Below are positions 1 to 64,000 of a DNA stretch of 64,000 bases, piece after piece. Location: assembly GCA_002900995.3 (NCBI GenBank), contig PJEW03000013.1, forward strand, positions 196,519 to 260,518, read 5' to 3'. This DNA is from Ganoderma boninense. Lineage: Eukaryota > Basidiomycota > Agaricomycetes > Polyporales > Polyporaceae. The notes under the pieces were generated by a model that ran no database searches, was not told the DNA's origin, and saw nothing but the letters and a program-made list of their open reading frames with translations. Position 1 is the stretch's first letter, and every line of letters starts with the position of its first letter. Position numbers and translations under genes: made by a program.

Positions 1-2181
1 ATGAACTCGCATTAGTCTCAGGTCCTTTTCGTTCGAGTCATACCAAATACAGTACCTTGCGAGTCCTAGGTTGTGGATGCGTTCTTGGACGTCTCAGCCT
101 TCTTCACATTCACACCGGACTTCGTCTTGGTCGCGGCCCGGGTGCAATAGGTATTCTTCGTCGTAGTGGCCTGAGCATTGCGTTTTTTCCCACTGCCAGT
201 GTTCGCCGCAGTCTTGCTTGCGGTAACCTTAGCATCGAGTTGGACTCATTCTTCAATGTCACTACAGAGAACACGACCACGAAACGATTTAACGCGATCT
301 TACCTCCTTCGCAACAGCACGATCGGCAAGACTCGTGGTTTTGGGCGGGAGCTGAATGCGCCCTAAGGGCCCTGCGTATACGAGGTTAATTTGGCAAGCA
401 TCGTGAAATATGGAGGAGCAAGAAATGCACCCTTCGGCAGAACGAAGACACCTTTCTTGGTGCCGCGTGCGATGGCTCTGCTAAGCTGGGAAATTTGAGC
501 TTTGCCAATTTCTAGCCCGTACGCGTCTTTGACAAATCTTTCAGGAAGACCGAGTCAGAAATAAACAGAGAGAGATGCAGCCCAGAGACGTACTTCTTGA
601 TCTGATGGCGCGAGACACCTGACGGGGCATCCTGCTCGTACGTGGTGATACATCCCTGGGTGCGCCAGAACTTCTGTCAGAATCAATCCAACGCGTTGAG
701 AAAGACAAACGAGTCGCTGCAAGTCAGGTTACCAACCGAACAGCCGATCTCGAGAAAAGGGAATGAGGCTCTAGGCCTTTTCGCTTCTGTCGCACAGGCG
801 GACCACATGCACCCCATCGCGTCCCAGGCGCGAACGGCAAAGGATAATAGTAGAAGGCGCCATTAAGGTCTATTCTGACCAACCTTGATCATATCTACCC
901 AAGGAGGATGGGGAGGGATGGCCCGGGGGGAAACCTTTCTGGTGCTAGCCGGATCGGCGACGAATGTCTCCTTCGCGATAGTCATCATTTCGCGAACAAA
1001 CTGCAGACGGCTCAAGACAGTGGGTAGACGAGGGCGGATGTAGCACTGAGGAAAGGAGGCGGGGACTGTGGTGGGCCTGAGTGAAGAGAGGACGTCCGGA
1101 CTCCGAAGCCCATCCACTCGGAGGGGAAAGAGAGAGAAAGGCTTCGGGAAGATGGGATGGGATGAAACCAAATATTGGACGCGACTCGCGTTGAATCTCG
1201 CTCCCGGATCTGCCGGCTCATTCTATCTCTCAGCGCTCGCTGATCGACATACTGATGTCCATTGAGTCCTCGTGGCCGCGGACGGTGTCTGTCCGTCCCT
1301 CCGACGCCAACAGGTTCACCCTCTTCTCCCGCCCTTCGTTAGTAACTCCTATACAAACCCTGTCATGGGCATGCAACAGCTGTTGTATAGCTTTCGAAGT
1401 ATACATGTCGTTCGGCATCGTACCATGGTCCTCACCGCCAAGCATGGAAGCGAGAACGACACTCTTCGATGCTTCCTCGGAAGACTCCTCGGCTGTGGTC
1501 GGAGGGGGGAAATCGCGCCGACAGCTTCATGTCCTGCCTTCTGATACACAGAGCCTCGAAATCGACTCGGCTTTGGATCGAGAAAATCGGTAAACCTCCT
1601 GGACAGCGTCCTCCACGTCGTCCAAATAGTCCCCGGCGCGCCTGGAGATTAACACGCTAGTCGGGCTGGTCGGTTCACTTCCTGGGGGATCTACGGGAGT
1701 TCTAACAACAGACGAAGCTTTGTAGGGCGTTTCAGTAACGGGAATAATGGAGAGGAGACTCGGAGAACTTCTGAGAACTTATTGGATGGACCGACTACGC
1801 GGTGACTCGGCGAAGGGTTAAATCGACTCAGGGAAGAACGATGTATTCGGTGCTGTGCGATGTGCGGAAATAATCTGAATTTCTATACTGGAGTGCAAGG
1901 AGCCGATGGACGAACTGTATCTCGTGCGACACATGGTACCAGTATGATGCGAACTAGTTTACGACAGGATACACAGAAGGCAAACGCCGACAAAGTAAAG
2001 CGAGACAAACGCGCGACAGTATGGATGACATTGAAGAACCTATACATGCACCAGTTTCAACCAAGGCAGATAATCTCTCGTCTTTAGTTACTGATGTTCA
2101 TTGCTGTGGCTTACTCTGTTTCAAGTCTCGACCTTCCACCTTACTTCCACCTTCACAGTGGCGTTTGCTTTCTTGGCCCAG
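1..2181. other. no supportable gene
   Basis: Open frames here are short, overlap on both strands and show no recognisable domain or splice-linked coding. Two degenerate copies of a short phrase ending TTAGTTACTGATGTTCAT occur at about 2083-2100 and 4002-4020, one on each side of the gene that follows. I see no RNA gene. Confidence 0.5.
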
Positions 2182-3897
2182 GGCGGCACTACCGATGATG
2201 ACCACGACGTTGATCCTGGATCCTTCCATCGCATCCACTACGAGGCGAACAGGCCCACGGATAGGGCTTGGCGCCTTCAACTGAGCAACCACTATCTTCA
2301 GTTGGTCATGGATATGGTAAGTAGTCTGTTCTCATGCGATCCGCTCGTGCTTAACTGCAATTTGATACTAGCTTACTTGGCTCGACCGCCTCTCTGGCGG
2401 CGCGACAGTCATGATCCACACTCCTGCGACTCGTATGCCCGAGACCTGGCCCGTCCCAGAGGAGGCGCAACTCGATGTATTCCTGCCTATCGTCCTTCCT
2501 CGTGAGCAAAGCGATCTTCGCGCTGTATTTGCCTGCTTGGTCCAGTACTTCGCAGAGTACGTCGCGCCTCCTGCTATGGTTCGTTGGGATCGAGCGAAGG
2601 GTCTTGGACAGGGTGGTCCGTTCTACAATCCCAACCTTCAGAGAGTGGCCTCCGGCCATGCAGACGGGCAGGCCCTCATTCCGCACTCCGTTAACCCCCA
2701 GCACATATTTTACGGGCGCCGACCAGGCGTTCTCGAGCACCTCATCACTATGGAAGGGATCGTCCACCCTCCTCCGCCCTCCGATCCTACCCCGATGTCC
2801 TCTGTTCCGACACCGCCCGTTCCAACGCAACCCATCCTGACGACGCCTGCCCGGACGCCGTCCATTCCGCCACAGGAGGGCGAGTCGCAGTCGACAGGGC
2901 CTCGCGAGCGTGAGATCAAATACGTTTATCCGCCCGATGAACCTCCGAGCCTCGAAGACCTCGACGACCCGTGGAACAAGGACGATGTCGCGGAGTGGAG
3001 GGATGTAGCTGTACCCGCTTCGGGGTCGTTCGACTCGGCGTCGCTGCGCGAGGCCGAGTCGCGACTGGAAATTGAGTCACGGCACGAGGTCGAACGCATT
3101 GCAAACCAGCTAGCCACCGTGCTTCTGAACAGGATGAAGCAACTCGAGCGCGCTGGTGAACGCCGGGATATTGAGATCCACAATCTCCGCTGCCGTCTTG
3201 GAGATGAGCTCGGTAGGTTTGAGTTCGAGTGCTGCAGCTGTGGACGCGGTTAACAATTCCTTTAGGCCCAAACCCAGAGGACGAGGACGATAACAACATC
3301 TCAGTCGGTTGTTCCCCTCGCCCTTCTCAAGGTGGTCCGATTCTCGAGGCTGGACTCCAGGTGGACGGCAAAGGCAATTTTCCTGCTCAAGCTTCTCCCC
3401 GAAATGCCTCGTCGTTCGTGTCGTCTCCCATTCCCTGCGGATCTCCCCCGTTGCAGATCTCCCCCACGCGTGAGTTGCCCTCTTCTCGGACTACTCCTCT
3501 TCGCGACCTGGCAACGCCCTTCTTATCCTCCAACTCACATACCGCCGCTGGTCGGATGCATGTCGCTGGTAGTAGGACAGTTCCTCAGCCCTCCCGCTCC
3601 TTGACCCCATCTTCATCCTGCGAATCTCGGGCAATGGACTCCTCGCCGACCTTGCACGAAACGCCGAGCCCGCCTCGCGATAGTTCTGGCGCGGTTGTCC
3701 CGTTCGGCCCCTCCACCGCCAAAGTTGTGGCGTCCCACAATCTACCGGGATCCACTCACAAGTGTCTCTGCAGTGTATTCCAGGAGTACAGTCGTGTTGA
3801 TTGGGCTTTGGGCTTAATCCAATGTCTTCCCAGCGTCTCTGATGCTGTTGTAGACCAACTCGCGGAAGCGATGCGTCGGGACTGCTCGTTGGCTTGA
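2182..3897 (+). CDS. hypothetical protein, three exons, 5' end unresolved
   Basis: Not recognised. Three exons join in one frame: about 2182-2316, 2372-3212 and 3266-3897. The introns, 2317-2371 (55 nt) and 3213-3265 (53 nt), have GTAAGT/TAG and GTAGGT/TAG ends in phases 0 and 1, so the splices are well supported. The second exon encodes a compact N-terminal region (W-L-D-R-L-S-G-G, then R-M-P-E-T-W-P-V-P) with regularly spaced hydrophobics. It passes into a Pro/Ser/Thr-rich linker and a basic/acidic heptad-like stretch that could be a coiled coil, ending near residue 325. The third exon is Ser/Pro-rich and closes with a short hydrophobic segment before TGA. The start codon lies upstream: the acceptor-like CAG at 2179-2181 suggests another small exon. 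A DNA-binding or scaffold role would be pure guesswork. Confidence 0.55.
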
Positions 3898-5324
3898 GCG
3901 GGACGTCGACCTCTTTCTTGTAGTCTCTAGTATGAGTCCGCAGTGCTGTCATATCGCCTCCATGTATCAGGGACTTCAGTCAGGTCGGTTAATCTTTCGC
4001 CTTTAGTTACTGATGTTCATAGTTCATCTTCTCCAGTAAGGGAGAAGCGCCCGACGGTTAACATTCTAACTTCCGGGAGTAACTTGCACATGCCAAAAGT
4101 TAATTTCTTGACTTGTACTCACTTTTGTAGTGGGGGAAAGCGAGTGCAAGTTAGTTTGTCAACGTGCGCTCAAGTTCACGGAATCTCGCGTGTACGACCC
4201 GAATGTATGACTTACTGCAACGGACGGTTAACATTCTAACTTCCGGGAGTAACTTGCACATGCCAAAAGTTAATTGTAAGTCATACATTCGGGTGCGACG
4301 GATATATAATTGCTTCACCGCGCATAATCCCTATACTTCCATCGTGGGCTGACTACGGTTACACGATGACAGCCATGCCAGTCCTGTCGCCCACTCGTAG
4401 GGTGCTGCCGCGACCGGTCAAGTACAGCGACCTGTTGGACAAACTTGATTCAAGAGTGCAACCTGGAATTCCTGAAAGCTCGATGAAACTGCTGTTCATT
4501 AGGCGCAAGAAATGTAACAAAGTAACCACCAGACGCGCATTCTTGCATCATGTTTGCTGGTAGTGCAGTAGTGCTTGTAATACTTCGCATTGGACGCGAA
4601 CAGACTTCTATCTTGCAATTGAGAAGCAATGGAAAGTGTACGGTCGATCTCAATGCGTATGCTGTATCGCAATGGCGCAATGAATCTCGAATCTCGTGAC
4701 CCTGGCGAACCTGCGGAACAATATATAATCTCAAAGGGTCAATACATATTCACATCAACCGTGAAAAGGTATCCATACCAACTCTTGAAACAAGCCGCGC
4801 CGCGTCGATAAATACATCGGGCGAGCCAAACGGGATTATCGCCTCCGTAATTCTGAACCGACAAGACATCCGAGGTACAAAACGTATGTCACCAGTCAAG
4901 AGACATCAGGGATGGGTTATAAGCAGCTTCGTGCGGTGATGTGGGGCATTCAGACGTATTGATGGGCCGACAGATATAACAAAGAAATGAGCATGACCGG
5001 AAGTATGCATTAACTTGTATTTGCACCACCGCACTCCCGAGCAAATCTCACGATACGTGGGCGGAAAACTACGTGCAAGGCTAAAATCAGCGATATCAAC
5101 TGAAGCCTGCCCGAAAGTTGCTTAGCCTACCGCCCAGCAACTTCAACATGTCGGTAAGCGCCAACCGTGGTGAGACAAGCGTCCGAGTCACAGCAAATCA
5201 CGCTCTTCCCTCGCGAGTGCCCGGCCAGGCGGAGGTGAACTGTCAGGACAAGAATATATAGCAGATAGGGCGCACCTGGTTTGCTCAATTGATCTTAGGT
5301 GCGTACCCGGGCCGCTCCGTCACC
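3898..5324. other. intergenic stretch with small repeats, no gene
   Basis: No coding sequence is supportable. The left part holds the direct and inverted repeats annotated at 4053-4294. A TATA-like run (GGATATATAAT) follows at about 4300-4310 and another (GAATATATAG) at about 5252-5261; neither leads to a convincing ORF. Confidence 0.45.
4053..4294. repeat. 53-bp direct repeat pair with a 19-bp perfect inverted repeat
   Basis: The 53-bp sequence at 4053-4105 recurs exactly at 4223-4275 (170-bp period). The second copy is the loop of a perfect 19-bp inverted repeat (4197-4215 with 4276-4294), giving a potential 98-nt hairpin. Downstream of the first copy is a weaker inverted pair (4080-4089 with 4144-4153, and 4109-4122 with 4137-4150, two mismatches). 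It resembles a small non-autonomous element or a decayed tandem unit. No ORF of note crosses it. Confidence 0.8.
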
Positions 5325-6228
5325 TCATGCCGATTGGCTGGGTAAAGCGGTCTCTACGTTACGCTGGGGTCGGGATGCCGAAGCTAGCAGCCCAAAGCAA
5401 GATAGACACTCATTAGCGAGCGAGAACAAAGTGTTAAGAAACGAGTTGACCTCAGATTTGAGCTTCTCAAGCTTGCTCCTTCTCACCCGGTGATGCAGGT
5501 CCACCTCCTTATCCAACCGTCCACGCTTGACCCGCTCTTGGTCATCCACGCGTGATCTTGAGACAGCACGCTTCTGAGATGCAGACGAAGAGGCTGCCAG
5601 ATACGGCTGGGAAGATGACGATGCCGCGGGTGTAGGATAGGGCTTCATTTCCTCGCCGAATTTGCGCAAACGCGCCATGACATCAGGTCACGCGGAGGAG
5701 AGCTTTGACATGAGGGTCTTCTGCTCTTCGGTCTACCGCTCTAGCAGCTTCCGCTGCAGCAGACGACGGCACAGAAACATTACGAGAAGCAGGTGGCGCA
5801 GAGGTGACGGGGACTTGGAGAGCAGGAGAACCTTCGTGCATCGAATGGCGGAACGACTGACTTCCCCAGTGCCGCGACAATGTTCGCAGACGTTGCAAGC
5901 GTGTGGCCCTTCCTGAGACTGTGCCAGAAGGCGGTTGCTGAAGACTGCCTCCTCAAACTTCTGGGCCATATGCGCATCCCCGCAGAGCGGGACGACAAGA
6001 CGGTTCTCCTGAAGATTCCAGAAGACAAGCTGTTGCTCGGTGCGGTGAACGACTGGTCGCAAGTGTCGCCGTTGACGCCGCGAGCGAAAAGGCTTTGGTC
6101 CGTTTCACGAACCACGACGACACGAGGAAGAGAGCCAGCATATCCGCCATCGCAAACTCGCCCGAATGCCCGAATATTGGGTGACGGCCGACTACCTCGT
6201 TGACTCGGTGTACTGACCGCATCGTCAT
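5325..6228 (-). pseudogene. broken coding remnant, family not recognised
   Basis: Protein-like sequence on the minus strand switches frame several times. One frame (about 6228-6075) reads as a hydrophobic helix-rich piece. A second (about 6070-5860) contains a C-x2-C-x2-C-like cluster (ACNVCEHC) after a W/L/V-rich stretch. A third (about 5850-5685) is Ala/Ser/Pro-rich. The last (5678-5325) is basic, with a heptad-like stretch that could form a coiled coil. The pieces are consecutive and same-strand, so they probably come from one gene that has lost its frame. I found no splice signals that join them cleanly. It could be a fragment of one of the large Cys-rich proteins common in basidiomycete subtelomeres, but that is a guess. 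Confidence 0.3.
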
Positions 6229-8331
6229 AGCCTAAAACCACCCCGCAACGAAGGCGCGTGAGGACGTTAGGCTGCGTGCCATCATGCACGGTCAGATGCT
6301 GAACCCATCGTCAGCCACTCCATCCGCTGGTATCCGGCTTCGCCTCCTCGTGGTGCATGTGAGAGTCCATATCGTCCTTGTGCGATTCTGCCGCAGAGCT
6401 GCTGACCCCGTCGACGGTGCATGAGACAGGATCGACAACGCCGCCTGTCCGCGAGCCATGACATCTGCACGGGGCCGATCGTGGCGATGCGTGTGCACTT
6501 AGCAAATCCCTTGAGTGAGATTAACGAGTGTTAGCATCAGACGAAACGCGCGGGGCACAGCTAGCGTACGAGTCCTCACCTGCTCAGCAACCGCACGGCC
6601 CCGGGACGACACAGGGGTGTCGCTGCCGTCCGTTGTATCAACCGACTCGACCTGCCCGGTCGTCTGTTGCACGCACACGCACAAGTACTTGTCAGTCCAT
6701 ATCCATCCCACAAGCTACATGACTTATGCGTGCCAACAGGAACTGGTACACACCTTGTGCCAGTCATGTACGGCCTGGAGAGTGTTCGCAGAAAGCGCCT
6801 TTCACCGAGAGCTTCTCCGGCCGATTGTTGAGCCTCATGTTCGCTCGTGGTGGGTCACTTCGCATGGTATCATGGTGAAAGGAACGGGAGCCACCCCGCC
6901 CGCGGCCACGTTACAGGCGACAGGTTGAACGCCCATACGCAGGCGGGGCGTCAGAGCCGAGAGGCGTGCTTCTGCGCGAAGCGACAGATCTATCGGAGAG
7001 ATAGGGACAATGAGTGAAATACGGATGAATCCCTGTAATTGGCCTTCGCTCATCACGTCGATCTAGGAGACGACTCTGCATCTCGCTCACAGGTTCTGCA
7101 AGGAGAGTCAGCCTCGAGCGACATGACCACGTCACAAACTCATCGGGCGCACCATCTTGGGGGCCAATGGACCGAGGCAAGGACTTAGGAGCAGAAGGAG
7201 GGCCTGAACGGAAATTCATGGAGAAGAGCCGTTTCTACACTGCCTCTAGATGTCAGCCGGAAGGTGAAATTGACGGTTGTATCGCCCCACAGGACTTACC
7301 TCAGTTTGCTTCATGCGTAAATCTACAGGCACAAACGTCACAACTCCAGTCCCCACGGTTGTTTGTCTCAGTCCTCCTCGACCATCCCGCCTCCAACGCG
7401 ACAAGTGGACCGGCGAGGGTGGTGATTGCCGTTGCTGGGACCGGATGCCAGCTAGAGTCGAACTGGAGGTGGATCCGAGGAGAGGAATGGTCTCAGTCTC
7501 AGTTCCGCAGACAGAAAGAGGCTTGGCGCGGCGCGGGCCCGTATGGGGTAAACCAACCCAGGCGTACCTGGCTTATCCCGCGCTGCTTCTTTTCGAACGA
7601 AGGAATATGCAAGGTTGAACGAAAAGAAGGGAGATACTCACGGAAGCGTTGCAGTCGACAGCATCGACATAATAGACATAACAATTTGTTCATCGCAAGC
7701 ATAGCAATAGGGCCGAACAAAGAACCTCGTCCCATGCTGACCACCGAATGCGTCCCATGCTGACCTCCGAATGTGTGTGTCGATCGTGGCGCTGCGCGCA
7801 CCCGGGATTGGGTCAACCAACCCAGGCGCACCTGGCTCGTCCCACAAGAGAACACAGCAAGCATACGAAGGCTCTGAGCCTGCGACTAAGAGCCGGTTCG
7901 CCTTCACAGACAATGCCTCATTATCATACGAGCCGACAACGAGAGGCGAAAACGGTGTTCAGATTCTTTGTGAGGAGCTATTCAGTGATTCTGATATCGG
8001 ACGGAGACATGGGAACATACACACCTCTCGTCTTGCTCTCATCACTCTGCCGGATGTTCACCCCTCCCCACCCCCCCCCGGCCGTAAAACTTCCCGTTTG
8101 CGGGCTAAAGGGGATGTCCTGGGTTCAGTGGCGTCCTCCAGCCTGTGAAAGACACGTCAATCAGCAGCGATATAGCATGCAGTAGAGGTACATACAAATA
8201 ATCGGCCGGAAATCAGCAGCTTGATTGCCCACGTGTCTACATGGGCAGCGAGGGAGCTTCCGGTGGATGACTGCTGCTGTTACTGCCTCTCGTTGCTGAT
8301 GCAGTTCAGGCTGGAAGATGCCATGAATTGA
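6229..8331. other. no supportable gene; two short repeats
   Basis: Frames on both strands are short and mutually overlapping. A 23-bp unit is tandemly doubled with one mismatch at 7728-7773. A 34-bp phrase with the core CAACCCAGGCG is present at 7546-7579 and again at 7810-7843 with a few changes. A C11 homopolymer-like run lies near 8070. Confidence 0.45.
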
Positions 8332-8431
8332 NNNNNNNNNNNNNNNNNNNNNNNNNNNNNNNNNNNNNNNNNNNNNNNNNNNNNNNNNNNNNNNNNNNNN
8401 NNNNNNNNNNNNNNNNNNNNNNNNNNNNNNN
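8332..8431. other. assembly gap, 100 N
   Basis: Exactly 100 unknown bases, a conventional scaffold-join length rather than a measured distance. Telomere repeats start at the first base on its right side. Confidence 0.98.
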
Positions 8432-8461
8432 AACCCTAACCCTAACCCTAACCCTAACCCT
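8432..8461 (+). repeat. telomere repeat, five AACCCT units
   Basis: Thirty bases of uninterrupted AACCCT abut the gap. Read left to right this is the C-rich strand, the orientation expected at a left chromosome end, so contig 2 appears to start at a telomere. Six bases (CTGATG) separate it from the LTR copy. Confidence 0.95.
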
Positions 8462-8467
8462 CTGATG

Positions 8468-9030
8468 TCGCAGCTGAGCTGGCGGGCGTCCGAGCGTACT
8501 CGGATAGGTGGCGTGCGAGAGACGGAGATAAACCGGATGGGAACCGTCCGCGCTTGCAGAGGTCAGCTGGAGGCCGCGCTTGCGGTAGGATGTGGGTCGC
8601 GCTTGCGTGGTCTATGAGTCGAATACCGAGAGCAATAGATTCGGGTTTGGGATACAGGGAGCGTGTGTGCAAGACGGGAGAGAGTGAGCGGAAGCTGGGG
8701 CCAAAACTTCGGCGAACCCAGCGGGTATCTAAGTGCGGAACCACGGATAATACCTAAAGAGGGATATGTCAAGAATGTCAGCACGGCATTGTCCGGGGTG
8801 ACCACTCAAGGCTCGGGGGACCACGGAAGAGAAGGCGGAAGGACACAAATGAGGCATCGGGAAGATAACACCCAGATACGGAACATGAATGCGGGGCAGA
8901 CGGAAGAGCGAGAAGAAGGAGCGGTACGGAATGAGCGGTATGGACGGCCAGGACGCATAAGGCGCCGGCCCGGGCAACGGTGCGGCACGTATGCACACGG
9001 TATACGAGTGTCGTATTCGACACTACCACA
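8468..9030 (-). repeat. truncated LTR next to telomere (copy 1 of a 563-bp repeat)
   Basis: These 563 bases recur at 31066-31628 with two differences that I can see (near 8505 and 9015). Read on the minus strand the unit starts TGTGGTAGTGTCGA, a usual LTR start. It lies 110 bp downstream of the last ORF of the minus-strand retroelement, as a 3' LTR would. The other copy continues for roughly another 100 bp before its gag leader, so this copy seems to have lost its 3' end where telomere repeats begin. ORFs within it are shadows. Confidence 0.7.
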
Positions 9031-9139
9031 GAGGGCCAAACGAAAGAGACGTCGACCTCGACGTCGAAGGACATTGTAATAAGTAAATATCTATAAGTAA
9101 AATGTCAGCGTAGTAAGATCAAATAACGGTATATCCGAG

Positions 9140-10093
9140 TCAAAACCCAGCCATGAGCCAACCCCACCCGTTGTCGTCGGCATCGTACCTCCAATCGGTT
9201 AGGACGACACCTGAACCGAGGATCGCCTCGCGAAGCTCCAAGGGCGAATGTTCATACAAGCTGCGCTGTTCATCAAGCCAGCTCCCCATCGCAATCAGAC
9301 GGAGGCGCCGCACTGGCACAATGAGCTCCAGATCAGGCCACCAGCGCCCGGTGTTGCGCTCGAGCTCGTAGATGAACGTCGATGTCGGCACTCGCATGAG
9401 GTACCACTCTGGTTCGGAGAGGTGCTGCGGGGGATGGTCGAGATCGAGGTTGATGACATGTTGCATGAGGTCGCGGTAAGAGCCCCGTGTAACTGGTAGG
9501 CCGGTAGCAGCATGCCGCAGGGGAAGGTCAGGTGGCAAGACATGAGGGAATGGCCTGAAAAGGGCGCAAGCGTCGCGGAAATAAGAACGGTTGAAGGGAT
9601 ATCCATCTTGAGGGTAGCGCGAAGGGCAATACGAGGGGTCGAGGGTGCCGCAGGTGATTTCTGACCAGCGGAGATGGATGTCTGCAACGTAGACACGCGC
9701 AACAATGCAGACGTCGTTGTCGATGAACTCGTGGCCCTCTGCGAGACCAGCGATGGAGACGGGTCGAGTAAAGAGGGAAGGGAAGGAGTAATAGCGGGAT
9801 GCTGGAAGACGAGATCGGGGTCGACAGGGTGATCGTGCTCATGGTATAGCCAATCGTCCATCCTCGCGAACATGGGGCGAACCTCGAGGAATCCGTGACA
9901 TCGTTGGAGGCCGGTGCGAGGTTCGCGTGCGTTGCTGAAGACGGTGGAGGCATATGCACGATCCTGCTCGGAGGCGAAGAAGGAGCAAGAGGTGCTACAC
10001 CCCGAAGACGGAAAGGACGCGGTCGAGGTGGAGCGTGGGGTCAAACTCGATCCCGTCGATGGGCCAGAAGGGCAAAGGAGCGACGGGGGGCAT
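9140..10093 (-). pseudogene. accessory ORF downstream of Gypsy pol (element X ORF3), two frameshifts
   Basis: A continuous protein-like reading is obtained from ATG 10093 through three frames. Frame one ends in VFG just before a C4 run (10000-10003 on plus). Frame two carries C-H-G-F-L-E-V-R-P and a W-L-Y-H-E-H-D-H motif. Frame three, entered near 9790, runs to the stop at 9140 and is rich in Trp/Tyr/Asp. No GT-AG intron of usable size explains either switch, so one-base indels are more likely. It starts about 130 bp after the pol stop on the same strand and is followed by an LTR, so I infer it is the third ORF of the element. The function is unknown. It has no obvious signal peptide or membrane segment, so the env-like position does not imply an envelope protein. 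Confidence 0.5.
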
Positions 10094-10224
10094 ACCTCGA
10101 CGGTCGGGCGAGGGGCGCAGAGGTGCGTGGAGGCAGAAAGTGGGAAGTGTGGGGAGGGAGACAGACACGGCGGGTATAAGTGCGCGGGGACATCCTAGTC
10201 CGAACCAGGCACGGCGGACATGTT

Positions 10225-13077
10225 CTAAGTAGGACCATGGACCGCGCGATAAGTGTACACTGCGGCCAGTGTCGAAAGAGGGTTGACGCGACGAGCGTCG
10301 TGCTCCGGGGGAGTCCTGATGTGGGCGCGCAAAGTCTGGTTATCAGGGCAGAAGAAGAACAGACGAAGGCGGCGGATGTTAACGTGACCTTTTAGCACGG
10401 CTCCGGAGAGCTCGCGCAAGATGAAAGAGTCGCGTCCACGCTTCTCGTGGATCACGTAGGGCCCGGCGTAGGTCCATTCGCCCTTGCCGCCCTTGATCTC
10501 GTCGAGCTTGGATTCCCGTAGCCAGACATACATGCCCACTTCGTAGGCATCGAAGTCGAACTTGTAGTGGTGACGGCGGGCATAGTCGTCCATTGCTTTC
10601 CTTCGCGAGGCTCGAAGACGGTCGTGGGCCTTCTCTAGGTTGACGTCGCGGCGTTGAATCTGTCGCGCGCGCATTGCAACGAGGTCCTCGTGCGAGTGAA
10701 CCTGGTCCCAATCGAGGGTCTGCCAAGTGACTTCTTCGACGTCGTACGAGAATACGGGGTGCTGGCCGTAGAGGAGGTAGTATGGCGAGTAGCCCGTCGC
10801 GCGCGAGACGGTTGTGCGCATCGCGAAGAGACCGGCGCGAGGTACAGTGGCCAGCGGCCCTTTGCGTCGCCTGTAACCTTGGTCGTGAGCGTGTTGTGCG
10901 ATCGCTCCACGGGGGCGTTGCCCTCGGGGTGGTAGGCTGTAGAAAAAATTACTGTACACCTGTACAGTGTGCGGAGGAGATGTTGAACTTCACCAAGAAA
11001 TTCGGATCCCAGGTCGACCGTGATGACCGGGACGCAGCTGAAACGACAGATGATATCTTCATAGATGAACTTGGCGACGGTGCGCGCGTTCGCGCTCTTG
11101 ATTGCGCGGGCTTCTGGCCAACGGATGGTGCGTTCAATAGCCTGAATGACATACTTCTTCTTGCCGACACCCATGGGCATGTGTATGGTGTCGAGATCGA
11201 AGTGTCTAAGGAGAGGAGAGAGCCAAGACTCGTTATAAGGGAGGACGGGCTTAGCTTGCATGGCACGCTGGCATTCAATGCACGACCTCACAAAGGAGAC
11301 GTCGTCCCACATGTTGGGCCAATAGAAGCGGTCGAGCAGGAGTTTGTGCGTCGCGTCGCGGCCGCGATGACCAGCCGCAAGGTGCGCTTCAAGCATGAGC
11401 GGGCGGCGGCGATCACGATCCTCGACGACGAGGCGCGGTGGTGCAGGTGAATTGCGCTTTGGCGCGAGCCAGAGACGGTCGTCCCGGAGGAGGAAGCGGC
11501 GAGCGCGGCGCTGGAATGTGAGACGACCACTGTCGGTGAGCAAGCGTGGCGGGAACGTTCCGGACGAGAGAAAAAGACGTAGCTCGTCCCAATAGGACGT
11601 GTCGTCCTTGTCTTTTGTGCCAAAGCGGTGGCCTGAAGCCGCCCGCCATGAGGACGTGAGGCGTGAGAGGTTCCGAAAATGCTGAGTTGAATGGGACATC
11701 AATCTCCAGGACATCTCCAGCAAGGACGAACGTCACAGGCGCATAAGTGGGGAAGGAGCGGGTGAAAACCCCTTCACAGCGGCGGGAATTGTGGGGATGG
11801 ACGTGCGCTAGGGAAGAACACGCAAGTAGAGAGCCCGGAACAGAGGAGAAGAAAGAGGGGGCGGTGGGATTGAAGCGATCACTCGCAGGAAAGGTGAGCG
11901 CAGTGGAAGCGCCGTAGGTTTGGAGAGACGGAGTATACTGCAAAGACACTGCAAAAGGGTTCGAGTGCGTGAGCTGGAGGGAACGGAGGATCGAGCTGAC
12001 AGAGGAAAACGTAGCTGGGCAGCTGCCCGAGTGTGGGACAGCGGCATACAAATCGTATGCATCCAGAAACTCGTTGACGTCCTCAGAGGGATCTGGAAGG
12101 CCAGTGTTGATTGGAGGGGCGCGCGAAAGCGCATCCTCCATCTTCATGGCAGAGGCGGGGACGTGCTTGGTCTCGAAGTCGAAGAGGAGAAGCCACGAGA
12201 CCCAACGCAGCATGGGCGCATTTGGGACATCGTCTGGCTTCTTCAACATAGTGGCCAGGGAGATTGCGTCGTGTTCAAGCCGAAAATGCACGCCCCAGAC
12301 GTAGTGTCGGATGGCTTTGAGGGCGATGAAGGTCCCGAAGACCTCGGACTTTGGCTGGCCGTAGTTTTGCTGTGCTTTTGTGAAGGTGCTCGATCCGTAG
12401 AGCGCGACGCGCTTGATGCCGTCGACAATCTGGTACAGGACCCAACCGGCACCCATCCAGCTAGAGTCGACGCCTACGACGAGCATGCCATCATCAGAGT
12501 TGCGAGGAGGAAGAGTTATTAACGTAGCTTTTTCATAGTCGATGCGCACAAGGACGGGTGCAGAGGTGAGGCGGTGCTTGAGCTCAGCGACCGCCTCCTC
12601 CACGTCCGGTGTGATCTCGAATTCGTCGGGGGAACAGGAGAGAAGGGCGGTCAGTGGCCAAGCGATGCGGGCATAGTTCTTGATCCAGCGGCGCGCGCCG
12701 CCAGCGAGGCCCAGGAACATGCGCACTTCGGAGACCGACTCGGGTACGGGCCACCGCAGGACTTTTTCAACGAGACCAGGCCCCACTTGCCAGCCTTGAA
12801 GGCTGACAAGCGAGCCGACGATCTTGAGGAGCGAACACGCAAGAACGGTCTTGAGGGCAGAGATCGTGATGCCACCTGCAACCAGAGCAGCGAGGAATGC
12901 AGCCATGCGCTCAGCAAATTCAAACACGAACCTGCGGATGTGCGGATTGCCTATGATAGGCTCGTCGTCGTAGCGGGAACGCGGTCCCTTCACGCTGCTA
13001 TCATCGACGAAGTTGTCCGCCCAGTCGCGTGCCTTCAGTCGCTTGAGAACGTGGTCGGTGCAGCGGCCGAACTCTTG
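10225..13077 (-). pseudogene. Ty3/Gypsy pol, 5'-truncated (element X: RT palm, RNase H, integrase)
   Basis: Polyprotein remnant. In order: RT active site F-V-D-D (about 13015-13004) followed by the RT thumb; RNase H beginning V-D-S-S-W-M-G-A-G-W; the H-H-C-C integrase zinc-binding module (H-L-A-A-G-H ... C-I-E-C); and the integrase core with D (FDLDTIH), D (VDLGSEF, where the usual DNGSEF has Leu) and E (EGNAPVERSH). A basic C-terminal domain ends at 10225. RT sequence upstream of the palm is missing and homology stops at about 13077. The frame changes near 11640 and back near 10830, two compensating one-base shifts. Gag and protease are not present here. The RT and RNase H style differs from element Y, so it is a separate Gypsy lineage. 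Non-functional as sequenced. Confidence 0.88.
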
Positions 13078-14002
13078 AGTTGAATTGGTGTAGCCTTAGA
13101 TGAGGGTCGTTTGTTGCTTCGGACCATCTGGCGAGTGGAAGGTGCCGAGAGGACGTGAGGAGACATCGAGGATGCGGGCGTCGAAGCCACTGCAGGAAAA
13201 AGCATTTTGTACATGGCCACCGTGGAGAGCTATGGAGCTTCCGTAAACTACGTACCTCTGGTGCGGGACTCCATAGCGCGCTGTAGCGCCAAGTAGTGCC
13301 TGTAGATTCAGCTCCAAAATGTCGTTGGAGAGCATAGTCATAAGTAGGCCTTGAATGTCAAGGGAAGGCGTGCAGCATGATATATGGCCCTCAAGTAGGC
13401 TTAAATGTCTCCATTTACGGTGCGCTGACGATTTGACAGAGAAGAAGGAACCAACGAGGGGAGAGCGTCCCGTTCTCTGGACAGTTTGTCCCACGGAACA
13501 TGTGCCGTGGCACAGTGGCACAAGGCGTGATCTACTGAGTCACATGGAGTGACTCGTGTCACCCGTGTGGCTCTGCGCTCCCGCTCCCGCCTTGCTCCTC
13601 GTCCGTTGTGGTTGCCTGCCACCCCGCCCTCGCTCATCAGCTTGTGCCACCCCGCCCTCACTGTACGTCACTATGGTTTCTCTTTGTGGCACAGTCAGCT
13701 GACAACAGCATGTTCTGCACCACTGTAGCCGTCATCTTCCGGCCCCTCAACCACATCCGATTCGGCCATTTCGCAGCGCGACAGTAGCGGTAACCCTGGC
13801 ATTTTCATTGTTTAGAGTCGATTCAGAGGGCCGTTGTGGAGGTATAGGACGTCGGGCTACGGATGGGGTCACTGCACCGTTGTTGAAAGGTGAGTATGGT
13901 CTACGCATTATTGTCTTGCGCATCCCCGGCCTTTGCAAGTAGCTATCCCCCGTATATATCCCCTGCCTCCGTAATAATGTCATTTACCATTTCGTACACA
14001 TC
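13078..14002. other. intergenic between element X and the CxC gene
   Basis: No gene seen. It contains the left palindromic motif (13467-13520) and several GTGGCAC words. A TATA-like CGTATATATCCCC at 13951-13963 lies about 45 bp before the ATG at 14003 and is a plausible core promoter for the CxC gene. Confidence 0.5.
13467..13520. repeat. left imperfect palindrome, candidate terminal inverted repeat
   Basis: Starting GTCCCGTTCTCTGG and containing CCACGGAACATGTGCCGTGG, this stretch matches the reverse complement of 20375-20421 at 39 of the first 47 positions by eye. The core is itself nearly palindromic, so part of the match is seen in either orientation, but the outer 20 bases match only as an inverted repeat. 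The two copies frame the CxC and RTC4 genes. Confidence 0.5.
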
Positions 14003-16326
14003 ATGGACGTGCAAACAGTCCTCAAGCTCCTCGTTGACAATCCACACATTGCGTCGATCCCGTTTTCGACGGTGCTCACGTTCTGCGATCTGACCCGGTG
14101 GCTCCATGCCGACATCGCCTTCTCCCAACCTTCCTATGTCGAAACACCACCGAACACCCTTCCTCTCAACATCCATAACTTTCTCCTTGCTGCTCTGGCT
14201 CTTGATGACCAAGTCTGTCGTCTCCTGTGGACCGTGCTCCGCTGCTACATCTGGACTATGATCTCAAATGTCTCTGACTTGGAGGACCGGAACGGAGCAC
14301 TGGTCAATCTGTTTCTCCAACATGGAAGGCCCTATCAGATTAGTAAGTAGCTGATTCTACTCCTTCGGAGCATGGTGCGGGCTTCTAACTACTGTGTTCT
14401 GTGCGCTCAGTGATATACAATCTTGTGCCGCCAGTCCGCAGATGCCTCACTCCAGAGTGCGTATATGAGGTCCCAATGCAGCCTGGAGTACTTCGCGCTC
14501 GGGAGCTTGGTCATCCTGATTCCCATGAGGCAACCCTCTTCACCCGAGAATTTGGACCTCTCCCGATCCGCACAACCTCGCTCTATTGTCGTTGTATGTT
14601 GACGACTCATGTTTTATATTCATACATAACTCAGTAGGGCATGCTATAGACTGCAAGACTCGGTACCATGCCAACTACTACGTCCACGACATAGCGACGA
14701 CCCGTACATACTATGGCGGAGTCCCGAGGCAGTTACAGGTCGCTACTCACTACTTCGTTGAAGATGGCGTCTGTGAACTGTTTGCAAACATGATGGCGTT
14801 CGCATGGTACGGGCTGATCTTTAAGGATGAATCCAATATCATTGGCTGACTTGGATTTATAGGACCTCTGCGACGAACTGTGCCCGTGTATACAACTTAT
14901 CTACCCCCCGCAAATTTGTCTCCAAGTGGTCTTCGCAGCTAGACATAGACGTGGACAACGTCTGGGACTCATTTTTCCTGTACGCATTGCTTCAAGACTG
15001 TGAACGGCGTGATACCATTCTCGAAATCCCAAACAATGCGACACACTCGGACCGTTATCTCGCTGCGATCAAGGCCCGGAATGCTGCGATGGTCGGGCCG
15101 AAGAATCCATACTGGAACCATGCTTGCGACTTGTGCTGCTGGGTATCCAAGGACGAGTCTGGTCAGCAATGTACATTCTCAGATATTTCTAAAGATATCT
15201 TGCTTGAATTGACTAACGTGTATCAGGTGCGATCCGCTCGTGCGTCACGGATGGCATCAGCATTGGACACCCTTGCTGTGCTGTACATGACTGCCCCAAT
15301 CCACTTATCATGAAGAAAGGCGCGCGGTACTGTCTGGAGCATCAGTCTCGGGAGGATGACTGCTCTGTTCTTTCGTGCAAGGCGAAGGCGATCCCTGGTT
15401 TCCGTACCTGTGCTGAGCCCAGCCACCGTGCCCTTGAAGACTATCTGCGCCTCGAAAACAAAGCAATGTTCCAGCTCAAACGGCGTCACGAGCGACTTCA
15501 CGCAGAATCCAAAACGACTGATCGCATCCCCATAACCTCTGTCTCTCACACGCAGCTCGAGCAGCTCATATCCAACGCCACCAGTACAACACAAGGTACT
15601 CCAAACACTGAGGCCAACAGCGAGCGATTTTTCGAGTCGCTTGATGACGTCCTCGACAATGGCGAGATCGAATGCAATGCTGAGAAGTCCACATCCGGAA
15701 ACAAGCGTCACCGCGCTCAGTTCGGGCGGCGTCGCACACATAATGAAGAGCTCGTGGTTGCATCTTGCAGAGTAATCATTGGACGCGCAACGTTCTTCGG
15801 TTCAGAGGCAATCAATGGTGTCGTCGTAAGCTTGCCCTTCATGTGATTGCAATTTCAACCACTAACGCATGCGGCACTGCGCTAGTGGATGTGGAAGATT
15901 CTCTTTCCGACCACGGCATCCGTTCCACAGATTCTCTGGCACGATCAGAACTGCCGTGTATGGCGAATGTTACAGAACGAGGATGAAGCGACCCAATCCC
16001 ATTTCGCCCAGTGCGCCTTGCCCGTGGACGTGTTCCACTTCAAATGCAAGCACAAGGAGTCTGATGTTATCTGTGGTACGCATTGCAACCCATATCACTG
16101 GCCGGAGCTGCGCACCGAGAAGGGTGAATGGAGGTTCAATTCATCGGCAGCCGAGCAGAGTAATGTGTGGATGGGGAAGTTCCAGCCGATCGTTCGAGAG
16201 ATGCAGGTGGACAGATATAACTTCTTTCTGGATGAGGCGACAAGACGCCGAAATAATTTCACTATCGCAGAGCTCGAGCGTGGGGGACATGCACCATACT
16301 TTATCCCTCGTGAAGCTTTGGCCTAA
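14003..16326 (+). CDS. CxC5/CxC6 cysteine-cluster protein (KDZ transposon-associated type)
   Basis: Six exons (14003-14342, 14411-14593, 14650-14806, 14863-15161, 15227-15825, 15886-16326) join in frame through five GT-AG introns of 56-68 nt to give 672 residues, so the gene is intact. The N-terminal helical domain is followed by the CxC5-type cluster (C-L-T-P-E-C ... L-Y-C-R-Y-C-K-T-R-Y-H, where the second motif is created by splicing) and C-D-L-C-C near residue 315. A CxC6-type block around residues 335-420 reads G-H-P-C-C-A-V-H-D-C ... C-L-E-H ... C-A-E-P-S-H. The C-terminal domain has A-Q-F-G-R-R-R-T-H-N-E and later V-D-V-F-H-F-K-C-K-H, N-S-S-A-A-E-Q-S-N-V-W and Y-N-F-F-L-D-E. Such proteins are known as companions of Kyakuja/Dileera/Zisupton transposons in mushrooms. 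I find no KDZ transposase in this window. It converges on the RTC4-like gene, whose end is 45 bp away. Zinc-dependent nucleic-acid binding is likely; the precise role is unknown. Confidence 0.88.
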
Positions 16327-16370
16327 ATGCTGTAGTTTATGCCACCATGATACATATTTGTTCTTCTCGT

Positions 16371-19300
16371 CTACTCAATTACAATCACATCTTTTCCATC
16401 CTCATGGATTACATTGTATTGTGGGTAAGCAACGTCCGGTGAGTCTATCCGAATGTCAACTGGTTCTGTCTTGACAACCAGCGACTCAGACCCTGACTTG
16501 GACTCGGATATGACATCAGCAAGCAGATCACGAGCATAAAGCAACGCCGCATTCAGTTGAGCATCCTCACGATCTGTCGGAAACATGCGCATTCCATATT
16601 CCGAGCTCTCGGTAAGGATCTGGATAGCCTCGGTTTTAAGGTTTGGCGGACGGTCTGTGGTGCAGCTAGAGCGCGGGCACGGATCAGTCTCACACGGCTT
16701 TGCGGTCAATAGCATGTGAGGTGAGCGAGACCGGAACCCTGTCTAAAGAGGCCGAAAGTTTGCATGTAAATAGCTACAAATAATCAGTACCAGACCTCGA
16801 CACAGACGTGTGCGTGCCCCGGGAGGGAGCCGAAAACTATACAGTACGAAACTCTAACCGTCGCAACTGCCACATACCATAACAGGTAGCCCTGCTACCA
16901 AACGCCGCGCCACAAGCGCTCTGCCGCGCTGCGCGCGCTTTGCTCCCGCTCGCCCCGTTCGTGCCCTGCGCTTCCTCCACCCGTCGTCGCGGTTCCGCGC
17001 AACCCTCAACACTCGGCCCGCGTGCATGCTCGGTCGTCCATGATAAGGCGGGTGGAGACCTCAGGCAGGAGGACACTGGCTACGAGTGTCTCGAAGGCCA
17101 TAGGGCGAAGGTGCTCGAGGTCTGCTCCACGGAAAAGGTAGAGCAACATGAAGTGAATAATTTCATGTCCTTGCTCTCCGTAACTGGGGAAAACATCAGC
17201 ATTCAACCAACCAAACGAAACATCAAGCGAAATAGACGTACTAGCCCGTTTTACCCATGAGCATAAGCTGCTTACGAGCTTCCCGTGGTGGAAGGCCCGA
17301 CTGGCCGCCAAGACGGGCGGCCTTGTCATAGTATTCGTTGCCTTCCGGATGTTCAATTAGCTCAGCGAGATTATCTTGTAGATCGAGGACACGGTCGCAG
17401 AGTGCATTAAGCTCGAAGTCCTCGGGCCAACCAGATTGACGAGCTTTACGCAGCAAAGTGCGCTCGAACTCATGGCGCTCACAGTATGGCTCGGTGATGC
17501 GCCAGGTGGTCGTCACCCGGTGATGGGGGTTCTCGGGAGTTGGGTCAGGGTGCGAAACAGCCTCGAGGTCTTGACGCATCAGGCGCATGACTTCTGTCGG
17601 CTCAAAGTCAAGGATCTCATCGCAGAAATCACATTGTTGATGGCTTGTCTGCCCATCTGTGGGCGCAGTTAGTGTGCAGCACTCAGCACCAGAGTCGTGA
17701 TAATGCGCACCAAGGTCAAGCTCCGACATTGCATCATCTTCTGGCAACTTCTTCTCTGCCTCTAAAACATTCCGCATACTCGCAACGACCTGTGATGGAG
17801 GAGAAGGCAGGAGCAAGGGAGACAGCTCAGGGTACTTTCCCTTCGCTGATCGGCGTGCCCCTACTAGTAATGTGGAGTCAGTTTGCAGCTTGCCGGTTGG
17901 GCATACAGTACAACAACTCACCTCGTTTGTGGGCCTGGTAGAAAGCAGGCCACCGCCCACGAGGATCAGTGTCTCCAAATGCGATGAATTCTGCCTTGAC
18001 ATCGTCCGAAACCTCCATCCAGAAGCCCCAATTCCGACCCCATGTGGACCGTGCCCGCTTAATACCAAAAACCTCCAAGAACGCGAGGTCCTTCGTCACC
18101 TTGCCCTTCTTCTGGGTATTTGTTGCGATAGGTGCCAGTGTTGGGGACTGAGATAGGTCACCAGCACCCATGAGACGTTGCATACGTTCGAAGCCCCGAG
18201 CAACCTCCGCGACATTGAAATCCCGGGGCCATCGACGAGTTGGCAGTGCTGTCTGTCCACTAGGCTCGAGCTTGACGCGCTCTTGGATGGAAGGGAGAGA
18301 AATGACTGTGCCTGGTGGTCTACCTGGTTGCGAAGAGGGAAGGGAGATAGGAGATGAGGGCGTCTGTGAGAGACTCGGCCCGGGGCTTGTCGTAACAGTC
18401 CGAGGGATCTTCGTAGGTGGCATGCCTTCGAGGCTCGGACCGCGGCGCTTTCTCTGACGGCGCAGTCGTTCTAGCTCCACGTCGAGACCAGGGCACTCCT
18501 GCCACTTGTAGAGAAGCGTAGGAGGCAGACGGATAAGGATGCGGGACACTGAATCGGCGACCAGAACGGTATTGGGTTTACCCATCTTCCATCCGTTCTC
18601 GAGCACATCCCAGAACTGGACATTCGACTCATCAGAGAGACCAAAAGCCTGCATGAGGTCGTCGTAGTCCTCGAGTTGAAGGCGGGGGTGTGTCTTCGCT
18701 ACCTTCGAGACGACTAGAGGTTCCTCATTGTCCTGCAAGCCAAAAGTGAGAGGTGGATACTACGAAACAACATATACAACGTGCGTACCTTGTGCCAGAT
18801 GAGCATTGTGACTGACTGGGCTGCATCGAGCTTGCGCTTCTGCACGAGCACCTTCGCGTCCTTAACCTCTGTCTTGGCCTTCACAGCCGTGTCGCGGTTC
18901 TGACGCCAGAGAGGCGTGAGTGGCTGAGCCCGCAGAGAGGGCCCACCGGGGCGAGGTTGTATGGTTGACGATGGAGCTGCCGACAGCGAGGGAGTAGACC
19001 GCAGTGTGATTTGAGATGGGATATGGGACTGGCTGGGCCCAGCTTGAATGGCTTTCGGTGGTCGCTTGGAGTCGATCTGATCGAGAAGACTTTGGAGCAT
19101 CCGCTCAAGCTGTGCAAGAGGGACGGATTGGAGGGCCGCTGTGAATGCGATATCGCCTAAGTCACTGCTAACTTGTGGCTGCAGCAGCGTGGCAAGAGTC
19201 TGAGACTCAATGGAGGGGGCAGGAGGAACGGATGCAGGGATTGTTGGGGTGGAAGAGCTACCCACCAGAGAAGGGATAACGGAAGTCGGCGTAGGCTGCG

Positions 19301-19946
19301 AGAGGGGTGGAGTGTAGCCATCGACATTGTGCGTCTTGCACTTGTTGCGGAAAGTACCAGCCGCACGAGCAGCAGACCCTTCAGACTCACAGCAGGACGT
19401 ACACAGCGTCTCAATGCAGGTCTTGCTTCCTCGGGTGCGGGTCCCATTTTGATACAAGCAGTGGATGTTTGCACACGGCGTGTACGAAGAGGCCGTCCGA
19501 TTGGTGGATGGAGGGGCATCCTGAGTCGATGGCGGGGTAGGGATGGAGCTCGAAGGAACATGAATGGGAGGGGCAAGACGCAACACGGCACCTTCACGGG
19601 TAAGCTGAGCAGCGTAGACCGTGTCACTTGGATTTGCATGCCGAGCCCAGAGCCACTGAACGAGCTGCTCAGCATCCTCATAGACGTATGCTGGGGTGTG
19701 TTTGGGAGTCCAATGGCACCGAGGGGATGCAGAACACTGGCTACATGTGTTAGTAGGGAGCAACATAGGAATAATGTATGAAGGACGTACACTTTGAACA
19801 ATGCGACCACGGTCAGCCAAACCGCGTTTTCCAGTACCTTCATGGACACGGAAAAACTCCATAGTGCTTCCGCATTCCGCGCAATCCTTGAGGAGCTGCA
19901 ACTGCGGATCCGGGACGATGACGAAGGAAGGTGGAGGAGAAGCCAT
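16371..19946 (-). pseudogene. GRF zinc finger plus RTC4-like domain protein, last exon interrupted by an insertion
   Basis: Exons 19946-19791, 19736-18789, 18732-17922, 17860-17242 and 17183 onward join in frame (introns 54-61 nt). The N-terminus has a GRF-type zinc finger (C-A-E-C-G, D-R-G-R, C-S-A-S-P-R-C-H-W) that is complete only if the in-frame 54-nt intron 19790-19737 is removed. A second Cys/His cluster follows (C-A-N-I-H-C ... C-C-E-S-E ... C-K-T-H), then long Ser/Pro-rich disorder. The C-terminus matches the RTC4-like domain: C-D-F-C-D-E-I, E-N-P-H-H-R, Y-C-E-R-H-E-F-E, G-Y-Y-G-E-Q-G, L-L-P-E-V-S-T-R-L-I-M-D-D. In yeast RTC4 was named for a telomere-capping phenotype. Reading stops at TGA 17008-17006 (903 residues). 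However, the frame after R-A-E appears to resume with A-I-Q-I-L-T-E-S-S-E-Y-G at 16628 once the 378-bp insertion is excluded, and it ends at 16371. A TATA-like GCGTATATATTTATG lies 65 bp upstream of the ATG. Confidence 0.78.
16634..17011. mobile_element. MITE-like insertion in the last exon of the RTC4-like gene
   Basis: The 378-bp segment is flanked by CTCGG on both sides (16629-16633 and 17012-17016). Its ends form an imperfect terminal inverted repeat: plus strand TTTTAAGGTTTGGCGGA and minus strand TGTTGAGGGTTGCGCGGA, 14 of 17 positions equal with one gap. Removing the segment and one CTCGG joins codons for R-A-E directly to A-I-Q-I-L without a frame change. It has no ORF, is GC-rich at its right half, and would truncate the host protein by about 85 residues. 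The transposon superfamily cannot be told from this. Confidence 0.6.
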
Positions 19947-20374
19947 ACCGAGACGACAATGCAGGACGACCACTCGAATGTGGAGCTTACTTATGTGCAG
20001 CACTTCATCATAAATATATACGCCTCTACTATGATACAAGCGTAAAGACGACCAGGGAGGAAAAGCGGGCTGGGCTGTTGAGCCAAAGCGGAGGCGTTGA
20101 GTAGGGACCAGGTGGTTGACAGCCGGGCCGTGGCTAAGCGTGGTTGGACCAGAAAAGGACAAGTCGGAAGGGATAGAAGCCAAAGCAAGTACGAGTAAGG
20201 CTGTTGAGCAAAGCGGAATCATGTTGATGACTGCCCAGGGCGTCGGTCGGGCCTACATTGGGCAATACGGCGGGGAAGGGTGGTGGCGGGATGAGCGATG
20301 GGGCAAAGCGGGACGGACAATACGAGGTGACGTGACAGGCAGGAGGTCACGCGGCAATCGCCGGATGTCCCATT

Positions 20375-20421
20375 GTCCCGCGGCACATGTTCCGTGGCAC
20401 GACCTGGCCAGGGGACGGGAC
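20375..20421. repeat. right imperfect palindrome, candidate terminal inverted repeat
   Basis: Contains CCCGCGGCACATGTTCCGTGG and ends GGGGACGGGAC. Its reverse complement aligns with 13467-13513 (39 of 47 by eye). A short direct phrase AACGAGG(G)GAGAG lies just outside both copies (13454-13465; 20428-20440), offset by a few bases. Confidence 0.5.
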
Positions 20422-20461
20422 TTTCTGAACGAGGGAGAGTGGACACGACGGGCACAGCAGG

Positions 20462-20875
20462 CGTTTCCGGATCAGGGAAACGGTCAGGAAACGAGGACGG
20501 AATTTTCAAGTTTCTCAGGAGTTTCTGGGGTGATTCGTGGTTGGGGAAACGTGGTGCTTCCATTGTGTTTTTACAGCGTTTCCGGAGACCAGAAACGGCC
20601 CAGGGTGTTTCCACAAAGGGGAAATTGCCAGGAAACGGGCCGGAAACAGGCTGCATTGTCCGGAAACACAATGTTCTATGTCTGTTTTCGACCCATTTCC
20701 TCGAAATTTCCCTTCTCTGGAAACGCCTCACCTGTTTCCGATGTCCGAACACGCCTGGGAAACACCCAGGAAACTTGTCGTTTCCTGGATCCCGAAACAC
20801 CCAGAAAATGACCAAAAAACTTGAAGTTTCCATACCTGTTTCCATCCTGTTTCCAAACGCTCGAAACACCCACCT
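20462..20875. repeat. block dense in GTTTCC / GGAAAC words on both strands
   Basis: Within about 415 bp I count roughly 18 GTTTCC or GGAAAC hexamers plus several GAAAC/GTTTC relatives, at irregular spacing and in both orientations. There is no constant repeat length, so it is neither an ordinary minisatellite nor a CRISPR-like array. It lies upstream of the RTC4-like gene and beside a retroelement. Confidence 0.75.
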
Positions 20876-20973
20876 TGCCCGTCGTGGGAAGTTTTCTGTG
20901 ACGCCGGCGGCTTCCGGATTAGGAAGGCGGTCGCGGCACACGGTCGGGAAGAGCGCTCAGTGGCAGAGACAGT

Positions 20974-21120
20974 TGTACCGACTGTAGATTCTGTTCCAGA
21001 GTACGCTAACGATCCTTGCGTACACACAGGGCTTTTATACTAGTCGTCAAGAGGCACGGGACCGGAGGGGATATGAGTAAGGACAGAGAGGGCAAGCACG
21101 TGAGTACGGGCGGGATGACA
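20974..21120 (-). repeat. possible short LTR downstream of element Y
   Basis: On the minus strand the segment begins TGTCATCCCG, ends GGTACA and contains TATAAAAG near 21040, as a compact LTR with a promoter would. It lies just after the third ORF of element Y. No matching second copy is visible in the window (the 5' side of Y falls in the gap), and I see no polypurine tract directly before it. Confidence 0.3.
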
Positions 21121-21133
21121 CAGGTGAGACAGG

Positions 21134-22235
21134 CTAACAGTAAGCACTGCTGATTTTAGGTAGGAGAGCGGGAGCGGGACAATGCGGGAATGGGGAGATG
21201 TACAGTAACAGGTCCGAGCGAGGGATCGAGCACGGGCGGTTACATACGCCCTCCGGACGTACTGAGAAGACCCGAAGAACGTCCCACAAGCCCGGAATGG
21301 AACACGAGGCGCCCCAGGCGACCTCCTTGCCTTTCCCCTTCACGCCAGCCAACGGCACATCGAGCTCGTCGTCCAAGAAGTCAATTAGGTCCTCGGACGG
21401 GTCCCTGGCGGGAGCCGCAGGATTTTCGGCGACGGGGACCAGCGGTTCAGGTCCGTCCTCCAGCATCGGGCTCGGTTCACGCGCGGGGGGCACGGTCGCG
21501 GTCGAAGACGATCCGGACGGGATGGGAGCCGCAAATGGTAAGACAGGAGCGGAGGGATGGCCAGCGATGGTCGAGGGACCCGCGATCGGGTCGGATGGCG
21601 TCGCGGAGTTGGCGGTTGCGGCGGCGGTGCCAGAGCCCGCTGCACAAGCGATGGGGTTAGCGGCGGCGGTAGCGACAGGTGCGGCTGCAGGAGTTTTCGT
21701 CCCCGGGGTAGGAGCGCGGCCCATAGCAGAGTTGCGGGCGCGGTACTCCTCGCGCTTGGACCGACGATCGTCCACCCTTTTGGCGCGGGCGGCCTCCCGC
21801 TTTTTTCTCATGGAAGGACTCGCGACGGGCCGTGCTCCACAGCATGTGCTGGATGAGGTCGTGCTGGCTCTCGGAGTAGCAATCGCTGGGAGGCGGAGTG
21901 CGCGCGCGCGGGGCTGGGGGGTCGATGGCGTCGAGGAACTCGGAGGGGAAGGGCGCACCGAGGGTGGTAACCGCCCCGGTGGTCGGGTCGTACGTCGAGA
22001 ACCGGTAAGGGCAAGCCGGGTCCTGGTTCCAGCGGGCTACGAACTGATCATAGGCGACAGGGACTGCACCGGCGGTCTGCCCATTGCGAAGGCGGACGTC
22101 GCGCTCAGCGTAGGAGCGGAACAAAACGGGCAGGACAACGAGTGAGGAGCCGTCGGGGTTGGTGAGCGTTACGAGGGCCGCGGTCCGGTCGACGAAGGCG
22201 TTAGGGATGTCGGGAGGCTGGTTCGGATGCGCCAT
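21134..22235 (-). pseudogene. third ORF of Gypsy element Y (env position), one frameshift
   Basis: Starts at ATG 22235, in frame with the chromodomain tail of pol. The first 130 residues are compact (P-D-G-S-S-L-V-V-L-P, L-F-R-S-Y-A-E-R-D, D-P-A-C-P-Y-R, T-P-P-P-S-D). A Lys/Arg-rich helix and a Pro/Ala-rich tail ending in an acidic D-D-E-L-D segment follow. The frame shifts at a T6 run on plus (21801-21806), inside the K-K-R-E-A-A-R-A-K-R helix. ORFs of this kind behind the chromodomain recur in basidiomycete Gypsy elements as far as I recall. The function is unknown; I see no signal peptide or membrane span. Confidence 0.55.
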
Positions 22236-22436
22236 GGAGGAAGGGAACGGAAGGGAAGAGTGGGGGAGATGAGCGGGAGGGTTAGAAGGAGAAGCAGTAG
22301 CGGAGGGCTGGGAAGCCAAAGGTGCGTGTTTAGCACGCTTTATACCCCTCCGACGCTTACACTGCAGGTCTACGCCCCCCAGAAAAATTTGAGGGTCGGC
22401 CGGAGGACTCCCTAGTCCTTCAGGGAGGTCGTCGAC

Positions 22437-25400
22437 GCTCTCGACACCCAACGCGTCGAAATACGCCATCAATGCAGCAAGTGGACGGGCTGTTTCAAAC
22501 GGAACCCAGGTGCGATCACCCGACTTCCACACCGCTTCGAAAATTGTGCCCTCACCCTTTCCTCGATGGCTAATAAGTCGTATTATTAAAGAAACCCGGT
22601 GAATTCGTGTGGTCTTATTTGGCCGCATTTCGATCTGTTTGCATAGAGCGCTTAGTCATCTTCCAGAGATCCTCGCTCGAGTGGTCCCAGAGTGGTCCTC
22701 GCCACTCCCCTTTCACCAGCAACGGAATGTTTTACCCCAGACCACCATCAGCTTCGTCAAGTCCTCCACGCGCGCGCAGCGCTTCGGAATAACTTACTTA
22801 TGACAGTTCGTTGTGGGTCAACCTGCCATCCTCACGCCTCAACGCCGTCTCGCACCACCGGTCGCTATATAGTCCTCAACCGCAGCTCTGTCTATCCAAG
22901 CCCTCCGCTCATATAAGTCTTTGAGCGTGGATGTACAAACGACAGACCACAAGTTGAAGAATGTCAGCCTTCAATAAGTCTGCCGGAGCGACGCGAGGGC
23001 GTCTCTTGTTATTTTATCAATTGCCCACTCATTATCATGATCTTCTAGGTCCGCGACCTGGCTATCCAGCCGCCCGGGAAAGAGCCAGTCATCGTTCGGC
23101 TGGTGGACTCGAAGCAGCGACGAATGAAATACGTCATGTATCCCCCGACGCCGCAGGTTGGCGGGGAGATTGATTTTGAAGGAGTGGTTTCCATAGTCTC
23201 GGACGATCAGGTACGGACCTATGTATCTCGGTGCTAACTTCCGGGCGTACCCCTTTGGCAATGATATATTTTTCGTAGACACATACACGAGGTCCCCCTT
23301 TTCGAAGGGAGCAGGTCTGCGCCGCCGGTTAGCGTCCCGGGTCTGTTTTACCCGGGCTGCAAGGATCGAGTCGTGAGCGGCCATCACAGCGTTCTTCACC
23401 TTCTGCGCGTACACCCTGACGCCAGGGTACTCCTCGGGTCCGGCGGAATCCCAGACCATCGCACGAGGCATCCGTCCTGTGTTGAGGAAGAAGGGAGCGT
23501 AACCCGTGCTCTCAGAGTGGGCAAGGTTAATAGCGAACTCAACGCCAGGCAACTTACTAACCCAATCCTTCTGGTTAGGTCCAATGCATTGTCGGAGCAT
23601 CTGCCCTACCGTACGGTGGGCCCGTTCGGCGGAGCCATCAGACTCAGGGTGGTACGCACTCGACATGCGCAGCTCGACGCCAATTAGTTTATTTAGGTGA
23701 GACCAGAACAAACTAGTGAACAAGACATCTCGATCGCTCACGATCCATCGGGGCAGCCCGTGGTGCTTGTATACCTCGGAAAACATTAATTCCGCCACCT
23801 CTGGGGCCTTGTAGTCTTGTCGACTTGGCACCAGATGTACCATGCCAGTAAGCAAATCGATTATCGTCGTGATCTCGTCGTACGTTCCATCACGGTTCCG
23901 GGATTCCGGCAGGGGGCCCACAAAGTCGACTCCAATAGCTTCCCAAGGCTTCGATGGGACTGTGAGTGGGTTCAGAAGTCCATATGGCTTCTGATTGCTA
24001 GGCTTACTCCGCTTACAGGTCATGCACGAGTCGCAGTAGGCCTGGACATCCGAAACCATCGATTTCCACCACATGTGGTCTCGAAGCAGGCTGAGCGTGC
24101 GGTGCGCTCCGAGGTGCGCGAGCAGGGAATGTGCGTGTCGGATTACAAGTTCCCGGACGTTCCGTTCATTTATGAGGATGTTCGGGACACAGAGAAGTGT
24201 CCTTCTGCTGTCTCGAAGAAAGACTAATCTATCTTTCACCAGGAAATTCTTGAACTGTTTCGGGTTGGCTAGGATCGAATCGAAGAACTTATCCTCCGAA
24301 TAGCGGCCTTGCAGTGTGCGAAGTAAGTCTATCCCCTCCGTGTGATCTGCGAGGAACTCCAGAAATTGACTCTCCTGGTTCGTGGGCGGTTGAGATGGTG
24401 GATCTCCACCCATGCCAGGCTGTTGGGGCAGTTCGGGGGACTGCCCAGCGGGCTGCACGCCCTCCCGTTGTTCGACACGGGGCCCGTGAATGACAACGCG
24501 TTTAATACGCTTCGCGAACTCCTTCGCTGTCTCTGGGCGACCGGTCTCAGGCGGGGGAATGCTTGGGCGCGTCCGAACAGGACGCACGGTCGCCTCGCCG
24601 GCTGTCACAGAAGCTGCTGGGGCGGCGTGAGGGTGGGACTTCTCGTGGGAGGTTCCCTGCTGTTGTGTGAGGGGCTTGCTAGCTGGCTCGCCCTCCACAC
24701 CCTCCTTCCTTCCGCCCCGCGATGAACTCGCAGCGGGGTCCTCGCCTCCTCGTCCTGGACGACGTTTCGCCGCCGATCGAGGTACTACAACTGGTTTTGG
24801 TAGTCGGGGGCGAAGCACGCGCCCTCCAGCCGTCGCAGGGGGAACAGGAGGTGAGCCGAGTCGTTCTAGCTCGACGAGTGACTCTGGGTCGACACTGACA
24901 GGTGCTGAAATGGCAAAACTCTGTAGAACCATTGAGAAATCACCCTCCTCATCGAATTGGGTGTACTCGGAGGGAGCTCGCACGGTGCCAGGTCGGTCGT
25001 GAGCATAGATGCGCGACAATGCATCAGCGAGGACGTTCTCGACACCTGGTACGTACTCAATAGTAAAGTCAAACTCGCAGATGCGCTCTAACCACCGCGC
25101 CTGGCGGCAGGACAGGTTCTTCTGCTTGAGAAGGTGTATGAGACCCTTGTGGTCTGTCACCCACGTGAACGAGCACCCTAGTAAGATGTCCCGGTGTCGG
25201 CGCATTGATTCAATGCCAGCCAACATCTCAATCTCGTGCACAGGGTAGTTCATTTGCGCCGAGGATATCTTCGCGGAAAAGAAGGCGGCGACTCGACCAC
25301 GACGGAAGTCATCGCCCTGGGTCACGACGCCTGCAATCCCTCCATGGGAGCCGTCAGTGACAAGCCAAATGCGCGGTGCGTCTTTTGAATGGTCCAACGG

Positions 25401-27851
25401 GACGCGGTGATGCTCACGGTGTGCATGCAACAGCTTCTTGATTTCGTCGAACGCACGCTGGTGGGTAAATTCCCACTTGAAGCTCGTTTCTGACCCAGTT
25501 AATGAGCTCAAAATTCCCATAGGGATGCGGACAGTCGCGATATCGTCAGCGAGGTAGCCTACGGAGCCGAGAAAACCTCGGAGAAGCTCTCGGTTCGTTG
25601 GAACCTTCCAGCTGAGGACGTTGTCAACCTTCTCGGGGTCCATCCGGATCCCGTGGTCGTCAACGATGCGTCCGAGAATCTTCATCTCGCGGCAGAGGAA
25701 GCGCAGCTTAGTTGCGCTCAGGTAAAGTGTTTCCTTCCGTAGAATGTCGATCACAATTCTGACGTGCTCGAGGTGCTGTTCCAGGGTGTCAGAATAGATC
25801 GCGATGTCATCAAGGTAGACATCCATGAAGACCCCGAGGAATGGGGCGAATATGTGATTCATTAGAGTCTGGTAAGTGGCGACAGCGTTGCAATCGCCCT
25901 GCTGGAGAACCAAACTAACCATGTTCCCATCAGGAGTTGTCATAGCTGTGCGCGGGACGTGCGACGGTTCCACCCGGATCTGCTCGTACGCGTCCTTGCC
26001 GTCAATCAGCGTACGATATGGCTTCCGCGAGACACGCCGCAGGATCGCCTCCATGTCTGGGAGGGGCGACGTCACCTTGTGCGTGTTCGCATTCCGCTCA
26101 CGTAAGTCGCAGACGACTCGTAGCCGGTGCGGTACCCCCCTAACACCTGTGCCAGGTTTCGTTAGGAGCAGCATGGGCGATGTGTTGCGCGCATTGCTCA
26201 TCTGCCAGCGGCCGGACCTCAGGTACGCATCGCGCTTCTCGATCCAGAGACCGCGCAGTGCATCCGGGCACTTCGATGGCCTCCACGAGTAAGTTTTAGC
26301 CTCGTCCTTGAGAGGAATGGTGTGATTGATGGTTCGCAACGGCGGCAGCGGCGAATCGCTTGCGTCCATGCAGATCGGGGCGGCGTATTCACGCAACTCC
26401 TGTCGTGCTGCCTCCAGCCGGTCTGCGAACACCTCGGCAGCCCGGGACTCAAGAACACGAGCCTGCTTGCCGTCAACAGGCAGCGGCTTTGAGCTACCCA
26501 CAACCACCTTTACAGGATTGAAACCCGCGAGTACTCGGTGTTGAAAGAAGAACGGCGTCCCGAGGATGATATCATAGTTAAGCAAGTTAATGATATCGAA
26601 GTAGCGTTTTGAACTGATGTCTTGATATTCGAGCTGCGCCGTGCAGCCATAGTTGATCTTCGCGCGGGATCCCTGCACTGCAAGATGCAGCGGCATGGGC
26701 TTGGCGAGCTCAAACGTCTCGACGCCCAACTGGTGAGCAAGTTTAGCGGACATAAAGTCCGAATGTGAACCGGTGTCTAACAGCGCACGAGCAGGATGCC
26801 CATTGATTGTTACCACAACGACTATGGGTTCCGGTATTACTCGACGGAGATCGCGCGGTGCGGCTGCGTTTCGCTGCAAGACCAGGTCGTCAGGCTCCTG
26901 CCTCGACTTCCCGCTGCGCTGGGCGGCGTTCAACTCGAGGTATGACTTAATTTGTGCATACCATTGTTCGTGCAGATGCTGACCATACGCAATCTCTTCA
27001 AACAGGCTGTCGAGGTCCCTGCCGAAGTCGTCAGAGGAATCCCCCGAAGGAGGACTCATTTCCAGCAACCTGTCACGGTGCGCTCGGAGCGCAGCATGCG
27101 CGTACCAGTCCCGGAAGTCAAGACGAGGGTTCCTCAGCTGTTCGCTGCCTATGCGAACTTCCACAGCCAGGTAATTATCCTGAATCTCTACGGATTCGCC
27201 GAGCTGAAAACACAGGAAGCGCCGCTCATCGGGGTCTCGACGAGGACTGTCAGGCCAGGGCAATGCGTCGTTAAGTCGTTGTTCGAGGACCTGGGCCATT
27301 GCGTCCCCCAGGGGCTCGCTCGCGCCCTCCAGAACATCAGGATCGCCAGGCATGCGGATCGCCCGCAGCATCTGCCGGAAGGAATTGGGTAAGTCTAGTT
27401 TCGGGTTGCTGAGTTGAGCAGCCGTAACGAAGAATTCTAGCTCACTAGCCGTGTTTTCGACCGCATAGGTGGATTCCGAGATCTTGTGCACCAGGAAGAA
27501 GTCATGCTCCTCCTCGATGCTCGCACCATCCCAGTAGGGCCGATAGCGGTTCAGAACCTCCGCTGCTCGCTGCTCGAATACATCGCCAAGTGCGTAAGCG
27601 TCCGCCCCCTCAGCGCGAGTGCGCGGCAGTTCGAGTTCATCCCAGTCGAACTCCTGAACCCGAATGCCGTCGTCCTCAACTGGAATAGGACAGGCTCCTG
27701 CAGAGGACTCGGAGGTTGAATCGGTGCGTGGCCTTGGGCTTGGCCTAGGGCCTGAGACTACTGACTCAGCATCTTTGGGCTGCTTGTCAGGTTCTTCTGG
27801 CTCAGAGCTCGAGTCCGAAACCGACTGCAAGGATGGCATGTCCTCAAACAC
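22437..27851 (-). CDS. Ty3/Gypsy pol polyprotein (element Y) with chromodomain, split by an insertion
   Basis: One 1626-codon frame (27851-22971) carries: an acidic N-terminal linker; aspartic protease (L-L-D-T-G-S-H-S-D); reverse transcriptase (R-V-V-C-D-L-R, catalytic Y-L-D-D); RNase H (V-T-D-G-S-H-G-G, V-T-D-H-K-G); integrase zinc module (H-S-L-L-A-H ... C-x2-C) and core (V-D-F-V-G, V-S-D-R-D, E-S-D-G-S-A-E); the G-P-Y-x-I C-terminal fold; and the first strand of a chromodomain (E-W-A-I-D-K-I). The remaining chromodomain (F-E-A-V-W-K-S-G-D-R-T-W) lies at about 22585-22440, beyond a 421-bp insertion. Pol is in the -1 frame relative to gag with overlapping open frames, as expected for translational frameshifting. 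All catalytic residues are present, so the core enzymes look intact. Chromodomain elements are known to target chromatin marks. Confidence 0.93.
22588..23008. mobile_element. MITE-like insertion splitting the chromodomain of element Y
   Basis: The 421-bp segment is bordered by TTATT (22583-22587 and 23009-23013). Its ends show a weak inverted repeat (AAAGAAACCC left on plus; CAAGAGACGCC right on minus). Excising it with one TTATT restores a single frame through the chromodomain. There are no GT-AG ends at the coding junction, so a spliceosomal intron is unlikely. It has no coding content and no similarity by eye to the 378-bp insertion at 16634. Confidence 0.45.
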
Positions 27852-30554
27852 GTCCTCAAAGTCGTTTTCCGAAGGATCGCCGACACTGATGAACCCGGTG
27901 AGCGGATCAGCGCGGAAGCGGGGCTCAACCAGTTCCCAGGAGGCTGCAGTGGCGGCAGGGCCCGATAGTCGAACTCGACCGAGTTCAGGTGCAATTCGGT
28001 CGTCGCAGAGGTGGACTCCGCAAGATTCCTCAGAACTTCAGCATCATCCGGAGCAACTTCAATATTGTAAGTGGCTACTCCGGGAGCTTGTCCTGGGTTG
28101 TTCGATCTAACTTGACTGTTTTGTGGGCAGTTTCGTGCCATATGGCCGGGTTGGCCACAGCGGAAACAACGGCCATCACCCACGGGAGCTGGTGCAGCGT
28201 CGCGCTGCCTTGGTGGATGGTTTGCATTTGGGGGACGGTTGCCCCGTCGCGCTTGTCGATCGCGACCACGGTCCCGGTCTCGCCCTCCGTTCCTATTACC
28301 GTGCTGACGATCTTGTCTTCGTCCAGCAGGTGCCCGATTAACATTTCCAACATAGATGCCAGGCTCGCGGTTATACCGCTGCTCACGTCGTCGCTCGTGG
28401 TACCCCCTGGCCTGACCGCGGTGCCGGTCATTGTGCCGGGGCTGAGGAGCGATGGCAAAGGCAGCCGGAGCTGGGGCAGGGTCACGGCGACGATACGCGC
28501 CATTGTTACGGTGATGCACAGGGTGCTCGGTGCGTGTGCTACCCGCAGCTTCGCGAGCAAGTTCAATGACCTGGGCCTTGGCCTTGACGTCCTCGTACGG
28601 GCTTTTCAAGGTCATCATCTGCTTCCAGAGCTCGCTCTGGATGTATTTATCCAGACCGAACCAAAACGCGTCCACACGCTCCTCGTTCCGATCCATTCCA
28701 AGGATCAGGAACAAGTTTTCTATTTCGTAGGAGTAGCTCTGAATTGAGCGACCATGCTGACGCGTGTTCCTTAGCTTTTCGCGCATTTTCTGACGGAAAT
28801 TCATAGGGAAGCAGTAATTGAATAAGCCAACGAGGATGTCCTTGAACCGGTAAGCACGAGGGTTTCGAGAGATCGTATTGACGTAGAATTCATGCGCACG
28901 ACCACGCAAGAAGCGAGCGACCACAGAAGGGTGGTCGCGAGAACGCACCCGATACCCATCAAGATAATCGGACATTTGTCCAATAAACCTGTGAAAGGTA
29001 GGCAGGTCCGCCTCGCCCTCATATGGCTCAGGATCGAGGGGCTTCAAGACCGGTACTCGAAGCTTAGACTGCTTCGAACGCCTCTTAGAGGAGCGGCGTT
29101 TCCTAGACGCACGGCGGTGCTTATGACGACGACGGCGTCCGCGCGAAGAACTGCTCGAGCTGTCCGAGGAGGACTCGGAGTCAGTCGAGGGCGGCGACCC
29201 GCTGGATCCGCCTCCACCTCCCGAACCAGACGAGCTGGACGACGAGAGGCTGGGTCGCCTCGAGCGTCGAGGTCTCGAAGGTCCAGGCCGTGAGGGACCA
29301 TCGCCATCCTCGGACGAGCTGCTGCTGTCCGAGGAGCTAGGATCGCCGTTGGACAGTCCTCGCAGGGTGCGCCCGACGAAGCTACTAGGCTCAAGCTGGG
29401 AGATAGGCTGCGGGAGGTGAACCCGGGGCTCAGCTGTCCGAGAACGACGAGCTGAACTCCCCGGGGATAGAGCCTCTTCCACAAACGCGGTGGCCATACC
29501 CTGCGAGGGGTCAGCCAGAGGGGTGCCAGTCTTGGCACTCTTCACCTTCTTAGTTTTACCCATATCGCGTTTGCGCGATTTCTTAGCTGGCTCTGATGCT
29601 ACGGGTCCCTTAGATACCGATGTACCAGATGGAATTGGATTGGGAGCCTCACGCTCAGAGGCGGAGGAATTAATTGCGACTTGCTTGCCCTTCAATTTGC
29701 GAGAGCGGTGGGGCTGAGGCCGGTGTGCACTCCGAACTTCAACAAGCTCCCGTTGGAGAGCATTAATCTGACGCTGTAAATCCTCCTCACGCGTCGGTCG
29801 AACAACCGAGCTCTCGCGCGAGAAGCCATCCGAGAGGTCGCGATCCTCATCGGACAAGTCAGTGGCCGTCCGTACGGTGGCCTTGGGCCGTTTCGAGGGC
29901 TGCGCCTTCTTCATGGCGCGCCAGTATTCAAGCGCGGCCCGCTGTTCATCAGGGTCCGCGTCGCTGTCGTCGTCGCGCAAGGCCCGACAGCCTGAATATA
30001 AATCGAACTCCCGGCGCTGTGCGTCCGGGTCGAGCTCTTCATCACTGATGCCTGCGGCGCCCCAGTTGCGCGCATCAATGGACTTTCCTTTCGCAAAGGT
30101 CGATGGACCTTCGCCGCGCGAGCTTGAGCTGGCTGCGCGATCGCGTGGACTTTCAGCATCCGCTTCTGGATGCGCCCGCGTTGCTCGTTTGTGAGAGATT
30201 TTTCAGCCGCCTTCACGGTGCGGCGCTGCTCACGGTTCAAACCGGCAGTCTCGGAGGGTTGGCCTTCCCCTCCTGCAACCGGTAGCTCACGAAGGGGAGC
30301 ACGAGCGGGGATGTGCGCGGGAGTCTTAGGACGGCGACGTACCTCGGTCCATTGACCGACATACTTGTCTACTGGCTCCTTTCGGGCAGCCGTTGTGTCC
30401 TGCGGGGTCTCGGGATTCTGGTAGAAGAGAAAATAATATTATTTTCCTTGTCCGAAGCGGACAAGGGGCTACTGCCCGCAGCGCTAGGCTGCGGGGCTAC
30501 GCTACACGGATCTGCCTCCCGCTCGTTAGACGAGACGGTGTCTGCTCCGGTACG
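27758..30554 (-). CDS. Gypsy gag (element Y), N-terminus lost in the gap
   Basis: The main frame (29980-27758, open further upstream) encodes an acidic/basic disordered N-terminal part and Ser-rich and Arg-rich tracts. The capsid-like domain has F-H-R-F-I-G-Q-M, F-L-R-G-R-A-H-E-F-Y, Y-C-F-P-M-N-F-R and F-W-F-G-L-D-K-Y. An Arg/Gly-rich nucleocapsid follows, with one CCHC zinc knuckle (C-F-R-C-G-Q-P-G-H-M-A-R-N-C), then an overlap with pol. Upstream protein-like sequence to 30554 (P-V-D-K-Y-V-G-Q-W-T-E-V) sits in another frame, so one frame change lies around 30180. The start codon is not in this contig. Confidence 0.85.
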
Positions 30555-30654
30555 NNNNNNNNNNNNNNNNNNNNNNNNNNNNNNNNNNNNNNNNNNNNNN
30601 NNNNNNNNNNNNNNNNNNNNNNNNNNNNNNNNNNNNNNNNNNNNNNNNNNNNNN
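30555..30654. other. assembly gap, 100 N, inside retroelement sequence
   Basis: Exactly 100 unknown bases. Left flank: gag of element Y. Right flank: the first 62 codons of a gag that follows the 563-bp LTR. Whether both belong to one element cannot be judged from this sequence. Confidence 0.98.
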
Positions 30655-30842
30655 AATCGGATTCGATCGCGGACCGCAGAAGTGCAATATCGTAGGATCC
30701 ACCCGTCTTGGGTATCCTCGTCTGTAATCCTGACGCGCGTGAGGTGCATACTGACGTCGTCGAGGAAGTCGGTGATGTAGTGCCCATCGAACTTCGGAGC
30801 TTCGGTCGTGTTGGGGATCGGCATGGAATACAAGGCGGCCAT
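30655..30842 (-). CDS. gag start, cut by the gap
   Basis: From ATG 30842, 62 residues with P-I-P-N-T-T-E-A-P-K-F-D-G and F-L-D-D-V, the usual N-terminus of basidiomycete Gypsy Gag proteins. It lies about 125-220 bp downstream of the LTR copy, as a gag leader would. A candidate primer-binding site (TGGCTCTAATTG on minus) sits at 30952-30963. Since this LTR also lies behind element X, I infer this is the 5' end of an X-type copy rather than of Y; the alternative is that Y owns this LTR. Confidence 0.65.
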
Positions 30843-31065
30843 AGTGGGTGCGATAGATGCCGGGGGATATGGGGCAGGAGGATAGGACAGCTTGATGGTA
30901 GAGCGCGGCAGTCAGGCCGCGAAAGGGGGTAGGGGAAAATACGTTCAGATTCAATTAGAGCCACTCAGCTATAATTCGAACACCACCCCTCGCGGTGGGC
31001 TCCACTGTCGAAGGAGAGAGTACTTCCCTCGTCTCCTCGTCGAGAACGTGGGGCGGACGTCGAAC

Positions 31066-31628
31066 TCGCAGCTGAGCTGGCGGGCGTCCGAGCGTACTCG
31101 GATGGGTGGCGTGCGAGAGACGGAGATAAACCGGATGGGAACCGTCCGCGCTTGCAGAGGTCAGCTGGAGGCCGCGCTTGCGGTAGGATGTGGGTCGCGC
31201 TTGCGTGGTCTATGAGTCGAATACCGAGAGCAATAGATTCGGGTTTGGGATACAGGGAGCGTGTGTGCAAGACGGGAGAGAGTGAGCGGAAGCTGGGGCC
31301 AAAACTTCGGCGAACCCAGCGGGTATCTAAGTGCGGAACCACGGATAATACCTAAAGAGGGATATGTCAAGAATGTCAGCACGGCATTGTCCGGGGTGAC
31401 CACTCAAGGCTCGGGGGACCACGGAAGAGAAGGCGGAAGGACACAAATGAGGCATCGGGAAGATAACACCCAGATACGGAACATGAATGCGGGGCAGACG
31501 GAAGAGCGAGAAGAAGGAGCGGTACGGAATGAGCGGTATGGACGGCCAGGACGCATAAGGCGCCGGCCCGGGCAACGGTGCGGCACGTATGCACACGGTA
31601 TACGAGTGTCGTACTCGACACTACCACA
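31066..31628 (-). repeat. LTR copy 2 (563-bp repeat)
   Basis: Equal in length to 8468-9030, with two differences seen. On the minus strand it begins TGTGGTAGTGTCGAG with a small palindrome. It probably continues past 31066 to around 30965, giving an LTR of up to about 660 bp, since gag starts at 30842. Upstream flank (plus, from 31629) is unrelated to the flank of copy 1. Confidence 0.75.
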
Positions 31629-32894
31629 CCGGCCAGAGCGCCTCGCGCCGAGTGGCCTTCCTGGAGTGCCAGTGCCACGGCCGACCAGCCGTGGGCGATT
31701 TACTCATCGCGCCCCAATTTCTACGGCGAAGACCATCCCTTGATCGCGCTCGCACCATGGATTGCGAGCGACGCGAGGACTAGATAGGTCCCGTGGTGTG
31801 CGCAGTGGAATTCTTGGAGGGCCAGAGTCGCTCTCGACGCACATTGGGTGGCAAGCCACTCGGCCGGGCTTCCAAGAGGACCGCGCCTCCTCCCAGTGAC
31901 ACGCGCCCTCTCCCAGTGACACGCGCCCTGGCCGGCAATAGCTGGCGGGTCGCGCAGTGCAACAGGCTTCCAGGAGGACCAATGCCACAGCGGACCAGCC
32001 ATGGGAGATATACGCATTGCTCGCCAATCTCTCGACCCCTCTGCCAAATGGCCTTCTCAGAGCGCCGTGGACAGACGACGTTAATGACACAGACACGATG
32101 CAAAGGCTGCCTGGCCCCCGGTGTGGGTGGGCTTCTGAAAGGGCCGCTTTGTGTGCGCACGCAGTGGCCGTCGCGCAACCTCCTGGTCTGCTCTGGTAGC
32201 GTTCGTTGATGCCGCTGTCCTCAAACGGTTTTCCGTCTACGTCTTATTGTATGCGCTAATGAATTCTTTACTAGTCATACAACGAATATTACATCCGTCA
32301 ATCTTTCAATATCGAAGGGTTGGGAGGATTATACTTTTCCAACGGGGAAGGGGGAGTTGTTGCCCTGTTGAAGGATGGTGGAAGAGAAGGATGAGTAGAA
32401 AATACGAGGAGCGGAGTCGATGGGTGATTCGGAGTTTGTATCAAAGTAGTACGGTGCTGAGTGGACCTTGCTTGAGACGGACCCGCAAATGCGCTAAGGC
32501 TACAAAAAATCAACGACTCAGTTCGACACGGTCTGGGATGGATGCGGTTCAGAAGTTACCCGCGCACGTAAGGCAGAGGCGAATCGAATGGGTGGCGGCT
32601 TGGGGGACCGAGACTTGATGGCGTGCCAGAACGAATCACTGAAGAGTGCTGCCAGTGCACCGGGGAGTCTCTGATTTCTCCTCGACCTATTTCAGGTGTG
32701 TTGTCCAAGACGTTTCCCGCCGTTGGTGTAGGAGGGTCCAGAATGGATGAAGATCGGGTCATACCTTGCTCCGCTTCTCTCCCGCGGTTCGTCCTACTCG
32801 CTGTGGATGCTGCGTGGCCCGCCGGAATGTCGGACGGCAGTCGTGTTATACGCAAAGGAGCTTGGTGCCGCGGCGCACGTCGCGATTCCCCGAA
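31629..32894. other. non-coding stretch with repeated motif copies
   Basis: No confident gene. Six copies of a degenerate motif resembling TGGCCTTCCAAGAGGACCG lie at 31653-31672, 31806-31825, 31865-31883, 31963-31981, 32049-32067 and 32128-32146. A longer unit of about 65 bp (31653-31720 and 31963-32035) shares the motif plus a following phrase with GACCAGCC. A minus-strand frame at 32855-32556 is Pro/Ser-rich and might be the tail of the decayed gene to the right. Confidence 0.5.
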
Positions 32895-35800
32895 TCAAAG
32901 AGGTGGAGGTAGGACAGGTTGCGGATGCTGGCTAGAACGACTCGAAGCAGGCGCAGCTGGTTGTGGTTGGCTTGCGCTCCGGTCACGGTTACCGGTTCGC
33001 ATTCCACTAGCGCTACTACGGTTTTGCTCCGGTGCACTCAGTTGCGGAGATCGGATTTGTTGCGCATGCGGGATTGAAATAGGCGGCGGCGGCATCCCTG
33101 CGGAGCTAGCACTTCGTGCAGCAGTTTCCTCGCGCCACACAGGGACTCGACCGACGCCCTCATGAATATCGCTCGCTGGTGAACTGCGCTGAGTGTTCCT
33201 GTGATGTCCGACTGCAGCTGGTGAAGAGCGGACGGAGAGAGCACGTCCACTGGGGGGAGGAGGATGCCCTAGACTTCCATGGGGACTGTCGGTGTTGTTT
33301 GCTGAAACACTGCGGGAGTGGGAGGACTGACGAAGTCTGTTGAAAATTTGCTCGCCCGCTATTGTTTCAACGGCATTCTCTGGAGGCGGAATAGAGTTTC
33401 GAATAAAATTAAATCGACTCGCCAGCTCTACCCAAGCTAAGTCTTCCTCCTCCTCCTCTTTACCCGGACTGTTGGAAAAGCTGTCGGAGGTCGAGCAGAG
33501 CAGCGAAGACGAGTGAATTCCGGTTGTCCTGTACGTATCGTCGTGGTACAGAGGCAAACGGATGAACTACAAAATAGTACAATCCCGCACCGTATCGTAC
33601 TTCGGGAACTCCCGGAGAGCAAGCGCTCGCTTGCCAAAATCCGTGCTCCAACACGGACGGGGACCAGAAGTGAGAGTGATAGCGTCAATACTGGTGTAGT
33701 GTTTGGGGTTTATAGCTATATGTACTGCGACATTCCGGTGGCCCTGTGGGAGAGCTAACCAGCCATTGGTCCTGTCTCGCCGTTTTGTCGACCACATTCT
33801 CTCCTCGGAATATGGATGGGGAACCCAGCGGAGCTCCTGAAACAGAGACCAAAGTGACTCTCGAGTCCGAGTTGCATCTGCACTGGAGAGCCGGGCGAGT
33901 TCTGACGTGTAAGAGCCGAAGTATCGACACTGACGGAAATTCTGAAGATTGTCCGGGAGACGGGCATTTTTTGGAGGGAAAAATTTGTTGAATACAAGGT
34001 CTCGCCACTGAGTAGCTGTGCAGAGACAGAGATAGACAGCATCGAAAGGGAGTGCGAATGACTTGAAAACATCAATCGAAACTTCGTCGCGTTCTCCGAG
34101 ATTGAGCTTGATATACGCTGGATGGGTGCGATGACGAAAGTTTGGAGACTGCTGGACCATATCGGATGGAAACTGCGCCCTAAGTGTCGAAAAAGCATCA
34201 TCCAGAGTCTCATCCGATTCCTCTGCCTGCTCATTCGCTATGTCAATGTCTGGACCAGTCATCTCAATCTCCACGTTTCGGGTTATGCCTGGTATCATAT
34301 TTATTAGACTGAGATACGAATATATAAATGTAATACCGACCTTCTGCACCGAACTGAAAGTCATGGAGTGTTAACTGGGAGGCGAGCAAAGCAACTGGAC
34401 GAGTTTGGCTCTTGTTTCTCTTGCGGAGCTCGTTAACACGGGTTAAAGCAGCCAGACTAAGAGGGGTGCCTCCCAAGGCCCGGAGGACATCGTTGAGTGT
34501 GCTTTGCCCGTAGAGAATTGTAATGTCCGTTCGCTCCAAAAGCCGCACAGCTGGAAGCCGGATAAACCGGTGGACCTCGTCGCGGATAATCTCTGAGACA
34601 AAGTAAATTCCACGGTCCAAGGTGCAAGGTTGGAGCATCTCGTTTTCGAACTCGGTACCAGTGTTTTCTTCATCATCGGGTGGAAAATGGGGATGGCACC
34701 AGTATGCGCAAGATCTGGCTAGTTCGAGCTCAACACGGCGGCCGCTCGGACGGAAAATTACCGCATTGAAAATGTATACGCAGATGGACCCGAGCATGAG
34801 GCTTGGAATCCATCCGCGAGGGGCCGGAGGAGTTCGTGCGAGCTCTGCAAGTACATGATGCACGGCCTGAGTCATCCGGTAGAACTTGAAGTACCTGTTA
34901 ATAATAATTAGAATTTGACGTAGGTAGTAACAAGTGCTTCTTACCACCACAAAACTGCCGGCACTGAGAGGATGGACAGCCGGACAAGCTCTGCAGCAAT
35001 TTCTACCAGAGAAGTCCGAGCATAGTGAATATTCGCTCGGATCTCATGATGCGCGTGCAGCCATCCTGTACGACACCACCACGTCCCGCGCACTCGGAAA
35101 ATGTCGTTGTAATCTCCTCTAAGTCCTTCAGAAAGTCCTCAATTCTCTTCGGATATAAGTCCGAAGACGTGCGCCGTCGATAAAGGCCTGGCTTGACTTA
35201 GTAAGTCACAGCTTTGTCCGTAGTGTACATGTTCAGATAAGTGACGTGATCGCGAGTACCGCGTGAGCGAGATTCGAGGTGGAAGCCTGAAATTGCTGTG
35301 AGGTGAGCATTGTGATCCTGCTTATAATATTCACTACGGAGGAGTGCTGCGGCATGGGTAGGATCAACATTCAATGGGAAGAGCATGGCGAATCAAGCGT
35401 GAATGAGACTCCGACAGCCAGAGGAGTACACGGCCCCTTTCATGGACCTCTAGGGCAACGTCAATCCACCACTTGGTCTTGAGCTCCTGAACAGGAATGA
35501 CGCGGAGGTTAATGGGGTCGAGAACACTCTCCAAGGCTTCTCTCCAGGCGTTATTGTCCGATGGGTCATGAAAAGATGTGGCTTTGATGCCCTTTGCCTC
35601 CAACTCGAAAAACGCATCTCGAAATCCACCTCCCATGCGATCAAGCCTGTCAAGTAGCTCGTTCGCAAACCTCTCGAGAAGGGTTTCGGGGATGTCTCGT
35701 GAAACGCTCGACAGATGGCCATGTCAGGCGCGGGCAAGACGAGTGACCTGGGTGTAGGTGTTTGGCCAATGAGAAGACAGAACTGGGTTGCAGGAACACA

Positions 35801-36391
35801 TCGTGGGTAATATCGCCCGGTCATATACGGCAGCGAGGAAATCATTGGAGAGAGTGGGTAGGACGTGAGGCTCGTACTTGCAGGGAAAAAATATGCGTCC
35901 TTGGTGGCGGATGTCGAACTTCAAACACAAGTAATTGGGGATCTTATGGAGCGGAACCTGCAAAGTGCCGGTCTACATACGAGGTTTCAGCATTGAATCA
36001 AAACGAGCTTATGGAGCACTAACTGGTGTCGTGATAGGGACTTTAACGTGGACGTCTGTGGTCAATGTGTCGGCAAATTGGGGGAAACACTGCCAGGAAA
36101 TAGCCTTGGTAAAAGGGAGCAGGCGGGTAAGACCAATAACGGAGTCAAAATCCCCATGCACGACGTAGTCGTCAGGCGGTCCGAGACCCACGCGAGGATT
36201 CAGGAATATACGAGCAGGACGAAGTCCGGGGGGGGGTCTGTGTCGTCGATGAGGGCGCGGGCCCGTCCAGCTAGCACGAAATTGACAAAGCTATCTTCCT
36301 CGTCTTCCAACCCGATTCGGTGAGCTGTTTCCACAAACCCCTCTAGAGAGATAGCTTGAGGATAAAGATATTCGTCTGGAAATGGAGGCAT
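32895..36391 (-). pseudogene. decayed multi-exon gene of an expanded basidiomycete family, function unknown
   Basis: Consecutive protein-like pieces: 36391-36230 (M-P-P-F-P-D-E-Y-L-Y-P start), 36227-36025, 35957-35390, 35386-35200, about 35190-34976, 34900-34340, 34290-33567, and perhaps a Ser/Pro-rich tail 33557-32895. Good introns: 36024-35958 (67 nt, GTTAGT/CAG) and one near 34950-34895. Lesions: frame change at a G9 run (36228-36236); in-frame TGA at 35726-35724; frame change near 35380; in-frame TAA after T-T-D-K-A-V-T-Y at about 35198; another shift near 35060. The middle has hydrophobic segments and W-W-I-D-V-A-L-E-V. The last part has F-R-Q-C-R-Y-F and a R-M-W-S-T-K motif. I recognise the general type as a recurrent hypothetical family in agaricomycetes but know no function. 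Confidence 0.6.
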
Positions 36392-38392
36392 GCCAAGTAG
36401 CGACGAGAGGAGATTTTGCGGGGGGGAGAACGACCAGCAGCGCGGTGTCGAGTACAGCTAACAGCCTGAGAAAACAGTTGCGGGACTGCCGGGTGACGGT
36501 AAGCATACGACGACAGCGAGCCGGTTTCAGAACAGCATGCCAGTCAGGTGGCAACAATTGAACTTAACAGTCCGACAGAAGATGACATCGGACTCGGAGT
36601 GCGATGAACTCAGGCTGACGAGTGGCGTACACGAAAGTGGTCGACCAAGAAGACCGCGCAGAGTGACAGGACAAATGGCCTTCAGCCACGTAAATCGCTG
36701 CAGTCCTCGTCCGAGTAGAGAACGTAAATGGACTTCCTGGAGGACCACACGGACGGGCAAGGTTATATCTTGAAGCAGAATGTCTCAGTTGAAGTGCTAG
36801 GGTCAGCGAAGGAAGGTGGCATTCCAAGAAGACCGTGCGTGCATGTAGAGTCCTGCTTCTCGGCTTGACACATTTGAGCGGGTATGGCAGTCTTCGCTGT
36901 GACCGGAGCGATATCATATGCTCCTACCTGTCTTTCAAGATGATATTAGTTAGCATATGGTGTGTGCCGTGACAATCGAGTACTCTCATGTCGCACCGAC
37001 GCCACTTCATTCACTCTATTACCAAAACATGCAGATCCCCATGAGAAAAGTCAAAAATAGTGTCGGGGGCCTGGCAGCAGTCCGCTTCAAGGAGCACCGT
37101 CGCCTCTGTCAACTATGCTGACGGGCTTTCGGATGTGTTGTGGATCCTGTGGAGTCCAATCAGCACCGGTCGCCTTCGGTATCACCCATCGCGACCGCCT
37201 GCTACATCGACTTCTGGACGTCCCGGGTCGTTCGCTTCACTGTGAGTGCACAAGGGGGGAAACATACCGTAAACGTCTGACCGCGCGGTACAACGACGAC
37301 AGGATTGTCTTTGCTGTTAAGCTGCTATGTTCTCGTCGAAACATTGGGGCTGTCCCAGCGTCGCGACTGCGGCGATGGCATCCTGAACGCGCCGCTGAGG
37401 GCTGCATGATCAACTCTCGAAGTCCATCTGAAACTCTACTGACCAACAGCCAACCCGGTCAGCGAGAATGCATCACAGCAGCAGCCTTCGAAGGGGCCCG
37501 ATGCGGAGCTCTCTTCAGCCAGAAATGTCCCTTCATTCAACGACCTACCAGGCAACCAGCAACTCCGCACCGTTGAACGTCAAGCATGCACCGTGGCAGT
37601 GGCCTTCCAAGAAGTTCAGTTGTGGCCAATGCCGAGCAGCCGGCGATGTCGGTGAAGGGTCCACCGTGCTGTTGGCCCTCCAGGAAGACCATTCTTGTGG
37701 CACGGCACTCACAGCGACGCCGCGTCAATCCTGTTTGAACACGTCAGAGCAAAGATGGCTCGAGTTTACGGGTGATACGGTCGAGGAAGAGAGGACAAAA
37801 ACGAACCGACGTTCGGCAACTTACGACCGCGTTACGTTGATGCGGAGAATGTGGAAGGGGTGGACACGGACCTTCAGTTGGAACGATTCGCTAAGACTTC
37901 ATAGCTTGCGTAGTTGATTAGTGCTACTTATCAGAAACGAGGTTGCAGCAGAAGGGGAACTCGTCGACGGAGGCGACGATCCGCCCCGTAGTGGACTGGG
38001 AAGCAGGATTGTACCACGTTAGAGTGCGCGGCACTCCAAGAGGGCCAATTCCTTGAATCCCATGCCACTGGCTGGTTGTCAAGTCGCGCTGCGAAACTGT
38101 GCACATCCCATCAGAGTTCAAGAAGTATATTCCATCGTATTTGTACCGACTACAAGAATCACGATGCTGAGGAACAAACAGATGATCAGAAGGACTCGCT
38201 CGTTGAGGAACAGAGATGCAGGGAGAGAGAAGCGCGTTGAAGCGCGGAAGGGCGCGCGTTGAAGCGCAGGGCAGATGACAGAAATTACAACCGCTGCAAA
38301 CGTGATACGCAGCAATGGGCGAGGGATGGGGACATACGCGAGGGGGGTGCAAAGGGGTGAAAAGTCCGATTCAGATGCGCTGCGATACGAAG
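36392..38392. other. no gene; second field of the degenerate motif
   Basis: Copies of the TGGCCTTCCAAGAGGACCG-like motif at 36638-36656, 36729-36747, 36817-36835, 37482-37500, 37600-37619, 37672-37691 and 38029-38048, all on the same strand. Open frames here are Cys/Arg-rich and not convincing. A G7 run lies at 36420-36426. Confidence 0.5.
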
Positions 38393-39400
38393 CTATGCCT
38401 TTGGGCCCTTGCCAACGTGGCTCGCGGCCCGTGGTCCATCTTCCTGCAACAAATCCAGAAACTCAGACTGATTGCGTTCTCCCCGGGGACGCTTCGCCGC
38501 TCGGGGAGTAGTCACGGGGGATCGCTCGTGCTCTATCAGCTGTGGCGTTCCTGGCCTACTGTCTGGGGCTGAGGAGAGAGGAGAGCTTATGCGCCGGTGC
38601 GAGGGGCCAGGAATATGCTCGCCGCCGGCCTCCTCGTCCGAGTTCTCGATCGTTTCCTTCGATTTCGGGTGGTTGCGATTGGAGCGGCGTCGACCTGTCT
38701 GCTGCATTTCCGGAGCACCGTCGACAGGTGCGCTCTTGACATGCGCTCTCTAAAGTGATAGTCAGTGGTGCAAAACGTAATGTGACATGGTACGCACCTG
38801 AGGCCGAAGCTTCGGTCCTTCTAGTATTGGGGTAGACTTGATCCTTTTCACCTTGGAGTTCTCCGCCTCAGTGTTTGAAGACTCCGTGACCTCGACTTCT
38901 TCAACCAGGCGCTTACGAGGCCTCTCGGCAACCTCGCCCACACCGGACATGGCCATCCCGCTGTCCTCCAGAGGCTGGGGGGCGCCGAGATCGAGAGGAG
39001 GGCTATCGAAGTTGGCTGGCAGCCCGTCGTGCATCTGCTGGTCCTGCGATGCGTTCTGAGAAGTCGGAAGCAAAGTGCTCATGGAAGAAAACTGGCCGAC
39101 GTCGTCACCCAGGTCAGGTAACGGCGGTGGCGGAGGAGCCGCATCAGGCGGAGGAGCAGTGGGGGCAGTCGCGTCGGTCGCGGCGGTTGAGGGAGCAGCG
39201 GGGGCAGCCGCGTCGGTCGCGGAGATCGCGGCGGTCGAGGGAGCAGCGGGGGCAGCCGCGTCGGTCGCGGAGATCGCGGCGGTCGAGGGAGCAGCGGGGG
39301 CAGCCGCGTCGGTCACGGAGATCGCGGCGGTCGAGGGAGCAGCGGGGGCAGCGGGGGCAGTCGCGACGGTCGCCGGCGGGGGCAGCGGAGCAGGGTGCAC
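38393..39400 (-). CDS. Ala/Pro-rich hypothetical nuclear-type protein, 5' end unresolved
   Basis: Two exons (to 38798 and 38749-38393) joined across a GTGCGT/TAG intron of 49 nt, phase 0. The N-terminal part consists of an imperfect 16-residue repeat (A-P-S-T-A-A-I-S-A-T-D-A-A-A-P-A) encoded by the minisatellite at 39177-39372. An acidic region and basic clusters follow (P-R-K-R, K-V-K-R-I-K, G-R-R-R-S-N-R, A-K-R-P-R-G-E-R) that could act as nuclear localisation signals. No ATG is present between the first in-frame upstream stop and the repeats, so an additional 5' exon or truncation is likely. No domain is recognised. The upstream flank holds a TTAGGG run. Confidence 0.5.
39177..39372. repeat. 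48-bp minisatellite inside the Ala-rich ORF
   Basis: About four imperfect tandem units of 48 bp, G/C-rich, differing at few positions. The length is a multiple of three, so copy-number change keeps frame. Confidence 0.85.
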
Positions 39401-39515
39401 GTTGGGCGACAGCAGAGGGACCGTGTGCTCACCTGGTGCTCACCAGGTACCTGCACGGCGTTCGGCGGGAGTTCCGGGGCAAGTGGGGCAGGCAGCTCAG
39501 GGATGTGGGACTTAT

Positions 39516-39533
39516 GGTTAGGGTTAGGGTTAG
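39516..39533 (+). repeat. interstitial TTAGGG run
   Basis: Eighteen bases GGTTAGGGTTAGGGTTAG without N on either side. It is either a relic of a chromosome end or a promoter-type TTAGGG box such as fungal TRF/Tbf1-like factors bind. It lies about 115 bp upstream of the Ala-rich ORF. Confidence 0.85.
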
Positions 39534-39559
39534 TGAAACTAGCCCCAGCCTCAGGTATA

Positions 39560-40905
39560 GGGGCAAATTAGTCATTCCAAGGGTGGGGCCCGGCCGCGAA
39601 GCGGCCCAAAGGGTGCCAAGGGTGGCCAGCGCGCCTTCGGCGCGCTCTCCCTCCTCCTGCCGCCTTCCTGTCCTTCCGACTCCTCCAATCTGGCCTCAAA
39701 AATCGTGAAAAATGGGCCATAAATCGTGTTTCCTAGCCGCCTTATTCTCCCGGGTCTCGCGCGCGGCGCGCGCGCCGCCGCGTCTCCCTGTATAACTCCT
39801 TACTACTCCAATGTCAACTTTCAGCTTGCCATTACAATTCCTCCCGAAGTTCCCCACCGGTTTTCTTCGTTTTAGGCTTGTTTGAAACGGGTAAATCTCG
39901 CCTTTTACGCGATGTATGCGCCTTCGGGTTGTACTTATTCCCTCCTCCCTCAAGTTCAGTTTTTATTGCATTTTTGTACACTTTGCTGCGTTTTTGTGCC
40001 TTGAACTTCGCCTCCCGCTCTCTGATAGTTAGCAAATATATTTGTATACTATAAAACTATCATTTCCACTCGCAGTGCGGCCTCCAGAAGCCTGGAAACC
40101 CGGTGCATCTGCCCTCGAGCCCCGTCGCGAGCCATTGCGCCCTTTAAGCGCCCATGTTTGGTGGCGGACTCCTTCCGTATAAGGGCGTAGTAGGGCTAGG
40201 GTTTATTTGATCCCTCCGACCAAATTTGGTCTGGGGGACCAATTTAGTCGTGACCCTTGGCTAGTCTGGATCCCTACGGATAGCCTCCCCCCCCCGGCAA
40301 ATTAGTCATTCCAAGGGTGGGGCCCGGCCGCGAAGCGGCCCAAAAGGTGCCAAGGGTGGGCAGCGCGCCGAAGGCGCGCTCTCCATCCTCCCGCCACCTT
40401 CCCGGCGCGCGCGCCGCCGCGTCTCTCGGTATAACTCTTTGCTCTTCCCGGCGTGAACCCTCCGTTCACGATTACAATTCCTCCCCGAGTTCCCAACCGA
40501 TTCTCTTTGTTTTGAGCTTGCTTTAAACAGGTCGACGTCACCTTTAAACCGATGGCAGCGCCATTCGGCTATGTTCCCTCCTGCCCCCTCAATTTCTATT
40601 ATATGTATGTACACCCTGCGGCGATTTTGGGCCTTCAATTTTGCCTCATGCTCTATGATAGTTAGCAACTGGACTTCGATATAATACAACTATATTTCTA
40701 CTTTCAAACGCGGCCTCTAGAAGCATCGAAACCCGGTGCGTCTGCCCTCGAGCTTCGTCGCGAGCCTTTCCGCGCTCTAAACGCTCGTGTTGGGTGGTGG
40801 CCTCTTTCCGTATTAGGGTGCGTTAGGGCTAGGGTTCATTTGATCGCCTCGACCAAATTTGGTCTGGGGGACCAAATTGGACCAATTTAGTCGTGACCCT
40901 TGGCA
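39560..40905. repeat. diverged tandem duplication of about 0.6-0.7 kb
   Basis: Unit 1 (about 39560-40262) and unit 2 (about 40295-40905) share an ordered series: a CAAATTAGTCATTCCAAGGG start, a GGCCGCGAAGCGGCC palindrome, a GGCGCGC-rich hairpin, an AT-rich middle, and an end with AGGGCTAGGGTT and GACCAAATTTGGTC. Divergence is visible and unit 1 is longer. Minus-strand frames in each (about 80-130 codons) are similar to one another but not convincingly coding. It lies directly upstream of the RecQ-like gene. Confidence 0.75.
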
Positions 40906-41060
40906 TGGCGGGGCTGCCCTTCAACATCCCGGACATCTCCGAGTCACGTGTAGTTATCGCTCCCTGTATACACGTCAATAGATGCAAACAACGCGTTCGC
41001 GTTCGTCAACAAGCCTGTCGAGCGCCTGTTGTCTTCCAGCGTCGGGCGACATCTGGCGAC

Positions 41061-43420
41061 ATGCCCTCGCTCGACCCACCTCCGTGGTACCGGTTCGCTT
41101 CTCCTGCAGGCTACGCGCTCATCCGACACACTCTTCGCACTCGGCTCCCGTATGATCCCCATGACTACCAGCTCGAAGGTGTCGCCCAACTACTCGACGG
41201 CAACGATGTAATCGCGATCCTCGCCACCGGCTCGGGGAAGACGGGATACTACCTAATCTACATCCTCATGCTCCTCGCGCTCTCTGAGACACCCTCTATC
41301 TGTGATCCACCTTTTCGACCCATTCCAAAGGATCCCTGTTTGGTCGCTGTGTACCCTACCAATGGCCTCGAGGAGGAACAGGTGAGCTGACTCTATCTGT
41401 CTAAGTTCGGTTGCCTTTGAGCGGGTGAATGGTTTGACTGATCCATTTTATAGGCCTCTGTTTTTGGAAAAGCAGGACTCACCACATTGGTGATCAATGC
41501 CGGGACTCTGGAGGAGGGGAGGAAGAGGGGAAGAGATTTGTGGCTTGTAGCACGGACGGGCGTCACTGTCATCCTATTGTCACCCGAACAGTTGAGCTCG
41601 CCGCGTTTCGAATCACTACTTCAACACCCCCCTTTCCGATCCCGTGTGTGCGCCCTCGGGATTGACGAGATCCATCTCCTCTACTCGTGGGGTCAGAGCT
41701 TCCGCCAGTCGTTCCGCCAGCTTGCCTATGTTCGCGCGCGGTTCCCGCTTGGCACTCGACTTCTTGGTACGACCGCGACCCTTCTCTCTGGACACCCCGC
41801 GAAGACGATCATCTCTTTCCTTGGCCTCCGTGAGGGACAGTTCTACCTCATCCGTCGCTCGAATGTTCGGCGAAACGTGCAAACAATCTTTCGGACCCTC
41901 ACACGCGGTATCGGAGGTTGGGCATACCCGGACCTCCGCTGGATTGTGGCGGGTAAACGGAAGACGGTCGTGCACTGCCGCACAATCGCCATTAGCTTTC
42001 GTGTGGCAGTGTATCTATCGCACCTCTGCCCTACCGGCTCAGACTTCACGAAGCGTGTGCGCATGTACAATGCGCTCTGCTGGCCATCGTACAACGCGGA
42101 GACCCGGAGACTGCTGGTAGAAGACCCGGACGCTCAGATCGTGGTCGCAACCGCGGCGTTCATGGTGGGAATTGACATTCCAACCATCGCCGACGTCGTC
42201 ATCCTCGGGAACGTGGTATCGGCTGATGAACATGTCCAATGGGAGGGTCGGGCTGGAAGGGATCCAGCGCGCGTTCAAGATGCACGCTGTATTATGTATG
42301 TGACGAAGAAGTCGCTAGAGACCGCCCGGGCTCTATTGGATGGGAACCCGCCGAAGAAGCTCTCTGGGAAAACAGCCACGGTTCAGATGGATCCGAGCAT
42401 GGCTCGGTTGCTCCTCGCTCTGTGCGTGACAGCTGAGCAGGACCTCTTGTACGACAACCCGCCTGCCGACCCACCTTGCTCTTGTCCACGCTGCGATTCT
42501 CTCTCCTCCTTCGCTTCCGACGTTCCCAATGGAGCCCGTGTCTGTCGATGCAGCGGCTGTCGACCTGAAGAGGTACTTCCAACTATCCCTGCCAAACGAG
42601 CGACCCCCAATCCTATTCCCCGCAGGCAGCGACTCACCAAGCCAATGCGGGCTGAAGGGGTCAAACAACTAGGCGAGTTCCGCAATGCAGTGTATCGCGC
42701 AAGTACGGTGTCGTCGGCCGCGGCCCGTGCTCTGAGCCCTGAGATATTCCTCCCTGACTCGACCATCAAGAACATCCTCGACTCATTTGCATTGATCGAC
42801 TCAGCGGCTGCACTCCAGGATCTTGTTTCGAAGGACATCTACATCCATCCCCACCTCGGTGCGCTGTGGGAGAGGATCGAATCCCTCCAATCAAGCTTCT
42901 CGGCGATGCGAGAGAGGCACAATAGAAAACGACTTAGGGCGGCGAAGAAGAAGGCCGCTGAGAGTTCAAAGGGTGTAGGTAAAGCGGGTGCTACGACGCC
43001 GGGTGAGTACCTCGAAGTACAGCCATGGACGCTGGAGGAGTGCACTAGTAGCTTCCAGGTCACAGCGACCTCCTGCTTCTCGAATGGAGGGATAGAAGAC
43101 TGGTGAGTAGTTAAATTCGTCTTCATTTTGCATGTTTGTTAACTGAGTTCAATCTAGTGCTATGCCAGCGAACCTCGATCCCGTAGACATTGAATGGAAC
43201 CTCGTCGATGACACCTTTTCGTTGACCGAGAGCACTGCCTCACAGGGTGCGAGGAAGCGTTCGAGCACTGTCTCGACGATCAATCCCAGGCCACGCAGTA
43301 AAAAGCGTGTTGACATGGTATGCATGCGAGTTACATGAAGTTTAATTGCGAGCTTACGTTTCCGGGGCGTAGGGCAACAACAAGGAAAATATTCCACCGT
43401 ACGGAGTGGAGGTTACATAG
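41061..43420 (+). CDS. RecQ-like DEAH-box helicase (telomere-linked/expanded basidiomycete type)
   Basis: Exons 41061-41381, 41454-43102, 43158-43317 and 43373-43420 join in frame to 725 residues. Introns are 72, 55 and 55 nt with GT-AG ends. Motif I A-T-G-S-G-K-T at residues 55-61, motif II D-E-I-H at 178-181, motif III G-T-T-A-T-L, and motif VI Q-W-E-G-R-A-G-R-D near 369-377. A Cys cluster (C-S-C-P-R-C ... C-R-C-S-G-C) after the helicase core may bind zinc. The C-terminal part is basic, ending N-N-K-E-N-I-P-P. Start chosen at M-P-S-L-D-P-P-P-W-Y-R; an upstream in-frame ATG at 40893 is less typical. Helicase motifs are complete, so ATP-dependent unwinding is plausible. Genes of this kind are often subtelomeric in fungi, which agrees with the TTAGGG run and duplication upstream. 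It ends 11 bp from the convergent DUF6589 gene. Confidence 0.9.
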
Positions 43421-43431
43421 CCATCATTTAT

Positions 43432-46400
43432 TCATTCAAGGTCAGTATCTACGTCGCCATCATCCAACTGCTCTTCAATTGAGTTGTACCCATCACTCAG
43501 GGCATCCTTCTCCTCTCCCGGGACGTCATAGGAGGCCCAGTCGTCCACGTAGTTGGAGATGCCAGGCCGTGCTTCATCTACATCCACACCACAGGTATCA
43601 CCATCAACGGCAGACTGGTTAGATATGGTGCTCCCATTTTCGTCACCCTCGATACTATGTACTCCTTCTGATTCTGATTCATCCGAGTCGCCTTCGATCG
43701 CAGCGAGAGCATTTGCAAACTCCTCCTGAAGTAATCGGCGAGCCGCCTCGTCCTTCTTGGCGGCTAAGCCACGAAGTCGTGCATGTGTGGTTTCTCGGCA
43801 GAATGACTGGAGCTTTCCTCCAAGGAGTGCTTTGATACCTTCGTGCATCATATTTAGCGTTGGTTTCGAGTCATAGGACCGGCCTTCGCGGAAGTAGTGG
43901 AGCTGCGTCTCCTGATATGTGTGGAGCAGCGTCTGGATTTCTGGGCGGCTATGCGGTTCCGGATGCTTGCCCTGTCGTCTTGCGAGCCCGACGCCTGAAC
44001 CCCATTCGCTCTTGAGTTCCATGAAGCGCACGGCATTTGGAGCATGCACTTCACGTAGCAGAGGACTGTCCCACTCTGACCCTTTACGGGACATCGCCTC
44101 ATCCAAGATCAAGTTGATGTGCTCGCCGAATAGGTCACCCTCCATATTCCGATCTGGTTCGCCGGACGGGTTGACCAGCCAGTTCTTCAAAAACGTATCC
44201 CGGAGAATAGGACTAGCCTCAATCTCTAGGGTGCAGATCATTTCGAGCAGGTATGTGGTATATTTTGAATGGCTGCTCCCTGCAAAACGGAACGCAAGGA
44301 TCTGTGCGGGCGGACAATTAGGTTCAAATCATTTACATTTGATCCGACTCGGAGTCTTGCATGCTTACCTTCATGTCATTCCACACTCGACCTATATCTC
44401 CTGCAGCAACTGCCTGCGACAAATCTCGGACAAGTACGGCATCACTCATAAACGAGATAGAGCGAGCGAGGCTGTGATCTCCGCGGAAAGGTGTTGGTAG
44501 ATCTTCTTCCGACTCGGAGCTTTCCCCTGATTCCGATGACGAGTTCTCTGAGACCTCGTTTTCAGGAGTATGCTGAGGAGACGGAGGGCGCTGTTGAGTG
44601 CCTGCTATCTCTGAGTCCTGCGTCACACTCATGTTGATGTCGGGATGCGACACTACCATGTCCGCGACCGCACTGACAGTCTGTGGCGCCGACTCCACAG
44701 GCGGTAGGTTTGCATCGCAGGGAAGAACGTCCGCGTCTTCTTCGGTATCCCCCTGGTCTTCTTTGTGGGATGTTGGATTTGCTCGGGCCTCGTCTTCTGC
44801 GGCCTCCACACCCCCACCCCTCACGCCAGCCACCTCAATTTCTCGCTCTCTCCTTCCTTCGCCCTCGCCTTCTCCCCACTGTCTTGAACCTGGCTTCCAT
44901 CCTACTCCCACTGCGGCATTACCACCCTCCATAGCACCTGTCCAGGCACTTGTTGTCGAGTAAGCGAGATGCAGCTTGCGAGCTACACTACGAAGCTCAT
45001 CAAGAGCTGGTAGCCTGTCGAGCGCAGCAAGCTCCTCAAAATGGGCAACTAGATCTGCGCATTCGAAGTGAATTCTATGATGTTCACAGTAAGTGATATG
45101 CCTCTACGACCTTGTGGACCACATCTGAAACTAAGTCTGCACGCACCTCCAGCAATCTAGCATCCGTGCGTCCAATACAACCTGCACTGTGTATAGCGAG
45201 GGATAGTAATCGACTTTCTTCAAGTTCGGTGGAGTTTTCTGATCGATTTTTATAGAGCTGTGGCCCAGCATCCCTGGATCGTCCAGATCAGCGGCTTGAG
45301 TCCCTCCAAAATGGGTTTCGAAAATAGAACTGAGGAACGTCCAGGTGGTGTGCCAGACCTCCAGAAAGGGCCAGAGCATCTCGAAGCGCTCGTACTCGGT
45401 CGCCTCGAACTGCATGTAGTTCTTGATCTGCACGAGCTTCTCGAAGGTAAGGCCATCTCCTCCAGCTGGTATGATCCTCCCCGGAATGTAGTCCTCCTGT
45501 GTCTGACCCATCTGCTTCAGAAAGTCGACGAGTGTATCGCGTAGCTCCGGTGTAACTGCCTCGTTCTTCGCGACGGTACCAAGAGGGTACACCTTCGTCT
45601 TGCGCACCGGGACCACAAGCTTTGCGCCATCTGTGCAGAACTGGCCTGCGACATCTGACATGTAGCATGCAAGAGCGGGAACATGGGACACGAGCAACTG
45701 GAGCCAGTGGAGCGCTGCGACAACCTCCGCATGGTCCCAATCAACCAGGGTCGTAAGTTGTGCTACCGTGAGGTCTGCGCGTTTGTTCTCACCAACCCGC
45801 TCCAGATAGTCAGCGAGATTGGCTGCCTCTGGCACAAAGTCGAATGCCTCAGCGACATATCCAGCAACTCTGATCAACATCTTGTTCTCTCGTCCGAGGC
45901 GTCGTTCGCGTTGTCGAAGAAATTGCTGAACATTGTCAAAGCGAAGAATGAGCCACCGCACCAGAGAGCGACCACATTCCTTCACGTAAGGCGCATCTTT
46001 CTCAGCTAAGCGACGCAGGAGGTTGAATGTCGCATGCCAGCTCTGGACCAACCCAATCCGGCTTGCGTAGTCGAAAACTGTCCGGGGAACATCACAAGCA
46101 AAGAACAGGACTGCGCGAGCAGCGGGCAAAAGGCGAGCCCACTTTGTGTGTGTGAAGTTGATGATACTAAGTATCTCCGTTGTTACCTGTGCTTTATCGT
46201 AAGAAGCCTGCAACAGTGGAAAGCAAACAGAGGCACAAACAACGTCGGGAGGGCGTGTTTTACGCACGGTGACCACACCGTGCTCGTTCTTGTAGGGCTT
46301 TGGCGACACCAAGTCCTTGATGACATGGTACGTGATCGGTTGATACATCGCGATGATGTCTTGAACTTTGCTGACGGTCCCGCTTCCAATATCCTCCCAA

Positions 46401-46885
46401 GACAGCTCTCGCCGCCCACGCCTGCCGAGGGCGCTTCCATGGAGCCCGCTTGTCCCTTTCACCGCTCGCATACGCTCAAGTCGCATTTGCTTCATGGACA
46501 GTTGGATACACATAGCTGTGATGGCGATACGTGCATGCTTCAAGTTCTCGTAGGGCAAGCTTGGTGAGTACATGTGCTTGACCTCCGGGTCGTCCTGCTT
46601 GGCACGGCCAGCTGTGTCGTTGACCCAGAACTTCACGATCTCGATAGCCTTGTGTCGATTCTTCCCTGCTAGGAAGTTTCCAACGATGGATCCATGACGT
46701 GGAGTCCGTTGGATAGGAAAGCCCTTCGCATCATGCGTCCGGAAGACGTGGTAGAGAAATTCGCCCAGCGACCAGCGATATGATTGGAGCAGATCGAATA
46801 CAGCGTGCAACTTGTCATCGGGTGAAAGGAGCTTCCTCGGCGCTGGCCCTGGTGAGTCCTCCTCTAGGCTCTCCCCATGCTGCAT
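43432..46885 (-). CDS. DUF6589 domain protein
   Basis: Three exons (46885-45147, 45074-44369, 44301-43432) join in frame with introns of 72 and 67 nt to at least 1104 residues. Diagnostic features: R-F-D-N-V-Q-Q-F-L-R, G-D-G-L-T-F-E-K-L, W-H-T-T-W-T-F-L, and late F-R-F-A-G-S-S-H-S-K-Y-T-T-Y-L-L-E-M created across the second splice. These match DUF6589, an uncharacterised family abundant in agaricomycetes. The acidic insert between exons B and C is low-complexity. An upstream frame from 47253 (M-D-H-S-S-S-R-A-D-L) probably adds an N-terminal exon, but the donor there is ambiguous. The conserved Asp residues and genome-wide expansion of this family would fit a transposon-derived protein; that is inference. 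Confidence 0.88.
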
Positions 46886-47457
46886 GTTGCGGACACCATC
46901 GAACGCAGGACTAGGAGTCTGTGGGGAATTTTGATTACGATGAGGTCGTGTCCGAGCTGTGTGCGAGTTATTACAGCAACACGGGATTGTGTGTAAACGT
47001 ACTCACTGCTATCGGATGGTTGTTCATTTAATTCATTCGGCTCTTGGATTGGTGTGCGAACGGTGTCGGACTCGCAAAAGGGGACCATCCAGGTCTGGGA
47101 AGGGGTTGCAGGATTCGCAGGCCCACTCGTTTGAGGTTGTACATTGGTAAATGGTGACGATTCGAAGCTAGTCTGAGTGTGCGCATCCGTGGCTCTATAC
47201 AAATGGCGTAGCAATGACCACTCAAGGTCTGCGCGCGAAGACGAGTGATCCATGGCTGCAAGCAGGGTTATCGATTGTTCACCCTCTCCTCCGCTTTACA
47301 TTGTCTTTCGGGAAAGGAACGCAAAGTAATCTGAATGACACGATATATATCATAATTGCGATGACGAGACAAGGCATTCTATTGGCTGACCAGCGACTAA
47401 GCGCCGACCCCGGTGTCCATCAAGGGGGGGGGGTACCAGCGTGTACATAGGGGAGCA

Positions 47458-47507
47458 GACCTTTATCAGTAAAGATCGACTGTCATCTTTACGTCCCGAT
47501 AAAGGTC
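47458..47507. repeat. two-part perfect hairpin
   Basis: GACCTTTATC (47458-47467) pairs with GATAAAGGTC (47498-47507) and, inside, GTAAAGAT (47469-47476) pairs with ATCTTTAC (47485-47492), leaving an 8-nt loop. No T-run or gene end suggests a terminator. Confidence 0.8.
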
Positions 47508-47553
47508 AGCAGGGCTCCCGGCTCCCGGTATAGGGTGCGGGCAACGACTCGGA

Positions 47554-47901
47554 CTTTCTAACATGGTGTTAATTAACAAGTTATTAACCTGTTAATTAAC
47601 CGTTAGAAAGGGAGGGTCCGTAATGGCATGTCAAGAACTGTTCGAAACCTCCCTACCAGGACCTCGCAAATTCGGCAACGGAATGTCCTGTATGATCACA
47701 TCTCAGATGATTGCCCACTTACAATCCTCGACTAATCAGTCACTGCCGCCGTGCAAAGGGAAGCAGAGGTGTAACCACCAGGTTCTCGGCCTCCCCAAGG
47801 ATAAGTAGCTACTAGCCAGACGGGTTATTAATCAGGTCAACAATGGTTCTTCACCGTTATTAACGCGATTAAGCGCCCTGTTTATTAACCGTTAATAACC
47901 C
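47554..47901. repeat. cluster of GTTAATTAAC / GTTATTAAC palindromes
   Basis: CTTTCTAAC (47554-47562) pairs with GTTAGAAAG (47602-47610) around two GTTAATTAAC palindromes. GGTTATTAA (47823-47831) pairs with TTAATAACC (47892-47900) around further TTATTAAC words. The two halves may be the ends of a small element about 350 bp long. Confidence 0.6.
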
Positions 47902-48814
47902 CAGTCAACAAAAGCCCTCCGGGCTCCTCCGTCAACAACTGTTCTTTAGTAATCGGTTTAATTGTTGACCGCACCCTACTCAGGTACCGCAGGAACAGGA
48001 CGGAGATAGCGACCAAGACCAGCGAGGTGCAAGATGAACAGCAGGAGATCGTAGAAAAGGTCCACAGGAGTATTCTAGTCCCTGGAGTCGAGCCTGGCAG
48101 GTCGTGTCACGGCGACGATGTGGACGTCGAGCGGCCCGAGACCCAGAGGAGGAAGGGGAACTTTATAAAGCTGAACTTGAGGCTTGAAGCCGTGACGACC
48201 ACCGGGGGCCTGGACGTTCGGGAGATTGCTCATCTTGAACGTCGGACGCGGGACAACGAGGAGGAGGGAAGGAAAGAGAGGATGTAGGAGCGACGCGGGC
48301 CTTTGTACGTTGTGGTGCATTTCGGAACAAGCCGGCGCCACCAACGAGCGACGTCCCGGACGTGTGGCGGCCGTCAGTCGCGCGATGCGCGGCGGCCGCG
48401 AGACGTCGCAACTCGGTGTCGGCTGAAGCCTGAAGCTCAGCAGTTGGTTGACGGTGCTACTCGTCCTCCTCCTGGACCTGTCCCGGACTCGACAACACCA
48501 CCCACGACTTTAATGAGCCTCTCCAGGTATACGGCTTTTGGGAGGGCATATGAGGGTAAGTGATCGCACAAGATCGTCCGTTCCGCATTACCTGGTAGAG
48601 GACTGTCGTAAGGCGTCCTATCTATTCACGCTAAACTCGGGCAGGGCGAAAGCGATGGTATTGGGCGCGCGCTACGGGAGCTGCGCGGGACCACCGAGAC
48701 CGCGTCGCCACCGCTCTCTCGCGCGACCGGTGGGCCGAGCTCAAGCCAGGGAAGAAGCGAAGTGGAGAGCCGGAGGCTCGGGAGGCTGAGCGTGAGGATC
48801 GGCCCAATGGGAGT

Positions 48815-49240
48815 GATTTGAAGATGAAAGGCGGGCAGTGGAGGCGACGCGGAGACGCTAGCATCGCACTGCCCGCAAAAGCAAGCAGATCGCCGATGAA
48901 GAGGGCGGCAGCAGCCCGAGAAGGCGAGCGGATCGCGGAGGAGGAAGTGGAGCGCCGCGCGAGCGGGCGGCAGTGGCGCGGATGCGAGTGGCGGCGAGCG
49001 GGTCGCGGCACTGAGAGGGCAGCGGTGGCCCGAGAACTTGAGAGTGCGCGTAGGCAGCGCGAGCGAGCGCCCCGGAGGGAAGCGGCGGCGAGCGAGTGGC
49101 CAATGCGAGGGCAGCGGTGGCCCGAGAAGAGATGGAGCGGAGGAGTGAGCGTAGGCAGCGCGGAGCGAGCGGGCGACAGCGGCCCGGAGTGGCGGTGAGC
49201 GGATCACCGTGTAGGATGGCGAGCGGATCGCCAGATGGCG
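48815..49240. repeat. degenerate G/C-rich repeat region
   Basis: Variants of GGCAGCGGTGGCCCGAGA, GCGAGCGGATCGC and GAGCGGGCGGCAGTGGC recur irregularly. It borders the point where the aquaporin gene loses its 3' end. Confidence 0.6.
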
Positions 49241-49739
49241 GGCCACCTAGAGGTCAAGTGGCCCTGAGAGCAGGTGAGCGGATCACCAAGTGCTGGGAGG
49301 CTGGGCAGGGTGTGATGAAGAGTTGCCACTCGTCCGCCAGCACTGCGAGAGGGTGGTCCTCGAGGAGTGGCGCCCGGAATGCGGCAGGCTGTTGGCGACA
49401 CCGAGAGCGTAGTGCGCGCAAACCAGCGTGAAAAAGGAAAGCTCGACGCTGAGTACGAGCCCCCGAGGGCGAGAGGACGAGAGCTCAGAGTACAGGACCC
49501 CTGGACTATATACTAGCGCGAGACAAAGAGTCCTTTGTTGAGCGGAGATCCGAGAGAGGGCGGCGCGAGTAACGCTGCATAGACCCTGGATAATATTCAT
49601 TATCCAAAACACCTCGTCTGGTAGACGCCCTCTGATCATATAAGGTCATAACCAGTCGGCGAGACGGGTAGCTATCACCATTGTCTGCAGCGGTCGCTTA
49701 CGACAGCAAAGTGCACATTTTGCTGATGTAGCACCGTAC

Positions 49740-50798
49740 CTGTCTGCATCCCCAACGCCGCGCTGATGCCGAGCATCGTGATGAAGAGAACGAGAGGGAC
49801 AAGCCCGGGTGGCGCGTTCTTGTTCCTCACGTCGCCCAAAGTGCAAACGACGATGAGGATCACGGCCGTCCCGAGGAACTGTAAGTAATAGTCAAGTAAA
49901 TGGAAGTTCAGAAAGAAACCGTGCGCGGAATCTCGCGTTGAGAAAGGGGGCCTCACCTCCTGGAACCACGCCGATGCGGCGGTCATGTACGGCAGCTACC
50001 AAAACGAGAGTCAGATGAGTCCTTCTCGGAATCAGAAACAACGTTGACCATACCGCGTACGTGCCGAACAGGCCAGCCGTCCCAGGGACGGTGCGGATAT
50101 TGCGCCCCCCCCTCGACGAGGTCGATCGCGTGGATGTAGTTGGCATAGATGACCCCCGCGCCGCACAACCCGCCCAGGACCTGGCCGAGGATGTACCCGG
50201 GCACCTTGCGCCAGGGGAAGTCCCGGCGGATGGTGGCCATCGCGATCGTGACGGCGGGGTTAATGTGGCCATGCGAGTACCCGCCCGTGACCCACGCGCC
50301 CAGGGCGAGGCCGGCGGCGAATCCGAAGCAGACCGCCAGGTAGTCCTGTAAACGCGTGGTGAGTAGCGTCAGTGATGGCGTTCTCGACATGCAGGCACCG
50401 AACTGAAATTAAAATTGAAGTAGAAGTGGAAGTAGAAGTGTGAGCGAGGGGAGGAGGGAGGGAGGGACTTACGCCGAACGTCGTTGCCGCGACGCTCGCG
50501 TTCCGGGAGAGCTGCGTCCGGCAGAGGACGCCGTTCCCGAACATGACGAAGACCATGACGCCGAGAAACTCGGCGGCCGGCTTTCGGAATGTATTCCCTG
50601 GTAGGAAAAGACGGGATGCTGGTGAGTCTATGCTGTCGTGAGCAATAACGTGTCAAAGATATGGACTGACCGAATCTGGGACAAGCGACTCGCGACATGC
50701 GAGTCGGTCGGGCTGTACACTTCAGTGATGCGGGCTGTCTCCTTCCCGACGGGGGATCGCGAAGGAGAGAGCTCCATTGAGATCGAAGGTCCTGACAT
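49740..50798 (-). pseudogene. aquaporin (MIP family), 3'-truncated and frameshifted
   Basis: Channel protein for water/small solutes in the membrane. Coding pieces: N-terminal exon from ATG 50798 to about 50671 (joining splice unclear), a piece ending 50473 with P-A-A-E-F-L-G-V-M, 50345-50054, 49995-49957 and 49878-49740, with GT-AG introns. The first NPA box is present ([10 protein letters not shown]), and exon 3 has TM2-TM3 sequence. A C8 run at 50105-50112 (plus) puts the end of exon 3 out of frame; one base fewer would keep [16 protein letters not shown]. The second half expected in the family (second NPA box, TM6) is not found downstream, where low-complexity repeat begins. The gene is therefore incomplete here. 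Confidence 0.8.
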
Positions 50799-53429
50799 CG
50801 TGCTGTTTGATGAAGGACGTATGAGGAAGACCAGAAGAGGGGTCGAGGTGAGTTGGGTATAGCCTGAGACTGAACGGATATTTGGCCCCGTGGATGGATG
50901 CTTGCGACAGAGATCTACATATACCTAAGCGTCATGGTAACTTTCAAACCGCATTCAGCGCCGGTCCTGGTAGGAACACGCAGATCACAGACTAACCGAC
51001 GGTGAAAGGCTATTGGAGGCCAAGGATACACGAGAGGCGATCCCCAGTAGGTCTGGAAGAGGAATGTCACTTTTCAAAGGTTGATATGACGCAGTGTGAG
51101 TGTTTCCAGAGGTGCCGGCGGTGCTGGTGAGGCTCAGAAGAAGAACCAGCCCTGGAGGTAAGACGTTCCAAGAAGGGTCCGCAGCGGGAGTCCTGGTCCG
51201 AATCGATCATGTGTGGCCTGCATGGCAGCGGGTTTTGTCACATTTTTCTATGGCCTGTATGTCAGCTATCTGTAAAAACACAAGATCCCTGAGGTTGGCT
51301 TCAAGTGGCGCCGCGAATCGAAGCGGGCATGTTTCCACGTGCCTGGAAGTAGGAACGGGCGCCCGAATTTAATGTGCGATTTCGCGTGACCGAGGTGTCC
51401 TTACTGTTCCAGCGCTGTGACTCTGGAAACGTCCCCCTTGAACTTCTCCAGAATTCGAAGAAGATACTATAAAACCCAAAGGGTCAATCTGGGGACTCGT
51501 TTCTCCGCGCCAGAGCCGGCCGCACTCTTGGGACGGCGAGGGTAGATGAATAGACTACCTGTGGCATTGAACGACCACTTGTGGTCATGTCTGCAATGAC
51601 ATCGCTGGTAAGTGTAATCCTTGGGCGAGTGATCGTCTCATTCTCACTGATCCCTTTGGCAGATGACCCATCGGAGCGTCGTTGGCCCATCCTGAGCTCA
51701 GAGCATCAGCATGAACACCTCTTGCCGAGAGAAGACCTTGGATGTTTGGGAAAGCAGTCCCAGAAACTTTCACAAATCATTCGTAAACGTTGTTCTCCCC
51801 CTGTCTACCTCCTCGGCTTCAGACACATTCTCGAGCTCGTCGCTGTCGATTCTACATAGAATTTACCTCCGGCCTTCCCACCGCCCATCGACGACCCCTC
51901 GTCCGATACGTTTGAAAATTGACCCGCCGGCCCTAGCCCGACTGGCCACTCGCGCTTCTTTGTCGCCGCAGACGTAACACTTCACTTGTCCTCCTTCCCT
52001 CGTGCTCCCTCGCATTGAGTCGCTCTTGCGCTGGCTGAAGCTCGAGATCCGAGTTTGCTTTCTAACAAGCCCTCCCTTCGACCGTGAGCGTCGCGTCTAA
52101 CACCTCGCCAAGACCATACACAGACAATAGCAGTCGAACACCCGCTCCCGCGCACATGTGTCAGGTCTCTCGACATCGACGAACAGTGAGTGGCATGTCG
52201 ATTCTCGCCCTCTCATACCTCTATTCTTAGCCTCAGACCGGAAGACTGAGGATGCTCGCCATGACGCAGGTGGCCCGCTACGTCCGTCCGGTCAATCGCC
52301 GAATCGCGCTGCCCGCTCCTCGCTGTTCTGTCCAAGTGGCTACGCAATTGATGATGCCTGCTTCTCTGCCGCTGAAAGAGCAGCCTGATCATCGTCCTCG
52401 TCGATGCGCAGAACCTTCCTCCTGCGACGCAGACGCGGCAACGTACGTCCAAAGTTAGGTACGGGGTACGACAGGGGAAACCGTAACCTGCACCCAACCC
52501 TCAAACCTTCGACACGGACCGGGACAGGCCCTGTACACCATGTCGAAGTTCAGTGCTACGCAGCTTTCACCGCGCCACGATCGAGATGGGGCGTATAGCA
52601 GTGTGTCAGCCCGCGGTGTTCGCAGTGTTCACGGCGTCGCGGGTTCGCGGGAGGTCATGAGCAGGGTACACCAGAACCTACTGGCCGCACTTAGAAAGAT
52701 ACCGTCACTGTCAAGTGACCGTGATATCACGATACAATAGTAAGTATCCTCCGATTACGGACCCACACTGTCCGCCAAGTTCTCCCACCACACGCTGACC
52801 ACGCAGCCTGCGCATGGCAATATAATCACAAAACGCTCCCCGTAAGCCACTCGCCTCAGACCCGACCCTGCAGCGCACCGCGCAGTGCGAATTCAATGGG
52901 TTCAATGAGTCTCGAGTCTCAGCCTCGGGCCCAAGGTCCAGAACACACATCCCATAGCTACAGCCACAGCGTCCTGCAGCTGAACATGCAACGCCGCGCC
53001 GCGCCGCGAACTGGAGGATCCGGAACCAATATCAAGACCAATTGAAATCTCCACCCCGCGATGTCGACGCCGCAGCGCAAATCCCTAAGTTATGGCGTCT
53101 ACGGTGGGCGGCTTCTTGGCAGTTACCGGCGTCCAGCGTGGTCGATGTCTCCATAGCTCGAAGTACATGTTCACGCTCATGTTCGCTTCCGCGTCCGCCT
53201 CGCCTCGTCTCGCCTCCCCTTCACCGGCCACCTGCAACGCACGCAGTGATTCTGATAAGCGGCTGTCCAGCAGCCACATCCGCATCCGCATGTATGCATC
53301 CAACCGAACACCGAACGGCGAGCGAATTCGAAGCAGCAAGCGAGGGAGACATGCAAGACGAGGCAGGGTAGGCAGTAGACTACGCGGAGAAGACGCCGGA
53401 AGGCGGGCGGGATCGGAACAACATGTCGC
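50799..53429. other. no supportable gene
   Basis: Short frames only. The strand-overlapping ORFs around 51.5-52.6 kb have no domain. Sequence character is that of ordinary intergenic DNA, without conspicuous repeats. Confidence 0.4.
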
Positions 53430-55259
53430 TCAGAGGCTGGGCTGAGATTCGAGGGAAGCAGCAGCCTGGGGCCGAACTTCGGCGTCGCGGAACGGGTCCT
53501 CCCCTGGCCAGCCGCTGCTGCCATACCCATACGCAGGAGGCGCCTCTTCGTCCGCGTCCGCGTACCACTCGCCGCTCTCCCAATCTCCATCCTCGTCCTC
53601 GTCCTCATCCTCGTGGCTGGGGAAGGGAGGAGGGGAGACGACGGCGATGGAGCCAATGACGCCAGCCTCGAAGTGCAGCGACGTGGCGTTGGTGTTGGTG
53701 TTGGCGCGGACGCTGTCCGTATGCACGTACGGGCGGAAGAACGCCCTCTGCAGGCTCAGCATGAAGCGCGTCACGAGGATGGACGTGAGCCTGTTGGAGC
53801 GAACCGTGCGCGTCAGAGCGTGTGCGGCGCGCGAAGGCGGGAGGTGAGGGAGAGGGAGAGAGAGAGGGAGAGAGAGAGGGAGAGAGAGGGAGACGAACGG
53901 CTCGATGACGGCGACGACGTCGCTGACGTCGCTGTGCGCGGCGCTCTGGAAGATCTGGTTCGGGGACAGGCCGGGGCGGCAAGGATGAGGACGCGAAAAG
54001 TCAGTTATGCGGCGATAGAGAGGGGAAGAAGAAGGATGAGGGCTCACCAAACTCGCACAGAACGCGAGGTGGAGGAGGTTCAGCAGTGCGAGGATGCTAG
54101 AGGGGTGCAGGTTGGTCACGGTTGTGCGATCATGGAGACTGTTATGCAGATTGGAACCTTACACGAAGTAAATTGTCCCTGGGACGGCGTTAGCCACTGC
54201 TCACACCCAGAGTTCGGAACTCAGACAACTACAACTTAAACACTCACCATCCCTGAGAAGCACCGCGGAAAGCGTGCCTCTAAGACCCGGTCCGACGGCT
54301 GCGTGGGGGAACAACGACGTCCACGTCCTGATGATGACCGTCAAGTCCGCAAGTACGAGTGACGCCCGCGAGATAATCGTCACTGTGGGTAGGGGCTGGG
54401 TGAATGCTCTCATCGAGGAGGTCGAAGACACACCTACGTCTGCAAATATCTGGTTAATGCACGCGGAGGGCCGATATTGGAAGTTTCTCACCTGATTGAC
54501 AACTCAGGACGTTCGAGGATCGCTTCGGTGCAACCCCACAGCGGATCCATTACCAGACTGGCCCACCTGAAGTCCACCTACCAACCGCAGCCCTGTTGGT
54601 GGAAACTCAAGCAAGCGAGGAAAGACGAGACGTACAAAGTTGATGCACACAGGCACGATCGAGAGCAGAAACACGAATGTGCCGAGGGGCCACCCACGGG
54701 CATCTCCATGCAGGTCCAGGGCATACGCTCGCAGGCCCAAGAACGCTGGTCATATGTTCCATGTTAGGCTAATGAGGAGAGATCAGTGTCCGTCGGTAGG
54801 CATACCTGCCCAGGGGACATAAGACAAGATCTCCAAGGCTCGGACACCATTTGACCATTGGAGACAGCTGGCAGAAGCGGGTATGAGAAACGGAAGTCCT
54901 GAAAACGAACGGGTGATGCCGGTACCTCTGGAATTCTGCATCAGCATTCGTTCGAAGGCTGGACAACGAGGGACTTGCAAGTTTGGTGAATAGAGCCGCC
55001 CCGCGGAGCAAAGCGAGGCTGTAGAAGAGCACGAGGTACCGATTAGAGAAGAAGAGGACTGAGGACATGGTGATCTTCCTGCGCCAGAAGTAGGCCAACT
55101 CCGCGGGGAAACGGGCGAGGTGCTCGTATAATATGAGAGCTGTTGCCGATATATGCACGTCAGCAGAGGAGAAAGAGGAGGGGGAGGGTCGCTTGACGCA
55201 CCGACAGTGGCATAGTTGATGCTTGTATTGACGAAGCTGGGGTTGGGCCGCAAATCCAA
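53430..55259 (-). CDS. DUF6533-type multi-pass membrane protein
   Basis: At least six exons. Near the start, F-V-N-T-S-I-N-Y-A-T-V joins across a GTGCGT/CAG intron to A-L-I-L-Y-E-H-L, then A-E-L-A-Y-F-W-R-R-K-I-T and L-F-F-S-N-R-Y-L: the DUF6533 pattern of a first helix, loop and second helix. Later exons give W-P-L-G-T-F-V-F-L-L-S-I-V-P-V (about 54690-54640), A-D-L-T-V-I-I-R-T-W (about 54400-54300), G-T-I-Y-F-V and I-L-A-L-L-N-L-L-H-L-A, then a helix ending V-A-V-I-E-P-F, and L-T-S-I-L-V-T-R-F-M-L-S-L-Q. A (GAGAGG)n microsatellite lies inside the last intron. The cytosolic tail (53730-53430) is acidic. The start codon may be split by an intron near 55310. Role unknown, as for the family. Confidence 0.75.
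53844..53893. repeat. GAGAGG microsatellite in an intron
   Basis: About 50 bp of G/A-only sequence built from GAGAGG and GAGAGA units, within the last intron of the DUF6533 gene. Confidence 0.9.
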
Positions 55260-56079
55260 CGTGAACTCCAGCCTACATACACCTCGCGACGCAACCAGGA
55301 CTCACATGGACTCGTGTTGAAGGAGGACTTCAGGAGGGAAGATAGAACTCGAGTTCGAAATTGACTGATTGTTCATGGAGTCTTGCTTGCAGTGCGAACT
55401 CCGGGGGAAGAAAGGACTCGGGTAGATCACGTAGAGAGACAACTCGCCATTTTAAAGCCCCTCAGCTAAGCCACGGCACGATACTACTTGGAAGTTGGCA
55501 CTTCTCCATGGTATGGGTGGCTCTGTACAGACGTGGAGTACTGCGACAGCACACCATGAGGGACTCGATTTCCGGCAATATCGGCGAGCTGTTCGCTCTG
55601 GTTTCGTACTGCGGGGTGGACTAGGCGTCCTCCGCATTGAGCATGCTGCTGTACTAGGAATGCCTTCTGGTTCGTGTTAATGTGGCAGACTGGGTTCTGC
55701 TGCGACAGATGGAGCAACTGCAGCTGGTACTCGGACTCGGACTACACTGACAACCCGTATTAGCATTCATATGCATGCCGGGCGACCAACAAAAAATTGC
55801 AGAATATGGTGTACTCACTAGGTTTTATTATAAAGGGTCTTCAAGCATCCTTCATAAAATTACGTAGATCCGCTAGTTTGCACGCAGCAGCACAGGCAGC
55901 AGGTAAGCACAGCCAGGATGTGAGCATTTGGGACAAGGGTGTCCGGGTCGGCAGAGAGTCGGGAATAGGACGGCGCTTCGTGGGATACCGGAACGCAAAG
56001 TTCACACGGTGCAGGCGCGGGACAGGGCGTGCTCTGCTCGTCGTGTCGGTCGACCGCCAGCACCTCACCCTCATCATCC
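55260..56079. other. divergent intergenic region
   Basis: Lies between the 5' ends of the DUF6533 gene (minus) and ATP4 (plus), so it should hold both promoters. No specific element is recognised. Confidence 0.5.
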
Positions 56080-57377
56080 ATGGCCTCCAGGATCGCCGTC
56101 TCTTCCCTCCAGGCAACCCCTATCCTCCGTGCTTCGACGTAGCTGACACAGAGCTCTGCAGCCTCCAGAGTTGGGCCGCAGGCCATCTCCGCTGTCCCCC
56201 GGGTTCTCGCTGCGTACGTCGATTCCCCGCTTTTCATCTTGTGCATAGCGCATGCCTAACGCGCTGTTCGTGTTTTCGTCCTGGGACGTGTGTTCTGTCG
56301 CTCGCAGCCGGGGTATGGCCAGCTCATCCAAGCCTCCGCCGGAAGAGCGTGCCGCGGAGATCATCAACACCCTCCCTTCCTCCCCCAACCTCATCACGAA
56401 AACCGGCTCCGCTGTCCTCGGCACGGGTCTCCTCACTACCGCTATCTCGCAGGAGCTCTACGTTGTCAACGAGGAGACCGTCATTGCTGCCGGCTTCTTC
56501 ATTCTCATCTCGTTCATCTACAAGGTACGTCCTCGTGTCGCGTCAACTGCACCATTCCTCCCTATTGCAAAGCCCGCTATATGCGCTGCCTACGGCGTCT
56601 CGGCGCGGTGGCCGTGAAACCACGCTGCGTGTCGGCCATGGTGGGTGGATCTACATTGTACGCGCTAAGTTGTAGAAGTCTCCATCCACTTCTCCTCATG
56701 TTCCGCGTTCCACAGTTGCAGAGGTGCCGTTGACATATGCTGATACGGGTGTGCATCCGACAGGCGGTGAAGGAGCCTTACCGCGACTGGGCCGAGGGCC
56801 ACATCAAGCGTGTCCGCGACATCCTCTACGCGTCCCGGGCTGAGCACACCCAGGTCGTCAAGGACCGCATCCAGTCTGTTGAGCAGATGAAGGATGTCGT
56901 CTCCGTCACCGAGGGTCTCTTCGCGCTCTCGAAGGTGCGTCCTTCTCTATTCCTCCCTCCCCCCATTCGCTTTCCTCGCAAGCTTGAATCCTCTCCCCCT
57001 CTGTCCACCTCGTTTCGTCCATTCCGTCCAACTTCCGCCTCTCTATCCCATATTTTGCCCGACTCCCGCTAACCCGTCCTCCGCTTGGAGCCCGCAGGAG
57101 ACCGCGCAGCTCGAGTCCGAGGCGTTCGTCCAGGGCCAGAAGGTCGCGCTCGCCGCCGAGGTCAAGGCCGTCCTCGACTCGTGGGTCCGCTTCGAGCAGC
57201 AGGCGAAGGAGAGCGAGCAGGCCGAGCTCGTCAAGTCCGTCGTTGACTCCGTCCTCAAGAGCCTCAGCAGCGACAAGGCGCAAAAGGACATCCTCGCGTC
57301 CGCCGTCACCGAGATTGAGCGTACGTGCGCTCACGAACTGCGTGTTTGCAGAGCTCGTCAAGAACAAGGCCATCTAG
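56080..57377 (+). CDS. ATP4: mitochondrial F1Fo ATP synthase subunit 4 (b subunit)
   Basis: Peripheral-stalk subunit of ATP synthase in the inner mitochondrial membrane. Exons: 56080-56097, 56143-56213, 56308-56524, 56764-56934, 57098-57320, 57352-57377, giving 241 residues, a normal length. Recognised by K-P-P-P-E-E-R, L-I-T-K-T-G, Q-E-L-Y-V-V-N-E-E-T (before the membrane segments), D-W-A-E-G-H-I, S-R-A-E-H-T-Q-V-V-K and the long C-terminal helix ending Q-L-V-K-N-K-A-I. The N-terminal presequence is Arg/Ala/Ser-rich as for mitochondrial import. The first intron (56098-56142, 45 nt, GTCTCT donor) is inferred because the unspliced frame has a TAG at 56140-56142; the other introns have canonical ends. 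Conserved single-copy gene. Confidence 0.92.
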
Positions 57378-58123
57378 AGTACTCTCGTTGTTCGAAGCGA
57401 CATGTAGTAAGCGGTACATCAGTATAATCAACTGCTCGTGCCAAACAAGGCGTTGTGCGGAACAACGAAATCGTGCAGCAAGGGTCACGGTATTTGGTTG
57501 AACTTCGCCAGAGTCTGTAGTCACGCCGTGCACGATTGCGGCGAGGCGTCAGCTTTCGCGACACATATCTCGGCACCACGAACGCAAAGCTGGGCTCAGC
57601 TGTCCCGTTCGTGCTATTTGCGTATTCTACGCCATGCTATATGAAGCGTATCTACATACAGTACCGTGCAACGATTCCGACAGAGTTGAATTGAATCCGA
57701 GGACTCGGAGGTCGGTCCTTGCTCGCGGCCAGACCGGCACTGATCAACAGGGTTTTTTGCAGGTTTTTACTGCTTTTGAGGTCCTGGGGATCCCGCTCAC
57801 GGGTCTCCGCCCGATAATCCGAAAACTTTAGTGCGGATGTGGAGTGGAGGGCATTCACAGCCGAGAGAGGAGCAGGAGGTGGCAGAGTGGGTATTCCCTC
57901 GCGCGCGCAGCGTGCTCGCGTTCGCGTAAAATTCTGATACGACTCGCGCTCGCTTTGGTAGCACGCATACGGTATCTCGAACCAAACATTGGTTGCAAGG
58001 AGGGCCGTACTGTATACGGATCAAGTTAGCAAAGGCTCGTACAAAGACATCGATACAAGCAATCGGCCTTCTGCTAATACTACAAAGGCTCACAAGCAAA
58101 CAACTGTAAATAAAGGCACACGA
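57378..58123. other. convergent intergenic region
   Basis: Between the 3' ends of ATP4 and the MFS remnant. No gene or repeat is seen. Confidence 0.5.
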
Positions 58124-59281
58124 TCAAATGTTGTACCTCCAGTTCACATCCTCGCTGCCTTCCCACTCGATCCCATCCTTTTCACCCGTGCCGGGTTCTG
58201 GCTTACCGACCCTCCCAACTCTCTCGTCGCGTCTCCTGTTCTCTCTGCTCAACACCCACCACAACGCAATCGCGACGAGAACGTTCCCGACGAGGTACGC
58301 CAGCGCAAAGCTATGCCCGAGGACGTACCGCGGACTCGTCGCAGGGCGGTAGAGCTGCGTGCCAATCACCGCGCCCAAGTTCCCGACCGATATCTGCATC
58401 GCGTTCACCGTCGCGCGCCTTGTCTGCCCGCGCACGTTGTCCGCGGGCCACGACAGCGCGAGCGCCGTCGCGGGGTAGATCCCCGCGGCCGCGAAGAACG
58501 TCCCCACATAACTCACCCCCGGGCGGCGCTTCGGGTCCGTGTTCGCCAGGAGGATGATGGAGCCCACCACGCCCAACGATGCGGACGCGACGATGAAGGG
58601 CGCGCGGCGCGCTCGGACCACCACGCGACGAGGACGGTGAGGATGGTCGCGAGCGCGTAGGGGGGCACGGTGAGGAGCTGCGAGCGCGCGGCGGTGAAGC
58701 CGAGGTCGGCGATGATGGTCGGCAGGAAGAGCGAAAAGGTGTAGAGCGGGAGCGAGAGCGTGTGGAACGCGAGGCAGTACAGCCAGCTCTGCGGGTCGGC
58801 GAGCGCGCTACGCACGGCGGGCCAGGAGAAGGGCTCCGGGTGCGCGGCGTCGGTGTCGGCGGCGAGGCGCGCGTGGACGTGTGCGCGCTCGGAGGGGGTG
58901 AGGAAGGGGGCCGTGTCGGGGTAGTTGGAGATGAACCGGTATGCGAGGACGGAGACGACGGATGTGAGGAGGCCTTCGATGATGAAGATCCAGCGCCAGC
59001 CGTTGAGCCCGCCGACGCCGCGCAGGTGAGCGATGCCCTGTGGAAGACATCAGCGAAGCTTCCCTCCAGAACAGGGATTCGAAGCATACCCAGGCAAAGA
59101 TCCCGCCAAATGCTCCTGCCAAGGACGCAGCGCTAAAGAACAGGGCGACGCGATACTGCCGCTCGCGTCGCTTATACCACATGGAAAGATAGAACACAAG
59201 GAAAAAACGCGCTGCGAAGAATCCTGAAAGTCCCTGCGTGACCCCAATCAGCGTCGCCACGACGCCCCATATCAAGGTCAA
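58124..59281 (-). pseudogene. MFS transporter remnant (Dal5/TNA1-like anion:cation symporter type)
   Basis: Plasma-membrane transporter family for organic anions and vitamins. 59281-59090 encodes part of the first half with R-F-F-L then directly V-F-Y-L-S-M-W-Y-K-R-R-E. The family normally has about a dozen residues (G-L-x-E-x-G-x-x-P-G) between these, so they look deleted. After a 52-nt intron (59089-59038) come G-W-R-W-I-F-I-I-E-G, the central loop and the second half with Y-V-G-T-F-F-A-A-A-G-I-Y-P and N-V-R-G-Q-T-R-R-A-T. The frame shifts near 58625-58610 in GC-rich sequence. Helices 1-3 are not found upstream; 59575-59300 instead holds Ser/Arg-rich frames. Missing parts and the frameshift make function unlikely. 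Confidence 0.75.
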
Positions 59282-59835
59282 CGTCAGGATGGGAGCAAGT
59301 TAGGACATCACTATGCGCAAGTTGGCAGCAGTCCATACCTGTGGAGACAGGACCGGAGGATGAGGAGCGCGGTCCGTTCGATGCAGGCGAGAAGGCAGAT
59401 CCTACGGATAATCAGGGCAGAGAACGACACGACAAGACTGATACTCACTGGACTTGCCCGCGATTTCGGCAGTTCTGCTCGGGATGAGCGTTGGCGACGA
59501 TGACGGTGGTGGCGAACCGAGATGAGAGAACGCGACCTCAGACGACATGGCAGAAAGGTGGTAGTTGGGAACAAGAGACAAGGCGCCAGCGGTCGAAGTT
59601 CTCTTCTCGACCCGTGGCTAAAAGCTTATCAAGCGACGGCCCACCATGCGCTACTTTGGATGTGACTCACCCGCGGTGTCACGCATGACAGCACGTGGGA
59701 GATTTGTGACTGTCACTTACAGCAGTTCTGTTCTGAATCTACTAGGTTCTACTTCGTAGCCCAGGAATATCATCTACCACCTCAATAAGCCACCAACGCA
59801 TTCTCTTACTCGCCATATCGTCCACACAGACTCCA
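59282..59835. other. 5' flank of the MFS remnant and of the RING gene
   Basis: A minus-strand frame at 59574-59311 may be remnant coding for the MFS N-terminus but shows no membrane helices. An acceptor-like CACACAG at 59823-59829 precedes the RING-protein frame, suggesting a small upstream exon. Confidence 0.4.
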
Positions 59836-61665
59836 GTGGCCCCGTTGCCACTACCTACCCTCAGCCAGGAGGTTATCGATGTGGACGCCCTTGAAGACAA
59901 TGAGATCTTTTGGTCGAGCTCCCGTCGAGCCATAAATCAAGACTCCACGAGAAGAGTCACAGACAGATTAGCTGAAGATGGCCTTGCGTTCATGGGGCTT
60001 CGAGCGCCATCTATCTCATCCAACGCAAGCGGTGGCGCCCAGGAAGGTCCTTCTAGGGCTGAGGTCATTATTCTCGATAGCGACGATGAAGGAGAACCTT
60101 CATCCTCTTCGACTCATCCATCGCGCTCAAATCGTGAGTCGTTGACCTCACCCCCTTTCTCTTTTTCTGCGTACAATGGGTCTAAAGTAGTTGTAGGGAC
60201 ACAATCGCGCCTCGTCTTTCCTCCGCCACCACGTATAGAGAGAGGGAACCCTCCCACAGTTCTCGTTCTACCCCCCCATCTAGCCTCCCAGTCATCCTTG
60301 TCCACGCGACGCCAACGACCAGGTGATCAAATCCCCAACCTACCTCCAAGCAATCACCCTCGTGTGGATCCTCCGCCCTTTGAGACTCGCGTGGCGTCGC
60401 GTCCCCAACTTCCGCCCCGGAGTACCGCGCAAGGGTTCGCGGCTGCCCAGAGGTCACACCATCAACCTGTGACGAGCTTCGGAGGCGCCATACCCGCCCC
60501 CAATCACCAGCGCACGCTCGAGGAGGTGAACCGCTCGACACGGGATGCTCGTACTAACACATTCGGCTTGCCGACCCGGGCGCATATGTTCCACCGCATG
60601 ACGAGTGGTCTCGCAGACATCGCCACGCCAGACGTCGTCGCGTCAGAAGGCTCTGTGTCTGGGGCGTCGTCCGCGAGGAGGTGGTGGCAGTGGCCGCGGG
60701 CGTTCCACGAGCCTGATGCAGACATCAGGCGCAACCTCACCTTGCCGCGGGGCATTAACCACAATAACACACTATCCGGCCCCTACTCCGCCCCCTCGAA
60801 GGTTCCCACCTGGAAGCCGGAGTATAGTCATCCTCAGAGGGCTGAGCCTGGGTTCCTTCACCACTTCGCCCCAGCGGAGGATGAGGCAGGACCCAACCAC
60901 GCCGAGAGCTTGTCGGCGAGCGCGACCGCTGTCGAGACGACGCTCGTCTGTGCGCGTTGCCTCGATCCCCTTGTCCTTGCTGTGCCGCACGATGCTTCTG
61001 AGGACGAGCGCAAGAAGCACCGTGTGTGGGCGCTTCGTTGTGGGCATATGCTGGATGGCAAGTGCATTACAGATCTCTATGCTCCGCCACGGCCTATTCC
61101 TGTCGTGGAGGTGAGACCCATCAAGGACATCAAAGGCAAGGGCAAGGCTCGTTCCAATCGTGACTTCGACGCTCATGCTCCCCCATTTGAGCCTCTCGCT
61201 GATGGTCAGCCAGGCAAGTCCGGGGCCTCCAGCACAGACAGTAAGCGCAAACATAAACGCAAGGCGGCGAAGCCCTTCGAAGCGGAGTCGCTGTCGCCGT
61301 CCAAGCGGACGCGCTTCGCAGAGCCCGCGGAGGCAGAAGTCATCTCAACACGATCGCGCTTGCGCTCGCATGCACGCCTCGTAGCTACGGCCGACACTGC
61401 GCCCGAGGAGGCCGCATCTACAGCGACAAGTCCTCAACCCTCCCTGGCGTGGAGGAGCGGGCGCTCCGCCGCCTCGGGTTCAGGTAGGGGAACAGGACGT
61501 GGGAAGGGGAAGGGTAAGGGGAATGCGCTGAAGAAGCCGGCGATCGACGCAGAGCACGAGTGGAAGTGCCCTGTCACGAATTGCGGGCGGGTGCACTACG
61601 CGGTGCAGGTACAGGGAGAGTGGGAGAACGACGAGGGGCGCGGCGCGATCGCGCTCTTTGTCTGA
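59836..61665 (+). CDS. RING-like zinc-finger protein with N-terminal SIM-like motifs
   Basis: One long frame of about 609 codons; no ATG opens it, so a 5' exon is likely missing. Near the N-terminus E-V-I-D-V-D-A-L-E-D and E-V-I-I-L-D-S-D-D-E look like SUMO-interaction motifs (hydrophobic core followed by acids). A long disordered Pro/Ser-rich region follows. The C-terminal half has C-A-R-C-L-D-P-L, then R-C-G-H-M-L-D-G-K-C, a basic insert of about 170 residues with K-R-K-H-K-R-K and K-R-T-R-F nuclear signals, and finally W-K-C-P-V-T-N-C-G-R-V-H-Y. The spacing fits a RING-type domain whose last zinc ligand pair has been moved far away. SIMs plus RING is the design of SUMO-targeted ubiquitin ligases (RNF4/Slx8), so that is the hypothesis. 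The E3 activity is not shown. Confidence 0.7.
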   Translation: MAPLPLPTLSQEVIDVDALEDNEIFWSSSRRAINQDSTRRVTDRLAEDGLAFMGLRAPSISSNASGGAQEGPSRAEVIILDSDDEGEPSSSSTHPSRSNRESLTSPPFSFSAYNGSKVVVGTQSRLVFPPPPRIERGNPPTVLVLPPHLASQSSLSTRRQRPGDQIPNLPPSNHPRVDPPPFETRVASRPQLPPRSTAQGFAAAQRSHHQPVTSFGGAIPAPNHQRTLEEVNRSTRDARTNTFGLPTRAHMFHRMTSGLADIATPDVVASEGSVSGASSARRWWQWPRAFHEPDADIRRNLTLPRGINHNNTLSGPYSAPSKVPTWKPEYSHPQRAEPGFLHHFAPAEDEAGPNHAESLSASATAVETTLVCARCLDPLVLAVPHDASEDERKKHRVWALRCGHMLDGKCITDLYAPPRPIPVVEVRPIKDIKGKGKARSNRDFDAHAPPFEPLADGQPGKSGASSTDSKRKHKRKAAKPFEAESLSPSKRTRFAEPAEAEVISTRSRLRSHARLVATADTAPEEAASTATSPQPSLAWRSGRSAASGSGRGTGRGKGKGKGNALKKPAIDAEHEWKCPVTNCGRVHYAVQVQGEWENDEGRGAIALFV

Positions 61666-62330
61666 GCGGCCACTGCTGGATTCGTCTTCACGACTCACGA
61701 TGCAATCCTGCATGGGGATGCCCGGGTCCCTCGCCTGTGACGATTGGTTGCAGAGGGTACCACTGAGATTTTGGTGCGCGCGCACGTAGACATTGTATGA
61801 TTGCGTTGCTACGTTGATTGCACTGTGCGTTGTTTTTGAGTAATCGATGATGCCTGCGTTTCCTCTAACCCTTCGGGGTTGGTGTGTTCAGAGTCCTCGA
61901 CATGTCACCCCGCCTCACTTCGACGAGTCGAATATGAGCAATTCCTTCACATGGACTGAATCCTCTCGTCCGTTCAACTCATCGTCTGTGCCCGCATGCT
62001 CGTGCTCGTGTTCGTTCACCTCCGCCCTCGTCCTCGCATCCAGTCAGCCAATCATCCTCCCCGCTCTTACTAGACCTTAGGTATGACACCGTCGGGCCAC
62101 CTGTGAAAAGCCTGAACTAGCACTGTTCCAGACTTTCAGATGGGCATCAGACATTTTGGTTGAAAAGAGCGCCCAGTACCCCTAGACCAACATTCAGAAG
62201 ATAGGGTATACATGGGTTCAGACCTCTCCGATGTTCCAGACATTTCAGATTAGAAAAGGGATTCTCGTGCATGCTACAAGTGTTTATGGGCTACTCGGCG
62301 GCGTCGGACAGTACTCACGGTCTATTCATT
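61666..62330. other. convergent intergenic region
   Basis: No gene seen between the RING gene and the BTB remnant. Confidence 0.5.
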
Positions 62331-63482
62331 TCATTCAGAACCAGAGTCGCTGTCCGAATCATCATTTCCTTGGCCATTCTCAACCGGCGGATCTTCGTTC
62401 CAATTTGGAACCTCGACGTCGAAAATCTCCGGGAACCGCTCCCAGATCCCCTCCCTTTCCCTAACATCCCGCGCGATGAGCTCCTTCTCGTAAGCCGCGC
62501 AGAAACCATCATCGCCACCCGGCGTCGCAGCGGACTGGCGGATGAAGCGCGCCCAAGTATCCAGCACGTTGGGCTCGGCGATGGGTTCGTGCGCTAAGAT
62601 GAACGCGAGAGCGTTCCGAAACGTGGCTTTGCATGGCAGGCGCGTCTTGCAGTCCACACTCGGTGTTGGCTCGAAGATCGCTGCGACAAGCGAGTAGGCC
62701 TTGTGCGCCAGAGCATCGCGCCCATTGATGCACCGCTTGAGGTCCTCGAGAGGGAGGTGCTCGATGTCGATGATCCCCTCCGCCCGCACCCGCCAGTCTA
62801 GGATAGCGCCACTCAGGTTGCAGCATTTGTAGAGCGCCACACAGGAGCGAGGGCGTGTCGGTGAGCCTGGCGATGTTGACGACCGCGGTTGCGTCACGGT
62901 CGTCGATCGACACCGGGGCGACATGGGACTCATTATCCCAGACCTTGAAGCTAGTCGTCATAGACTCTTGTAAGGAGGATAGCGCTTGAGTGAGGAGGTC
63001 TTCGATATTATACTTGTGCGCGAGACGAATGATCGCGCAGACCTCATCGGCGAGTCGGTCTTCCGTCTATGGAATCTAAAATGCAAGAAACTTGACGGTA
63101 AGAATAACATATAGGACAAGCTTTCGGTCGGCATGAGTGTGCACTTACAGTGTGCGAGAGGCCGGCAGTAATACACGGAGAAGCTAAGAGAGGGCCTCCG
63201 GAGAGTCCGTAACGCGAATAACAGGACAGTCATCGTAGCGTTCTTCTGCACTTGGAGACGAGGACGCAAACAAATCAGAGAAGATTGTAGACTGCAACGC
63301 GAGAAGACCGCGGTAGACGCGAAACGCCGTCTCGCCAGCGACGACCACGATATTGCCATCAGGGATCCAGAACTCGTCGCTCCGTTCGAGGCGATCAAGT
63401 GGTTCTCGGAGTCCCGTTGGGAAGCCTCACAGCCATCTGTCGCCTCCCTTGGACGCTTTAGAGGTCGTGTGTTCTCAGACAT
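62331..63482 (-). pseudogene. BTB/POZ domain protein remnant
   Basis: Begins M-S-E-N-T-R-P-L-K-R-P-R-E at 63482, typical of basidiomycete BTB proteins. The BTB core (D-E-F-W-I-P-D-G-N-I-V, F-R-V-Y-R-G-L-L, F-S-D-L-F, V-I-R-V-T-D-S) follows in another frame (about 63400-63180). An in-frame TAG interrupts it after S-P-E-A-L-S, and a GTAAGT donor follows at about 63148. Downstream exons hold T-S-F-K-V-W-D-N-E, V-V-N-I-A-R-L-T-D, then after another frame change near 62845 A-L-Y-K-C-C-N-L-S-G-A-I-L-D-W and L-K-R-C-I-N-G-R, ending acidic. BTB proteins mediate protein interaction, but this copy has at least two frame changes and one nonsense codon. Confidence 0.7.
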
Positions 63483-63835
63483 GGAATTCATTCGCGTGAG
63501 AGAATGAGATGAGGCACAGAGCAACTGGCCAGGAAATCAAGGCTCTTCGAGTTGGCTGAGCTCCAGTTGCTGCGGTAGCATCCCAAAGCGAACACCGAGT
63601 GTTGTTGTGTGTTGGTGTGAATAATGCTGGGTACATAAACGAGATGCGACAAAGGCCACAGTTTCCTTGCATAGCAGCACGAAAAGGCCAGGTTAAGCGC
63701 AAACACAGATTGTTAGATGTGCCGCAGTGGTGGTGGCTGTAAGGGGGCACTCCACTGGACTCCCGTAACAAATCAGTATGTCTTCGAACCTGGCCGTTCA
63801 CATATATATCACCCTTCGTGGCTGACCCCAACGCT
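63483..63835. other. short intergenic stretch
   Basis: Between two minus-strand genes, so it should contain the promoter of the BTB remnant and the 3' flank of the next gene. Nothing specific is recognised. Confidence 0.4.
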
Positions 63836-64000
63836 TCAGAGGTCCTTCGGCGCTGTCTCTGGCCACCCCTCGGGCGGGGCGCTAGTACTCGAAGCCTCCT
63901 CATCTCCACCCGCACTCTTCGCCGCCGCCTTGCCCCGCGATGGCACCTTCTTTCCAGATGCGCCCGCGCTGGCCGGCTTTCCTGCGACCTTGCGTTTCTT
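63836..64000 (-). CDS. C-terminus of a Lys/Ala-rich protein running off the window
   Basis: Fifty-four codons plus stop on the minus strand, open to the window edge. It starts K-K-R-K-V, a classical nuclear localisation pattern, continues with Lys/Ala/Ser/Gly-rich sequence (G-K-K-V-P-S-R-G-K) and ends W-P-E-T-A-P-K-D-L. Composition suggests a nuclear or chromatin protein tail; the rest lies outside. Confidence 0.5.
   Translation of the reverse strand, partial: KKRKVAGKPASAGASGKKVPSRGKAAAKSAGGDEEASSTSAPPEGWPETAPKDL

What the first reader, a model, noticed from the sequence alone, without database searches (positions are those of the whole stretch)
8432..9030. Retrotransposon LTR capped directly by telomere repeats
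Five AACCCT units are followed after 6 bp by a 563-bp LTR that has lost its far end compared with its second copy. This is what de novo telomere addition (chromosome healing) onto a broken retroelement, or preferential insertion of the element at a chromosome end, would leave. The LTR sits in its proper place behind a minus-strand Gypsy pol and accessory ORF.
Basis: partly seen in the sequence, partly recalled or inferred. Interest (0 to 1): 0.8.

Follow-up and report, generated by a model that had tools for sequence, protein, structure and literature searches.

The report
Broken retroelement capped by telomere repeats
In a mushroom-type fungus, the cut end of a mobile element is joined to a short run of chromosome-end repeats exactly where the assembled piece stops, most likely a broken chromosome end that was re-capped and then placed wrongly inside a scaffold.

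Summary
The feature is real: five AACCCT units (8432-8461), 6 bp, then 563 bp of a Ty3/Gypsy LTR lacking the last 60 bp of its 623-bp sibling (31006-31628). Perfect 18-bp runs occur at 10 loci of this genome: 6 at contig edges, all pointing outward, and 4 as 3' tails of a telomere-attaching Penelope-like element (PLE). Three contigs that stop beside a PLE tail keep 121-313 bp of PLE; ours keeps none, so telomeric DNA is likelier than a hidden PLE. Arrays on C1 and C7 also sit on cut retroelements. None of the 6 LTR loci of this family found outside the window lies by telomere repeats, and the capped LTR lacks its terminus, so targeted insertion is not supported. Best reading: breakage inside the 3' LTR, repeat addition, misplacement by scaffolding. 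An interstitial repeat cannot be excluded without reads. Known kind of event, moderate interest.

The parts
8332..8431 (.). 100-N assembly gap left of the telomere repeats; the join of contigs 1-8331 and 8432-30554 is not supported by sequence
8432..8461 (+). five perfect AACCCT units from the contig's first base (C-rich strand reads inward, as at a left chromosome end)
8462..8467 (+). CTGATG, junction filler found neither in the telomere unit nor at this place in the sibling LTR
8468..9030 (-). 3' LTR of Gypsy-1, truncated: lacks the 60 bp that include the CA terminus
9140..9838 (-). accessory open frame (stop to stop, 232 codons) between integrase and 3' LTR; no Pfam match at E 0.01
10225..13188 (-). 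Gypsy-1 pol remnant (RNase H, integrase zinc-binding, rve below its cut-off) in several frames; 81-85% identical to the C2 copy; homology stops at 13188
13461..20427 (+). neighbouring DNA transposon: CxC6 domain associated with KDZ transposases, inverted ends, 8-bp direct repeat AACGAGGG just outside both ends, 97-100% copies on C4 and C14
22971..30202 (-). second Ty3/Gypsy element (Gypsy-2) with open gag and pol frames
30555..30654 (.). second 100-N gap, between the two LTR copies of Gypsy-1
30655..31005 (-). Gypsy-1 internal region next to its 5' LTR (90% to the C2 copy over internal region plus part of the LTR)
31006..31628 (-). complete 623-bp sibling LTR in 5' LTR position

Best explanation
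The contig 8432-30554 starts at a chromosome terminus, present or recent. A Ty3/Gypsy element (Gypsy-1) near a chromosome end was cut inside its 3' LTR. Everything distal, with the last 60 bp of the LTR, was lost, and the cut end received TTAGGG repeats after a 6-nt filler. Shown: truncation, array, orientation, contig edge, recurrence of outward arrays at contig edges, and a telomerase RNA-binding-domain match in this genome. Inferred: that a break came first, that telomerase (rather than end-joining or a PLE) supplied the repeats, and that scaffolding misplaced the contig 205 kb inside C13. Misplacement is plausible because the stretches of this contig that I examined are transposon-derived.
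For: Array flush with a gap. Of 10 loci with a perfect 18-bp run, 6 are at contig edges with the repeat pointing outward and 4 are PLE tails. Sibling LTR and C2 LTRs show the truncation. Edge arrays elsewhere meet cut retroelements: on C1 about 244 bp of a 460-bp Gypsy-3 LTR, on C7 a PLE that starts at RT residue 197. Telomerase_RBD matches over the cut-off on C6. Three contigs in which a PLE tail lies within 1 kb of a gap keep 121, 132 and 313 bp of PLE body up to the gap; this one keeps none. 97-100% copies of parts of the contig elsewhere leave little unique sequence to anchor it. Scaffold ends are no reliable guide to chromosome ends: of the 28 ends of C1-C14 (outermost 200-220 bases printed) 2 look telomere-like (C1 left, C10 left), 2 read N (C13 left, C14 left) and 24 show no array.
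Against: Only 30 bp of repeat, at a gap edge. Position 205 kb into a 1.17-Mb scaffold. The nucleotide next to the array is not in telomeric register and CATCAG (sense) is unexplained, whereas a 1-5 nt seed is said to favour healing (PMC2246262, passages). On C1 the contig across the gap carries the same element family in the right order, which suits an interstitial repeat as well. PLE copies with telomeric tails also lie inside scaffolds, one at C13:95 kb, so internal telomere repeats need not be misplacements. Within Gypsy-1 it is a single case among the LTR loci found.
Confidence: 0.55

Rival explanations
1. Interstitial telomeric repeat: a break inside the LTR was repaired internally with capture or synthesis of telomeric repeats plus a few extra nucleotides and loss of 60 bp or more; the scaffold order is right and the gap hides the rest.
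For: Published mammalian interstitial repeats include one inserted with seven random nucleotides and one with a 7-bp deletion (PMC2246262, passages), like the 6-nt filler here. On C1 both sides of the gap belong to the same element family in order.
Against: No second match to the capped LTR stretch in the left contig, and the C2 LTRs, which include the region of the missing 60 bp, match the window only at the two known LTRs. No telomere runs of two or more units on the far side of any of the five gaps whose other side was read. All 6 edge arrays point outward; 3 of 6 would be expected if orientation were random.
Confidence: 0.22
2. The repeats are the 3' tail of a Penelope-like element whose body lies in the gap: the PLE attached to a broken or telomeric end at the LTR.
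For: Same orientation as the PLE tails; 13 tails in the fetched loci carry 1-4 units; at C13:93,866 a PLE tail directly follows an interrupted Gypsy-2 copy identical over 214 bp to window 30341-30554. EN-deficient PLEs prime on exposed termini or double-strand breaks (PMC3846280, passages).
Against: The tail here would have 5 units against at most 4 in the 13 seen (a small margin: a 30-bp run against 28 at most); the three PLE contigs that stop at a gap within 1 kb keep 121-313 bp of PLE body, this one none.
Confidence: 0.15
3. Assembly or cloning artefact: a telomeric read end joined by error to the LTR contig.
For: Contig edge next to a gap; poor-looking sequence at other edges (C1, C4); four clean edge arrays start in the same register, which hints at a processing step.
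Against: Perfect units at the edge; six distinct junction sequences at six edges; outward orientation in 6 of 6.
Confidence: 0.08

Closest known systems
De novo telomere addition (chromosome healing) on truncated retroelements, e.g. truncated MoTeRs in Magnaporthe oryzae (PMC7367193, passages)
   Same: cut retroelement sequence directly followed by telomere repeats in terminal orientation
   Different: MoTeRs are inserted in telomeres; Gypsy-1 is an LTR element with no telomere preference seen; there 19 of 24 de novo telomeres at the rDNA end had a 1-4 nt seed, here none is visible
Interstitial telomeric sequences formed at double-strand breaks (PMC2246262, passages)
   Same: repeat plus a few extra nucleotides and a small deletion
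   Different: those are seen with both flanks; here only one flank is assembled
EN-deficient telomere-associated Penelope-like elements (Athena, Terminons: PMC3846280 and PMC6431247, passages; Coprina and Gladyshev and Arkhipova 2007 recalled, not read)
   Same: a family of this make is in this genome: RT, reverse-complement telomeric 3' tail, weak hammerhead match, 5' truncation next to telomere repeats, mostly near scaffold ends or edge arrays
   Different: no PLE sequence is assembled at the window junction itself
LTR elements that target telomeric chromatin (yeast Ty5; recalled)
   Same: an LTR element next to telomere repeats
   Different: the other Gypsy-1 LTR loci found are not at telomere repeats and the junction lacks the LTR terminus

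Membership tests
Chromosome healing / de novo telomere | telomere repeats begin directly at truncated non-telomeric sequence | tested here: met
   (with 6-nt filler)
Chromosome healing / de novo telomere | repeats oriented with the G-strand 3' end outward | tested here: met
Chromosome healing / de novo telomere | short telomeric seed in register at the break | tested here: not met
   read by eye; common but not obligatory (5 of 24 events without it in PMC7367193), so I call the event healing-like
Chromosome healing / de novo telomere | junction is a physical chromosome end | not testable with these tools
   no reads; contig edge next to a gap
Telomere-targeted LTR retrotransposon | several copies at telomere repeats | tested here: not met
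   0 of the 6 LTR loci found outside the window
Telomere-targeted LTR retrotransposon | complete LTR end with target duplication at the junction | tested here: not met
   60 bp including the CA end are missing
Ty3/Gypsy (element named Gypsy-1 here) | LTR pair with TG...CA ends flanking pol in order RT-RNase H-integrase | tested here: inconclusive
   RNase H before integrase, and LTRs, found; no RT or gag domain matched among the frames scanned; longer relative on C2
Telomere-associated PLE (genome context) | PLE-type RT without GIY-YIG domain | tested here: inconclusive
   320 relatives among 7995 candidates scored, PF00078 precomputed for some, PF01541 for 0 of the 120 listed; the query itself matched no Pfam model at E 0.01 and no PDB chain at E 1
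Telomere-associated PLE (genome context) | reverse-complement telomeric 3' tail | tested here: met
   13 tails of 1-4 units in the fetched loci; most of these loci were fetched for telomere-like repeats, so this is no census
Telomere-associated PLE (genome context) | hammerhead ribozyme near the 3' end | tested here: inconclusive
   core motif present, 20.9-24.4 bits, below gathering scores; 0 at gathering threshold in 9 sources

The most novel reading that the evidence does not exclude
Several chromosome ends of this fungus have no conserved subtelomere: telomere repeats sit directly on whatever retroelement was broken last (Gypsy-1 LTR here, Gypsy-3 LTR on C1, PLE RT on C7), with a telomere-attaching PLE family adding to the same ends, so that ends are repeatedly lost and rebuilt on broken transposons.
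Probability: 0.25. Interest if true: 0.55.

Novelty: new member of a known kind. Interest (0 to 1): 0.36.

Why it matters
If the junction is a real end, it is a recent healing event: the two LTRs differ at 2 of 563 sites and the truncation came after insertion. It would mark where a scaffold must be split, and with the C1 and C7 junctions and the PLE tails it would give a way to test how mushroom chromosome ends are rebuilt. If interstitial, it is one more telomeric scar in a transposon.

Tried and rejected
Targeted insertion of Gypsy-1 at telomeres: rejected. Shared subtelomere at the edge arrays: not upheld; the match between C11, C1 and the C12 end belongs with a high-copy Ty3 family (Gypsy-3) and, on C1 and C12, with poor-looking sequence. 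A subtelomeric duplication of 13461-20427: rejected; it is a transposon with inverted ends and an 8-bp duplication. PLE body in the gap: kept as a rival, lowered. Junction CTGATG as a hammerhead core fragment: a 6-mer match expected by chance, not pursued. The idea that the C1 array abuts a whole 241-bp LTR was corrected to a truncated 460-bp LTR. cannot say how common truncated Gypsy-3 LTRs are: only the best 40 of 422 candidates were scored (41 matches, 40 full length including the query, 1 partial). Species not identified; top hits of a DUF6589 frame are Trametes at 51-58% and Ganoderma leucocontextum at 53%. In the listings that I saw (only the top rows of the long ones, open-licence papers only) no title reports telomere-capped LTRs of this kind; I did not read those papers for it, apart from passages of PMC3846280, PMC6431247, PMC4700185, PMC7473861, PMC10817607, PMC2246262 and PMC7367193.

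Full report
Observation. The array, the 6-bp filler and the LTR match are exactly where the finding says. The sibling LTR at 31006-31628 is 623 bp long with TG...CA ends in minus sense, and the capped copy has 563 bp of it with 2 differences, both transitions. Alignment with the LTR pair of a relative on C2 (89.4% between its own LTRs) and with a C14 copy shows that the missing 60 bp are part of the LTR. What the finding left out is decisive for its meaning: the array starts on the first base after 100 N. It is a contig edge.

Genome survey. The window is C13:196519-260518 of a 55.6-Mb genome in 74 scaffolds. Perfect AACCCT runs of 18 bp or more lie at 10 loci. Six adjoin gaps (C1:3428813, C4:4529373, C5:25404, C7:259569, C11:3026319 and this one). 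Four are 3' tails of one repeat family (C3:62447, C5:4443154, C6:43299, C13:93868). In all six gap cases the repeat points outward from its contig. In four of the six it starts on the first base after the gap and in the same register, AACCCT; on C1 and C4 the first 12-bp run starts after 14 and 47 bp of telomere-like or poor sequence. The shared register is unexplained. The 12-bp pattern gives 82 matches, many inside other repeats.

The tailed family. It encodes a reverse transcriptase-like protein with YIDD, with 320 relatives among 7995 candidates scored; RVT_1 is precomputed for some of the 120 listed and a GIY-YIG domain for none; named relatives are from Mycena, Armillaria, Sanghuangporus, Lyophyllum, Phellinidium and Trametes. 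The query itself matched no Pfam model at E 0.01. A hammerhead match below the gathering score lies near its 3' end. Tails carry 1-4 units in the 13 found in fetched loci. Its 11 RT matches lie at C2:2.5 kb, C10:2.6 kb and 8 kb from the right end of C10, C12:8 kb, C6:57 kb, 57 kb (C11) and 116 kb (C7) from right ends, next to the edge arrays of C4 (one) and C7 (two), and at C13:95 kb. This is the architecture of telomere-associated PLEs as described in PMC3846280 and PMC6431247 (passages); in Agaricus bisporus, Penelope-like elements were found at two chromosome ends that lacked telomere sequence (PMC7473861, passages).

Telomere or PLE tail at the window junction? Orientation fits both. Three contigs in which a PLE tail lies within 1 kb of a gap keep 121, 132 and 313 bp of PLE body up to the gap; on C7 the PLE body runs about 2.4 kb from its tail to the edge array itself. 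The window contig keeps no PLE sequence, and its 30-bp run is slightly longer than the longest tail (28 bp). I therefore favour telomeric repeats over a hidden PLE, without certainty.

Terminus or interstitial? For a terminus: outward orientation in 6 of 6; no telomere run of two or more units on the far side of the five gaps whose other side was read (window, C1, C5, C7, C11; on C4 the fetched other side reads N); no trace of the LTR's missing end in the left contig; and a contig made of transposons in the stretches examined, which a scaffolder could misplace. The left contig ends in an arm of an inverted-repeat family; long paired arms are seen on C4 and shorter paired matches, about 13-40 kb apart, on several scaffolds, a second reason to doubt the join. 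Against: location 205 kb inside C13; a PLE with telomeric tail also lies inside C13 at 94-97 kb; on C1 the contigs on both sides of the gap carry the same Ty3 family in order, which an interstitial repeat would also explain. Extra nucleotides and small deletions are known for interstitial repeats (PMC2246262, passages). De novo telomeres on truncated MoTeRs are known in Magnaporthe (PMC7367193, passages).

Other edges. C1: the array meets about 244 bp of a 460-bp Gypsy-3 LTR; of 41 matches scored to the full LTR 40 are full length, but these are the best 40 of 422 candidates. The solo copy at C13:913303 has a CGAAC duplication (read by eye). C11: 204 bp of sequence, then a full Gypsy-3 LTR. 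C7: a PLE that starts at RT residue 197, 5 bp from the array. C4: a PLE fragment about 0.3 kb inside the array's last 18-bp run. C5: low-copy sequence with 65-77% matches at C6 and C13. So three of six edges, the window included, show a retroelement cut at the array itself (window, C1, C7); C11 and C4 are uncertain and C5 shows none.

Gypsy-1 itself. One search gave 11 matches, which I group into 8 LTR loci (two in the window; C2 twice, C14, C18, C13:917901, C5:3214952; the last three are short fragments); the tool calls such counts lower bounds. None of the 6 outside the window has a gap or a 12-bp telomere run in the 9-10 kb fetched. The window pol is a remnant; identity to the C2 copy is 84.7% and 81.0% and stops at 13188, and about 3.1 kb of the C2 internal region has no DNA match in the window. 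The two window LTRs are each other's closest relatives among those found, so they are probably one element split by later insertions, but two copies cannot be excluded.

Mechanism, step by step. Insertion of Gypsy-1 (shown by LTRs; the outer flank of the 5' LTR reads CCGG, as at the C2 copy). Cut inside the 3' LTR with loss of the distal part (shown as truncation; the break is inferred). Six nucleotides of unknown source (shown). TTAGGG addition (shown as sequence; telomerase inferred, its RNA-binding domain is encoded on C6). Placement inside C13 by scaffolding (inferred).

Verdict. A real junction, most likely a healed or once-healed end, of a known kind, undecided between terminal and interstitial until reads are mapped.

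Noticed in passing
L028 4754-4990 (C13:93653-93889): A Gypsy-2 copy, 100% identical over 214 bp to window 30341-30554, is interrupted and followed directly by TTAGGG units and a Penelope-like element; the far side of the PLE was not examined.
   Followed up: partly
C2:2551, C6:57055, C7:258424, C13:95425 and 7 fragments: Telomere-associated Penelope-like family with CCCTAA 3' tails, sub-threshold hammerhead match and stacked truncated copies (L025, L041).
   Followed up: partly
window about 6332-8331: Arm of an inverted-repeat family; paired matches about 13-40 kb apart on C1, C4, C6, C7, C9, C12, C13, long arms on C4 only. C13 holds many.
   Followed up: no
window 8432; C5:25404; C7:259569; C11:3026319: Four clean telomeric contig edges all begin in register AACCCT (chance about 1 in 216); could be assembly processing or a preferred strand end.
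   Followed up: no
C1:1777102, C8:967011, C8:1012558, C10:1382529: Another repeat family ends in CCTAACCCTAACCCTAG after a conserved G+C-rich stretch.
   Followed up: no
C1:3428800-3429100: Telomere array directly on a truncated Gypsy-3 LTR inside a scaffold, next to a 100-N gap.
   Followed up: partly
C13:1-9000 and the start of C14: Scaffold starts read N (withheld or gap).
   Followed up: no
window 41487-43106 and 45131-46885: Open frame with a Helicase_C match and a DUF6589 open frame; the latter has relatives in Trametes and Ganoderma.
   Followed up: no
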